From Crambe crambe (lineage: Eukaryota > Porifera > Demospongiae > Poecilosclerida > Crambeidae): DNA of 64,000 bases. Below are positions 1 through 64,000 of this stretch, in pieces. Made by a program: the position numbers and the translations under genes. Each line of letters starts with the position of its first letter. The first letter of the stretch is position 1. Location of the stretch: NCBI GenBank assembly GCA_963924555.1, contig OZ004586.1, positions 7,956,501-8,020,500 on the forward strand, written 5' to 3'. The notes below the pieces were generated by a model. The model was not told the origin of the DNA. It worked only from the letters and a program-made list of their open reading frames with translations, and did not search any database.

Positions 1-537
1 TCATAGGAAAAAGGGTATTGAGAAGTGGTACTAAAATGTGCATCCGTCCATTATTGGATAAAGGGTATTCTTGATCATCCAAACAAAGGCACTGCTGGCT
101 GGATCATACATCCATACCCTCACAGTAACAACTACTAATTAGGACCTCTTTCAGCTTAATTCCCCCTACTTGAGAGCACTACGAGCTGTGGACACGTGCT
201 GGACACTTGACAGTCAACCCCCTGGCACTTAAAAGAACAACACCGATCAGCCAACAAGTGATGAAAATTAGATCAGCAGGGTCTAAAAACCTTGGCATAA
301 GGTCTTTGTTGGGTTGAGTTGGGATTGCCCAAGGGGGAATGTTCAAAAACAAGCACGTGTCAAGTGCTGTCAGGATCAGAGTTAATATAGTAGTCATTTA
401 TTCAGCATTGCTCTTCAGTGAAATCCTTGAATGTTGACCAACTGAAAATCCTATAGGTCATTGCTCATATCTTCATTGTAAAAATAATATTCAATTCTGA
501 AATAAAGAATCTCCTCTAAAGTCTGTTTGCATTAATT

Positions 538-662
538 CACTCCATTTGCTCTAACTTTCTCAATTCTTGACCAAATTTCATATTTAAAACACCAGAAGAG
601 AGCTGATCGCCCATTCTGAGCTGGTTTTTCAGTTATAGTGAATGATCAAGGGATCAAGTGTA
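538..662 (+). mobile_element. Short non-autonomous MITE-like repeat, copy 1
   Basis: Member of a family with at least seven copies here. The shared core reads GCTCTAACTTTCTCAATTC then GACCAAATTTCATATTTAAA, followed by CAGAGAGCTGATCGCCCA and an inverted end ATGAATGATCAA. No coding capacity. The terminal inverted repeat (about TTGATCATTCATTATA) is degraded at the left end of this copy. Confidence 0.65.
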
Positions 663-2484
663 AAGTTGTTTTTTTTTTCCTGGTCAAATGATAATAATTA
701 TGGCCATTGAAAGCATTTTCTATTCTAATATTTGGCAGAGAAACCACTTGTTAAAATAACATACTCCAATTAGCTCTAGAAAAGAGAAGCAGAGATAAAA
801 TTGCAGGGTTTTATCAGGAAGGTTAGGATACAATTTGTTTGATGGTTTATACAACTGCATATGGAAGATCAGGTCCTTGTAAATCACTACCTATTTCTCA
901 TTCCTTATGGCATTCACTACCCAGTTGTCGTGGTAATCATATTCATGAAACTTGCAACTCCCTGGAGGATCATGTCCTTAAGAGCTTTGTATGTATGTAT
1001 GTATGTATGCATGCAAGCACCATAACTCAGCCACTCATTTGGCCCAAGGCAAGCTTCCCTTTCAAGGATGAGCACAAGGGGAGACAATGCATTGAACCAA
1101 GAGGAGAATTGGAATTGTAACTAGCATTACCTGGGATGTAGTGACCGGTACAACTGTTTACTCAAGGGGCTATATTCCCAGCTCTGGTAAAGCAGGTGTC
1201 TGCATGAGAGTGGGGTTGCTCACTTTTGGGGTTTGGTAGAGGAGCATGCAATCAAGATCATTTAAAACATCCAGATACAAACCGCTGAATATTAATTAGT
1301 ACTAGCAAATTAAAAAAGTGCATAAGAATACTGAGCTAGTATCCAAAGTATCTGAGTTACAAGTATACTAGGAGAATACTAACATGTGTGTGATAAGTCT
1401 CCTCTTCTATGTAATTGCTTACAGCACTTTGCACTGAAGCAACATTTATTGGTTATTTTTGTGAGTCCCTGCGACCACATTGTGTGCAGAACGCACCAAG
1501 GCACTCCAACTGTACCACTGCTATTGAAAACAGATTTCCAGCTATGATTAGCATAGGATGAAATTTACTTTCCACGATTATGTACACTTTGGCAGACTGG
1601 TAATTACATCAGATATGTGTATCAAAGCCCTAGCGTAGGACACAGTAAAAGGGGTACTGGGGTCTCTCCCCCCCCCCTCCTTTTTATTTCCTAGCTCACA
1701 TTACAGTTGATACTGTAGACTCATCGAAGTAACTATATGGTACAATACATTATAGGACACCACAGGACTACTTCCCAGTAGTCACCACCCCTCTTTGTTA
1801 ATCTTGTGAGGGAAACACTGAAGAAGATGTTTACCCCGAGCTTCAAGCAAAGCAATTTGTCCCAGTCATTGGTGATGAAATATAAGTCAGATATCCAATG
1901 GTTGACTATTTGAGACCAGCTCTGTAATAATCGACTGGTGAAAATTTAGTACAACCCTAATAGCAAGTAAGGAGCATTTGCTTATGCCATGCCTGCCATG
2001 CCAGAGTATAGTACAAATTGTGTACCAAAATGGCCGCCATTGGCATGGTAAAATGCATGGGGCATGCTCAGTATGTGCATACTAATGGACATATCATGTG
2101 CATACATGTTCATAGAGGGCATGCAATGACAGACACGCTCATTATTGTTCAGATGTGATTATCTAATGACAGTTTTAAATAATGGAGATTAGTGTGCTAG
2201 ATATCACGTCTGGACAATGATGGAAGTGTCATTGCATGCCCCGCAACATGTCCAGAGTATACCAATCCTTAATTGTTATAACAGAGATTTTTGATCAGCT
2301 TAGTGTGCTCTGGACAAGGCATGCAATCCTTTCATTGCCCAGATGCGGGCATGATTATCTGCCGACAGGATACCCATACTTCAAGTACCAATTGAATGGT
2401 ATTGTAAACCACACACACACAGCAGGTTATTTCCCTCAATTGAAACCCAGTCATGGCCCACATGACCACGTGCACACTGTGTGG

Positions 2485-2622
2485 ATCGATCATTCGATCT
2501 GCTCTAACTTTCTCAATTCTTGACCAAATTTCATATTTAAAACACCAGCAGAGAGCTGATCGCCCACTCTATCAGCTGGTTTGGTTAAGAATTGGTCATT
2601 ATAATGAATGATCAAAGAATCA
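2485..2622 (+). mobile_element. Short non-autonomous MITE-like repeat, copy 2
   Basis: Near-identical to copy 1 across the core, with both ends recognisable: GATCATTCGATC at the left and AATGAATGATCAAAG at the right. The good preservation suggests relatively recent activity of the family. Confidence 0.7.
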
Positions 2623-2707
2623 AGTGAATAAGTATTGAATGCAACTAAGCAGTACTATTTCCAGTACACTCAGGACACATCTGTGTCCCACTGCAAATCA
2701 TCTATGA

Positions 2708-2902
2708 AAATACACCTCTCTAGTTCAGGACACTCCAAATACACCTCTCTAGTTCAGGACACTCCAAATACACCTCTCTACTTCAGGACACTCCAAATAC
2801 ACCTCTCTACTTCAAGACACTCCAAATACACCTCTCTACTTCAGGACACTCCAAATACACCTCTCTAGTTCAGGACACTCCAAATACACCTCTCTAGTTC
2901 AG
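2708..2902 (+). repeat. 29-bp minisatellite, about 7 copies
   Basis: Tandem repeat with unit approximately AATACACCTCTCTAGTTCAG plus GACACTCCA (29 bp). Copies differ mainly at the AGTTC/ACTTC position. The open frame that crosses it is a by-product of the repeat period and is not supported as a gene. Confidence 0.9.
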
Positions 2903-3195
2903 ATTGACACTAATAAGGCTTTTTCAAAACAACATAATTCCAAGGATAGTTTCTGCTGATACAACACCAACACAAGTCAATGATAACAAATGCTGACTCA
3001 GCAGTGAGAAACAGCTGGTACTTGATGTGATCACATCAGAGGGGAAAGCACATACAGAGCACATAAGAATAATTTTAGATCATGACATTTGAGGGAGTAT
3101 AGCACTGAATCTGCACCGATTTCAAACACTTGCTATACATTTTTGTAATTGTCAGATGGCTGGCCAAAACTCCAGTCTTGCTGGACATTTGTCAA

Positions 3196-3430
3196 AGGGG
3201 AAGGGGAGGAGGGGGAAGGAATGGGAGGGGAGGGGAAGAGAGGGGGAAGGGGAGGGGTCAGGAGGGAGGGGAAGGGGAGGAGGGGGAGGGGAAGAGAGGG
3301 GGAAGGGGAGGGGTCAGGAGGGAGGAGAGGGGGAGGAGAGGAGGGAGGAAGCAGAGAGGGGAGGGGGAAGAGAGAGAGGAGGGGGAGGAGAGAGGGGAGG
3401 AAGGAGAGGGGGTAGGGAGGGAGGGGTGGA
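3196..3430 (+). repeat. Polypurine GGGGA/GGA-rich tract
   Basis: About 235 bp of almost pure purine on the + strand, built from GGGGA, GGGAGG and GAGAGG words. Long G runs at short intervals could form G-quadruplex or triplex structures. Three overlapping G/E/R-rich open frames here are low-complexity artefacts. Confidence 0.85.
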
Positions 3431-4626
3431 TTATCTCAGGAGAAAGGGTCCCTCACTTGTGTACATGTAAGAACTTGAACAATATCGATGTCATAGGACA
3501 CCATATGGAGACTGGGAATCTCACACAACACACATCAGAATCGAAGGATAATTCTCACAATATCGAAGCTAATAATACAGGGAACAGGGTTTGTAATAAA
3601 CCCACGTAAGGAAATAGGGATCATGCTCAAATTACCTTCACAATAGGCAGGGGACAGGGTGCTTGAGACCGGTTCATTTGGGGGGAAAAACCCTCATGTT
3701 GTACACATAAGGTAAGTCAGGGATATAATTGGAAAGCTTGATTGGACTGGGGAAATGAGACGAGTGTCAAAAACTTCCTTTGTTAATTGATGATTATAAA
3801 AATTAATAACAATGACAGGTCCTGTTTAATCACCGAGCCACATTTCTCCCTTGAATGGATGCGTAAAACACTACATTTTCCTTTGAACTCCTTTAGCAAA
3901 CCCAGTCCTGGAAGGGCTTCTAACAACATTTACACACGCCAACGATGTTGGTCTTTGCTAGTTGACTTTCCAGATCATGTGGTTTGGAACAAAACCATTT
4001 TTTTCTGTCAATATTAGAGTTTGGACCTGTCTAATATGGAAGGTAATACAGAGATGGTGGCTATTCCTGGAATCATTTATTAACACAGTAAAGCTGCCTA
4101 GTCAGACAGATAACATCAGCATCCTGGATGGGTTCAAGGGTTCAGTTTTTTATGTAGTAACGAAACTGCAATTTTTGTCAGATATTCTCTAATATGGAAG
4201 TAGTCTAACGAAACTGCTGATTTTCATTTTCTGCTCAGCTTTCTGGACAATACAGCTGCAATGATACATCCAATCAGATTGGTAACATTCTACTTTAACC
4301 TCTCTAAATATGGAAGTTTCCCAGTGTTCAAAAAAAGTATGTTGAGAATGCATACCTAGTAGGAGATCAGTGCCCTTAAAGTGCAACCTTAAGCATCACA
4401 GAGTTTTCAGAATTATGCCAGCCATTTCTGAAGTTACAGTTACACATCATTATTCAATGCAAGTCTCAGCTCTCTTTGTATGGAGAAGCCATGCATACGC
4501 ATCTCTACGAATATGGCAACTACATAGTGCACAATACAGCAATCTAGGACTTTCATTTTAATAGAATTATAAGAGAGACCATTATGTTAAAAAAGAATTT
4601 CAGGAATTATCCTTCCATTAAGCGTG

Positions 4627-4627
<1 letters not shown>

Positions 4628-4671
<44 letters not shown>
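4628..4671. repeat. (CT)n microsatellite
   Basis: About 22 uninterrupted CT dinucleotides in gene-free sequence. Confidence 0.95.
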
Positions 4672-4673
<2 letters not shown>

Positions 4674-5754
4674 AGTGAACAGTCATGTATGTTCTAATTG
4701 ATGCAAAGCAAAACGCTTCTATACCAGCTAAAATAATTATTAAAAGATTCTGGGATGACCCTATTCTAATTGCACAGACTATTGATTTGGGAGAAGCTAT
4801 TGTGGGAAGATTATGTATCCCCTCCTTGAAGTACCGTTTATTTTCAATCCATTCTGAAGTGTTTTGGCTGTTATATCTTTTCAAAAAGCTCTTTAGAAGA
4901 AGTTTCACCACATTTATCAACTGAAGTCATCCACAAAGCATTTCACCAGTTTATGAATGCTGTGCAAGACAAGATTACTACCTAGAGCTACTAGTGATTG
5001 TTGTAGGAAAGAATACTGAGGGAAAATACTGGGAAGGGGACAATACTAGAGGAGATGATGAACATTATAGAGGATTACTGAGGAAGGCCACAGGGATATA
5101 CTGAGGGAGAATGCTGAGGGAGAATACTAGAGGAGGTGAACACTACAGAGGGAATACCAAGGGATGCTGCAAGAGAATACCAAGGGAGAATACTGGAGAA
5201 TACAAAGGAGGAGACATAGCACAGGGAAGAATATTGGAGAATACTGAGAGAGAATACCAAATGTTCAAGGGGGAAAAGATGAGAGGAAATTATTTTTTGA
5301 TCCACAGTTGATGATAGTTATGCTCCAGCACTAACCCTAATCCCCATGGTCTATGAATAACTGCTAGACACACCCCCATGTTATAGTGCCACACAGTCTA
5401 GGACCTTTTCAGTACACGCCCCTTTATTATTAAGTGTGGACACACCCCCACAATCATTTTTGCTGATTCATCACATTTCATCATGGACATTCCATTTAAT
5501 AATAGTAGTTTATCACAGGGGCATCCCCATCTACTAAGGATGTCCCCGCAAGATATAAGGCATCCCTCCAGATCACCTTGTGTTTAGAAATGGCCTCACA
5601 CTTTGGATAGTTTGTTTAGAATGTGTATACAAGAAGATCCATAAGTGGATGATGGGTATAAGGTCAGACTCTAAAGAGTCATCTCTATTTAAGGAGACAA
5701 AAACCAAAGGACCTTATAGATTACATTGTACTGTCTCACTTTCATACTAACTAG

Positions 5755-5905
5755 TACACGTCTCACTGCCATATTGAAGCTTAGAGAGGGACTCAAGCTA
5801 TCTAGTACACTGTGTATATTGTCTCACTGCCATATTGAAGCTTAGAGAGGGACTCAAGCTATCTAGTACACTGAATTGTACGTCCCACTGTCATACTGAA
5901 GCTTA
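5755..5905 (+). repeat. Tandem repeat of about 67 bp, 2-3 copies
   Basis: The block containing TCTCACTGCCATATTGAAGC and AGAGAGGGACTCAAGCTATC occurs twice in full and once in part, with ends at the phrase CTAGTACACTG. No coding potential. Confidence 0.75.
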
Positions 5906-5944
5906 AAGGTATATTGCTCTCAAGGAGAAAATAGAGGGCAATTT

Positions 5945-6060
5945 TAGCTAATCCAATTGGGAGCACAGCAAAAAAAAAAAAAAAAAAAAAAAAATCCCTG
6001 CTAGATAAATTGGATCACTACTTCCAACTGTTTAGGCCTGTGATGGACAGCCCGCAATTT
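5945..6060 (-). mobile_element. RecQ-like helicase fragment, relic
   Basis: This block matches 50822-50930 apart from an expanded A run. Read on the minus strand, the related block gives a helicase-like start (PEQLEVV, then a P-loop like LPTGFGK). This copy is short and interrupted. It is probably a remnant of a DNA transposon that carries a RecQ-like helicase gene. Confidence 0.45.
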
Positions 6061-6742
6061 CACTGGATAGTTTGGGCAGTGAGTTGAACTGAATTCAGAC
6101 CAATTAGAAACAATAGCACAAATGAGGTTTGATTAGTAGCTGGATGAATTGACTTAGAGGCATTCTCATTTCACACGGTTATTGGTGGATCAAGATCACT
6201 CAACAACAGCACAAATGAGGTCTGATTAGTAGCTGGATGAATTGACGACCCTTGACTTAGCTAATACATAGGCATTCTTATTTCACACGATTATTAATAA
6301 GATCAACTGCTGAATCAAGATCACTGTCGATTTAGAGAGATTCCAAAAGGGGAAAGAATTATTAACTGTGCTAGTCACCTGGCCACACCCCCAACCCTTG
6401 CATTCTCATTTCGCATGGCTATTAATAAGAGAACTCCTCAAACTGCTGAGACTGAAAACAAGTCATTGTAAAGAGGGGAGAAGCATTCTGATCACCTGGC
6501 CCCCATTTCACCAACGAATTGCCCGACCAAAACTCAGTGCATGCAAGTATGAGGCATTGGACACTCGAGCAAGTTTACATACATGCATTCTAACAACTCT
6601 TTTGAGTATACCCTTCTTTAATTCACTGAAATGAGCTCTTTTTACACCCTTCCTCAGGGGGAAATATTCAGGGGGAGGGGGGTGGGTGGAAAATTAAGAT
6701 TTCTGAAATTTGAGGGGGAGGGGAACTAACTGTTGGCTGCTG

Positions 6743-6766
6743 GGGGGGGGGGGGGGGGGGGGGGGC
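6743..6766 (+). repeat. G homopolymer of about 22
   Basis: Run of G preceded by G-rich sequence. A likely assembly or sequencing trouble spot. Confidence 0.9.
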
Positions 6767-8482
6767 AAAATGCCCTACCTAAAAAATAAAAACTCCTTAC
6801 TTCCACTGTACTTAATGTTGCATACAGATCAAAATCTAATCAAGCAAATGGTCCGACATTAAATTGACCGTAAGCACTTTTGTGTGACCTGGACGTACAT
6901 ATGATCTCAAAAGCTAACACAAGTCAGTCAAGCAAACACAATAAAAACTACGCAATTTTCTAATGTATAAAGTTTGAAATTGAAATCCACGTAGCAGTGG
7001 TCACCAAGACAGAACGTGGTTATTCAATTTCAGTACATACACAAATTAATCTCTAGAAAACAATATATCTGAAAATAAGCATGGTTTCAAAATGCACAAG
7101 ATTACTTCTATCACTCATTAACATTGTACCACAAATTTGTATATAGATCACAGAGAAATTATCAAAACTAAACCATCCCTGCCTTTGATGACTAGAAAAA
7201 AAACTTGCTAAACATCCAGCATTAGTACCCTAACACTCCCTTTATGTAGCTAAGTGTGTGACCAGTGTGTTCACAGTCCTACTCATTCAACCAGCACATG
7301 TCAATGGTCTTGTATACAGTACATGATGCAGTTAGTCCACTTTAATCCTCCATCTGCTGTTAATGATGTTAGCTAGCTAGCTAGCTTGCCAAATAAAGCT
7401 AGCTCATCTTTTTTTTAACTTACATGTCAGATCCAAATCAAATCCATTTTCTACAAATCTTCTTTTTCTCCTCGACACCAGAGTCCTGATTACATTAGCC
7501 ATTTCACAGCTATTTTCCCTCGAGGTATAGTTAAACACTCTTGTACTTCCACTTTATAGCTAGCTACAGACACACGGTTCTTTCGCACGGCCTTCTCTAA
7601 CGTTGACCAAGAATTGGTTTATAGCAAGGACGAGCAGCTAGTAGCTCTTACTCTAGCAAAGTTCTCTCATTCAAACTAAAAACGCTATTATAGCATAGCA
7701 GCTACAAGCCTAAGCACTGCCATTTTCCACTGGTACAAAAACCGCCCTGCCCATTTACCATAAATAATGCTCACGTGCGCAGCCTACCATGTTCTAATTA
7801 GTGCTCACTAACACTCTGCATCTTCATTAAGCATAATTATTTAGGATGGTGAGGTTTTCTAAACTGTGTATTCCTTAAAATTTGTCAAGGAGGCTACGTC
7901 AGTTGGTACATGCTAGACCAAAGATGTACATTAGATGAATGAAAGTGTTCTTTTTGACTTCTATACTGCCGCTGGGCGCCATGATATGATCATGATTACA
8001 CACCATAGCGCGCGCAATCAAGAGGCTCCTGACAGTCACGTGCAATTTGTAACGTTCTAATTAGTGCCCAGCAGACAAATTCTCTTAGCTCCGGTCTGTT
8101 GTTTATAGTGGCTTTTCCCGCCCTGCCTCATTCTTTGGAAACTCCAGAATTGAATTGGAAAGCTTTCGAGATTGAAAGCCTCATAAATTAACATACCTAC
8201 TGGTAAGTTGGAGGAAAAGCTATTCGGTACAACTCGGTAACAAGCCATACGTAGATAGTAGAAGCTCAATTTACATACAGCTAAGTCTGTAACTATCTTG
8301 CTGGCAAGCATTAGGAGCTTGCTGCTGAAACAGCAATTCTCCAGGGGCTAGATACCACTTGGAATTGATAATTTGATAATAACTATCATACTCCCTCTAG
8401 ATGATCTCAATAGCCCAAGAGTGTCTCTAAATAAATATTCATTCCTTTGTATGCCAGCATAAGTCCTGTGTTCATAGCGACC

Positions 8483-11400
8483 ATGCAGAGGTCGTCAAGT
8501 GCTGTCAGTCGGAATTTGGTGATAGGAAGTGTAGTGGTCTCTCTACTGTTCGCTCTCCTCTACTTCCTCAAGAGAGTTGAGGTCAACCACTTGAAACACG
8601 ACCTTGATGTCCTAGGAGTAAGTTAGTGTGGTATTCCCCCCACATTTAGTGGAGTATACAGCACTACAGTGAACCTCAAGTGCTATTCGAAATACAAAAA
8701 CTTTTTATGATACTGTATAGCATGGATTCTAAATTTTTTTGTCAAAATGGAAGTATAAGAAACTTACCCCATGAAAATTTTCATGTTGTAGAGCACCTTT
8801 TGCCATGCCAATGGCGGCCATTTTGGTGCACAGTACTATGTACATTCCAAGTACCTAATATCTCTCTGAATTTCGTTTCATGATTATTCAAAAAACAATT
8901 TCCATGTTAACGATGAAATTAAGCTATTGTATCACTGTCATGTGTGTATTTTTTCAGACCCAGCATAGTCAACGAGAAGATGAATTGAATGGGAAGTTGA
9001 CAGAGTATCTTCAAAAGTTGGAAGACATGACTCGTCAGCTGGGAGATGTCAATTCGCGGCTGCAGGAGTGTGAGGACAATAAAGTACGTAGGTTTCACCA
9101 TGCTCACACAATGAGAGGGGGAGGGAGGTTCATATATGATAGCTCAAGATTACTCAAACTTGCATAGCTCTTAACTAGTCTTCCCTCCTCCTCTCGTCCA
9201 TCTGCAGGCAACTGTTTTAGTTGAGATCCAGAAATGCAAGAATGTAAATACTGAGTGCTCAACCAGCAAGGAGGCAGTAGAAAAAGAATTGGTTAGTTAG
9301 AGGGAAGAGGGTGCATGGGTTCAACATGCGTATGATCCAGTTAGAACATGCAATCAGAATATTATATTGTGGAATATCAGGAATAAACTTTCCATGGAAG
9401 TATCTCTTCTTCATAATGCTGTGTAGAAATACGTAGTAGGGGAAAATTCAGCAATACAAATCCTGGCAAAGCACTGGATTTGTACTAATTACAAGTACCT
9501 ACTGTACTTCTTTCAATTATAATGGTGTCAGACCAAAAGGAAAATGGCCGAAAAAACTCCAGTTTTTCCTGGACATTTGTCCTGTGTCAGACTGTTATAA
9601 TTGCCCCTGGATTCAATCATATTCAGAGAAGAACGTCAATTTCTCCATTCAGATCATTGGGTACTGGGGTGTTACTGGGGTGTTCCCTTCCCCCCTTCAT
9701 TTCCTAACTTACATTACAGTAATGTTGATACTGTATGCTCATCGAAGTAACTGCATTATAGTGCACACAGTGATACTACAGTGATACTACAGTGATACTA
9801 CAGTGATACTACAGTGATACTACAGGGTTACATCTCAGTAGTCTCTATCAATTATTGTGACAGAAACACTGCTCCATGATCAATTAACTGTATCCTAGTA
9901 ACATTACTGTGATGGTTGTTAGTATTGAGGAGTAGGTGATCCTAATAACATTAAAGCAGTAGGTGATGGGAGCCCTTAGGTTCATGTGCATGCCTTGGTA
10001 TCCCAGGTCTGTTATTGGCTCTGTCATTAGTACTTTTTGTGGTTGCAGTCTTCAAGCAGGGTGGGTCTCTGTGGAATGTTGCAGAAGCCCCTATGTATGC
10101 CAATGTGATTGGAATGTGTTGGCACAATTAACTGATGCGAAAGTACATGATCCAATGAGAGGGGAATTCCCTTCCCCCCCAAAGAGATCGAAAGTACATG
10201 ATCCAATGAGAGGGGAATTCCCTTCCCCCCCCCCAAAGAGATCGTATATGAAAATTCCCCAAACCTGCACACACAATGCCCCTACAAGTGTAGAGTACCT
10301 TACTAATGATTCACTGCTATTCCCCTCCCATACAGAAAGTTGCACAAACAGAGCTAACCAAACTGAAAGGTATGTAAATCCACTAGTTCTATTTTATTTT
10401 ACATTATTATAGCCTGAAATTTTTGTGAAGTAAAAAAATTTTGGTGACTTTTAAGTGTGAGCCATCAGAGCGATTTGATTGGTCATTATAAAGGACATTC
10501 AGTATCAAAAATATATATTGAAATGTGATCGAAATGGTTGGGTAAGTATCAATTTCAAACCATGTCAAAATTCCCCACTGGCTAGTACCACTGTTCATAA
10601 TGACAAAAACTATTTTCCCGTACCTTGCTCTGCAGCACAACATAACACAGCAAACTCCCAGTTGGCCAATCATCAGCAGAGTCTAGCCAACGCCCAACAA
10701 GCACTGCACAGCGCAGAATCAGAGCTCCAGACTTGTGAAGACCAGAAGGATGCTTGTAATGATGCCAAACAAAAGGAGCACACTCTCCTGTGAGTTGATA
10801 GGCCACCAAGTATTGGACGGTGGGTGGGAAGGAGCTAGGAGTAGCTTCACTGCACTGATGTGTGACATCAGTGCCTTAATGACCCTTTACCAATCCAAAC
10901 CAGGCTTGCTGCTTCCAAAGTATGAAAATAGGCATGACCAATCAAAATCATAAGCAAAGAGCAGAGTTATCCAATCAGATGGCATATATATTTTTCCAAA
11001 ATGCGGACAACAGTTCCCTGCAATGGCCATGCATGCGTAATATCTAGGTTCCATGAATTAGAGCTATTTATTGACCCTTTACCGACCACTTTAGTGAAGA
11101 GTGTAAGAGGAAGGAGGCAACCTGTCAGCAGAACCTAGCAAGTGCAGGCTCCATGCGAGCATTTCAGGCCACCCACCATGTGAGTCCTTTGTTGTTGTTG
11201 TTGTTGTTGTTGTTATTGTGTTGGTAGTGGTGGTGGTTTTAAGCAAATGGTATTATTCTCTGTTAATGATTATGTGTGTGAGAAATTGAAACAAAAAAAA
11301 ACAAAAACAAACAAACAAAAGCAACTGATAGCACAACCACTACGACTGATACACCTTACCAACCAGCACACTGATAATAAATATGGGAATATGGACAACT

Positions 11401-14400
11401 ATACACTGCATAGCTTGCTGAGTAAGCACATTTTCATGACTGCTTATACGGGGATAACCATAAATGGTAGTATTAATAATTCATGTCAATAAGTATCTCG
11501 AATGCGCTGTTGAATATGCTGATTGCGATATTCAGCGGCATTGTACAGGAGGGTATCAGCTTCTTCACTCTTATCACAGTTATTTTTTTCTTGTTTCCTG
11601 AGCCATCTCTTGCAAGTTTTCAGACTGAGCTTTGAAAGAAACCTTGGATAAAGAAATGCCACTAGAAACAGAATGAAGATGGCAACACTCAAAAGGACTG
11701 TGTATACTTGAAGAGGTGCTTGCTCAGAGAAATAATGTATTGCGATCATCAGGCTGTAATTTAGCATCAAAAAGGTATCTATCATTGCAACTGCTACTTT
11801 TTTGAATGGACGTAGGATGAATTGAAAGGAAACGAATATCAGAATTATCACGAGATGCATAAGCAACATGTCTTTCTTTAGGGAACTTCTGCTGATCAGG
11901 TATATAACAATTATGATGCAGAGACGAATACCGAACCAGAACTTCATTTCTTCCTTGAATGGACCCCCGTAAGCATCGATGTAAGGCTTGAATTTATTGA
12001 TCAGTTTGAACCTCAGGAGGTAGTAGGAGAGAGTAGTAAGAGCTGTGTAAATGAATAGGAGTGAAACGAATATCACTGCAAGGAAGAGGTAAAATCCATG
12101 AAGACCATATCCATAGTCTGTACCATTGAAGTACCACACTATTTTTTCGCTCTGGAGGCCATAAGTACTGGTGGGATTATCAGAAGAAATGTTATATGAA
12201 GTTGAGGAAACAGTAGAAAAGCTCAGTACATCAATCCCAAATTCTAGAATGCTAGGAAATGTGAGATATAACATTGTAGCGTGGACTTGCACTGAGGAAC
12301 GTGAGATCAAGTTCGAAACCTTGATGGAGTACTTGGATATGATGACCATTCCAATGACAATGCTCCATAGGTACACAGGAAATAGAATATGGAACCCCAC
12401 TCTAGCGGTAGTAGTCATTCCCTTATAGAAGCAGAGTGGAAATCCCAAATTAAGGTTGAATAGTGACACTACGATACGAAGGAATACTAGATATGGTGTG
12501 TGGTGATCTTTTGTGATGATGTCCATTGATAAGCCTAATATGTTGGTATAGAAGACAACTCCATTTATAGTGCCTGTGGCTACAGTGAGTTGAAAGGCAT
12601 ACAGAAGCAGCATTAGAAAGGGTCCTGCTATGGCATATGCGAGTAGAGTAAGGAGATAGAGGTTCGTACAGTCACTAGAGCATGCATCTGATCCAAACAT
12701 CGCACTATAATGCTCTTTGCATTGACCACACACGATTCCACTCCGATTGTTAATACACAAGAGATCATTGATGGAGTCATCCAGAACAAAACTCAGAGGT
12801 GTAGCATTGCAGTAATTAGGTGGGCAGACAGCATTGATGGAAATTATAGTACTTCTGTTATCCTGATGATGGTAGCCAGTCCAATAGCCTGGAGGACTCT
12901 TAAGCATTTTAGTGTCAACATCACATCGGTAGTTATGAGTTTGTAGCAGTGCTATGCAGTTGCAAGAACCAGTGTGTGTGATCGCAAAGCCTGGAGGGCA
13001 TGTGGTAGTCATATGGACTTTAAGCACTGGCATCGATTCCATATAAGTTACAAGGGGATTTGAGATGCTAATATAGAGATCATCAGTATAGTTGTCAAAG
13101 TGATAGAACTTGTACTCTGCTGTCGCATGATAACCATCTAGGGCAGAAGTTTTGTTGTAATATTTAGTATCAGTATAAACATAACTGAAAGCTCTTGAAA
13201 CTTGATAAACTCGATCGTATGAATTTAGCAGCGAGACAGCCATTTCCCCAGCATATGGATGAATGCATGGAACTTCACTACCTGAATATCTAGATTTGTA
13301 TAGTGAATCAACATACGTACAATTCCATTCCTCCCCTTGCAACTTAACACAAAGTCCATTATAGAGAGAGGTATATTTATCCAAATAGTCAATATCGTTG
13401 ATAATAGCATCATAAAGTGTCGTGTATGCATACTGATTCCTCTTCTCGTCCCAAGTTGTCCTTTTAAATGAGAACTTATTAGTCAACTGACCCCAATAGA
13501 AATTCATTTGAGGAGCATAAAAGGAATTTTGAATTCCTATTTTAAAATAAAGTCCGATATCAATCTCCATTATATTATCAAGCGAGTAAGTTTTATCTGG
13601 TACGATCTGCACTGTCGACATAGTCTGTTTGTTAGTCCCACCATAAGCTCGAATAGGTGCGTATATGGCATTTTCTTGAATAGCAAAATGAGCTTTGAGG
13701 GGTTCTTTTAAATACAGTGTGGATGTACTATCTAATCTGATGCCTCCACCTCGGAAGGCACTGCCACCGATAATAGTGAAATTCCCAGTGATGGTCAGAC
13801 CGGTCAATATGGCATTTATCACTGTAGCTGCACTTAAATTAGCAGCAATATAAGTGGTACCAGATATTGTTGCATTTGTAACATTTACCAAACTAATCAT
13901 ATTGTTATATGATTGCAAATAAGGATGAGCGAATTCTTGGATGAGCAAATTCTTGATAGTCAAGTACAAATCTCCATTGCCATGTTGATCGTAGTTCAAT
14001 GCGTGTAGGTATGATTTCATTAATTTTCTGTCAACGATGCCGGGCAAGGCGGCATTACACCAAGAGACATCCTCAATCATAACTTGATATGATAAAGCCC
14101 CCGGAAACTTGATGATGTCTAATGCATTTTCAACACTCTCATTTTTATTTTGAAATTGCCTCCCAATGAATGAAGTGTTTTGTATGACCAATGGGCTAAA
14201 GATTCTGCTACTTTTATCACTGGAGGAAGGAGTTTGATAGAATAATACCTTTAAGCTTATAAATTGGGGGAATTCCTGCTGTAAAACACCAGCACAAATA
14301 TCATTGGAAAAGCTTTGAAATCGGACGTGGGAATTAGTGATACTATTCATGAAGAAGATAAGAGTTCTCAGAGGATGCAGGTATTCAACAGGTGCGAGTC

Positions 14401-16034
14401 TTGTTCCTATCCTTATATTCGCATTCACGGGATAGTTTCGTTGAGATATATACATACCAAATCCTGCCATCATGGCTGAAGAAGATAGTGGAAACCTCTT
14501 TGGCTTAGTGTCCCGATAAAGATTCTCAAATTTTTTGTATTCCCCAATTGCACTTGTGAGATGAATATCTGACGTGTAACTTAGACTACACTTGAAAAGG
14601 TGTGAATGGTGTGGGCGTATCATAGCAGTGTCGATGTAGAATATTTGGATATTACTCAAAGCAGTATCATCACTCATGAAAATGTTACTTTGTCCGCACA
14701 TATTGACTCCCAATATACCGATATTTCCCTCACTAGCTGTTTCTGCTACAACATTATAAAGTGTGACATTATTACAACTATTGAATACCAACAGAGCTGA
14801 TACTGTATTTTCGAAGTAGAAGAACTGATTAGATTCATTAATGTACTTAATGACTTGTGAAGAGATGTTGTTGGAACACGATTTCGAAAAATAGACTGAC
14901 TTTATGGTGAGGTTAGTGACATTGAAGAACCCAAATCCCATTCCATGCTTGCAGCCAATATGAACATGTTCAACATCTTTAATCAGAGCCTGTGATGATG
15001 CGATGATCGAAATATCGGTAGTATTCTCAACCAGACAGAATTCCCTCTCATTTGTATCCCTACTGAGGGTCACCGTTCCTGTTAGTACTAGAGTGGTGTG
15101 AGGAAGTACAGTTCTATTATGAGAACACAGATGCTTTATAAGGATGGTTGCATTTTCCTGGCCGATATACACTGTTTCTGCTGAAGAAGTAGCTATTAAG
15201 CAAAGCAATAATGTTGCTACACAATACACAGGAATATCCATTTGCAGCTAACTCTAGAGCAACTGAACACTGCACTACTGAATTGCAGTTACAGCTCGAC
15301 TGGAGACTAACTCTAGAGCAATTAAATACTACACTATACCAAATACATAGCATATTTTATAATTGTGACCAAAAATAGAGCTGTGGTTACACATGACAGT
15401 TCCAGAGTTACCTTTTCTGCATCGCTATCACTATTTCTCATAACGCTACTCATCAGTTTAAAGGTCACCAAGAATTGTATACAACACAATATAATTACAA
15501 TGTGGTACAATATAATACAACAGAACATTGCCAACCACAACAACAATTTCTACAGCATGAAAATGTTTTTGTAATAAAAGGTACGAACCATTATAAATTA
15601 AAACCATGAAATCCATGATAATCTTACCCCGTACAAAATATCCCCTTATACAGTATTACATAACCTTGACCCTTTTCGAGACTTTTGTTTGATTATGCCA
15701 ACACTGTATTACCGACACTGTATTACCGACACTATATTACCAACACTGTATTACCAACACTGTATTACCAACACTACATATATACTAATTATAGCAAGGA
15801 GCAGGTCTACCTCAAGGGGGATTCCCTAATCAGAGGAACCTGCAAGCCCAAGGTGCCCGAGGAGGAGGAGCCCCCCTGGGGGAACAACAACAACAACAAC
15901 AACAACAAGGATTGCCCCAGAATGAACTCAGACGTCAACTTCGTCATTCCCCGAACAATCCATCTCCAGGTGTCCATAACCAACCTTCAAATGTCAATGA
16001 ACTTCAACAGCAACAAGGTCAACCTCTTGTCTGA
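8483..16034 (+). CDS. Type II membrane coiled-coil protein, GOLM1/CASC4-like
   Basis: Seven exons with consistent phases: 8483-8617, 8958-9083, 9208-9291, 10336-10369, 10636-10789, 11095-11179, 15795-16034. The protein is 285 residues. Residues 11-29 (NLVIGSVVVSLLFALLYFL) form one membrane span after a short basic N-terminus, so it is probably type II with the rest in the lumen. Residues about 35-205 are heptad-rich, Q/E/K-rich coiled coil with regular cysteines (LQECEDNK, LQTCEDQKDAC, ECKRKEATC). Exon 7 encodes a Q-rich tail ending GQPLV. A polyadenylation signal AATAAA lies at 16216-16221. The layout matches Golgi GOLM1/CASC4/GOLIM4 proteins, but the assignment rests on architecture only. 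Intron 6 (4.6 kb) holds an antisense gene. An alternative 3' end through 17003-17251 and 17537-17643 would give about 398 residues, close to human GOLM1. Confidence 0.7.
9766..9825 (+). repeat. 11-bp tandem repeat, about 5 copies
   Basis: Unit AGTGATACTAC repeated head to tail in intron 3 of the coiled-coil gene. Confidence 0.9.
10137..10246 (+). repeat. Duplicated block of about 53 bp containing GGGGAATTCCC
   Basis: Two adjacent copies of a block starting AAAGTACATGATCCAATGAG and ending in a C run then AAAGAGATCG. Each copy contains the palindrome-like GGGGAATTCCC (10161-10171 and 10213-10223), which fits the NF-kB site consensus. It lies in intron 3 of the coiled-coil gene. Confidence 0.85.
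11486..15241 (-). CDS. Large intronless membrane protein: secreted beta-helix-like N-terminus plus multi-span C-terminus
   Basis: Single open frame of 1251 residues. Residues 1-21 are a signal peptide (IPVYCVATLLLCLIATSSA). Residues about 25-750 are rich in Asn, Thr and Ile with many NxS/T sites and repeated short beta-strand-like phrases (NNVTLYNVV, NATISGTTYIA), as in right-handed parallel beta-helix ectodomains. A cysteine-rich segment at about 755-860 includes CPPGFAITHTGSCNC and GIVCGQCKEHYSAMFGSDAC. About 8-10 membrane spans follow (about 865-1205), with the loop KPYIDAYGGPFKEEMKFWFG between late spans, and a basic cytoplasmic tail. I associate this organisation with large lineage-specific families in sponges and some unicellular relatives. 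No function is known to me, and a receptor or channel-like role is a guess. It lies wholly inside an intron of the + strand coiled-coil gene. Absence of introns suggests origin by retrocopy or a typically intronless family. Confidence 0.9.
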   Translation of the reverse strand: MDIPVYCVATLLLCLIATSSAETVYIGQENATILIKHLCSHNRTVLPHTTLVLTGTVTLSRDTNEREFCLVENTTDISIIASSQALIKDVEHVHIGCKHGMGFGFFNVTNLTIKSVYFSKSCSNNISSQVIKYINESNQFFYFENTVSALLVFNSCNNVTLYNVVAETASEGNIGILGVNMCGQSNIFMSDDTALSNIQIFYIDTAMIRPHHSHLFKCSLSYTSDIHLTSAIGEYKKFENLYRDTKPKRFPLSSSAMMAGFGMYISQRNYPVNANIRIGTRLAPVEYLHPLRTLIFFMNSITNSHVRFQSFSNDICAGVLQQEFPQFISLKVLFYQTPSSSDKSSRIFSPLVIQNTSFIGRQFQNKNESVENALDIIKFPGALSYQVMIEDVSWCNAALPGIVDRKLMKSYLHALNYDQHGNGDLYLTIKNLLIQEFAHPYLQSYNNMISLVNVTNATISGTTYIAANLSAATVINAILTGLTITGNFTIIGGSAFRGGGIRLDSTSTLYLKEPLKAHFAIQENAIYAPIRAYGGTNKQTMSTVQIVPDKTYSLDNIMEIDIGLYFKIGIQNSFYAPQMNFYWGQLTNKFSFKRTTWDEKRNQYAYTTLYDAIINDIDYLDKYTSLYNGLCVKLQGEEWNCTYVDSLYKSRYSGSEVPCIHPYAGEMAVSLLNSYDRVYQVSRAFSYVYTDTKYYNKTSALDGYHATAEYKFYHFDNYTDDLYISISNPLVTYMESMPVLKVHMTTTCPPGFAITHTGSCNCIALLQTHNYRCDVDTKMLKSPPGYWTGYHHQDNRSTIISINAVCPPNYCNATPLSFVLDDSINDLLCINNRSGIVCGQCKEHYSAMFGSDACSSDCTNLYLLTLLAYAIAGPFLMLLLYAFQLTVATGTINGVVFYTNILGLSMDIITKDHHTPYLVFLRIVVSLFNLNLGFPLCFYKGMTTTARVGFHILFPVYLWSIVIGMVIISKYSIKVSNLISRSSVQVHATMLYLTFPSILEFGIDVLSFSTVSSTSYNISSDNPTSTYGLQSEKIVWYFNGTDYGYGLHGFYLFLAVIFVSLLFIYTALTTLSYYLLRFKLINKFKPYIDAYGGPFKEEMKFWFGIRLCIIIVIYLISRSSLKKDMLLMHLVIILIFVSFQFILRPFKKVAVAMIDTFLMLNYSLMIAIHYFSEQAPLQVYTVLLSVAIFILFLVAFLYPRFLSKLSLKTCKRWLRKQEKNNCDKSEEADTLLYNAAEYRNQHIQQRIRDTY
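15700..15776 (+). repeat. 14-bp tandem repeat, about 5 copies
   Basis: Unit TGTATTACCGACAC or TGTATTACCAACAC. It ends about 20 bp before the acceptor of coiled-coil gene exon 7. Confidence 0.85.
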
Positions 16035-16215
16035 ACAACACTAATTACAACCTCATGAATTCTTAATGGCTCTACTATTAACTGCTTTATCAATAGATTT
16101 GCTCGTTTTTAGGACATTTAAAAGATAATTTATATTATGATTATATTAATGTGATGGTGATAGTATTGTTAGCTTCTGGTGGACACATATTGGTGACTTT
16201 TTATACTTGTGATTC

Positions 16216-16221
16216 AATAAA
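16216..16221 (+). terminator. Polyadenylation signal AATAAA
   Basis: Canonical AATAAA 182 bp after the exon 7 stop codon, supporting a transcript end for the 285-residue form of the coiled-coil protein. Confidence 0.6.
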
Positions 16222-17002
16222 AGATTAGCGGTTTTGCCTTTCTTTCTGCAGGTAAGTGTGGAAAGAAGCAGAGGAGATAGTCACTGCAGTTCCTAACAAG
16301 TTGCAAGGCCCCTGGGGTATTTCTAAGTAGTCAAGGTTATGAGTTATAGGGTATCTAAGTACAAGTTGCAAGGCCCCTGGGTATCTAAGTAGTTTTGACA
16401 AGTTTGCTTGCAAGGCCCCTGGGGTATAAGTAGTCTTGGTTTAGAAAATTTGTCATGATAGCGTAAGCAATATTGCGTCTCCCAAAGTGGGGTGCTGGAG
16501 AACATTCCTTATTTGAAAATGTTCAAGGGAGGGGGGAAGGTGCACTTCCCTATGTGCAAAGAGAGGGGGAGGGTACACTCCCTATTTGGAAAATGTTCAG
16601 GGGGGTACATTTCCCTATTTGAAAAGAAATAAGGTTCAATGATGATAGGAGGTGGTGATTAGGTGGAAGGACGAAGTTTTCCACCAGCCATGAGACCATG
16701 GTATAGTCACTCCATACAGCCATATCTCTTGAAAGTCCTCTACTTATACATGCATCAAATTATTGAGCAAAAATTAAGCACAGCTTATCAGTACCCACAA
16801 AATTATAGGTAGGTGATCAATAGGATCCAAAGCGAGTGATACAACAACCTCCAAAAGAGGACAACTTCTCTACAAAGGACAAAAGGCTGGGTCCCAAGTG
16901 TGTTCATTATTAAAGGGGTTTCATTGTATGACCCCATAACATTGACATTTGGTTGCAGTGACTAGCTCCCTTGCATTATGGTTATTGTGTGTGTGAATTC
17001 AG

Positions 17003-17643
17003 AGCCTGATCCTCTGGGAGTCATGGCAGATAATGAACACGACACAAATGGTGTGCACAATATTCTATCCAAGTTGAATAAGAGCCATGAGAAGGGCAGG
17101 AGGGCAGGGCATGGTGCCGAGGATGCAGAAGAGGGGAGACACGAGGACGCGAGAGACAATGATGAACCAGAGGGGGAGGATCCCAAGCAGGTGGGCGTAC
17201 GAGAGGAACAGGAACAGATTCAGGACGCCATAAAGGCACTTGGTATCCATGGTAAGAACTCACGACAATACAATTTTATAGTAACATAGCCACCTACATA
17301 TATTTTACTCCACGCATTTATATTATGCTTGCTTGAGATAACACAGTCAAAGTTCTGCAGGATTCTTGAGTGGTGGCCGAAATGTTTTTTTCCATGCCCA
17401 CTTTATAAGACTATGTTCATTTAGGGGTTCCTCAGTCCTGCCAGTAGAGCCATGTATGGACTGTATTATGCCATGCCAATTAGCTGCTATTTGGCTTGGT
17501 GAAGATAAGTAATGATTATATTGAATATTTCTATAGCTGGTGATGATGAGGATGGGGAACACCCTGACAATCATCATCATGACGAGAACCTCCACAATTC
17601 AGTTTCTGAGAACGCTCCTAAAGGACATCACCCTGAAGTATGA
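17003..17643 (+). CDS. Acidic C-terminal exons, probably the alternative end of the coiled-coil gene
   Basis: Two exons with matching phases: 17003-17251 (after TTCAG, before GTAAGA) and 17537-17643 (after CTATAG, stop TGA). They encode an acidic, charged tail: PDPLGVMADNEHDTNGV, later EGEDPKQVGVREEQEQIQDA, then AGDDEDGEHPDNHHHDEN and the end KGHHPEV. The first exon needs a one-base carry-over. A weak donor at 16017/16018 in coiled-coil exon 7 would supply it and remove the exon 7 stop, giving about 398 residues in total. Alternatively this is a small gene of its own, starting at the ATG at 17023. Acidic lumenal tails are typical of GOLM1/GOLIM4 proteins, which favours the first reading. Confidence 0.5.
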
Positions 17644-17800
17644 TGTACATTATTGCTTTAACTCTAGCAAATTAAAATACACTTACCTCTCTTCAACTGC
17701 CTCTTTGGTACTTCCATGTCTTGCTTGTTAAATTTTGCATATACATAATGTACACACTTCATTATTAAATTTTGTGATATTAAAGTGAATTTTATACGTT

Positions 17801-17846
17801 CTGTGTATGTATGTATGTATGTATGTATGTATGTATGTATGTATGT
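17801..17846. repeat. (GTAT)n microsatellite
   Basis: About 11 GTAT units downstream of the terminal exon. A shorter GTAT tract follows the duplicated exon at about 18690. Confidence 0.9.
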
Positions 17847-17971
17847 ACATGTGATAAGTACATACATGTGGGCAATGGTCAATTTGCTATTAACTCATAA
17901 ATAATGCTTTATCAATAGACTCGCTGATTTTTTTTTAGGACTTCTTTTTTTTTATATTGTTACATTCTTGA

Positions 17972-18141
17972 TACAGCAGATTGCAGTGATCTTGCAATAC
18001 AAATCCAGAACAGCCAAAACCAAAAATTTACATAGCCTCCTTTCAAGTAGCCCAACTCCAAAGCCATTTGAAAGGAGACTATGTAAATTTTGGTTTTGCT
18101 GTTCTGAATTTCATGTTGCAAGATCACTGCAATCTGCTGTA
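17972..18141. repeat. Long near-perfect inverted repeat (foldback), arms about 78 bp
   Basis: The left arm starting TACAGCAGATTGCAGTGATC is matched by the reverse complement of the right arm ending AAGATCACTGCAATCTGCTG. Only a few mismatches separate the arms, and the loop is about 15 bp around CAACTCCAAAG. RNA from either strand would form a long hairpin. Most likely a foldback MITE. Confidence 0.9.
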
Positions 18142-18394
18142 CACTAGAAACAAGGGAATTAGTGAATGTGGTTCTAAATTTTGCACACCTCATATAAATT
18201 TCACACTATACTTTTGTATGTGATGGGTGCATGTTTAAATGAGCTGCATTGGGTGTAGCTATAATTATGAAGGCTTGCAAGAAATGACCATCATGCATCA
18301 GTAGAGAGCCATGCATTCACTTATGTATTATACTGTGCCAATTGTGGTCCCCCTCAAAAGCTGCCATTTGGCTTGTACACTAATGATTGCCATG

Positions 18395-18505
18395 TTTAGC
18401 TGGTGATGATGAGAATGGGCAACACCCTAATAATCATCATGACGAGAACCTTACAGGATTCACTTTCTGAGAACGCTTCTAAAAGACACCATCCTGGAGT
18501 AATGA
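18395..18505 (+). pseudogene. Duplicated copy of the acidic terminal exon
   Basis: The acceptor TTTAG followed by CTGGTGATGATGAGAATGGG copies the exon at 17537-17643. The reading frame gives AGDDENGQHPNNHHDENLTG and then stops early, before the part matching SVSENAPKG. Flanking sequence, including the GTAT tract, is also duplicated (about 17400-17870 against 18290-18710). It could act as an alternative last exon or be a decayed duplicate. Confidence 0.65.
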
Positions 18506-19220
18506 TCTAGCTAGCTAGATATGATTATTGCTTCAGCTCTAGCAATTAAAATACACTACCTCTTCAGTACTTCTATACAACTAAATATCTTGCTTGTTGA
18601 ATTGTGCATAATTATGTGTATGTTATATGATGTTCAAGTTGCTCGTGGTTACTACTGACTCTGGTATAGAGTTGAAATATTCTCTGTATGTATGTACGTA
18701 TGTATGTATTAAAGCACTAAAAAAAATAATAATTTTTTTGAACATTCCCATTTACTTTCGCTAGTGGAGATAAAAGTGCCAATATCTCCCCTTTGAATAG
18801 AGAGAGTGGGACCGGGCCTTTTTGGAACCTGAAAGAACTTATAAGTGAGGTTTACATGCAACAGTCTCTGATGTGGTGGATCTCGTATAATTCTATAGGT
18901 GCTTTGTAAATGGGCACATAGCTGTGTACTAAATTCAGAAGTGCTTTGATCTTAGAGTTCGGTTTCCCATCAGAGCTGCATCAGCCTAATTTTCCCATAC
19001 TGTAGGGGTCATCACTTGCATGTAAACTCCTTTGAATCAGCTATACAGCTCAGAGCTAGACATGGAAGGATTTTTATTTCGATAATTATTATATGAGGAG
19101 AAAAAAACTGTAAGATTTCACTTGCTATAGAACTAAAACTGCTAGAATAACACATTACGTATATTAAGTTTATTCAGTGCACCATTACATTCTTATAAGC
19201 CAGTCAGAAGTACAGACATG

Positions 19221-19544
19221 TTAGTTCTTGAAGATCTTGCCCATACCGGTGTTCATCATCTTCTGCTTCATGGCCAGTGATGCTATTCCAGCAGCACAGC
19301 CAAGCCTGGTTTTGATGTCTTTCCCCATTCCATCACATGGCCTTAACATGCACATTGCTTTCTTCATTTCCTGAGAAGAAGACCGAGGTGAAATGATGTT
19401 CCGAATGCCACGGCCTGCCATTCTGTAGATACTGAAGTAAGCGCTCCAGGGCGACATATCAGGACATTCTGCTTGAGCTTCTGCGCGGTAGTTTGAGCTT
19501 ACAACTAGAAGTATAAGAACCACAGCTATAGGGTAGATAGACAT
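19221..19544 (-). CDS. Small secreted protein, unknown family
   Basis: 107 residues, intronless. The signal peptide is clear (YPIAVVLILLVVSSNYRAEA, cleavage near residues 23-26). The mature part has four cysteines (ECPD, AMCML, RPCDG, LGCAAG), is basic and Met-rich near the C-terminus (MKQKMMNTGMGKIFKN), and has predicted helices. The gene has its own signals: TATATAA on the minus strand at 19608-19614, about 65 bp before the ATG, and AATAAA (minus) at 19169-19174 after the stop. I do not recognise the family. A secreted effector or antimicrobial-type peptide is possible, but there is no direct evidence. Confidence 0.75.
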   Translation of the reverse strand: MSIYPIAVVLILLVVSSNYRAEAQAECPDMSPWSAYFSIYRMAGRGIRNIISPRSSSQEMKKAMCMLRPCDGMGKDIKTRLGCAAGIASLAMKQKMMNTGMGKIFKN

Positions 19545-19607
19545 TCTTGCAACAAGTAGCTATATAGTAATGCACTACAATATTTTTCTTCTCCACCAGC
19601 TCTTGGT

Positions 19608-19614
19608 TATATAG
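19608..19614 (-). promoter_or_regulatory. TATA box of the small secreted protein gene
   Basis: TATATAA on the minus strand, upstream of the 19544 start codon. Confidence 0.55.
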
Positions 19615-20384
19615 AGGCTTGTCCTGGATGGTGGCTCGTCCTTATATAATTTAGCTACCAACGAAAAAAAACTAACTAACACTAACTGAGCATTCTTCAT
19701 GTTGTATTTTGAGCCAAAAGCTGCATTCGGCCAAAACTGGTCATTGTGGTAATTATGATTAATATACGCACTTGGAACACGCCCTTGGTAACTAAACACA
19801 GAGAGTTTGTATACATCAAAGTATATTCCATATCACATATCCTGTGTATAAATCTCATGCCCTATGCCATATGTTGACTTTAACAACTCACTGGCTCTCC
19901 CTTTAAGACATTGGACTAAAATTAAGTTTCTTGGCTCGTGCACAATTCACTTCATGTCTGCTGCTGTAAATGGTCTAATCTCATAATTGATTTGGCACCA
20001 TGCGTGCGGGAGACCCTCTGTGATCCTCCAGACTTCTGCTTGATATTTTCATTTGATACGTTGGTGCTTTCTGATTGGTCAGATCCATGTACAAGCTTAT
20101 TCAGTATAGCTACTTGTCTGTACACATGAGATGGCTAGTCTAAGGGAGTGGATCCAATCATGGTAACAAGTATTGGCTTTCTTATGAATGTGGTGGAACG
20201 CCTCAATTAATGTGCATGGACTCTCTTGAATGCATCTTCACTTGATACTGAGAACTGGACCAGGATGGGACATGAAAATGCTGCATTTGTTGTTTTACAA
20301 CATCTGCATGACTGGATGAGGCACACCCACAATCATTTAGACAAAACATTAATTTTGAGAAGTCAGGACATGACAATGTGATCT

Positions 20385-20532
20385 TGATAAGATTAGAGCG
20401 CGATTTTGGAAGAGAAAGTTAGCTTATAACTTCCTCAATTCTTCAAATTCAAAAACTAGCTGGTAGAATTGGTAATCAGCTCTCTGCTGATGTTTTAAAT
20501 GTGAAATATTTGGAGTACGTAAGTTAGAGCAG
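20385..20532 (-). mobile_element. Short non-autonomous MITE-like repeat, copy 3
   Basis: Inverted relative to copies 1 and 2. Recognisable by AATCAGCTCTCTGCTGATG and TTTTAAATGTGAAAT. More diverged than the other copies. Confidence 0.55.
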
Positions 20533-21399
20533 ATAGCTATAATCAGGACACTAAAAATAATTAGGACATCACTCTCTTATCCTGTAATAGGCACTTACAT
20601 GAAAACAATAGTGACTTATTCCCATCATTTAATTTGATTTTGGCTTTTGCCTCTAGTTTCTGAGTAGTTAGGCCATTGAAGTGAATGGCTGCATGGATGG
20701 ATGGATACAAAGTGCATGCATGAGTAGTGGTAACAGTGGTTCCTGAGACTCTACATCAAACCAGAAATTTCCACTTAGGTGTCACACTCATAATTATGCA
20801 TCAGAAGTAGCTACATCATTAAGGTTGACAGTGTATATATGTTTGAGAAATTGATTTTCTAACAAATTGGCTAGCTACCATGATCACATATGCATTCATG
20901 AAATAATTTACTTATGCAAGAATAACATGGCTAGTTGATAAAGTGTACATGTGTTAAGATAATTAAGCAACAGTCCCAGGACTTAATTGTCCTGTTTTTT
21001 TTAAATATTAAGCCATTTTCTCAGATATGATATTGTCCCAAACTTCTAGACTATCTCATACCAAATTTGGAGAGCTGATATACAAAGAAGTGGTCGTGTA
21101 TTGTTTGACTATTAGCTAGTAGCTAATCACAGTAGTGGTATACAGTGATGATGAGTCTTTCCAGTCAGGGTGTTAGCCTTGTGCCTGGACATAATATGGG
21201 CTATTGAACTGTTCTCATGCTATAATAACATCAGGTGGTTAATTTTCTCCGGAATTAGCCAAAAAGCTAACCACAGCAATGATAGTCAGTAATGATGAGT
21301 CTTCCGGTTAGGGGTGTTAGCCTTGTGGCCTGGACACAAGGCTCGTTGGGTCTAGAGCTCATAGACTGTGTGGCTGCATGGTGGGAGTTTAAATAAATG

Positions 21400-21468
21400 T
21401 ATAAAAACAACCCATTTTTAGATTATCTGAGTTGCAAGTTGGAACTCAAAAATGGGTTGTTTTTACAT
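21400..21468. repeat. Small inverted repeat, arms about 20 bp
   Basis: AAAAACAACCCATTTTTAGA (left) pairs with AAAAATGGGTTGTTTTTA (right) around a loop of about 26 bp. Confidence 0.8.
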
Positions 21469-21780
21469 ATTCATTTTTACATTGTATGCTTGCTCAAGAT
21501 ATATAGCTATTGCTAGATGATTCCATCACTGTCCACCAGTTACATGTCCACTGATAAGTCATATAATGAGACATTAATAAAGAATCTAGCTACTTAGACA
21601 GACAGAGGTAGCTATCTGTGCTTAATTTTGCCTTTGATTAACTGTTTCTTCTATCTTACCATAGACTAAGAAAAACTAAGCCAAAGCATACATGATACAT
21701 GTTTAATAAGGGCCTTTTCTAAATGAAATAGGCAAGTAGGGATGGCTGTGTGTAATGTTCAAAAAAAAAAGTTCTAGCTA

Positions 21781-21963
21781 CCCCTCCTAATTTCAATAAT
21801 GACACCCATTATTAACTACTCTATCCCTATTTCACTCCCCATAGAGCACTCATGGGGAGTGAAGTAGGGATTAGAGCAGTTAGATAATATGGGTGCTCTC
21901 ATGGGGAGTGAAGTAAATAGAGTAGTTGGGTATTATGGGTGTAGTTATTGAAATTAGGAGGGT
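21781..21963. repeat. Foldback element, arms about 60 bp
   Basis: The left arm CCCCTCCTAATTTCAATAAT through CACTCCCCAT is matched inversely by ATGGGGAGTGAAG through TATTGAAATTAGGAGG. The middle (21850-21896) carries a further copy of the right-arm motif. The preceding phrase AAGTAGGGATGG recurs near 62191, which suggests a dispersed family. Confidence 0.8.
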
Positions 21964-22179
21964 ATAGGTTCTCTTATTCATTACCCAGACTGACCCTGAT
22001 AGCTAGAAGATCTCAGACATTTGAGATCAGAGTTCAATGTATAGTTATTAATAGAAGTGGTCAACCCTAATAGGTACACTAGCCAGCTAGCTACATCTAA
22101 AACTCTATTCAGTACATTTAAGGGATTTTCAATAAGTTTAATAGTTCAATGGCCCAACTTATGTAAACACCCTGCCTGT

Positions 22180-22226
22180 AATTGGCACACAGCCATCATT
22201 ACTGTGTCTAGCACTACTTTATAAAA
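22180..22226 (+). promoter_or_regulatory. Conserved promoter of secreted tail-protein gene 1
   Basis: The box AATTGGCACACAGCCATCA (22180-22198, an inverted CCAAT motif inside) is followed 22 bp later by TATAAAA (22220-22226). The same pair, with small changes, precedes genes 2, 3 and 4 of the family. A shared 5' leader motif, TCATTTCATCAGTCA, lies at 22271-22285. Confidence 0.75.
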
Positions 22227-22323
22227 GACACCTTGCCATTTCCAAGTAGCTAGCTATGCTGTACAACTCATCATTTCATCAGTCAACTTCTTATTTTACA
22301 AGCAAGAGAATATAGTTACAACT

Positions 22324-22920
22324 ATGAATGCAGTATACTACAGTGTGGTGCTGATCGTGGTGCTGCTAGGGATCAATAATGAAGTGGGGACATCCCCTAA
22401 TAAAAGACTAATCAAAGAGAAAGACACTCTTATCAATACTGTCATTTCGTCCATTATCAAAGACGATTTACCATCGGAATTTGAAGAACTCCTTTCTACT
22501 GGTGAAGATGGTGAAGAAAATGCTCCTGAGTTACATATACGTGTCCGTCGCCGTCATCGCAGCAGAGGGCCAGGAAGATCCAAGTCCAGGTCCGACACCA
22601 GTAGTGGTGATGGGTCCCCCATGACAGGTTCAAGATCCAGGTCCAGGTCCGACACCAGTAGTGGTGATGGGCCCCCCATGACAGGTTCAAGATCCAGGTC
22701 CGACACCAGTAGTGGTGATGGGTCCCCCATGACAGGTTCAAGATCCAGGTCCAGGTCCGACACCAGTAGTGGTGATGGGTCCCCTATGACAGGTCCTCGG
22801 TCCAGGAGACGTCCTGGTCCTCGCCCTAGTCCCCGTCCCCTTCGTCCCCATCCCACTCGTCGTCCTCGTCATCCCCATCCCAGTCCTCGTTCCCGTTTTG
22901 GTCGCCGTTCTCGGGGCTAA
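22324..22920 (+). CDS. Secreted repeat-tail protein 1 (basic Arg/Ser and Arg/Pro tail)
   Basis: 198 residues, intronless. Residues 1-22 are a signal peptide (YYSVVLIVVLLGINNEVG). Residues 23-71 are a charged helical pro-region with FEELLSTGEDGEENAPEL. At residues 73-76 RVRR, followed by RHRSRGPGRS, is a good furin-type cleavage site. The tail has four near-identical units of SRSDTSSGDGSPMTG and then a Pro/Arg/His-rich end (RPGPRPSPRP, RRPRHPHPSP, RFGRRSRG). Genes 2 and 3 share the same plan and gene 5 is more distant. The family is unknown to me. A cationic secreted matrix, silica-associated or antimicrobial peptide precursor is possible, but this is inference only. Confidence 0.85.
   Translation: MNAVYYSVVLIVVLLGINNEVGTSPNKRLIKEKDTLINTVISSIIKDDLPSEFEELLSTGEDGEENAPELHIRVRRRHRSRGPGRSKSRSDTSSGDGSPMTGSRSRSRSDTSSGDGPPMTGSRSRSDTSSGDGSPMTGSRSRSRSDTSSGDGSPMTGPRSRRRPGPRPSPRPLRPHPTRRPRHPHPSPRSRFGRRSRG
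22576..22795 (+). repeat. In-frame tandem repeat of 57-63 bp in gene 1, four copies
   Basis: Units start near TCCGACACCAGTAGTGGTGA and end near CCCATGACAGGTTCAAGAT. Unit-length differences are multiples of 3 and keep the frame. Nucleotide identity between units is very high, as expected from recent slippage or unequal exchange. Confidence 0.85.
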
Positions 22921-23189
22921 ATTGCAACTTCAACCTGAATTCTTACTTTTGACTGTAAATAACAAACTCTCAGAACACATCATGCAGACACATTAAGCAT
23001 GTAGCTACGTACGTATATAGCTCACACAATAGCTAGTTACTGTGAGTATAGCTGCATTAAGGAATAATCCTCTGGTTATGTATAAGTTTTCATGTACGTA
23101 TGTCATGCATAATCCACAGGCTAAATTATTAGTGAACATGTAGTGGACAATGATGGAATCGTCTACGTAAGCTTATATACCTAAAGTCC

Positions 23190-23378
23190 CCTTGATCATT
23201 CACTATATCTGCTCTAACTTTCTCAATTCGTGACCAAATTTAACATTTAAAACACTAGCAGAGAGCTGATCACCCACTATGAGCTGGTGTTTTGTTGTTT
23301 TTTAATTTTGTGTTGTTGTTTTTTGTTTTTTGTTGTTGTTTTTTTGATTTAAGAATTATAATGAATGATCAAAGTATC
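23190..23378 (+). mobile_element. Short non-autonomous MITE-like repeat, copy 4
   Basis: Both ends are visible: CTTGATCATTCACTATA at the left and ATAATGAATGATCAAAG at the right, giving the terminal inverted repeat of the family. A TTG/TTTTG simple repeat has expanded in the middle. Confidence 0.75.
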
Positions 23379-23624
23379 AAATAGTTATGAAACAGTTAAG
23401 ATATTATGTAGCTAGCTATAATTATTATGGAATACTTCCTTGAAATTCACTATCCCCACATGAAAAGATGAAAAAGATTCCAAAGCTATGATTCCAAGCA
23501 TAATATCCCACTATTCCATGGCACATCCAGCTCCTTTAGCTACATATAGCAAGCATTATATGTAGCTATAATAAATCAGTTTGACTTCTTCATCATGTTC
23601 TCCACATGGCTGCCTAAAATTAAG

Positions 23625-23682
23625 CAGGGATGGAGACAGTTAAAAGCGGGGGGCTGGAGCCCCCCTGTTTTCTCCATCCCTG
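23625..23682. mobile_element. Tiny hAT-like MITE, 58 bp
   Basis: Ends CAGGGATGGAGA and TCTCCATCCCTG are perfect inverted repeats of 12 bp. CAGGG ends are typical of hAT elements. No clear 8-bp target duplication is visible. Confidence 0.55.
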
Positions 23683-24689
23683 ATAAGACCAGTACAGGCA
23701 GCTGTACCACCATTTGCTGGTCAACCTTTGCTTGCTATATTATTATAGATGGTTGCTAGCAGCAACTGAACTCCATTAAAATTTAAGGTATGGCCTTTTG
23801 ACCTGCCATCCCTATACGTACATTAAAGAGTGCTAACAAACTAATATTCAGCCATACCACTTCGAAACTGCTAGCTCTGGCCATGTTCCATAACTCATGA
23901 TTACTATAAGCACCTGGGCCTTGGGATTGTAGAGATAGTCCAACCATTGTTGAATACATGACAGAAATTTGAGACAATTTCATTTACAGCTAGCTATGGG
24001 AATATTGAATGATTAGCATACACTTTAAAGGTCCACTGACGTAAATCTTATTGAGATTACTCCAGTGAGCCTCAAGGTAGCTATGTATATCTGGGATCTT
24101 TATCTTCCTTGTATAGTTCCAACAGGTCAACTCCTGTCAACTATTTATTCCATTGGTTCGGATAAACTATCACAAAGTGTCATTCTTCGTGAGTGTGACC
24201 AGGTAGTATCATCTCCCTATCTTCAAATAGTGCATTTAAAAAAAGTTTTTCGTAGTGTAAATTTGTTATTTTTGTTTTTTGTTGTTTTTTTTGTTGTTGT
24301 AGTTGTTTTCCCCATTGTCCCTTGTCCTTATTGTGTGTTTTGTGTTGTCATCTATGTGTGTGTGTACTGTAGGGCCATCTTAATATTAGTTATGCTAGTT
24401 GATGGTCCTGGTGTTGAACACCAAATTATTTACAAAGAAAAAAGTTCAACTTATTAGCCAATGTATGCTGCAGCTCAGTAAGTCTCTCACAATATTATGT
24501 GTATCCCAGTATATTGAGCTTTCCTACAGAATCATAAGCAACCAGTAATATTATAATGTTGAATAAGGTGGAATAGCATGTATATAGAAATGCAATGTTA
24601 TAGCCAGTTAGCTGTGTGTCTGCATACTGACGTACGTACTGTAGCTAATAAAAAAAGTTGAACAGCGTGTTTTCTACGTAAGTATGGTT

Positions 24690-25208
24690 TCAACATAGTG
24701 AGCCCCGGGAACGGGAACGGGGACCAGGACGACGGCGAGTGGGACGGGGACTGAGACGGGGACTGCGACGGGGACTACGAGTGGGACGGGGACTACGAGT
24801 GGGACGGGGACTACGAGTGGGACGGGGACTGCGAGTGGGACGAGGACTGCGAGTGGGGCGGAGGCGGGAACCAGGACATCCGGTGTACCCAGTCATAAGA
24901 GACCCATCACCACTACTGGTGTCGGACCTGGACCTGGATCTGCCTGGCCCTCTGCTGCGATGACGTCGGCGGACACGTACATGCAACTCAGGAGCATTTT
25001 CTTTGCCTTCTTCAGCAGTAGAAAGGAGTTCTTCAAATTCCTTCCTTTCAGATTCTGGTAAATTAATTTCTACTTCTTTGATAATGGCAGCATTTATAAT
25101 CGCGTCTTCTTTCTCTTTGATTGATCTTTTATCAGGGGACGTCCCCACTCCGTTGTTGATCCCTAGCAGCACCACAATCAGCACCACAAAGTAATATGTT
25201 GCATTCAT
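24690..25208 (-). CDS. Secreted repeat-tail protein 2 (basic RPTRSP tail)
   Basis: 172 residues counted from the ATG at 25208, chosen because the N-terminus MNATYYFVVLIVVLLGINNG then aligns with genes 1, 3 and 4. An in-frame ATG further upstream (25247) would add 13 residues before the signal peptide. The pro-region has KEFEELLSTAEEGKENAPEL, the cleavage site is RVRR followed by RHRSRGPGRS, and then one SDTSSGDGSLMTG unit. The tail is about five RPTRSP units followed by RRSPRLSPRPTRRRPGP. A single Cys pair (TGCPG and the C-terminal SLC) could allow crosslinking. Strongly basic, intronless. Confidence 0.85.
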   Translation of the reverse strand: MNATYYFVVLIVVLLGINNGVGTSPDKRSIKEKEDAIINAAIIKEVEINLPESERKEFEELLSTAEEGKENAPELHVRVRRRHRSRGPGRSRSRSDTSSGDGSLMTGYTGCPGSRLRPTRSPRPTRSPRPTRSPRPTRSPRPTRSPRRSPRLSPRPTRRRPGPRSRSRGSLC

Positions 25209-25305
25209 ATTTGTGGCTATGATGTACGTAACTCCCAATCTTTGCAAATTTGACTGATGAAATGATAGCCTTGCAGTGTGAATTATGTAGGCTGTATAAG
25301 GTGTC

Positions 25306-25353
25306 TTTTATATGACTGCCAGATACAATAATTTGATGGCTGTGTGCCAATTA
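25306..25353 (-). promoter_or_regulatory. Conserved promoter of secreted tail-protein gene 2
   Basis: On the minus strand the box TAATTGGCACACAGCCATCA (25334-25353) precedes TATAAAA (25306-25312) with 21-22 bp between, as in gene 1. The leader motif TCATTTCATCAGTCA follows at about 25250-25266. Confidence 0.75.
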
Positions 25354-25661
25354 CAGACTCCTATTTTGACTATCGTGATTGCAAGTCCCCTAAAGTAAGA
25401 GATTGATATTCAATTAGCTGTCAGAAAATTTTTCGATGTCTGGTTTGTACCACACTAGCTACCCATGATTTCAGTAGTGAGACCGATTCAGGTTTTCGAC
25501 ATTCAGCTGTGAACAAACAGGCGTCTGAAAAATTCAATAATCAGAAGCAACAGCTATGACATTATCATTCATCTAGGATTTTGCACACGGAAAATTTTTT
25601 TGCCTGACCACGCCCATCTTTGCCTTTTTGGATATCAAACCATGCCCACTTGATTTTTTCC

Positions 25662-25830
25662 AAAAAAACAACAACAACAAATAAACAAACAAAAAACAAC
25701 AAATAAACAAACAAAAACCAACAAATAAACAAACAAGTAAACAAACAAAAACAACAAATAAACAAACAAAAAACAACAAATAAACAAACAAATAAACAAA
25801 CAAAAAACAACAAATAAACAAACAAAAAAC
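25662..25830. repeat. AACA/AATA-rich simple repeat
   Basis: Irregular AACAAC, AAACAAAC and AAATAAAC words over about 170 bp. Three overlapping frames stay open on the minus strand only because of the repeat. Confidence 0.9.
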
Positions 25831-26064
25831 CCCCCCATGACTTAGCTAGCTAGCAGCAGTCATAAGATTAGATTATGAGATTAAGATTACACTCTTGTAC
25901 ATGTGGTTATGCAGAATTAACCTCATGGGTGTGTGTGATTTCCACAGCATGTCTAGCTAGGGGTATTAATGGATATGTACAATAGTATAGGCACTTTCCT
26001 TATGAGAATTACAATAGAAACTTTGGGGCTGGAAGTTTTTGGATGGAACCCCCCTGTAGACAGA

Positions 26065-26218
26065 CAGGGGTGTATCCACCACTCCGGTTGGTCCGGTTTT
26101 CACTGGACCACTTTTATTATCCACACATACAAAGCACTATGACTCAAGGCGATAAAGTGGGCATGTCCATCCTCACACAAGCACACCGACCACTCAAAAT
26201 TCTGTGGATACACCCCTG
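26065..26218. mobile_element. hAT-like MITE, 154 bp
   Basis: Perfect 15-bp terminal inverted repeats, CAGGGGTGTATCCAC and GTGGATACACCCCTG. No coding capacity. Target duplication not evident. Confidence 0.75.
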
Positions 26219-27414
26219 ATAGAACCCTGTGACAAATTTGTTGACTAAAACATGTTTTTTAGCTAGTAACTTAGCTAGCTATAGATCACAGAAACACAAG
26301 AGTATTAGTAGCTATCACTTAATTAGCTAAATTAACTTTGGGTGCTGGTTCTACTGGTGGTATTGATTCTGGCTAGCTAGCTAACCGTCAAATCTGCAAG
26401 TGTATTGCAGTCTTATTGATCATGACTTGCAATGCAGAAGTATATACTAGCTATTGCAAGCCATGTCTGATGCAAGAAAATAAACAGGGTTCTCCCAAGG
26501 CATCTTAAGGCATATCTAGCAGGCTTCAGTTCTTCCCCTGTGCCTTGTTATTCATTACTGGGCTGGTTTTTATACCAGGAGCCCTCATATTTCAGAACAC
26601 TCATAATCATTGGGCCCCTCTTCTTCATGGTCTTACCCCCTCTGCCTTCAACAAATCATGGGAAGAATCCAAACTGTCTCCAACTTTGATTTCTTCTGAC
26701 CCTTTAATTATACTTATAGTCAATAAAAATACATAGGCTGCTTATGAATACATAATAATATGAACCTTAGTGTGCCTTACGTTCAGGTTTGTAGCTAATT
26801 CAGTAAGCTTGGCTTCAGACTTTCTGCACTTTTAAACTTCTGATCATTGGACACCTGGCTAATCTAATTAGCTATAGGGTGCTTATGAATATGTGAACCT
26901 TTTTAGCTAAGTTAATACTGTGCATGCAACAGATTCAGTCCCAAGACTGGTGAATCAAGATTGCTATGTAGCTATGTTTGATGAAACTGTTCTTTCATGC
27001 ATAGCTATATTCTATATTTTAGCCACTATGGCTATGGTTAGACTTAGCTAACTACGTACGTATCTCCTCAATCCCAAGAGACTAGTAGTAAGTATAGCTA
27101 CGTATACATATTAGCTGTGATTATTAATAACCACATGTAATGGTAGTAGCTACAGCTACAGTGAATCGTGCCCAGAGTCTAGAGCTCGTAGAAATGAGTT
27201 GCTGCATGGTTAGCTATTGGCGAATTTTTCTCACTCATCAGGAATTAGCTCGACAGCTGGCTCAGTATACAGGGTTATGCGGTTATCCACTACACATGTC
27301 CACAGTGATAGTTGATAAATGACAATGTACATAATTATAGCCCTAACTTTGCAAATGTTGGCAGTTTTATAGCTAGCTAGCTAAATTTTATGAGAGTTTG
27401 TTTTTAAAAGTTAA

Positions 27415-27981
<567 letters not shown>

Positions 27982-28071
27982 GGCTACTTGTGGTTAGCTA
28001 ACTCTGATTTTCTTATGAAGTAAAAAGTTTATAGAGATGCTGACTGATGAAATGGTAGCTAGGACAATACC

Positions 28072-28106
28072 TTTTATGACTGCTATTGATGGCTATGTGC
28101 CAATTA
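28072..28106 (-). promoter_or_regulatory. Conserved promoter of secreted tail-protein gene 3
   Basis: On the minus strand the box TAATTGGCACATAGCCATCA (28087-28106) is followed by CATAAAA (28072-28078). Spacing is about 9 bp, shorter than in genes 1 and 2. The leader motif CATTTCATCAGTCA lies at about 28041-28055. Confidence 0.65.
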
Positions 28107-28109
28107 TGT

Positions 28110-29740
28110 ACTCTATTACTACAACAAAAATAAGTGATTTGCAATTCTTCCAAAAATGTATCAAATTATTTATGGAGACCACCACCTCTCTTGTAATCAT
28201 AACTAGCAACGTATGTATGAGATAATCTCTCTATTAGCAAATACATTGTGCACAGAATCTATTCCAGCTAGCTACTTCAACCTCCTAAAGAGACCACCTC
28301 CCTATTAAAGCCGGTCCAGGTGGTCGTGGTAAACAATAGCTAAGTTCCACTGTTTGATGCACATAAACAGAGTCGTGACAGTTAGCCTTTGGAAAATTCA
28401 TCATTTCTAAGTGGAGTCCTGGCCCTATGCCAGTGGTGTGACTAAGTTTGTATAACAATAGGATAGGCATAATAATAAATATACATCGAATTAACTCCCT
28501 TTAGGTATAGGTTTTTGTGTTGCTAATGGTGTTAGCTGCAGCTGCTATTCATGTGGCACAGCTACTCCCTGCAGAAGTCTGTCCCTCCTAGCTATCATTC
28601 CAGATTACCCCACTGCACTGTCCCAAATCAGTCAATCCCAGACCTAGGCTAATGATAATTCATGATAATTACTGGAAAACAGCCAAAAATTATAACTGTG
28701 TAGCTAGCTAAGCTTACATATATAGCTCCCTTTGAACACTATTGGCTAAAGAATTTGGTATGAATGGAGTGGAGCCATTAGTAGAACAGAAGTTTGGGAT
28801 TGGTTAGCTAGTGAACTCTATAGCTATAGCTAGTTATTCAAGACCCAAATACAAAATATCACATTTTTCAAGGAACCAAATCATACTAGCTAATACAAAT
28901 TGTTGAACCTCTAGCTAAAGAGTCAAAACATAGTCCACTATAATTATAAAGGTTCCATCACTGTAACTCATTTTACTCATTACATAGCTAGTACGTAGCT
29001 AAAGCCAAACCGCCAACCCTTTTCAGCTACAGTAAGGGTGGCACAGTGAGTCCTTCCAGTCAGGGCATTAGCCTTGTGGCCTGCATGGATACAAGACTAA
29101 TCAGGTGATCAAGTTCTGTATTGTTGGGATCTTGAATGAGTGAGTGATTGCATGGTGGGAGGCTATGGGCTACACACTCATCCAGATTATGCTTGTAATG
29201 GAAAATAGCTATAGATACATAGCTATATAGATGATGGCACTATAGTCTAGCTATATAATTCATATTTTACATTTGGGGCAAAATGTGGTACAGCCATGGC
29301 CGTACTAGCCGTACCTTATGAGTTGCCTATGCTTATGACAAGCTCGTGCATTTAATGATACCTCATACCTCAAACATACTTATCCCCCCCACACCTATCA
29401 CTTCATTTGTCCTTCCTCAGGAATACAGTATGTATGAAAACACATTAAGCTTGTAGCTGAAATGACAGCCATAGTTATCTTTAATGCTCTACAGTATAAA
29501 AATAATTCAAAAAAAAATACAGTAGGTCAGCCAATGACTGCCTAAATAATATAAGCTCAATTACGTATGTACATGAGATATGGAGAATGTGTCAAGGTGG
29601 GACAGCATGAACACAAGTTCACTTTTAAACAATTATGATGATGATGTCATAGATGATTCTGAGTTAGATTGGGATCGGGAACGGGAACTAGGGTGGTGGG
29701 AACGGGAACCAGGACCAGGACTCGAGTTAGAATGGGAACG
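28110..29740. other. Intergenic region between secreted-protein genes 3 and 4
   Basis: No supported gene. A block at 29030-29170 (GTGAGTCCTTCCAGTCAGG onward) resembles 21150-21190 and 21285-21385 and is an unclassified dispersed repeat. TAGCTAGC-type words are frequent, as through most of 19-32 kb. Confidence 0.45.
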
Positions 29741-29876
29741 AGAACTAGGTCAGGGGACGGGGCGGGAATGGGAACCAGGACTCGAGTTAGAACGGGAACG
29801 AGAACTAGGGCGGGGGACGGGGTGGGAACGGGAACCAGGACCAGGACTCGAGTTAGAACGGGAATGGGAATGAGAA

Positions 29877-30152
29877 CTAGGGCGGGGGACTAGGACCAGA
29901 AGACCCATCATCATCACTACTATCTGAGTTGGAACTCTTGAACCTGGATTTTCTGCTGCGATGATGTGGGCGAAACTCAGGAGCATTTTCTTCACCTTCT
30001 TCAATCACTTCTTTAATATTGGATGGAACGGCAGCATTGGTAAGAGCATCTTCTTTCTTTTTGATTGATTTTTTATCAGGGGACATCTCCACTTCATTGT
30101 TGATCACTAGTAGCACCACAATCACAGCCACAAAGTAGCACGTTGCATTCAT
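29877..30152 (-). CDS. Secreted repeat-tail protein 4, shortened
   Basis: 91 residues: signal peptide (TCYFVAVIVVLLVINNEVEM), pro-region like genes 1-3 (KKEDALTNAAVPSNIKEV, EEGEENAPEF), then HHRSRKSRFKSSNSDSSDDD and an early stop after GPSPPP. The RVRR site of genes 1-3 is missing (PHHRSRK instead). The repeat tail continues at the DNA level down to about 29750, but in another frame (PSSRSRSNSSPG units), so the gene differs from its relatives by a frame change near a C run. It may be a decaying copy, a length polymorphism or a sequencing error. The promoter still matches the family. Confidence 0.6.
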   Translation of the reverse strand: MNATCYFVAVIVVLLVINNEVEMSPDKKSIKKKEDALTNAAVPSNIKEVIEEGEENAPEFRPHHRSRKSRFKSSNSDSSDDDGSSGPSPPP

Positions 30153-30250
30153 ACTGGTAACTCCGATCTTTAGCTATAAATTTGCTTGTGAAGTGTAAAG
30201 AGTTTGAGATGTTGACTGAGTAAATGATAGCAGAGAAATGGAAATGTGCC

Positions 30251-30294
30251 TTTTATGATTGCTAGGCACAGAAATTGATGACTTTGTGCCAATA
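30251..30294 (-). promoter_or_regulatory. Conserved promoter of secreted tail-protein gene 4
   Basis: On the minus strand the box TATTGGCACAAAGTCATCA (30276-30294) precedes CATAAAA (30251-30257). More diverged than in genes 1-3, in line with the shortened product. Confidence 0.55.
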
Positions 30295-30700
30295 GTTACA
30301 TGGTTACATCTACATCTGACTTAATAAACGTAGCTAGGTGACTATTTCTCATCGTATTAGGGAGGGGGCTAGCTATGTAGTTATTAAGTGGGAGAAGGAG
30401 GGGTAAGTACAGTGAAGCCTGTTGAATCAGACCAGCTTCCATGGGCTCCCATGACGAACAAGACATTTCAAGTAGGTGTGATGGCACATTAAAAGCAAAT
30501 CAAAAATGTAGAGAACAGGAATAATTATTATGATACATAATTTCTAGCTAACTGACAGGTCATAGCTAGAAGGGACAAAATTTATAGCTGGATATAACAA
30601 TGAATGGAATAGGTATAATAATGCAGGATGGGTTCACCACAGTACTATAATATGTATGTTATTTGGTCTCTGTGATGCTTAAACATTGTGTTTATTTTAA

Positions 30701-31426
30701 TTAGCTATCAGAATCATCTGAGTCATCTGAATCATCATCAGTGCCGTCAGAGTAATCTGTTGAATCATCAGTGCCATTAGAATTATCCGAGTCTTCAGAA
30801 TCATCAGTATTGTCATCTCCACCATCAGAATCATCTGAATCATTAGAATCGTCTGTGCCATCAGAATAGTCAGTAGACTCATCCGTGTTATTGGAATTAT
30901 CGGAATCTTCCGTATCATCTGTGTCTGCTGCTGGTTCATCAGAATCATCATCTTGTGAACCAGTTTCAGAATCGTCATTGTCTGAGCCACTATTTGGACT
31001 ATTTCGACTATTTGGACTATTTCGACTACGCCCTGGACCAGTATTTGAGTTGCTATTACTGCCAGATCTTGAACGAGTACGATGATGACGTCGTACACGT
31101 ACATGTGATGATAAAGAGGACAATTTTGACTTAAGTTCTGTCAAGATGGATGTTAATATGCCACGCTGGTCAGTCCCCAAGTCCATTCCAGCAGTGTACG
31201 ATTCCAATTCATGCCCAAGGCCTTCTTTGATGAAAAGAATTAATGCTTCAAATTCTTCTCTATCAGAAGCTGATATTTTTTCTTTAATCCTGTTAATAAA
31301 GGAGTCGAGTGCTGTAATGGCACTTTTAAGCTTTGCAATTTCTTCGTTTCTTTCTCCTCTTCTCTCAAACGGAGCTCCAGAGCATACTCCAAGGAGAACC
31401 ACTACCATCAATACTGAAAGATTCAT
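30701..31426 (-). CDS. Secreted repeat-tail protein 5 (acidic Ser/Asp tail)
   Basis: 241 residues, intronless. Signal peptide LSVLMVVVLLGVCSGA, then a longer helical pro-region (LKSAITALDSFINRIKEK, SDREEFEALILFIKEG). The cleavage site RVRRHHRTRSRSG resembles genes 1 and 2. The tail starts basic, with NSPNSRNSPNSGS repeats, and becomes extremely acidic with DDSDDSD, TDDSTDYSDGTDD and SEDSDNSNGTDD units. It resembles SIBLING/phosphophoryn-type sequences by composition, and the Ser-Asp runs are likely casein-kinase targets. AATAAA on the minus strand (30691-30696) follows the stop at once. It is the only acidic-tail member next to four members with basic or mixed tails. Confidence 0.85.
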   Translation of the reverse strand: MNLSVLMVVVLLGVCSGAPFERRGERNEEIAKLKSAITALDSFINRIKEKISASDREEFEALILFIKEGLGHELESYTAGMDLGTDQRGILTSILTELKSKLSSLSSHVRVRRHHRTRSRSGSNSNSNTGPGRSRNSPNSRNSPNSGSDNDDSETGSQDDDSDEPAADTDDTEDSDNSNNTDESTDYSDGTDDSNDSDDSDGGDDNTDDSEDSDNSNGTDDSTDYSDGTDDDSDDSDDSDS

Positions 31427-31945
31427 GACTAAACGTAGCTGTGTCCTGTACTAGCTACTGAGAAGGCTGTTCAAGTCGTTTCAACTGCTGACAGTTTCTC
31501 AAAGAAATATGTAGCTAGAAATTATTTGCAGTCCTGGGCATGCAATTGGATTCCCAAATGAATCTTGCTGCACTGAATAGCTCTATTTCAGTGCTGCTCT
31601 TAAGGATGGGTGGATGAAGTGAAATCATTAGCCAATTAAAAGCTACATGGAGCTTCGAATAGCTTGCTGGCTAGGTGTCAAAATCCTATATGTATGTAGG
31701 TACTTGACATGTCTGATATAACACAGTAAGGTATATAGCTAGATACTCTATAAAATGCTAGTGAATAAGTGAACTCTAATCAAATCTAGTTAGACTGGTT
31801 ATTAGTGAACATGGTCCCACATTCCACCCCTTCCACTCCCTAGAAAGTGTCTTGACTAATTGCTGTAACAATGAGTGACTATTATTTACATACTGGATTT
31901 TCTCAGAATCAAGTGAATATACTCATGGCAATAATCTGGCCTGGA

Positions 31946-32080
31946 TCTGTAGCTCTAACTTTCTCAATCCTTGACCAAATTAAACACCAGCAGAGAGTTG
32001 ATCCACCCACTCTATGAGTGTGTGTGTGTGTTGTTGTTTTTTTTTGAAATTTGAGGAAGTTGTAGCCATTATATTCAAGG
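31946..32080 (+). mobile_element. Short non-autonomous MITE-like repeat, copy 5
   Basis: Core AGCTCTAACTTTCTCAATCC and CAGCAGAGAGTTGATC present, with a GT/TTG simple repeat in the middle. The right end is degraded. Confidence 0.6.
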
Positions 32081-32516
32081 TATGTGCGAACCAAAATAGA
32101 CTTTAGCTTCACACTGTACATAACATGGTCTTCTGTGCATGTATACACATCATTAATGTGAGGCTTGTAAGTGATGACCCATGACTCTATGTACTTAGAA
32201 AAAAAATTAACTTCTAAATTCTTCAGCTTGTTTGTTGGCACACCTCTGAGTAGTGCGACACAGTCATTGTGTGTGCTAGTATCGTGCAGCTCCATTAAGA
32301 ACAAGGGCTCGGCCACATTCCAACATTTTTTTGTGACTACCATTGGGTAGACACTTGCTCCACAATACTTGCATTTCCACAATAATATCCTGGACTGATT
32401 TATTGGTGCACTATATAGCAGCTGCAAGTGGCCCCGCTGACCTACCGTACACAACTCACCCCTTGTTTGGAGTAGGATGCCATGCTATGCCTTGCATGTG
32501 CATCCGTTGATTAACC

Positions 32517-32650
32517 TTGCTTAAATTCATTATAACTGCTATAACTCTTTCAATTCTTTCAAATTTCAAAACCAGCTCGTTCAGCTCTCTGCTGGTGTCT
32601 TAATATTTGGTCAAAGATTGAGAAAGTTAGAGTGAATGATCGAGGTATCA
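32517..32650 (-). mobile_element. Short non-autonomous MITE-like repeat, copy 6
   Basis: Inverted orientation: AATTCATTATAACTGC at the left, TCAGCTCTCTGCTGGTG in the middle and AGAGTGAATGATCGAGG at the right. Confidence 0.65.
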
Positions 32651-33042
32651 GCTAGCTAGCTACTAGAAGATGTTCTGTTGTCCTGTAACTCCTTGTATAA
32701 GTGTGGGGGTTCACTTGCTTGTCCAGCTAGCTAATCAATTTCGTGAATAATTTTAAGATTGAATGAGGAGGAACTATTCAGCCCTTGTTGCTAGTAATAA
32801 CCTCATTGAAGAATTAAAAAGAGGTTCCAGAATAAATCCAGCAAAGAGCAAATCTACTGCATCTAAACAATTCATCAGCACATTCTGAACATAATGAATT
32901 AAAATATAGATACACAGCATTTAATATACTTATACATACTGTATGTGACAAGTGGCAATTAATTAGTTGGTACATATGTAGTTAGAGTGGGGAAGATTTT
33001 GAGTTAGCTACTTTTACTTGGTCTGTTCTTTTGTCCTTTTGT

Positions 33043-36000
33043 CTAAGACTCCCAGTGAGAGACGTAGCGAAGTCGACTGCTTCCTCTCTCTCCAGTGCCA
33101 TGGATACTCTCCTTGGTGACAGCCACCTTCACAGGGGCTGGGGGGTAGTTTGCTTCTGCTGCAGCTGGAAGTTTGGCATGCATGCTTCGAGATCTCGTCT
33201 TTTTCAGAGAAGTTGATTCTCCTTTGGTGTTATGATGGTGTGTCGAAGTAGGCATATTGAGAGAGGCAGATCTCCGTCTTCTGATTACTTTATCATTCAC
33301 AGGATCCTTCAGCTTCTCTGCTATTTTTTTATTTATGTCGTGTGCCTCAACTTGATAGAGATCACCAACTTCCCTTGCACTTCTCGACCCATTTCTGGAC
33401 GCCAAGCGTGACAGTTGTCGTGCGGTTCTGACTATCGTATCATTTGCTGGAAGCTTGAATGGTAAGTCGTCATCAGCTTCTTGCAAGCCTCCAATGGTCT
33501 GTTCCTGTTCTTGGCTCTGATATGGGAAATTGAATTCAGTGTTGTTGTTCTGATTGGAGTAGTGGCTCTTCTTGGTGTGGGTGTGGCTTTTGTTTGGAGC
33601 CCACACGTAGCAGTATTCCCGGGATTCGGAAGTACGTGGACGAGAATGGAATGAGTCCGGCAGTTCACCACAGGCTGCCATTTTGATCATGTTCAGGACA
33701 ATAGTCTTTTCTAAAGGAAGAAAAAGAAGGGGAAAAAATCTACCAAGAACATATTATTTCAGCAGCTATCTGTCATATACAATAGAATGCTCTCTCATGT
33801 AATTAGAATACTCTTCTGTGTCCCATAGCAACATAACAGAACCTGGTCATTTTGGTTTATCACTATGATTAGTGCTATTGCAGGGGCAGATCTTAGCTTG
33901 CCCAAGCACAAGTGCCAAGGGTAAAGAACAGAACAGCCTAGTCTTCTGATCATCAAATTTCAAACATTGTTATGGTAAGGGCAGGATCGGATGTCTGGGA
34001 TTGATCTAGACACAAGTGTCTGCATGCATGGAGAGGTCCCACTGTCACGTCACAGTGCACAGGGTAATATGATGATTAGACTGTCTGCTGTTAACATACC
34101 ACTTTCTGAAGCTGAGCTAAGCCAGGCCAGACAAGCAGGAATGGAATCTGTCTGGAGAATCCGACACAGTATATCCAGCAACTAGAAGGTAAAGAATATT
34201 ATTATTGTACTAGGCATTGCCTTGATGTCTTATTATGGTGGAACTCCTTTATTCTGTGGTGCGTTATGAATATTCTACAATCCATCCACTTTCCCAACTA
34301 GTTAGTTAAACTGTAGCTAATGGACTTCCAAAAAAAGTAGCAAAACATACAAATACTGTGACCAGTTGGTTGGAATTAGTTTAAACAAACCTTTTCATCT
34401 TGTAAGTGGTCAAACTGGTTTTCCCTGCGAAATCCCATCTGACTTCCCATACTTTCCCTGGAGGGGAGTGGCTGACCCATTGCTCGCAGGATTGCATTCT
34501 GAGTCTTCTTCTCCAGCTCATCCCTCCAAGCACTGGTCACTGGAACTGCAGAAATGGATGATGAAGATAATAGTGCCATTGTATCATTTTTGCACACACT
34601 TTGTATTGCAAGCGGATTACACTGCCCATTAATACTGTAGTCAAACATTAGCTGGTTGTGGCTACTGCATGATGATAGCTAAAGTCTATTTGGGTTCACT
34701 TGATCCTTCGATCATTCATTATAAATGCTATAACATTCTCCAAATTTCAAATTTCAAGAAACAGCTCATAGAGTGGGTGATCAGCTCTCTGCTGGTGTTT
34801 TAAATGTGAAATTTGGTCGAGAATTGAGAAAAGTAGAGCAGATGTATGATCACGTGAGTGCAAATATACTATACTTCTAATCCACATGGTTGTGAATCAG
34901 ATGAAGGCAAAAAATGACTCCAGATAGTGGAAAGTGCCTCTTGCTGGCTGTTATTCTTAGTGATGTGGCTATAAGCTACATCTGCACTTATATCCCATGC
35001 GTGGGTGAGATCAAAGGGCCGCGGTGTGCATAATGGCCGTCGTCATGAACATATTGTCCGTAGTCCATGAAAACAACATTTAATCTCCATGGAGACAAGA
35101 AAGCGCGGCCGCTAAAGCGTCAAGGTAAAGTTACTTTACTGTAGCTAGCCTAGTCTATACTCGCCTTAGCTAGCTATAGCAGGATATAAAATAGTTATAA
35201 CATGGGTGCCATGGGTTTTATGGGTTATAAACAAACCCTTGCCCTCAGGCTGCGCCCTCAGGACTCGGGTTGTTTATAACCCATAAAACCTTGGTACCCA
35301 TGTTACTTATTCTGATAAAAATGAACTTCATAAGTCACATAATTACAGTCCCTCACCTACTCCGATGGCTGGTATGCCTTTGTCGACGTTGGCAGCATAT
35401 CTGGTGCTCCCCTTGGGGCGGTAGCCAGGACCAAAGTCCTGTCCACTGGGAGGGGAGAGAAGGTATCTTGGTCCGATGTCGTCTTGGACGCAACAGATGG
35501 GAGCATCCAGCAGTCCTTTCATGTGACACACACGAGCTAGAGTATTGTATAAATAGCACAAAGAAGTAGCAATAGCACAACAGTATATTAACAACTGACA
35601 ACTGCTTATACACAAAGATGAATTAGTTCAGGATCCACAAATAATTATACATGAGTAATTAGAGAGTAATTAATTAATGCATAGTTTGTGAAGAGTAGCA
35701 CCTTTACCACAAAGCACTAAAATTTGGATTTCCATGATGCGTGAAACTTTTGTGGTGGATTTTTTGCAATGAATTATGAGCTATAGTAATTATTGTTTCC
35801 ATAAACATTTTACCCTATGGAAAAAAAATCCCTAGCAATAGCCTCAATTTTTGTAAACGCTATTGAAAAAGCCTCCACATCTCATTTATTGCATCATGCC
35901 CAAGACCCTTTTTTGTAGAGCAGATTTTAATTTTGTAAGCAATAATATTGCTGTTTTTGTTAAACACCCCATGAAAATGTGTAGTGGCAATAGCCAATAC

Positions 36001-36724
36001 TTCAACTTTAACGCTATTGATAAATCAAAATAGCATTCATTTATTGCCTCATGCCCAAGACCCTTTTTTCGTAGAGAGCAGATCTAAAAAATATCACATA
36101 GCTTAGCTAGCTATTTCATGATTATCAATAATTCTTGACCTCAGTCCTTGTAGCTGACCTATTTGCCACTGTAGTGTGTTAAGGCATACTAACAGGTGGA
36201 AAAAAAATTCTCTGTTTCTATGGTGAAATAATGTGATAAAAGGTCTTGCTATTTGTCATGGATGTTTAGTGTTAAGTCTTACTCACTAGGATGTGGGTTG
36301 TGTCTGGTGTAAAATGCAAGTTTTTCCGGGTTTCTCATGAGGATTTGCCGGTCCTTCTTCCCTAGGACGTGTGTCTTCTCATAATCCTAAAAACAAAAAA
36401 TCTTGTTGGCAAGTTACAAGTGACTAGCAATAGGCAATTCCACACACAATGGTTGTACCAGTCACCACAGCTAGCTAAGGGCAAGGATGCATCTATGGGT
36501 ACTAACAAAGCACTATTGATAAAAGGAGGGAATCCACCCTCCACTGTATTAGCCCTTGTTAATGACATACTGCATAGCTACTTAAGTGATTAGATTGCTA
36601 TTGAAAGTACGCTTACTTTGCTGTAGATGGACTTTGGCTGGAGGGATGAGGAAGGAGGGACAAATCCATACATGAAAGGGGACCGAAGAAGCAGACCCTC
36701 TTGACCTTTCGGAACAAATGCCAT
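33043..36724 (-). CDS. TBATA: TBATA (SPATIAL) homologue
   Basis: Six exons with consistent phases on the minus strand: 36617-36724, 36287-36386, 35357-35536, 34391-34545, 34100-34181, 33043-33710, giving 430 residues. Family-level matches to vertebrate TBATA are the phrase FYTRHNPHPTRVCHMKGL followed by DAPICCVQDD (human has FSRHHPHPQHV and PVCVVRD), GIPAIGV, AWRDELEKK, and the helix LLDILCRILQTDSIPACLAW with the following EKTIVLNMIKMA. These are from memory, not an alignment run here. The N-terminus (MAFVPKGQEGLLLRSPFMYG) and long basic C-terminus (RRRRSASLNMP, KKTRSRSMHAK) are less conserved. Vertebrate TBATA is expressed in thymus, brain and testis and has been linked to cell-proliferation control and to cilium or sperm tissues. 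Its role in a sponge is unknown. It shares a 656-bp promoter region with the NF-kB gene. Confidence 0.8.
34698..34852 (-). mobile_element. Short non-autonomous MITE-like repeat, copy 7 (TBATA intron 3)
   Basis: Left end CACTTGATCCTTCGATCATT; core GATCAGCTCTCTGCTGGTG and TTTTAAATGTGAAATTTGG; right end GTATGATCACGTG. Inverted relative to copies 1, 2, 4 and 5. Confidence 0.7.
35199..35305. repeat. Foldback with 36-bp arms in TBATA intron 3
   Basis: AACATGGGTGCCATGGGTTT through TTATAAACAA (35199-35234) pairs with TTGTTTATAACCCATAAAAC through TACCCATGTT (35270-35305), with two mismatches and a 35-bp loop. It ends 50 bp from the splice donor of TBATA exon 3. Confidence 0.85.
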
Positions 36725-37380
36725 GGCCAAGCGCTTCCTCTTTACAAGTGTTTCTAGCGTTTTTTTTCACACTTTTGTGGCAAGATCACACCTTAGCTCC
36801 TCCCCCTTAGTTTGCAAAAACTTCTCCTGTCGGATAATTAGAGCAGGATAAACTTTGCACTCATCCAAAGTATGACGTAATGTTGTTTTTAAAAATCGGG
36901 TGGGTCCCCGGATCCGCGGATTCCCTTGTTGATTTCCGCTTTTTTGGTTACGCTAGCGAATCTGATTGGTTGAAAGCACGTGTAGGGACAGTCACCATTT
37001 AACCCGGTGGAAATTACTCACCAGATAACATACTGGGTTTTTCCCAGCAAAGAGAGCTTTTTTTTGAGAGCATTCATATTATATAAAAGCGAGGACAGCC
37101 AGACCGAAGGGGAATTACTGCAAAGTTCTTTCAGGTCCGTGAATACAAATAAATTATTTAAAGATCCAGCCTTTTTCAAACGGATGTTGATTAAGATGTT
37201 ATTTTAGCTAGTTTGAGCCATTTGTAGCGACAAGGAGACATTTAGTTCTCTTTTGAATAAGTGAGTAATACTAGAATTACCTGGAGTTCAGTACAGTTGG
37301 TTTGCTGGTAACTGGAGATTGCTAGCTCAGCCCCTTTTTTAGCCTGAAGACATAGCTACTTTTTTTGCCAGAGGGCAAAT
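36725..37380. promoter_or_regulatory. Shared divergent promoter region of TBATA and NF-kB
   Basis: 656 bp separate the two start codons, which face away from each other. The region has more CpG-containing words than its surroundings (GGATCCGCGG, TTACGCTAGCG) and includes both 5' leaders. No TATA box is convincing for either gene. I saw no clear NF-kB site matching the full consensus. Confidence 0.55.
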
Positions 37381-38051
37381 ATGATGGCACAATCCCAAGC
37401 CCTGGGCATCCAGCCCGACCTTATGCAGCATCATCATAATGGTGAGTCAAGCTACTGGTGGTTCTAGCTAATCAGCTAGGTTTAACAAAATTGGGTAGGG
37501 CAATATTTCAAGGGCAGTACAGTAAGTTGAGATGCTGGCTATAACTAGAAGGCTTTTCTTGGGTGGTCATCTTGTCCTCCTTGGCCAAATTCAAGCAGTC
37601 AGGGTTGCAAAATATCTCTCTTTTTTTTCCTTCCTTTTTTTCGGTGATTATAAAGGTGAAGTTTCAAATGTATGCAGAGTGTGTGTGCATGAATGAATTA
37701 ATATGTGTACAGGTGTATTGTGATTATGATGGGATGGCAGGTTTAATCCTTGTAGCAATGTGTGTCAGTATCTTGTGTTGATCTATGTGATATGTTTACC
37801 CCTTAATGAGTGCATGCCAATGAATTGTGTGAAGGTAGCAATGGACAGGGTTGGTGGGAATAGTTGGATAATGAATAGGAGCTCACCCTTTAATGTGTGC
37901 AATGGCTTGAAGCTTGGTTGTGTAGCAGAGTTGGGAAATGTGAGTCACCTCAGTCTATCAGTGATAAAGGAGTTCTAAAGATCTTTCATCACTCCCAAGC
38001 TTGAGATAACAATGAAGCCTTCTGGCTGGTGGATACAGAATTTAGGGCCAT

Positions 38052-38106
<55 letters not shown>

Positions 38107-41100
38107 GGGCAGGAACTTTATAGACTATCTTCCCTGAATTGTGGTATCTATAGAACGATTCTTGGAAGCCCTTACTCTTTACTCACTATCTTGGGGATGA
38201 ATTCTATTCCACCCACTAAGTGCATTTTGTTGTGATAGTGTTATGGTGGAAGTCCCTCAATTATCCATGACATCATGTCTGCCATAGAGAAACAATGTCG
38301 GTTAATAACGATGATGTCATTGGGCAGTTTTGAGGCTTTGTATCAGGTATCAGTAATGCAAAGTGGTATGGTGCAAAATAGTAATCTCAAAGTGTGGTCT
38401 AAGTCTCTACATTAGTAATCTGGGTCTTAATTTGCATATGTCTTTGTATATTAAGTCAGTAATCTTGGTCTTTGTATGTTTATTAAGTCGGTCTCCGTAT
38501 GTAAGTCAGTAATCTTATATTAAGTGGTCTCTGTATGTTAAGTCAGTAATCTTGGTCTCCGTATATTAAGCTCGGTATCTCTGGTCTCTGTATGTTAAGT
38601 CAGTAATCTTGGTCTCTGTATGGCTTAGCCTTTTGTGCAGGTATGGATTTACTGAGCATGTGCAGAAACAATACCACGTGGAAATTGATCATGAAGTATT
38701 CATGACTTGAGCATGCGATGCTCAGATGCTTAGATCGCATACGTAATTATGAAAAAAAAAACAAAAAAGAAAAAAGATTCTTGTGGATGATGGGGAAATT
38801 TAGGACCTGTGAATTAATGATATTCATGGACACTGAGTAACAGTTGTACCTGGTAATTGAATGAATATTGTTTAAAGTTGAAATAGACTTTTAGAGCTGA
38901 TATTCATTTGTCTTCAAGATTTTGCTGTTGAGTTATTTAAGTGGGAGGCAGCTGCATACATAAGAAAGCTGTAATGCTTACCTGGATATGCCAATCCACT
39001 TGCCTAGCATATAGAACAGTCATGACCTGAGAGTCAGCTCACTTGCTTGCTGAAATAATTAACTTAAAGAGATTTATTTAATGGCTAGTGGTTTAGAAAT
39101 GAAACTGCAGAAGTTTGGATAAACTGTTTGTGTGATGAAGGATGCATTGTTTTCATAAACTATGCTAACCTCAGAACTACAGTAATCAGAGATGACTTCA
39201 CTCTTAAAACCCTTTCATCTTGACAGCAGCTTGATGTAGGGATGTTGGCCTTTCATCTTGACACCAGCTTGATGTTATTCTTCCACTGACTTCAACCCTA
39301 ATTTTTCCCCAGCACAGATACTGTTTACTTTCATCAATGAGATGCACTTATAACGGGTGATTTCATTCACACATCAAAGGGTATTTGTGGTCAACCAGCA
39401 TTATATTGACCACATCAAAGGGAAGATGTTCATGAAGGCATAGTGGGCCCCCATGGTTCTGCTTCAATGCATGCACGCAGAGTACATGTAAAGGCTATAG
39501 TCCAGTTCTTAGATGCACTGCAATTCTGTAGAATATTTCACTAATTTTAATTCTACTACCATCAATTGGACATTTTTTTTGTGGCCCTGTCTCAGCGACG
39601 AAAAGTTATCACACATGAAAATAATAACCTTTAAAAGCTTTGTTTTTTTTTTACTTAGACGAATGATATTCATAGCATGTCAGGTATGCATTTTGAAGCC
39701 CAATGACTCAAAGGTGGGTATAAAACTGATGCGCAGCATATGCCTTAATGAAGCGATACTGTTGTTGTTGTTGTTGTTGTTGTTGTTGTAGACCCAATCA
39801 TGCCCTGAGGCTGAGAGGTGAAATAAGGAAGTATGTGCTAGAAGTGTCATTACAGCTGCATTAGAGATGATACAGCTTAATTAATTGACCAAGAAGTCGC
39901 TGAGTGTTAGCCTAACCCTCAGCGACTTTTTGGTCAATAGTATTATTGTAATGTTATTCATAGCATGTAGTAATGTAGTAATTAAATATTATTGAAACCC
40001 AACGTGTAATATCGCTCATGGTTGGGTATAAAACTGTGTAACGGGAACTCTCGAGCATCTTCAGCAGTAGATCTTATCCATCAGAAATTTTGAATTTTTG
40101 GAAAGCTCTAGAGAGCTTGCAGCTGGTTCATTGAGAGTACCATAATTTCTCGTGTGTAATTGGAGGAGGGCCTGACCCACCCCTCTGCCAATTATGGCTG
40201 AGAAGCTGAGGGTGCTAATTAGTGATATTTGCCCTTAGAAGATATTGGGGGATGAAATAGGTATCTTTAATTAGAGGGTCTGAACCTGATCACTTCCTTT
40301 CAGATGGAAACTGAAGATCCCAATACCATAGCCCAGCACCTGCTTCATATAATCCAAAATTTGACCCATAGGCTGAGCCGCCTGGACAAATAAAGTGTCT
40401 ACCATGATGACTTCACTCCATTTTGAGCAGTGCTAGCTGTTATTTGAATATTTGTTCCTCTTGGTGGGACAGCTGAGCACAGTCTATAGTGGGTACATGT
40501 AAAGTTCGAAGTGCTCACTGCAATTCTGTTGTAGAATATTTGTTACTACCCTAAATTGGCATGTAGTAATGTTGAAACCCAAAAACTGGAGCACAGTGCA
40601 CAACTAATTGGAAATCAAGCTCTTAAGAGCTTACAAATTTGATGAATGTAACAGTGACTTCCTTTTCAAATCACTAATGGAGTAATGTTATTCAAGGCAT
40701 TCAGTTAATTAAATATTGTTGAAACCCAACGTGCAATATCACTCATGGTTGGGTATAAAACTGTGTAACTGGAAGTCTTGAATAGCAGATCTTATCCATC
40801 ATTAGATTCTGAATTTTTGGAAAGGTCTGAAGAGCTTGACAGCAAAAGTATTATGAGAGTAGCAGGGTTCAATTTTAACTGTCTGTCATCTATTTCTTCT
40901 TCATATTCTTCAACTTTGCTACTTCTAGGACTAGAATGTTAACGTTAGTCACGAGTGTTTGATGAAACCCAACGTTTATTTTCTCTCAAGGGCTCACTGC
41001 AATTCTGTTGTAGAATATTTGTTACTACCCTAAATTGGATTCATAGCATGTAGTAATGTTGAAACCCAACGTGCACTATCATGTATAAAACTGGAGCACA

Positions 41101-43506
41101 TTGGAAATTATATCCATTCAATGCTCTTAAGAATCTGCAAATTTGATGAAAACTCTGAAGCAGTAACTTCTTTGATTAATAGAGTAATATTATGCAGTTA
41201 ATTAAATATTGTTGAAACCCAACTTGCAATATCACTCATGGTTGGGTATAAAACTGTGTAACTGGCACTCTTGTCCATCATTAAATGTAGATTTTGAATT
41301 TTTTTGAATTTTTGGAAAGCTCAAAGAGCTTGCAGCAAAAATATTATGAGATTGGGATGTATGATGTATCGTATCATGGTAACTTTACTGGTGGGTTCAA
41401 TAGTATTATTCATATGTGATCAAGGACCAGTTGTAGGACTTCACAATGTGGACCAGGGTTCCCCTAGCTGTACAAACAGGTTCCTACTGTACTTTCAAAC
41501 ACTTTCAGAGTGCTTAAGTATATTCATGAGAGTATACTTTCAATTAGTGCCATAGACCCAGCCCACTTTCTTTGAAGTTTCTTTATCCAAAACAGAGTGG
41601 CCCTCTGACAGTGTGTACATTTAGTATTCTGGAGGTAAAACTGAATTACATTGTGTTAAATTATAAAGAATTCATAGCATTCAGTAATGGGCGTGAAACC
41701 CTGCATTGATAATCTAGATTCAGGAGCTTTGTAGTCAAACCTCTAAATGTCTACACTTTTGGACCAGAGAAAAGAAGGTGTGTGCTTATTTCAGAGAGAG
41801 AGAGTCTTCTGATAGATGAAGTAATGTTATTCATGATATGTAGTAATTAGTCTGGTGAAACCCAACGTGCACTATCACTCATAGGTAGGTATAAAAATGG
41901 TGCATGAGCACGTGCTGTGATGTCTCTAGTGTAATTCGTTTCTCTATGATTTCATTGAAAACGTAAGAATTTTTGGAAAGCTCTGAAGAGCTTGCACCTT
42001 ATATGTAACATTATTATTTACTACTTGATCCTATCAGAGGATTTCAATTTTCTGAAGAGCTTGGCTTGTTCTGGCAATAATAGTAAGCCATGTTTATACC
42101 ATGCACACCCGGATTCCAACCTACCTAATTGATGTGGGTTGGGCTTAGTAAGGGATTGTCCCATATCCATAGGTAATGATTTACAATTTTTGGAAAACTC
42201 TAGAGCTTGATAAAAACAATTCATGTTCTATGGTACGATAGTTTTGCTTTTCATTCTTCTGAAACATCAATAGTGAGTGATACATATTTCATTGTAAATG
42301 TTTCTATCTGTGAATGTTAACGTTATTCATGAGTATTTGATGAAACCCAACGTTTATTTCCTCTCAAGGGTGGGTTTATAAAGGAGGTGATGGATGGCTT
42401 AAAGTTGATCAGGTTGATATAGTCCAAATTTTGCAAGAATTTTCGGAAAGCTCTAAGAGTTTATTCACGTGATATTTTTCTCACCTTCGTTTCTGTTATG
42501 GGGTTATGTTCACGACTGGTTGGTGAAAACTAATGTGATATGTGTTTCCCTGCAAATTAAAGATGAATTGTGTTTGGGCTGATTGATTTTTGAAAGCTGT
42601 TAAGAGCTTGCTCACTTGAGTGATGAATGAGGCCATAGCTAGTCAAAGTGCATCTTCTTCCTAATAATATTCATGAGTGGACTGTGGGTCTATAGAATCA
42701 AGTTGCTCTATATCCAAGATGAATAGACATCCACGTTGGATAGAAAGCTAATGTTCACCTTTTTTTTTTTTTTAATAGAATGTTAATAATATTCATGAGG
42801 TTGGTAGGAAACCCAATGTGTAGATCCTGTCAATGGTTGCTTTATAATGCAGCTGCCAACCTTACCCTCTCAAGTCCATGTTTCTTCAAAAATGTCGAAT
42901 GTGTTTATTAATAATTTTTGGAAAGCTCAAAGAGCTTGGAAATGTGTACATTGTGAATTCTTGTTGATCCCTGAGGGTGTTAATTGTGGGTGTGAATGCG
43001 TGTATAGCAAATGGTGTGTAGGTGGCTTTATAACGGAGGTGGCAATGAAAGTGATAATACAGAGGTATGGATCCCAACCCCCCCCCCCCCCCCCCCCCCC
43101 CATCCAAAGCAATGAATCTTCGAAGAACGTGCTGACTCTGAAAAAAATCTCCAGTAAATTGAACACCACTATTGCAGAATTTTATCAACACTTCACCATA
43201 GAAACCATTTGCTACTGCCTGATAATGCAGAAAATTCAACGGCTTTATGATTCTACAGTTAATTTCCCACCTATGGGGGGGGGGGGGGGGGGGGCAAAAA
43301 ATTTTTTTGCACATTTTGCATGGTTTTTGTTTTCCCCGTCCCACCCATGAAACCCTGAGGAATCACCCTTGAATGTGTCTCAAGTAATGTTGGCTAGCTG
43401 TATAGGGATTGTAGTCACTTGAGTTTAGAATGGAAGTTCTAAAGATCTCATCACTGGATCGAGATTGGAAAATCTGTAGCGTTGGCAGTGATAAAGCTTC
43501 TACATC

Positions 43507-43549
<43 letters not shown>

Positions 43550-46500
43550 ATGATTGAAGTGACTGTTCCATATGACACTTTAATGGAGGAGGCAGCTGAA
43601 CGTAAGACCATAAAGTATGCTGATCTCCTGGAGACTTTGCGTAGTAAAGGATATAAAGGTTGTCTACTAACTGTTGAAGTTGGATCACGTGGCCTACCAA
43701 ATACATCGAGTTTTACAAAATTAAAAGAACATCTAGGCCTAACAAATAAGATTACAAAAGAACTAATGATTAACACTGCTAAAGGAGCCATTAATGAATC
43801 TTTCTTGATCTGGAAAGCCAGAAATAACAGAACACAGTGACATTACCATGCTCATCATGCTTCACTGCCCCCCCCCCCTCTTTAATTCTTATTTTATTTT
43901 TGTGTGCGCCAGGTAATTGTGCATGGCTCTCGTCAGGCCATTTGACAAAATGATCCTGGAATAACTCACCCCTTATTTGTATTCACCACAAATCAAATGA
44001 AGAGTTATATATATATGAGAGCTGAAATGGTGCATTTGGAGAGTTCTTAGACCAGAATCTTGTGGTGTCTATGAAAAAGATTCTTGGGAGCCCTTACTCT
44101 ACTCCACCCATTAAATGCGTTTTGTTGTGATAACTACAACAATATTGTCTTGTGGTGGAAGTCCCTCAATTATCCATGACATCATGTCTGCCATAGAGAA
44201 ACAATGTTTTAATAGTGATGATGTCATTGGGTAGTTTTATCAGGGTGGGTCTGTTATAATTTAGGTCTGGGTCTCTGCTAGTGTACAAGTCAGTAATCTA
44301 GGTCTCAGTGTATTAAGTCAGTAATCTTGGTCTTTGTATATTAAGTAAGTCTCAGTAATCTAGGTCTGTGTATTAAGTCAGTAATCTAGGTCTCTGTATA
44401 ATAATTTATTGACACCATAATTTAATCCATAATATTGGAGAACAGTGTGCAGGTATGATTTACTGAGCATGTGCAGAGACAATGCCACAGAAATTGGAAA
44501 CTAACTTTTTCTTGAAGTATTCATGACTTGAGCATGCGATGCTTAGTCACATACGTAATTATGAAGAAGAAAAACAAAAGATGATGGGGAATTTAGGACC
44601 TATGGACTAATGATATTCATGGACACTGAGTAACAGTTGTACCTGGTAATCTATGAATCAAGAATCAATGCTGGAATATTGTTTTTTAAGTTGTCGGCAC
44701 TGGAAGTGTCGGTCTAAGGGGGAAAACCGTGCTATAAACCATTATCTCCCTAGTATGACTTGGTTTTATTTTAGTGAGGTATTATAAAGACATCCAAATT
44801 TTGAGGAAGGTTTTTAGGATAGTTCGTTAATTTATATCAAAATACAGAAACAACTTTCTTCTTTAATGACTCAATAGGTTTTAAAATTCACAGTTGGTAA
44901 ATGTAGTAAGCAAGACATTAATTCACATCAAAATGCAGAGACAACTTGAAAAGGAAATGACAAGTGGTTGTGTGAGATTTTGTGGCTGGTGGTTTTGAAA
45001 TGAAAGTCCCTCTAGATGCATTGTTTTCAAACCCAAATTACTCTCAAAGAAAATGAATGAATCTGAGAGCTCTCATGGGGACTTCACTAACTTCCATGTG
45101 CTTCTGAATATATGAATCTCTTTTGTGGTTGAGCCAGTTTGATTAGGGGGTTGTTTACTGCTATGGTTGGGGCCTGGGGACGTGAATATAAGGGACAATA
45201 CCTTGTTTATCTCTATCGGTAACTCCAAGTCTTTCCATGTGACTCAGTAAACTGATAAGTGAGATAGAGTGAGAGGAGTAATCAAGAGGGTATGTCCCTT
45301 CCTTCATTAAGTGGGTAATGAACAAAACAGTATTCATAGCATGTATTAATTAATCAGGTATGCGTGTAGAAATCCAATGTGCTCTACTACTCATGGGTGG
45401 GTATAAAAAGTATACCTAAAGAAAAATTGAAGAAGCGTGCATGGAATTTGGAAAGCTCTGCAACATGGATGGAATTTGAATTTTTGGAAAGCTCTGAAGA
45501 GCTTGCATCCTTCTCTGTCAAAACTGTATTTTATTTTGATTTCAGTATCAGTTATGCAAGGTCATGTTCTTGTGCTTGAGTAACTGTAGTGTTATCATGC
45601 ATGGCGTGCATTAATTAGGGCAAGTGAAGTCGACCCTATGAGGGAGGAAAGCAGTATTTGTCATTGCAGTTCCTTTCGGTGGTAAACAAGCATACGCGCT
45701 TGTTTCACAATGTTTACATTGGCAAATGACATATTTACTATATAGCATTGTTATTGCTAACACTGAAATAGTTTTTGAAAGCTCTTAGGAGCAAAAGCGC
45801 TATAATTTGGAAAAAGTGGGTTTCAGCCTAGTACTACCAAGTATTTGCTGATTTCGTTTCTGATTTTACCGGAAATAATAAGAACTTAACTTGAGTATCG
45901 GCTGATCTCGGAATATTAGATTCTAGCAGCCTTTCAAAACTGGTGCACTGGGTTATGAGTACTTGCCAATCTCAAAATATTTGAGCTTGGAGCCTTGATT
46001 GATCTCTGAACTGCAAAGCTGTTTGATGATTGAGGAAACAAATATTCATAGCGTGCAAGTATGCATGTTGAAACCCAACGTGCACTACCACTCATAGGTG
46101 GGTATAAAACTCAGTAACGACCAGACACACACCCTTTGTGGCAGCTCTGTGGGTTCATAAGTGGAAAGCTCTGAAGAGCCTTTTCTTTTCTCTGATTTTA
46201 TTTTTGCTCTGATGATAGTGAAGAAATGATTAAGAGCTTGCTGGCAAAGTCACTATTGTTGTATGCACATTCTTCTGGTTGGTCCCTTGCAAACACAGTG
46301 ACATCATTGGCTATAACTTTGCTGGCCACAATGCTTTGCATTTTCTTAGTAGAGCGTAGCATGTAGATAAGCATGTTGAAACCCAACGTGCAGTACCACT
46401 CGGGTGGGTGGTACTGTTGGATGTATTCAACAACGATCCAGTCATGAAAATGTATTATTAAAGCTCTGAAGAGCTTGCAGCTTGATGAATGTAAATGAAC

Positions 46501-48731
46501 AATAACAACAAAAACAAAAACAACAAAAATAAACAACAAAAAAACAACAAAAACAGAAACAACAAAAACAAAACAACAAAAACAAAAAGCAATAACAACA
46601 AGCATCAGTAATGTTATTCATAGCATGTAGTAATGCAGTAATTAAATATAGCTGAAACCCAACGTGCACTATCACTCATTGGTGGGTATAAAAATGGCGT
46701 GTGTACTTGCTGATCTCAATATTGTGATTTCAATTCTTCTTTATGGAAAAACGTAAGAATTTTTGGAAAGCTCTGAAGAGCTTGCACCCTTTGATCCTAT
46801 CCGAAGATTTATAAAGTAATGTTATTCATAGCATGACGTGATGTACCGTAAATCTGGAAATTTTCGCGTAAAATATCTTCGCGTTTTATTTTTTCGATGC
46901 GTTTATTATTCGTTTTTTGAATCACCCGCGAATTATTTTCAACAATGAAAATTTCGCTACTAAATCCAGCTGGAGAAAAATGGCGGTAAGTGCTAGCGCA
47001 GAGTTCCAGATCACTTGCTGTGTTCGTGGCTACCATGTGTACCGTGACATGTGGGATGCCAGTCTAGGTGAAACGCTAGAGTGTGAGGGAGCCAACGAAT
47101 GAAAAGGACAGGTACACGGTGGCAGTGAAGAAATCAGGTACGATTGTAGGACGTGATCGAAAGACTATCTCGAACTAACTAACTCTGCCTCTACTTCACA
47201 ATTCGCTCGAGTAATAGCCCGAGAAGGAACAGGGGGATCTGGAAGACCTTCAAATACTTGGAGAGCTAGAGACTAGTACGCAATGCAATGTGCTTCCTAC
47301 CGTATATATTTTCAATATTTTAATAATCCGTTGTAGAAAATATTTCACGTGTTTAATTTTCGTTGTTTGAGCCAACCGCGAATTATTTTTAACAGCGAAA
47401 ATTTCCAGATTTACGGTAGTATGTTACTGAAGTATGCCTGTTGAAACCTAACGTGCACTGCCACTCATAGGTGGGTGCATTTGAAGCTTGATGTATTACA
47501 TGACTAGTGGATGGAAAGTTCTGAAGAGTTATCTGTCAATGCTGCCTAAAAGCACTAGAGTTTAAGGCACTAATGTCTTTTTTTGCCTTCAGTGTGTGTG
47601 TTTCAATTAGGAGATGATAAAACCACTCTCACCGTTAATGTAAATTCAAGGTGGCCTGTACCCTGTCCCTGGCTCTTGATCCAGGAACCTAGCTAGGACT
47701 CGTATGTGGAGACTTCTGTGAATCAATCACATTGTGGCGACACTGACTTCATAAAGAATTCATAGTATGTAGTAATTAGTGTCATTTGAAACCCAATGTA
47801 TACTTCCACTCATGTGACTTCATAAAGAATTCATAGTATGTAGTAATTGAAACCCAATGTATACTTCCACTCATATGCGAGTATAAAACTCCAACTGCTG
47901 CATCAAGAAACCTCCTCTATAGTACTTTATCTCTTGTTAAGATTTTAAGTAATTTTTGGAAAGCTCAAGGAGCTTGAAGTCTTCCTTGTTCTCTGATAAA
48001 AGCTGGATGTTCACTAACCCATAGCTCATGTGCACTGAGTTGTGTGTCTGTCTTACATCTACCACGCACAGTCCATAACAGTCTAAATGTTGTGTGTGGA
48101 GAGAGAGAGAGAGAGATAATGTTATTTGTAGTACAATGCGCACCACCACTCATAGGTTGGTCCTTTTGGATTGGGTCACGGTTAGTATATCCTTAAGAAT
48201 TTTTGGAAAGCTCAAGAGAGCTTAGCTTGTTGCTTGATATAACATTAGCCTATTAGAAAGCACCAAAGTCTCTGTTACTGTGTGTGCTAGAACAGCACTG
48301 AAGTTTAACCAATTGGAAAGTCTTTTTTGCCTTCAGTGTGTGTGCTTCAATTAGGAATTAAGGAGGCCTGTGCCCTGGCTCTTCACACATGTGATCCAGG
48401 AACCTAGCTAGAGTGGAGACTTTTATGAATCAATCTGTGGTGACACTGACTTCATAAAGAATTCATAGTATGTAGTAATTGAAACCCAATGTATACTTTC
48501 ACTCATAATTATGTTGAGTATAAAACTCCAACTGCTGCATCAAGAAAGCTCAGTTTTATATTATCATACTTTTTTTTAATTTTTGGAAAGCTCAAGGAGC
48601 TTGAAGTCTTCCTTGTTCTTCGGTAAAAGCTGGGTATTCACTAACCCTCAGTTCATGTGTGTACTGGATCATGTGTGTCTGTCTTACATCTACCATGCAG
48701 CCCATAGCAGTTCGAGTGTTTCAACTTCAGT

Positions 48732-48774
<43 letters not shown>

Positions 48775-51700
48775 TTATTCGTAGCATGTATGTAGCAATG
48801 TGCACCACCACTCATATGTGGGTTTATGGATTGTATACTTAAAGAGAATTTTTGGAAAGCTCAAGAGAGCTTAGCTTGTTGCTTGATTAAACATTAGCCT
48901 GTTGGAAAGCACCAAAGTCTCTGCCTTTGATGTGTGCTAGAACAACACTGATCATAAACCCAACACTCACTAACTGCTTGGCTAAACCCAACATTAACTG
49001 CTGATGCTACACTGATATAAACCTGCTGATTATAAATCCAACACTAACTGACTCCAACACTAACTGCTGATGTGCTACACTGATATAAACCCAACACTAA
49101 CTGAAACTGCTGATGTAGTAGTCATACCCTCAGGCCCTGTCTCTTTAATAGAGAGAGAGGGGGGCCTGATATCCTATCCACTTCACTGCTTGTATAAAAA
49201 TGATGCTGAAGTTTTGATTCCGATTCTAAGTCTATTGCTATATTATCATGGAGTGGGAGTGGCTTTTCTACTGCTAGAGATGGAGAAGAAAGCATCAACT
49301 TCTGATCTGTTTATTGTCATCTAACTAGTTAGCTCATATCTATTGATCTTTTGTCAATCGTTCATTTTTTCTGCACATATAATTTGAGGTATTGCACAAG
49401 AAGTGGATATGGACTCTTTTTGGGTACGAGACTAGAGGTCAAAGGTGAATTGGTTGATTAGAATGTCATAGTTGTGGATGAAACCCAAATACCCAATGTG
49501 TGTATGCTCTCAAGGGTTTCTTTATAAAGCACCAACAGGACAGGAAGTAGCAGAATATGCTAATAATACACTTTACTGAGTGAATTTTTGGAAAGTTCAC
49601 AGAGCTTGAGATGAGTGATGTTTCACCATATTTATTGCTTACATTCTGCCAGCATAGTTTTGGGAATAATAGCTCTATCAAAGCAGTAATGCTGGCATAA
49701 TAGGCTATTGAAAGTGAACTCCATGGTTGTATTTATCATGTGTGCCTACACTAGCTAGCCTGGCTTGACCAAACTTGTCTGCTTGGTGAGATAGAAAATA
49801 ACTATTTATGATACACAATGACATCAGCCAAGAGCATAATAGGTCGGTAAAAACAAGAATAACGACTTTATACAGCTGGAATTAAAGTAAGCAAAGAAGC
49901 ATAATGTGCCAGTCCCTATTCATTGATCTTTGCAATGCCAGAACATTATGTTAGCATGCTTGGGAGTACCTATATATTATGCTTGAAAGTATGCTGGCAT
50001 AAATAGGCTGGTCCTACTCCAGATTCAGGACTGTAGTTCCCCAATGCATGCAGGAGCGTGGGTATTGGGTGAAGTAATAATTTTGATCTCAAAAGTGGAA
50101 ATGAATATTAGCCAATATTGAATACATAAGTTCTGTTTCTCAAGTGAGTTCTTGAGATTGAGCACTATCTTAAATCTGTTTCAATTTGCCTAAATTTGTC
50201 CATGAAATATTAAAGTGGTGGTTGAAAATTTTTGTGGGTTTGAAGAATTTAGAAAAAAAAACCACGAAAATGTTACCCTATCCCATGTCTAGACTGCTTT
50301 AAAGGAAAGGTCAAAGTGCTTGCACATTTTGCTATTTAATTTTCACTCACTTCCCTCGGGTGGTGATAAAGGAATGTTAAAAGTATTCATAGAGCTCTTG
50401 TTCAAACCCAACGTTTGTAACTTCTCAATGGTGATTTATAAAGCAAGGGATGGATTTTACTCCAATCCACGAAAAGATCGATCGAACTAGATTTATTAAA
50501 AAATGAATTTTTGGAAAGCTCAAAGAGCTTGCTCATCTGATGAAAGTGAATACTAGCCTTGCGCCAGGCTCTCGGTAGTCTGGCGTAGCCAGCCACACCC
50601 CGAGCACGAAGCGTGAGGGGAGAGTCTGGTAACATACAATACTGCGAGTTGTCAGATTGGAATTTCCATCATGCTGGTAATTGCGGTAAGTAATAAAAAC
50701 ATGTGGTTATATGGAAAGCAGCAGCTGCAGTGCAAAGATGTACGTATATCTGCTAGCCTACGGTTGGCTCAGATATAGAAAAGAAATAACTAAGTTTATC
50801 AAAAGCTAAAGGGAGGACAGCAAAACACAAGCTCTTCCCAAATCCAGTTGGGAGCACAGCAAAAACATCCCTGCCAGATAAAATTGGATCACCACTTCCA
50901 ACTGTTCAGGCCTTAGTGATGGATAGCCCAAATTCAGGGCAGCTTCATTTGCTCAGTGCAGTGCACTCCTTAGCAGCTGTCTAGTTGGCTTATTGCTGTG
51001 CATGCCTGTGGTGTACACTGTGGTTAGGTAATGATATTCATGAGTAGCAGATTTTCTGCAACTTCTGACAACTCAGGGTGTATTGAATGTTTCCAGACCA
51101 CCTCGCGCTCGGGGGTGTGGCTACGCCAGACTAGGCTCTCGGGGAGGGGGAAGGAAAAGAGAGCCTGGTTGCCACTATCTGCGCATGTGCTGATTTTTCA
51201 GCTGCGAATCACCAAGGGTGTGCTATAAAACGTCATGGCATAATTAAACATTCCAAGCGGTTAATACAAATAAACATGGTTTCCACCACGAGGGTTTGTA
51301 GTGAACAGCAATAGAAGTGTCAGTGGTGATAATCCTTGAGCAGCTGCTAGAGATATCATCTGTCGACCCTGGCATCTCTCCTTATATATGTGCAGAAACA
51401 GATAGTCACAGCACATTTTTATAATGAAGAGAGTCATATAGTATCGTCAAAACATTAGGCTGCACAACCAAGCTTGAAGTCCTTGAAGAAAGGAATAGTC
51501 TGATAACATAGTCTCTCTTGCCATAGCCTGTGGGAAAGCACATAATGAATCCTTTCTGTCGAAAATTGCCCATCCACTTGAGACACACTCCTGTAAGGTC
51601 CAGCATTTCGAGGGCGAAAAGACAACTGAGCAGAATTGAAAGTATCACTAGCATTAGTAGACATTTTGAGCAACAAGTGTACTTTGACCTATGACGTTTA

Positions 51701-54700
51701 GTGTTGTGGACATACAGGTAAGTATCCAGATTCTGCAAGATCGTGGAAAAATCAGCGCATGCGCAACCAGGCTCTCTTTTCCTTCCTCCCCTCCCCCTTC
51801 CTGAGAGCCTGGCACGAGGCTAGCTAAGCTAATACATTTCCTTGAGATGTGGAATGATGTTATTCATAGAGCTGTTGATAAACCTAACATCCATGTGTCC
51901 AGTAGAAGCCTTGGCTAGGTGAAGTTTATTTGCCCTTTATCTGTTAAAGAAACCCAATGTCTATGGAGCACGGGATGGTTTTAGGACAGATATATAGAAA
52001 ACTCCAAGACCTTGCTCAATTGACGAAAGTAAAGTGAAGTGAGCTCGTATTATTATTATTATTATTATTATTATTTATCTATTTTTTCACCTTCCTTGTG
52101 ACAGTAGAATGTTAATGTTATTCATAGAGCTGTTGATTAAACCCAACAACCATTTGCCCTGCATGTAGCAGGTGAATAGGTGGTGTTCTCATTCTGTGCA
52201 GCAAAACAGGGCAAATCATAACACATTTCAGTTCACCTGACATTTGATGACATAGCACTTGATTTGTACTTACTGATCAGCTGCTATACTTTTTTCTATT
52301 GCGATTTTGTCCGACCAACTGAAAAATGAACTGTCAAAATGCAAATTTGGCCGGACATTTGTCCTGTGTCAGACTGTTATAATTAGCCCTGCAAAATGTA
52401 GTCTACACAATGTTAAGTACAATTTTTGGAAAGCTGAAAGAGCTTGATAAAAGGCTTGTTCTATCCGGGAGGAGGGAAGGGGTGTCTCAGGAAAATATGG
52501 ATTTGGTACATTCATGATGTACTGTTTAGTGTTCAGGACCAGATGAGTGAAGTCAGACTCATCATAGATCAACCCTGGCCTACGAGAGGTCATAGCTAGT
52601 AGATTGAACCAACCCTAGGTCACAGGCTCATGGCTAGTCAAAGTGTATATATTTCCTGTTCTAGAATGTTAACTTCCTCTTAATGGTGGGGGGTAAGATG
52701 GCTCAAGTTGTAAGATGAATTGAGAAACCTTGCTCTTAATGGTGGGTGTGATTTCAAAGTGTTTGCTCACCTGATATATGGTTGAGTGTATTATTAGTCT
52801 TTTAATGATATTCATGATCCAGTCAGAGTGGTTGATGAAACCCAATCTGTATTTCCTCTCAATGGTGGGTATATAAGGCGAGGGATTGCCTAAGTTCTCC
52901 GATGTTCAAATGTGTTCAACAAATTGTGTGAATGTGTTTAACGAAATGTGTAATTTTTGGAAAGCTCTGAGAGCTTGCTCATGAAAAATAAAGAGAAATG
53001 GAGGCCTATGGCTTAGGTGAGGCTAGGGTCATACTAGCTAAGCTAAAGTTTTTTACGTTTCCGGAATGATGTTATTCATAGAGCTGTTGATAAACCTAAC
53101 ATCCATGTGTCCAGTAGAAGCCTTGGCTAGGTGAAGTTTATTTGCCCTTTATCTGTTAAAGAAACCCAATGTCTATGGAGCACGGGATGGTTTTAGGACA
53201 GATATATAGAAAGCTCCAAGACCTTGCTCAATTGACGAAAGTAAAGTGAAGCGAGCTCGTATTATTATTATTATCATTATTATTATTTAATTGTTATTAT
53301 TATTATTATTATTATTATTTATCTATTTTTTCACCTTCCTTGTGACAGTAGAATGTTAATGTTATTCATAGAGCTGTTGATTAAACCCAACAACCATTTG
53401 CCCTGCATGTAGGGTTTATAAAGCAGGTGAGCAGGTGGCATTCTCATTCTGTGCAGCAAAATGTAGTCTACACAATGTTTAGTACAATTTTTGGAAAGCT
53501 CAAAGAGCTTGATAAAAGGCTTGTTTAATTTGGGAGGAGGGATGGTGTGTCTCAGGAAAAATGTGACTTCGATTGGATTTGGATGTACTGTTTAGTGTCA
53601 CTTCCGGTACTGGACCAAACGAGTGAAGTCAGACTCATCATGGAGTTCAGAATGAGCTCTTTTTGTATAAGCTTCTATCCTAGTAGATTGAGCCAACCCT
53701 GGCCCAGGAGAGGTCATAGCTAGTAGATTGAACCAACCCTCGATCATAGCTAGTTAAGTATATATATTTCCTGTTCTAGAATGTTAACTTCCTCTTAATG
53801 GTGGGGGGTAGGATGGCTCAAGGATTGAGAAACCTTTCTCTTAATGGTTTGGGGGGGGGGGGGGTAAGATGAATTGGTGTGATTCCAAAGTGTTTGCTCA
53901 CCTGGTATATAGTTGAGTGTATTATTAGTCTTTTAATGGTATTCATGATCGAGTCAGAGTGGTTGATGAAACCCAATCTGTATTTCCTCTCAATGGTGGG
54001 TATATAAAGCAAGGGATCGCTCAGGTCCTCCGATGTTCAATGAGTTGATTCCAAGTTAAATCCAAATGGTACTAAATAATTTTTGGAAAGCTCTAGGAGC
54101 TTGTTCACATGATGAAAGTAAAGAGAAATGAAAGTGGCTTAGGGGAGGCTGAGAAGTATTCACTTCCTGTTAATGCTGTTGATCACCAATGTCTAAACAA
54201 GGAGTGGGTTAAGATGTTCAAAATAAAGTGAAGACCATGCATAGCTTAGCTATAAGTCTTGTTGTGTTGTTGTTGCTGTTATTTTGATAGGAATTTTTAA
54301 ATATTAGAATGTTAATGTTATTCATGAGTGTTTGATTAAACCCAACGTGTGTTTTGTCTCAATGGTGGGTATATAATACAGGGGTTGAGGTGAGTTGTCC
54401 CTTAGATTCAGTGTCTGTTATCCATGTTGGATAGGACCATCGTTATCTCTACAATTTTTGGAAAGCTCAAGGAGCTTGTTTAATTAAGAGAAGCCATAGA
54501 TATACTTATGTGTTAATGTTATTCATGAGGGGTGTGTAGGAAACCCAGTGTGTGTTACCTATCAATGCTTTGTTATATAAAGCAGCTAGCTTGGCTGTCT
54601 CTGCTATCTTTGTTTTGAGTTAAGTATCGGATGGATACATGTACTCTCACTGAGAGAATTTTTGGAAAGCTCAAAGAGCTTGATTTATGAATAAAGAAAG

Positions 54701-57700
54701 TACCTTTTATAATTTAAGTATAGTGGGCACTTAATTGAGAGAGGTTTCCATTCTTCAGAAGTTCAATTGGTATTGTTGAAAAATTTTGGCTGAATAACAA
54801 TCATGACGAGACTTTCACTCATGATTCAATTCGATATGACAGTAGAGGCAGGTTACAATTTGCTGAGTCAGCAAAGGAACTGACCAGTATAATAATTATA
54901 CTAAATTCTGGGCGGGGCACCCTTTTCGGATAAAGAAACTCTCAAAAGAAAGTGGGCTGGGTCTATGGCATTAAGCTTTTACATAACTTCAAGGTGTCAG
55001 TGGAATTCCTAATTAAGTTTCTAAATGATATTCATAGAGTAGGAATGTACTCTGGTATGTAGCCCAAACCCAACATGCATTCCCACTCATGAGTGGTTAT
55101 AAAAGCCATAGAGTGTGGATGTCTGTTCAAGTACAGGTTCTTCGTTCTTCAAAGAAGATGTGTAGATGTAGTAGCTCACTGTAGCTTTTTGAGACAATTT
55201 TTGGAGGGTCCCTAATAAGCTGGGACCTGCTCTTATTAAAAAAACTGAGTATGTAAGGGTGTTCTCTTTGAATTTTAATAAGCTTTTTCCACATAAGCTG
55301 TTGTAGGACTTTTGAAAAAAACTGTTGGGGTGAATGAGTTACATGGTTTTTGGAAGACCTATATTGGAACTTTGCTTTGCTAGGGTTGTTGACATTACAT
55401 CTATCTCTCTCTCTCTCTCCACTCATTGTAGGTAATGCAGCCATGTCTCTAAGTAATGCTCCAAGGTTGGAGATAGTCGAACAACCAAAGTCTGTAAGTG
55501 ACTGACACCTGACATTTTTGGCAAATGTGTGGTCATTTTGTTTGTCAGGACAAAAGTACTGGTCAAAATGCACACTGATGCAATGTCCAGTTAAATGTTA
55601 GGACAAACTATATTTTGTGGGGACATCATGTCAGGTCAATATCAATTTCTTATCATGAGCACTGTCTCTCCTCCCTTAATTAACAGGCACACTTCTCTGT
55701 CCCATTAAAGACCCCCACCCTCTCCCTGAATGGAGACACTTAGGTTTTCATGTGTAAATGATTTATTTATTGTATGTATGTGTGTATGTAGCGTGGATTT
55801 CGTTTTCGTTATGACTGCGAAGGGCAGAGTCATGGAGGACTCCCAGGGGAGAACTCGGAGAAAAACAGACGACAGAAAACCTATCCCACTGTCAGGGTGA
55901 GTCAACAAACAAAAGAAATGCATTTTCTCCCCCTCTCTATGACTACTCAGTATTTTTCATATACCCTCCCTCCCTCCCTAGAAAGTAAGACCTCTGTTGA
56001 ATATATAGTTTCTCTAAACTTCTTCCAGGAGTAAGATTTTGGGTTGAATGATTTAACTCCTTCCTCTCAGGGCAGTTAGACTTATTTTGTTCATTAGTGT
56101 TATACCAATTGAATCTTCCCTCCTTTTCTTCGGTCTGTAATGCTGAACTAGTTAGCTTTGTCTGAAAGGGTTAACCCCTCCTTCCCTCTCTCTGGGCAGT
56201 GTGGTGAGTTAATTAGTATTCTAAATCCCTCTCTCTTTTTTTGAAGGGGTTAGTCAGTGCTGTGCTTCTGGATTACTAGCTTAATAACCCTTTCTTTCCT
56301 GGACAGTATGACTCCTGTTGAATGGTCAGTTAGTATTTCGCTTGTCAACAGTGAAAGTTGTACCATCAACACTGAAAGTACTTCAGAATAAACACAATCT
56401 TTAGCCTGTAGATTTCAGTGGTTTTAATGCATCAAGCCGCTATCTCTGTGTACTTGAACTCAACTCTTCATAAAGGAACGATTTTTTTAGTTTCGTTATT
56501 GCCACATGCCCCTGGGAATTAACTTCATCTGAGAGTTAAAGTTGATATAACAATATTAATGATGAAAAGCTCCTGGCATTATGTAAAATGGGATGCTTTC
56601 GGTGCACTTAAGCAAACTTGAAGGTGGACTCTCTTATACTGTTATTGGATTGAAGTAAATATTCTAACTGACAATCTTTTTTTATAACCTCCCAATTTCA
56701 TTAGACCAGAATGGACATGGAAATGGCAGCACAAATTGTCCACAAACAATCTTTAAAACTTTGAACTACTGTTAATCAATTCTCTCAAATGATCATGTGT
56801 TATGTGTTCTCTACCTCTACACCAGATTTCAGTCATCAGTTATCAGTGTTTCTCACAGTATACTTAAATGCAGGGTGGGCAAACACCCAAAGAAAGTGGG
56901 CTGGGTCCATGGCAAATTATTATTTTCATGAATATAGTTTGAAAGCACAGTTAGGGAAGACTCCGTAGCCATTTTTTGAGTGCTTAACTGAATGTTTTAA
57001 GAAGCCCTACTTACCTATACATACATGTGTATAACTAGTTCCGTCTCTTGCCTGCCGTGGGATGAGACCTTTTACCTTCCTTGTCTCCTTTCCCTACTAA
57101 GGGCAGTGGGACTTCCCAGCCTCTATTATTATATCTAAAGGAGGCAAACATTTCCTTTCTTGCCATAATGGCATTAGGGTCACTATAGCAACTGAAAGAT
57201 GAAAGGGTGGCCTTTCTGATATTCAGTTTGGATGATGAGGTTTCCATGTCTGCAGATTCTTCCTGGTGATATCACTGGCTATGGTGCTCCTAGGGATGTG
57301 GTATCACCTGGCTGTGGTGATATCACCTGGCCAAGTATAAGAGTGGGACTAGCCTGTGCCGTGCATGTGGAATACCAGCAAGGGAACTTTTTTGCGGTTT
57401 GCATTTTGAGAGGAGCTTTCGGAAATGATGTGATTAACTTCTCTGTGAACTCTCCCTTGTCTCTGATGTGTCTACACCCTGAGAGACAAGAATCAGAGGA
57501 GGACTTTTAGATCTAACTGATGATGGTGGAGACTTCTGAAAGGATTCTTATAAACAATGTCCAGAGACCACTTTATGCAAAATGCACAAGAAATTCCCCC
57601 TGAGGGTTGATTTAGGTCAACCAGGTTACAACCAGGCTTTAGTGCTATATAGGAACCACTGACTGAAATCAGTTTTCAGTACAAACCCTCAGGCTACATT

Positions 57701-60700
57701 ATCACATACCATATTTGATGTGTAACCCCCTACATTACTGCATGCATGCAGAAGCCAATTACGTAATGGAAATACATTAGTTTTCATGTAGTGGCGGGGG
57801 ATTTAGATGTGGTTTTATTTGGCGGGACTTGGTTGTCTATTGAGTTAAGGGATGTGGTATGGAAGTGGAACTTACTTTCCCCCCCCCCCCCCCCCCTGAA
57901 TATCAGCATAGTGTGGGTAGTTTCTCTGAAATGATTAAGGTATAGCAGGATTTGTCAATGAAGTCCTTTTGTTATTAGTCCACAATTGCCCTAGAGAGTG
58001 TTACATGGACTATTTCTCTGTTTGTATTTCAAAGTACAGCAGTCTTAACTTTCTCCTTGATAATAGGAGCTGTAACTAACTCAAGATGCCTACTGAAAGC
58101 GTGGCTTCTCTTTATTCAATTAAGCTAATGCTGGCTTTAATTTCATTAAAGTGTTGTTTACCAAGTAGGATGCTGGAAGGGACATGATGCTTCCAGCTGG
58201 GGAGGGTACATGGCTCGCCAGATGTGGTTTCAATGTTGTCTGGGGTGTGTGTGTGTTGTAATGTTAGTTTATTTCCCACCAGTCCAAGTACATGAAACCT
58301 TAAAAGTTGTCTCGCTTTTCCTCCTAAATTTGTATATTTAGACCTGGTGAAAAAATACCCTTATGACGCCACATGCAAAGACTGGACCTAAACAATGTTC
58401 CTTATATGGGAATATAAACATTTTTGAACAACAATGACAACAACAACATGGTCCATTAATGATGTGTAGATTCAACTTTCATGTTTTTTTTTTTTTTTCC
58501 CCCTCATGCATTAGCTGGTTGGTTACCGTGGGAGAGCTCGAGTGATGGTTTCCTTGGTGACGGACACAGATCCTCCGATGCCCCACGCCCACTCGATAGT
58601 GGGTAAGAACACCCATGATGGACGGTGTATTGTGGAGATGGGGGTAGAGACAGAGATGTATGCTCAGTAAGTTCAACACTGCACTGACAAACTATGGAGC
58701 CTTATATTTCCTGGGTACATTAATACACATCTCTTTGGCAATAAGACACAAGGTGTCCTGATTATTGACTGTCCTGGCTATTGGGTGTCCTGACTATTGG
58801 CTGTCCTGACTATTGACTGTCCTGATTATTGACTGTCCTGGCTATTGGCTGTCCTGACTTTTTACTGTCCTGACTATTGACTGTCCTGATTATTGACTGT
58901 CCTGGCTATTGGCTGTCCTGGCTATTGGCTGTCCTGACTATGTATTAACTACTGATGCTCTAATGAGAATAGTGGGGAGTAGAATTGTAGGGGTGTTTAA
59001 GGAGTGATTGAGGTAAACAAATAAGTGGTGATCGTGAGCCATGCATAGATGCAGAACTTTAACGTGCCTCAAGAGATAGATAAGTGGGTTCTATTGTCAT
59101 AGGAAATGGTCCATCTGTGACCTAACTCCTGCCTTTTGTGGTATTGTATTGATTCTGTGGTTTTAGAGGCTCAGCCTGGCGCTGTGGTGTGGTGGGACCT
59201 GTGGTGTGGTGGGGAGATCCCTGTAGATGTACCTCCTGGCTAAGTTGATCAACAGGAAAGCTAGTTGATCAACAGGAAAACCCTCATGTTTAAGGGTTAA
59301 GTGGCCATATCCTCCAACAACTTCCAGCAAGACTGTGTAGTGGTTTAGGTGTAGCATCCAGCCGGTCCTTTCCCTCGCATTAATAATGTTCCAGATCATT
59401 AATTCAAATGAAAGGGACGTTGAAATGGAACTACTGTTTAATGGTTGATCCAATATGATAGCATAGCACCATAGATTGATTTTAATTCTCATATGTATAA
59501 TTTCGTATTAACTTAACATGTTGCACTTTGAACCTAGTGACATGCATGATAAAGTATTCTTGAAGGTCAATCAACCTAGGAAGATCAAATTAACCTTTTT
59601 TAAAAAATACCGGCCTCTGTTGATATTTGATTGTTTGACGTCATCTATCCCTTGGAATATCCCCTCATTGACACTCCAAGGGAATGCTAGGGATGGATGG
59701 TCACTCAAGGACGGAGAGAGGGCTGTCATACTTACAGAGGATTGCAGGATAGTTGAGGGAGAAGATTTTGCTTATTGACATAACATACCACTAGCCATTG
59801 TTCAGAGCAATAGCTAGTGGCCTCTTATGTAAACAAGCAAAGTCTTCTCCCTCAACCATCCTCCAAATTAGGGACTGGCACATTATGCTTTTTTGCTTCC
59901 CTATTATTCTATTCTTTAATTCCAGCTGTATAAAGTCTTTTGCTGACCTATTATTCTTTAATTATGCTCATAGCTGATGTCATATGTATTGAAGACTATA
60001 TAAATAGCTATCTGTAATCTCATTAGCAGACGAGTTTGGTCAAACTAGGCTAGCTAGTATAGGCACACATGATAAAATCATCCATGGAGTTCACTTTCCA
60101 TAGCCTATTATGCCAGCATTATGCTTCCTGCTTTGATAGACTTATTATTCCCAAAACTATGCTGGCAGAATGTGCCACCAATCCTCTGTGATTGATACAC
60201 TTCCTACTATTGTGTAATAACTCAGTGAAGAGTTTAGGGATAGCACCTGGGGCTTTCCCTTGGCCAGCTCTAAGGTTAATTGTATGGTATGTGTGCTATC
60301 TTGCCTTGCCACCTGGGGCTTTCCCTTGGCAAGCACTTGGGGATTAATGGTTGCTATGCTTACAGGTTTCCTAACATGGGCATCTTGCATGTCACCAAGA
60401 AGAAGGTTCCAGATGTGCTGACTCGGCGTCTTCTGCAGCAGATGAAGTTGCAGGACAGTCAGCTGGAGAACTTGGAGGACGATGTAGAGAAACGTTTTAC
60501 TGAGGGTAAGGAAATGTAGGACATTACGTGCATAATGTTTATGTACATATAACAAAATGCATGTACATGTTCATGTATACATGTTGTGTACATGTTTACA
60601 ACATGTAATATGACATGTGTATGGTACAGTATAGCTATGTAGATACTGTGTATATTAAATGTTACACAGGTATACATGTTGTATACATGTAGAAGAGCAT

Positions 60701-63700
60701 GTAAATGTTACATGTACGTACACATCAATGAATAACCATTTTATGTACAGCGGAGGTGTCAGAGGTCAAAGTGCAGGCAGCAGCTCAAGCAAAGACAATG
60801 AACCTGTCTGTAGTTCGACTGTGCTTCCAAGCATTCCTCATGGATGAACATGGTCGCTTCACTATCGTTGTTGACCCTGTCTTCTCTCACAAGGTCTACG
60901 ATAGCAGTAAGTCCCTTCTGTTGAGTCTACAGAACTAACCATTTCCATGAAACATCATTAATGTTTGGCTTATTATTAGTGGTGTACTATGAGAATGTAG
61001 ATTCATCAAAACATAACGAATGGGGTCATGCCCCTTAGTTGATTGTCTCATTACCCAATCCAGAGGCTCCCTCAGCTGGTACACTAAAGATTTGTCGGCT
61101 GGATCGTGCCAATGGCAGTGTGAAAGGAGGGGACGACATATTCCTTCTCTGCGATAAAGTCCAGAAAAGTGAGTCAATACGTTTTTAGGAAGGTCACAGA
61201 AAATTTTAATTAATGCCCACCACTTAGCTTTCCTTTCTTCATAGTAGCTTGCTAGAAGATTAACATTGACAATGTACATGCTCATTACTCCACTGTTAAT
61301 TTCTTATTAATCCACACTATTAGTCCTGATTAATGCCCATCACCAATTCTCTCTCCCAGATGACATTGAAGTCATCTTCTATGAGGAGAAGCAGGATTCT
61401 GGGATGAATTCCCTCCAACCATGGACTGCTAAGGGCCGTTTTGGTCCCAATGACGTCCACCATCAGTATGCTATCGTCTTCCAGACCCCACCCTTCTACA
61501 ATCTTGCAGTGGAGCGCCCTGTGCAGGTCATGATAGCCCTTAGGCGGCCCTCCGATAGTGAAGTCAGCGAACCCAAACCATTCCTCTATCTTCCACAAGA
61601 ATTTGGTAAGTTTATAACTATGATACCCCTTACCAAGTACAGTTATACATTTGTACATGGTTGGTGTGATACATATGATAAGCTTGCGTGATTGTTGACT
61701 GTGTACCTTACCATATGCATGTGACATGCTTGTATGGTATACTTGCACATGCATGTGACATGCTTGTATGGTATACTTGTACATGTGACATGCTTGTATG
61801 GTATACTTGCACATGCATGTGACATGCTTGTATGGCATACTTGCACATGCATATGACATGCTTGTATGGTATACTTGCACATGCATGTGACATGCTCATA
61901 TTGATATAGATGAGGAGCGTATTGGGCAGAAGAGAAAGAAGAAGGTGCAGCATTTCAACAGCTTTTTCGGTGACGGTTCTGGAGGAGGCTTTGGCAGTGG
62001 GGGAGGAGGAGGAGGAGGTGGTGGTGGAGGGTTGAACTTCTTCTCCAAAGGTACGTATGTATGTGCCGCTTCTATCCAGAGGCAGCAATATGTTACCATG
62101 TGTCGTTCAGTAGTTATAACCTCCTTTAAAAAAACCTTCAAGTTTCATTTTAATAAATAATTATGTTTATTCTAAATAAAACAACCAAGTAGGGATGGGT
62201 GTGTGTGGTTCCAAAAATGAGAGAGTTAAGTAACCCCTTGCCCACCAGCAACCAAATTTCTATAACCACACCCACCACACTCACACTACCAAACTACAAA
62301 CTGACTATCTGTGCTTCGCTCCCAATTGAATACCTATAGCTCTTCCTGGCCTGTCATGGGGAACTTGTATCAATAATTGACAAGTTGGGACCTAGCAGTT
62401 TGGAGATGAGTCCTTTAATTGTATAGGAGTTAAAAAGATTGGTCCTACACAAAAGTCCTTTATAATGATTTAGAGGTTAATTATCAGAGTGTGCTTTATT
62501 TGGAGGTTTCACTCTTTGACTCTTGTAGGTTTTGGTGAAATGTCGTTTGCGAATTTCTTTTCCAAGGAAGGGGGTGGGGGAGGAGGGGGTGGAGGGGGTG
62601 GAAATGGGAGTGGCTACTCCTCGGGAGGTGGGGGAAACACTGCAGCTGTATTTCCTAATAGCGGGTAAGTCCCTGTTCTTAATTAAGTTTTCAGCTGATT
62701 CACACTTGTTTTTTTAACCCTTTCATTTCCAGCATGTCAGGGATGGATGACTACATGAACTCTGACCCCAATAGTATGAGTAATAGTTCTGCCTTCAGTC
62801 AGTCTGCCCACGGAGGGGGAGGGGCAGGAGGTGGGTCCTACAGCTACCAATCAGGAGGCAGCAATAGTTACTCTGGAGGAAGCACCCAGAATCCTCAGAA
62901 TATGGTGTCCTACAGGTCAGTACAGCTCTTGAGAACCCTTACCTAATTTCACTTTTGAGTTACTTCATGTGACGACCCTTTACCATTTAGGCCTGGTGTC
63001 CAAGGCTACCAACAGCAGCCTGGTTTAGGGCAATATCAGCAACAGCATCATGGCAGTGGCTCTGGCTATAACATGAGCCATTCAAACTATGGCCAGTTCT
63101 CCGGAAATACCCTACAGGTGTGACCACACCTTACCATATTTTGTGTTTGTCACTTTGGTGGATGTACACTATAGGGACGTGGTGCAACTAGTAGCACAGG
63201 CAGTATGCTGCCTGAGGGTGGGAGTGTCAAACAGGAGAAGATGGATCCTGAATATGGCGACGATCCCATGGTTGAAAGTAAGTCCTCCACGTTAAGATAA
63301 GTTGGAGAGAGAGAGAGAGAGTGTGGAAGTGTAGGGCTAGAGAGAGAGACTTCCCCATAACGGTGCATTGTGGTTGTCAAAGCTCCTAGCTATTGAAGTA
63401 CAAGTAATGTATTACTCTTCTCTAGCAGATGGCAGACCTCCAAGAAATGATGGAGCTCAGGGGAAAGGTAAGGGAATCAAACCAGCATTCCTTGCAGTGT
63501 TATATCTCATTCCAATTCCTCATACAGTTCTCATGGATACTGAAGACTATGAAAGTGGGTTCCAAGAACTGGAATCAGGAATAGTATCAGGTGAGTATCT
63601 CCAGAGGCATGCACTCTCTCTTTTTTCCGCTGTTCATTCTTTTCTGTCTTGCTGTTTTCTTTGCAGGTGAGGCTGAAGGCCGTAGTGACCGTGCTGATGC

Positions 63701-63868
63701 AGAGTTGCAGTCGGCAGAGCAAGCTGTTTCTGACCGCCAGCAAGCTGCGTTTGTGGTGTGTGAGCGTATGTTCAATGCCCTGCTGGCCTGGGCCACCACA
63801 CGTGATGTACGATACCTGCTTGCTGCTCAAAGGAGCCTCACTGCCGTCCAGAACCAACAGGGAGACAC
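37381..63868 (+). CDS. NFKB1: NF-kB, p100/p105 class, 3' end outside the window
   Basis: Sixteen exons, all phases consistent: 37381-37441, 55432-55493, 55792-55896, 58515-58666, 60366-60505, 60751-60906, 61064-61168, 61360-61605, 61910-62050, 62529-62664, 62733-62915, 62991-63117, 63175-63277, 63426-63467, 63528-63590, 63667-63868. About 674 residues are visible. Residues about 30-190 are the DNA-binding half of the Rel homology domain, with the recognition loop R42[18 protein letters not shown]; PHAHSIVGK and [10 protein letters not shown] follow. The dimerisation (IPT) half is in exons 6-8 ([19 protein letters not shown]) and has the conserved kinase-type site RRPS (residues 322-325). The nuclear localisation signal QKRKKK starts at residue 349. 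Exons 9-11 encode a glycine-rich region like the processing region of p105. Exon 16 ends in QNQQGDT, where ankyrin repeats would begin. Intron 1 is 18 kb and holds the snRNA-like array. Confidence 0.93.
38057..38102. repeat. (GA)n microsatellite
   Basis: About 23 GA units in NF-kB intron 1. Confidence 0.95.
38145..38860 (+). repeat. Segmental duplication in NF-kB intron 1, copy A
   Basis: Shares long blocks with 44050-44680: GGTGGAAGTCCCTCAATTAT, ATGACATCATGTCTGCCATA, a tandem repeat of AGTCAGTAATCTTGGTCTCT, and GAGCATGCGATGCT. The internal 28-bp repeat (about 38400-38625) varies in copy number between the two copies. Confidence 0.8.
39885..39937 (+). repeat. Compact perfect hairpin, 20-bp arms, 13-nt loop
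   Basis: TTGACCAAGAAGTCGCTGAG (39885-39904) pairs with CTCAGCGACTTTTTGGTCAA (39918-39937) with one mismatch. It sits just upstream of the first snRNA-like unit. It could be a small foldback element or a microRNA-like precursor. Confidence 0.8.
40057..40118 (+). ncRNA. snRNA-like unit 1
   Basis: Upstream element 39994-40006, TATAAAA 40027-40033, Sm site 40093-40101, hairpin 40103-40118 (AAGCTC TAGA GAGCTT, 6 perfect pairs). The 5' end is assumed to be 30 bp after the TATA start. The body begins CATCTTCAGCAGTAGATC. Confidence 0.7.
40574..40632 (+). pseudogene. Decayed snRNA-like unit
   Basis: Keeps the start of the upstream element (GAAACCCAA at 40574) and a perfect hairpin (40617-40632) but has no TATA box and no Sm site. 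Confidence 0.65.
40784..40837 (+). ncRNA. snRNA-like unit 2
   Basis: Upstream element 40721-40733, TATAAAA 40754-40760, Sm site 40812-40820, hairpin 40822-40837 with one mismatched pair (AAGGTC against GAGCTT). The promoter is nearly identical to unit 1. The bodies share CTTATCCATCA but differ around it. The mismatch may mark early decay. Confidence 0.6.
41061..41135 (+). pseudogene. Decayed snRNA-like unit
   Basis: Upstream element 41061-41073 and TATAAAA 41084-41090, only 23 bp apart. No Sm site and only part of the hairpin (GCTCTTAAGA). Confidence 0.65.
41277..41331 (+). ncRNA. snRNA-like unit 3
   Basis: Upstream element 41214-41226, TATAAAA 41247-41253, Sm site 41307-41315, hairpin 41317-41331 (three-base loop AAA). 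The body ends in a duplicated GAATTTTTTTGAATTTTTGG stretch, so a second, weaker Sm-like site sits just upstream. Confidence 0.7.
41920..41993 (+). ncRNA. snRNA-like unit 4
   Basis: Upstream element 41857-41869, TATAAAA 41890-41896, Sm site 41968-41976, hairpin 41978-41993 (loop TGAA). The body ends ACGTAAG directly before the Sm site, a splice-donor-like word shared with unit 7. Confidence 0.7.
42185..42208 (+). pseudogene. Sm site and hairpin without promoter
   Basis: Sm site 42185-42193 followed by AAACTCTAGAGCTT. No upstream element or TATA box in the preceding 150 bp. Confidence 0.6.
42342..42461 (+). pseudogene. Diverged snRNA-like unit
   Basis: Upstream element from 42342, TTATAAA at 42376-42382, changed Sm site AATTTTCGG (42438-42446), and a hairpin with a G-T pair (AAGCTC TAA GAGTTT). 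Could still be transcribed, but the Sm site departs from consensus. Confidence 0.5.
42525..42609 (+). pseudogene. Diverged snRNA-like unit
   Basis: Weak upstream element (GGTGAAAACTAATGTG), no TATA box, Sm-like GATTTTTGA (42585-42593) and hairpin AAGCTGTTAAGAGCTT with one mismatch. Confidence 0.45.
42873..42937 (+). ncRNA. snRNA-like unit 5
   Basis: Upstream element 42808-42820 (GAAACCCAATGTG), TTTATAAT 42841-42848, Sm site 42913-42921, hairpin 42923-42937 (loop AAA). The body contains ATGTTTCTTCAAAAATGTCG. Confidence 0.65.
43078..43101 (+). repeat. C homopolymer
   Basis: Run of about 23 C. A matching G run lies at 43276-43295. Both make nearby open frames unreliable. Confidence 0.9.
43276..43295 (+). 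repeat. G homopolymer
   Basis: Run of about 19 G in NF-kB intron 1. Confidence 0.9.
43510..43547. repeat. (GA)n microsatellite
   Basis: About 18 GA units immediately before the LINE fragment. Confidence 0.95.
43550..43840 (+). mobile_element. LINE ORF2 C-terminal fragment
   Basis: 96-residue frame: [49 protein letters not shown], ending [10 protein letters not shown]. This resembles the region after the reverse transcriptase domain in many non-LTR retrotransposons of sponges and cnidarians (from memory). It lacks the reverse transcriptase core, so it is a 5'-truncated copy, as is common for LINEs. A direct GA repeat precedes it. Confidence 0.55.
44050..44680 (+). repeat. Segmental duplication in NF-kB intron 1, copy B
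   Basis: Counterpart of 38145-38860 in the same orientation, with fewer copies of the AGTCAGTAATCT-type tandem unit and small indels. About 5.9 kb separates the two copies. Confidence 0.8.
45432..45504 (+). ncRNA. snRNA-like unit 6
   Basis: Upstream element 45369-45381, TATAAAA 45402-45408, Sm site 45479-45487, hairpin 45489-45504 (loop TGAA). The body contains a second partial copy of the 3' motif, ATTTGGAAAGCTCTG, 31 bp upstream, suggesting internal duplication. Confidence 0.65.
46070..46181 (+). pseudogene. snRNA-like unit without Sm site
   Basis: Upstream element 46070-46082 and TATAAAA 46103-46109 are intact with 33-bp spacing. The Sm site is missing (CATAAGTGG instead) and the hairpin is damaged at its 3' end. 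Confidence 0.65.
46378..46476 (+). pseudogene. snRNA-like unit without TATA and Sm site
   Basis: Upstream element 46378-46390 and a perfect hairpin (46461-46476) remain. The TATA box is replaced by GGGTGGTACTG and no Sm site precedes the hairpin. Confidence 0.65.
46497..46601. repeat. AACA-rich simple repeat
   Basis: AACAACAAAAACAAAA-type words between two units. It yields V/F/C-rich open frames on the minus strand that are artefacts. Confidence 0.9.
46717..46783 (+). ncRNA. snRNA-like unit 7
   Basis: Upstream element 46654-46666, TATAAAA 46687-46693, Sm site 46758-46766, hairpin 46768-46783 (loop TGAA). The last 7 bases of the body (ACGTAAG) equal unit 4 while the upstream body differs. 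Confidence 0.7.
46844..47418. mobile_element. TIR element with a HIRAN-like coding fragment, 575 bp
   Basis: Ends TACCGTAAATCTGGAAA and TTTCCAGATTTACGGTA are inverted repeats of about 24 bp, with TA at both tips that may be the target duplication. Inside, from 46980 (+), a short frame reads [18 protein letters not shown] then [12 protein letters not shown] and stops. In another frame it continues [19 protein letters not shown]. That pattern resembles the HIRAN domain of SWI/SNF-type and dispersed cnidarian/sponge proteins. It lies between two snRNA-like units. No transposase was seen, so it is non-autonomous with captured or residual coding sequence. Confidence 0.65.
47443..47531 (+). pseudogene. 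Decayed snRNA-like unit
   Basis: Upstream element (GAAACCTAACGTG) at 47443-47455. No TATA box or Sm site, and the remnant hairpin reads AAGTTCTGAAGAGTT. Confidence 0.55.
47912..47975 (+). ncRNA. snRNA-like unit 8
   Basis: Upstream element 47849-47861, TATAAAA 47882-47888, Sm site 47951-47959, hairpin 47961-47975 (loop AAG). An extra copy of the upstream block lies at 47755-47815. Promoter and 3' part equal unit 9, but the body differs. Confidence 0.7.
48198..48223 (+). pseudogene. Sm site and hairpin, TATA lost
   Basis: Sm site 48198-48206 and perfect hairpin 48208-48223 (loop AAGA). The region before it keeps CACCACTCATAGG but the TATA box is gone. A sister copy lies at 48847-48872. Confidence 0.6.
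48549..48602 (+). ncRNA. snRNA-like unit 9
   Basis: Upstream element 48481-48493, TATAAAA 48519-48525 (38-bp spacing, an insertion relative to unit 8), Sm site 48578-48586, hairpin 48588-48602 (loop AAG). The body is T-rich and unlike unit 8 despite matching flanks. Confidence 0.65.
48736..48772. repeat. (GA)n microsatellite
   Basis: About 18 GA units. A shorter GA tract at 48101-48116 marks the same position in the duplicated block. Confidence 0.95.
48847..48872 (+). pseudogene. Sm site and hairpin with shortened promoter
   Basis: Sm site 48847-48855, hairpin 48857-48872 (loop AAGA). GGGTTTATGG stands where TATA is expected, only about 25 bp before the Sm site, so body and promoter are contracted. 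Confidence 0.55.
49553..49607 (+). ncRNA. snRNA-like unit 10
   Basis: Upstream element from 49480 with an internal duplication (AAACCCAAATACCCAATGTG), TTTATAAA 49521-49528, Sm site 49583-49591, hairpin 49593-49607 with one G-U pair (AAGTTC ACA GAGCTT). Confidence 0.6.
49651..49925 (+). mobile_element. Dispersed element copy, intron 1 of NF-kB
   Basis: Matches 59872-60175 in opposite orientation across CCAGCATAGTTTTGGGAATA, GCATAATAGGCTATTG, GAAAGTGAACTCCATGG, and AAGCATAATGTGCCAGTCCC at the far end. No coding capacity seen. Family unknown. Confidence 0.7.
50467..50530 (+). ncRNA. snRNA-like unit 11
   Basis: Upstream element 50403-50415 (CAAACCCAACGTT), TTTATAAA 50435-50442, Sm site 50506-50514, hairpin 50516-50530 (loop AAA). 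The body contains GATCGATC. A possible 3' box, GATGAAAGTGAATAC, follows the hairpin. Confidence 0.65.
50553..51823. mobile_element. TIR DNA element with RecQ-like helicase fragments, 1.27 kb
   Basis: Ends CTAGCCTTGCGCCAGGCTCT and, inverted, CTAGCCTCGTGCCAGGCTCT. A further internal copy of the end sequence lies near 51095-51180. On the minus strand two coding relics are seen: 50822-50940, with [11 protein letters not shown] then a P-loop like [10 protein letters not shown], and about 51480-51600, with [14 protein letters not shown] continuing in another frame as LCYQTIPFF. Both match the start of RecQ-family helicases (motif I). The element is therefore a composite or decayed DNA transposon that carried a RecQ-like gene, inserted after unit 11. 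Confidence 0.6.
52137..52445 (+). pseudogene. snRNA-like unit split by a MITE
   Basis: Sister of unit 13 (53447-53510). The upstream element is at 52137, the TATA box is deleted relative to the sister, a 185-bp element interrupts the body, and the Sm site lies at 52421-52429 with hairpin 52431-52445 (one mismatched pair). Confidence 0.7.
52207..52391. mobile_element. CAGGGC-ended MITE, 185 bp, with an empty site nearby
   Basis: Ends CAGGGCAAATCATAACA and TGTTATAATTAGCCCTG form a 17-bp inverted repeat. CAAAA stands on both sides (52202-52206, 52392-52396) and once in the uninterrupted sister copy near 53458, which defines the insertion and a 5-bp duplication. Related sequence (GGACATTTGTCCTGTGTCAG) occurs at 9570-9600. 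Confidence 0.8.
52900..52976 (+). ncRNA. snRNA-like unit 12
   Basis: Upstream element 52837-52849 (GAAACCCAATCTG), TATATAA 52870-52876, Sm site 52952-52960, hairpin 52962-52976 (loop TGA). Duplicate of unit 14, but the body after GATGTTCAA is different. Confidence 0.7.
53447..53510 (+). ncRNA. snRNA-like unit 13
   Basis: Upstream element 53382-53394 (TAAACCCAACAAC), TTTATAAA 53415-53422, Sm site 53486-53494, hairpin 53496-53510 (loop AAA). The body contains the small palindrome TGTAGTCTACA. Confidence 0.7.
54031..54102 (+). ncRNA. snRNA-like unit 14
   Basis: Upstream element 53968-53980, TATATAAA 54001-54008, Sm site 54078-54086, hairpin 54088-54102 (loop TAG). The downstream word GATGAAAGTAAAGAGAAATG is a candidate 3' box. 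Confidence 0.7.
54400..54477 (+). ncRNA. snRNA-like unit 15
   Basis: Upstream element 54337-54349 (TAAACCCAACGTG), TATATAAT 54370-54377, Sm site 54453-54461, hairpin 54463-54477 (loop AAG). The body has a small 5' hairpin, TATCCATGTTGGATA. Confidence 0.7.
54604..54681 (+). ncRNA. snRNA-like unit 16
   Basis: Upstream element 54540-54552, TATATAAA 54574-54581, Sm site 54657-54665, hairpin 54667-54681 (loop AAA). The body has two small hairpins, GTATCGGATGGATAC and CTCTCACTGAGAG, the latter right before the Sm site. Confidence 0.7.
55128..55228 (+). ncRNA. snRNA-like unit 17, divergent, next to NF-kB exon 2
   Basis: Upstream element 55065-55077 (CAAACCCAACATG), TATAAAA 55098-55104 (33-bp spacing kept), Sm site 55196-55204. 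The 3' hairpin is unrelated in sequence to the others: AGGGTCCC (55205-55212) pairs with GGGACCT (55222-55228) with one bulged G. The body is the longest of all and includes a hairpin TCTTCAAAGAAGA. It lies 200 bp before the exon 2 acceptor. Confidence 0.6.
55897..58514 (+). other. NF-kB intron 3
   Basis: 2.6 kb without a supported feature apart from a C run. The frame at 57232-57510 follows a CTGCAG acceptor-like word, but the Rel homology domain is continuous from exon 3 to exon 4 ([18 protein letters not shown]), so no exon is needed here. Confidence 0.6.
57869..57896 (+). repeat. C homopolymer
   Basis: Run of about 18 C in NF-kB intron 3. Confidence 0.85.
58757..58945 (+). repeat. 16-bp minisatellite in NF-kB intron 4, about 11 copies
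   Basis: Units such as TTGACTGTCCTGATTA, TTGGCTGTCCTGACTA and TTGGCTGTCCTGGCTA. Confidence 0.9.
59872..60175 (-). mobile_element. Dispersed element copy, intron 4 of NF-kB
   Basis: Inverted partner of 49651-49925. Starts GGGACTGGCACATTATGCTT and ends CCAAAACTATGCTGGCAGAA. Confidence 0.7.
61719..61897 (+). repeat. 34-bp minisatellite next to NF-kB exon 9
   Basis: About five copies of GTGACATGCTTGTATGGTAT followed by ACTTGCACATGCAT, one copy shortened. Ends about 12 bp before the exon 9 acceptor. Open frames on the minus strand here are repeat artefacts. Confidence 0.9.
63426..63428 (+). other. NAGNAG tandem splice acceptor, NF-kB exon 14
   Basis: The acceptor reads CTCTAGCAG, so exon 14 can start at 63426 (giving a Thr-Asp pair) or 63429 (giving a single Asn). 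Both keep the frame, adding or removing one residue. Confidence 0.6.
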
Positions 63869-63931
63869 GTAAGTCTGCCACACCTTCTCCCCAAAGTCAA
63901 TAGTGTATTGCTGTGTGTCTGTAATAATTTT

Positions 63932-63933
<2 letters not shown>

Positions 63934-64000
<67 letters not shown>
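63934..64000. repeat. (CT)n followed by (CA)n at the right edge
   Basis: About 24 CT units then CA units to the end of the window, within the intron after NF-kB exon 16. Confidence 0.95.

Follow-up and report, generated by a model that had tools for sequence, protein, structure and literature searches.

Natural U7 has one fixed arm, and spliced-leader (SL) RNAs have a fixed leader with a splice donor. To our knowledge the bodies of the known Sm-class RNAs are fixed, and nematode piRNA units lack both an Sm site and a terminal hairpin. The functions of most known Sm-class RNAs depend on base pairing, and the seven HSURs of Herpesvirus saimiri are Sm-class RNAs outside the spliceosome, of which HSUR1 pairs with mRNA via variable stretches (PMC13158664). 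The Sm site quoted for natural U7 is AAUUUGUCUAG, and engineered RNAs combine an antisense sequence with SmOpt (AAUUUUUGGAG) and the U7 end (PMC11232981). Nematode SmY and SL RNAs are short Sm-class RNAs from gene families, with twelve SmY genes in C. elegans, and the conserved first stem-loop of SmY precedes its Sm site (PMC11229312). A glass sponge spliced leader of ∼37 bp has also been described (PMC10282587). In C. elegans, piRNA genes number more than 15,000 separate loci, which are gathered in clusters, are associated with SNPC-4, and give capped small RNAs; nematode type I piRNA clusters consist of independent mini-genes that use snRNA-type transcription factors and each yield a short RNA of their own (PMC11822377).

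Here we describe an array of short, independent units in a 64,000-nucleotide stretch of the genome of the sponge Crambe crambe (the window). The units resemble U7 and U7-SmOPT constructs in their short predicted RNA, a putative 5′ antisense arm, an AAUUUUUGG(AG) Sm site, and a 3′ end structure (PMC11232981), but almost every unit has an arm of its own, and the Sm site is the canonical AATTTTTGG rather than that of natural U7, which speaks against U7 snRNA. In contrast to the HSURs, which are viral and form no hypervariable host repertoire, the units belong to the host genome. Neither the conserved first stem-loop of SmY nor the fixed leader and splice donor of SL RNAs was seen in them. Among the papers that our literature searches listed, none deals with such arrays, judging by titles and the openings of abstracts. 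The features of the window are as follows.

39995 to 40119, plus strand: unit 1; PSE 39995, TATA box 40027, Sm site 40093, hairpin AAGCTC/GAGCTT
40722 to 40838, plus strand: unit 2; PSE 40722, TATA box 40754, Sm site 40812
41215 to 41332, plus strand: unit 3; PSE 41215, TATA box 41247, Sm site 41307
41858 to 41994, plus strand: unit 4; PSE 41858, TATA box 41890, Sm site 41968
42343 to 42463, plus strand: unit 5; PSE 42343, TATA box 42377, Sm site 42438 (AATTTTCGG)
42809 to 42938, plus strand: unit 6; PSE 42809, TATA box about 42843, Sm site 42913
45370 to 45505, plus strand: unit 7; PSE 45370, TATA box 45402, Sm site 45479
46655 to 46784, plus strand: unit 8; PSE 46655, TATA box 46687, Sm site 46758
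47850 to 47976, plus strand: unit 9; PSE 47850, TATA box 47882, Sm site 47951
48482 to 48603, plus strand: unit 10; PSE 48482, TATA box 48519, Sm site 48578
49489 to 49608, plus strand: unit 11; PSE 49489, TATA box 49523, Sm site 49583
50404 to 50531, plus strand: unit 12; PSE 50404, TATA box 50437, Sm site 50506
52838 to 52977, plus strand: unit 13; PSE 52838, TATA box 52870, Sm site 52952
53383 to 53511, plus strand: unit 14; PSE 53383, TATA box 53417, Sm site 53486
53969 to 54103, plus strand: unit 15; PSE 53969, TATA box 54001, Sm site 54078
54338 to 54478, plus strand: unit 16; PSE 54338, TATA box 54370, Sm site 54453
54541 to 54682, plus strand: unit 17; PSE 54541, TATA box 54574, Sm site 54657
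55066 to 55228, plus strand: unit 18, divergent; PSE 55066, TATA box 55098, 67-nt body, Sm site 55196, hairpin GGTCCC/GGGACC
42185 to 48880, plus strand: partial or decayed Sm/hairpin sites at 42185, 42584, 45769, 46156, 46451, 47506, 48198 and 48847, with another at 52421; promoter or Sm site absent or damaged
55801 to 61691, plus strand: neighbouring NF-kB/Rel-type gene, outside the array; RHD signature 55801, RHD dimerisation domain 61311 to 61691

All 21 exact plus-strand copies of AATTTTTGG in the window lie within 40093-55204, and both minus-strand copies lie outside it. GAAACCCAACGTG occurs in seven exact copies, on the plus strand only, spanning 39994-46666. The sequence-only reading had counted at least 27 plus-strand units. 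That number holds only if partial units are included: among 27 Sm/hairpin-like sites chosen by eye from a loose pattern scan of the window, a choice that omits other weak sites in the range (e.g. 51989 and 53201), 18 are complete units that combine PSE and TATA box with an Sm site of at most 2 mismatches in 13 bases, and the remaining nine are partial or decayed. All 18 have a promoter score of at least 15, which 3000 positions drawn at random from the window did not reach on either strand. The repeated layout of upstream element, TATA box, individual body, Sm site, and hairpin is thus confirmed for 18 units, while the AAGCTC/GAGCTT hairpin ascribed to the whole array fails in the last one, which also has a longer body. 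The promoter and the Sm site co-occur although they were not selected together, since in three stretches an Sm site follows 35 of the 37 exact promoters (5/6 in the window, 24/25 in C3, and 6/6 in C8). In viral contigs, none of 25 promoter matches had an Sm site behind it, with an Sm pattern and allowed distance slightly different from those of the host count.

The same promoter anatomy is found in the snRNA genes of this genome. Seven were scored (two U1, three U2, and two U5), leaving a further U1 (L001), a damaged U2 (L007), and a U6 (L008) outside the count. Their PSE-like strings match AAACCCAACGTG at 12 and 9 of 12 positions in U1, at 9, 7, and 7 in U2, and at 11 and 9 in U5; one U1 gene has a PSE identical to that of the array units. 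The PSE-like string precedes the TATA-like box by 31-34 bp, and the box precedes the RNA start by 28-31 bp. The Sm site of U1 is that of the array units, and that of U2 is AATTTTTGA. The reverse complement of the further U1 gene, read by eye, contains ACCCAACGAG and TATAAAA. A DSE-like string was present in 70 of 80 units compared to 4 of 80 shuffled sequences; at 8 of 10 positions it was present in only two of the seven snRNA genes.

In anatomy the array units are snRNA-type genes, because they share the PSE/TATA layout and the spacings with the U1, U2, and U5 genes of the genome, and the Sm site with U1. The promoter stands at a set distance, and the canonical Sm site is followed by a 3′ stem-loop, as in the snRNA genes; the units differ in being far shorter, in forming large arrays, and in having no fixed 5′ sequence. 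Transcription would be expected by Pol II rather than Pol III, because TTTTT occurs inside the Sm site.

The family extends well beyond the window. If one mismatch is allowed, AATTTTTGGAAAGCTC, comprising the Sm site and the first hairpin arm, matches the genome at 140 sites, and the exact promoter pattern has 54; the controls gave none for either. One 70-kb stretch of C3 contains 46 units. The array on C8 has a tail hairpin of another kind, with eight exact matches in the genome (control 0) and nine units in the C8 stretch (L055). The 3′ hairpins of the family are of at least three kinds. Altogether there are at least 90 complete mini-genes (81, plus 9 on C8) among ∼150 sites, in several arrays on several chromosomes. 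Apart from the 25 promoter matches above, the viral contigs yielded one match, without a promoter, and none for the C3-class pattern, and there was no match in the prokaryote genomes searched.

The units are constant at both ends and hypervariable in between. We define the arm as the stretch from the predicted start to the Sm site; it is 19-67 nt long (median 32) in 80 distinct units. Across these units, the promoter is constant, and so are the Sm site and 3′ end. Information content is only ∼0.01-0.26 bits per position in the arm and near 2 bits at the Sm/AAAGC positions, the latter figure being partly due to the selection of units by that string. Averaged across the full set of 1035 C3 pairs, identity amounts to 0.85 in the promoter, 0.74 in the Sm site and tail, and 0.53 in the arm; arms paired with shuffled arms give 0.52. 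Bodies are mostly unique to a unit. Unit 8 resembles unit 4 in promoter and 3′ end, and unit 10 is near-identical to unit 9 in promoter and downstream stretches, but the bodies are unlike in both cases. Units 15 and 13 are 93% identical over a 165-nt promoter region.

For the C3-class tail, three of five measures indicate a stem maintained through compensating changes. Paired cells amount to 93.4% and two-sided cells to 17 (5.4 in shuffled alignments), and none of 500 shuffles was as high on these two counts or on the covariation score. The other two measures do not favour structure: 57 of 500 shuffles had as many pairs changed on both sides, and 488 of 500 as many further pair types. Scanning with the Rfam 15 covariance models gave no match at gathering score in the window or in four further stretches (L055-L058). 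Rfam 15 snRNA families produced sub-threshold matches only, as was also the case for unit 18. The proposal of the sequence-only reading, an undescribed snRNA-like Sm-class gene family, gains support from the promoter layout, the Rfam scan, and the compensated stem of the related C3 class.

We propose that the units, each a separate Pol II snRNA-type gene, together encode a hypervariable set of Sm-class guide RNAs, and put the probability of this reading at about 0.5. In each unit, a PSE preceded by an upstream element would be followed by a TATA box, with the start ∼28-31 bp beyond the box. From unit lengths, the product would be ∼50-120 nt long; its variable 5′ arm would lead into the canonical Sm site AAUUUUUGG, and a hairpin would close its 3′ end. 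We infer that it is transcribed and capped. Through its constant tail the RNA would acquire an Sm ring and be stabilised, and the variable arm would serve as an antisense guide that brings the Sm RNP to target transcripts, whose splicing or expression would be blocked or altered. The repertoire would grow by duplication of units and diversify by rapid change of the arm only. More tentatively, the genome as a whole may hold a hypervariable Sm-RNP guide library that keeps promoter and tail but rapidly diversifies an arm of ∼20-50 nt. This could reflect an arms race against viruses or against other transcripts that change fast. If true, a large family varying only in its would-be pairing arm would represent a new way of encoding many guides, with the snRNA machinery in the place that Argonaute or Cas proteins take elsewhere. 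Such an RNA-guided recognition repertoire made of spliceosomal parts would be nature's counterpart to the U7-SmOPT tools that redirect splicing.

A rival explanation, which we consider unlikely, is that only the constant parts matter, the units being Sm-ring sinks or scaffolds, or little-used amplifying snRNA-type genes, with the arm as unconstrained filler. Young duplicates bear on this question, because filler should keep pace with the surrounding spacer and faster arm change therefore counts against it. We compared ten duplicate pairs in which identity reached 88% or more in one flank. In the C3 pair 35661/36420, there are no differences in the promoter (0/39), the post-TATA stretch (0/27), or the Sm site and tail (0/42), and 3/200 downstream, but 9/26 in the arm; the distal upstream flanks differ at 45/150 positions, where homology stops. 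In 33940/40208, also on C3, 20/35 arm positions differ compared to 4/150 upstream. If sites are treated as independent and the clock is set by the better-kept flank, P values for the arm excess are 9.5e-11 and 7.3e-23 for these pairs and 4.6e-4 for C3 9723/13238. Arm-sparing gene conversion could mimic this pattern. Three of the ten pairs have identical arms and two show no arm excess, as filler would predict, and the excess in C11 6364/16151 is mostly one 5-nt indel scored as five differences. Thus, the arm has diverged far faster than the flanks in some young duplicates, and not in others.

Filler is also favoured, and the guide reading weakened, by the folding of the arms, which are no less structured than shuffled arms, and by the target searches. 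Of ∼80 arms, three individual ones and one subfamily string were searched genome-wide. The arm of unit 17 found only itself by BLAST, a method insensitive to 20-nt matches, and two arms searched as 24-mers, with 3 mismatches allowed, also returned self-matches only, compared to one match for each reversed control. A local antisense search of 80 arms against 134 kb of their own DNA gave no excess. The pattern of a conserved-arm subfamily has 181 genome matches and its reverse none. C17 and C1 account for 97 of the first 100 matches listed, and the spacing between many of these is ∼204 bp or a multiple thereof. One 1.8-kb piece of these matches (L054) encodes ankyrin repeats, with the arm antisense to NTPLHVAA codons. 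Reversed arms score 13.1 there, nearly equal to the 14.3 of true arms, and for this reason the match is not counted as a target; ankyrin-repeat codons remain a weak lead for this subfamily.

It is improbable that the units are instead precursors of short Argonaute/PIWI guides, transcribed from snRNA-type promoters in the manner of nematode piRNA clusters. The organisation as clustered independent mini-genes and the comparable arm size fit such a scheme, but the units have kept an Sm site and terminal hairpin, which are not known from the piRNA units and which imply a stable Sm RNP.

Very little probability attaches to spliced-leader or SmY-like trans-splicing RNAs, although these are short Sm RNAs too and SmY gave hits at sub-threshold, chance level (14.5 bits, E 0.94, and 19.0 bits, E 2.7, against a cut-off of 39). 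A role associated with trans-splicing had been suggested from the sequence alone. The spliced-leader form of that idea is not borne out: the 80 bodies share no conserved leader, 12 lack the donor GT, 22 lack GTA/GTG, and there is no conserved position, so that SL RNA was rejected. SmY was rejected on its scores and on the lack of conserved 5′ sequence, the region of its first stem-loop being variable in the units.

A transposon or retrocopied snRNA repeat, of which genome-wide distribution with target duplications had been named as the sign, is equally remote: the spread is real and a lone Sm/hairpin copy without a promoter exists (L030), but the arrays have their own external promoters, which stay with most copies (45/52 AATTTTTGGA sites in C3 and 17/21 in the window), all 50 exact copies of AATTTTTGGAAAG in the C3 stretch share a single strand, and bodies are mostly unshared between copies, which together speak against an ordinary transposon.

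The sequence-only reading had placed the array in the first intron of an NF-kB gene, but no upstream exon of the neighbouring NF-kB/Rel-type gene was found. The array may be intronic in this gene or merely upstream of it; the RHD signature and the dimerisation domain both lie downstream of the array on the same strand.

The repeat described in the sequence-only reading is real: the exact Sm site, AATTTTTGG, occurs at 21 sites on the + strand of the window between 40093 and 55204, and at 2 sites on the - strand, both outside this range. The claim of at least 27 units held in part. Among 27 Sm/hairpin-like sites chosen by eye out of a loose scan, with weaker ones excluded (e.g. 51989 and 53201), 18 are complete units, each having a PSE, a TATA box, and an Sm site; the other 9 are incomplete or decayed. 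Of 114 different sites drawn from the window and the fetched loci, 84 have a promoter score (scored PSE/TATA match) of at least 13, a value reached at 3-7% of random positions. The stricter score of 15, which none of 3000 random positions per strand of the window attained, was adopted and gave 81 units, 80 of them with distinct bodies. Judged by its sequence, the last unit may be a distinct Sm RNA:

Window 55066-55228, + strand: divergent last unit, with the array promoter and an Sm site but another tail hairpin and a longer body

The genome comprises 143 Mb, and the window lies in its contig C9. Genome-wide, AATTTTTGGAAAGCTC with at most one mismatch is present at 140 places (reversed-pattern control, 0). 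Among the 100 of these 140 matches listed, the largest array is at C3:6.547-6.607 Mb, with smaller groups in C11, C3:7.14-7.17 Mb, C1, and C16. The C3:6.547-6.607 Mb array falls within a 70-kb stretch that contains 46 units at a promoter score of at least 15, and exact AATTTTTGGAAAG lies on one strand there in 50 of 50 cases. The exact promoter pattern has 54 matches genome-wide (control, 0), and the promoter search uncovered an array of nine units in C8 with the common promoter and a different tail, AGCCTAC...GTAGGCT, found in exact form 8 times genome-wide (control, 0). Most C8-class units in locus L055 (G000:C8:7939501-7946500) also display an extra upstream element, approximately AAGTATGTAAGTGGGTGGAGCTAC, abutting the PSE. 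Two of three lone promoter sites that were fetched (L056-L058) have an Sm-like site downstream. An Sm site follows 35 of 37 exact promoters (C3 24/25, window 5/6, C8 6/6) but none of the 25 promoter matches located in viral contigs; the 35/37 linkage is free of unit-selection bias.

Information at the AATTTTTGGAAAGC positions is 1.7-2.0 bits, partly by construction because units were selected via 13 of these bases with at most two mismatches. From about TATA+14 to Sm-6 it is about 0.01-0.26 bits per position, and of the five positions directly preceding the Sm site, four are A/T-rich. Between TATA+31 and the Sm site there are 19-67 nt (median 32). In a comparison of 1035 pairs of C3 units, mean identity is 0.85 in the promoter, 0.74 in the Sm site and tail, 0.59 in the distal flanks, and 0.53 in the arm (the variable body up to the Sm site), compared to 0.52 when arms are set against shuffled arms. 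The sequences make a strong case for an undescribed family of snRNA-type genes, large in size, whose members keep their ends constant and have hypervariable arms. Unlike other units, C3 units 19507, 32960, 38106, and 48718 (counted from C3:6542001, as are C3 units below) have a comparatively conserved arm, approximately CTACCACATGGAGTGTTGTTTT, and this subfamily may have a fixed partner.

The array promoter is of the kind used by the genome's own snRNA genes. Matches to U1 (3), U2 (4, one damaged), U5 (2), and U6 (1) were found, and the seven genes of the U1/U2/U5 set whose correct strand was scored served for comparison. Their PSE-like strings share 7 to 12 of the 12 bases of AAACCCAACGTG, the exact string being present upstream of one U1 gene; a TATA-like box lies 31-34 bp past the PSE, and the RNA starts 28-31 bp past the TATA. 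Array units share this layout, with a PSE-to-TATA distance of 31-34 in nearly all. The DSE-like TTATTCATAG, a consensus derived from the units themselves, is matched at 8/10 or better in 70/80 units and 4/80 shuffled upstreams, and is less secure because only 2/7 snRNA genes reach this level. The Sm site of U1 is AATTTTTGG and that of U2 is AATTTTTGA. A PSE/TATA pair of the array kind was not seen at the single U6 gene, scored in the same way. Pol III is expected to stop at a run of five T, as contained in the Sm site, and the units would therefore likely be transcribed by Pol II. The damaged U2 copy, L007 (G000:C11:5699682-5699860), has its 5' part replaced and no PSE upstream by eye; an intact U2 gene is nearby.

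The tail stem was analyzed in 22 C3-kind tails, a subset hand-chosen as alignable. In these, 93.4% of cells are paired and 17 are two-sided (5.4 in shuffles), and 0/500 shuffles match the pairing, the two-sided cells, or the covariation score; sliding the partner along lowers pairing to at most 43%. Two measures in the same tails do not favour the structure, since 57/500 shuffles are as high for pairs changed on both sides and 488/500 for further pair types. Two of the six inner pairs are broken in some tails (29-38 in 5/22, 30-37 in 9/22).

An Rfam scan, which the sequence-only reading had called for, returned no match at gathering score in the window or in L055-L058. SmY gave matches below threshold only, at chance level, and a spliced leader was rejected, as the 80 distinct bodies have neither leader nor donor in common. 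Arms fold as shuffled arms do, and so hint neither at a conserved 5' stem-loop nor at selection for openness.

How arms change was followed in duplicate pairs with one distal flank at least 88% identical, 10 of which were obtained among 76 units with enough context. In three pairs the arms are identical (C3 36420/37177 and two pairs from C11), in 19507/32960 and 17676/23927 the arm shows no excess, and the remaining five show an excess, two of the five sharing one member. Pair 35661/36420 differs at 9/26 positions in the arm, 0/39 in the promoter, 0/27 post-TATA, 0/42 in the Sm site and tail, 3/200 downstream, and 45/150 in the distal upstream flanks, with change clustered from about the predicted start to a few bases short of the Sm site. 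An excess is also found in 35661/37177, in 33940/40208 (arm 20/35, upstream 4/150, post-TATA 9/27, downstream 81/200, unrelated), in 9723/13238 (arm 5/25, upstream 4/150, downstream 85/200, unrelated), and in C11 6364/16151 (arm 6/34, mostly one 5-nt indel). Given this mixed outcome and the clustering in 35661/36420, arms seem to change locally and in episodes, not at a steady pace. The excess could come from diversifying selection, from local hypermutation, or from gene conversion that homogenises the flanks alone, and these pairs do not tell the three apart.

Engineered SmOPT antisense RNAs, as described in PMC11232981, carry their free 5' arm ahead of an Sm site and a 3' structure, a layout common to the array units. 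Base pairing underlies most known Sm-class RNA functions, according to PMC13158664. On these two grounds, each unit would give one Sm RNP carrying its own antisense arm, and of the readings considered we favour a guide function, at roughly even odds. Searching the genome with two arms gave no near-perfect targets, so any self targets that these arms have would be short or imperfect; their targets may also be foreign. In the conserved-arm subfamily, the arm is antisense to NTPLHVAA codons of ankyrin repeats in locus L054, a weak lead to a target, as the reversed control is clean genome-wide but not in direct comparison. L054 (G000:C17:2974601-2976400) consists of head-to-tail repeats of ~204 bp, ankyrin-coding in an open frame, and similar matches lie in C1 near 1.65 and 1.81 Mb.

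Other features of the window are as follows.

55801, same strand as the array, downstream: protein motif that we take to be the RHD signature
61311-61691, same strand as the array, downstream: RHD dimerisation domain (domain search)
22225-22920, + strand: ORF with similar start
24690-25307, - strand: ORF with similar start
27439-27993, - strand: ORF with similar start
29877-30173, - strand: ORF with similar start

Relative to this Rel-type gene, the array may be intronic or may simply lie upstream. The presence of a Rel gene suggests an animal or a close relative of animals as the source. The four ORFs, with a similar start of about 33 residues, form a small family of paralogs that look secreted and are encoded on either strand; three extend into long, low-complexity R/S/G/P-rich tails. 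An intact single-exon ORF of 1253 aa (window 11486-15247, - strand) has no Pfam domain; of the 21 other proteins that it resembles at E <= 0.001 (26-39% identical), two bear a name given by their source, which for one of the two is just 'hypothetical protein'.
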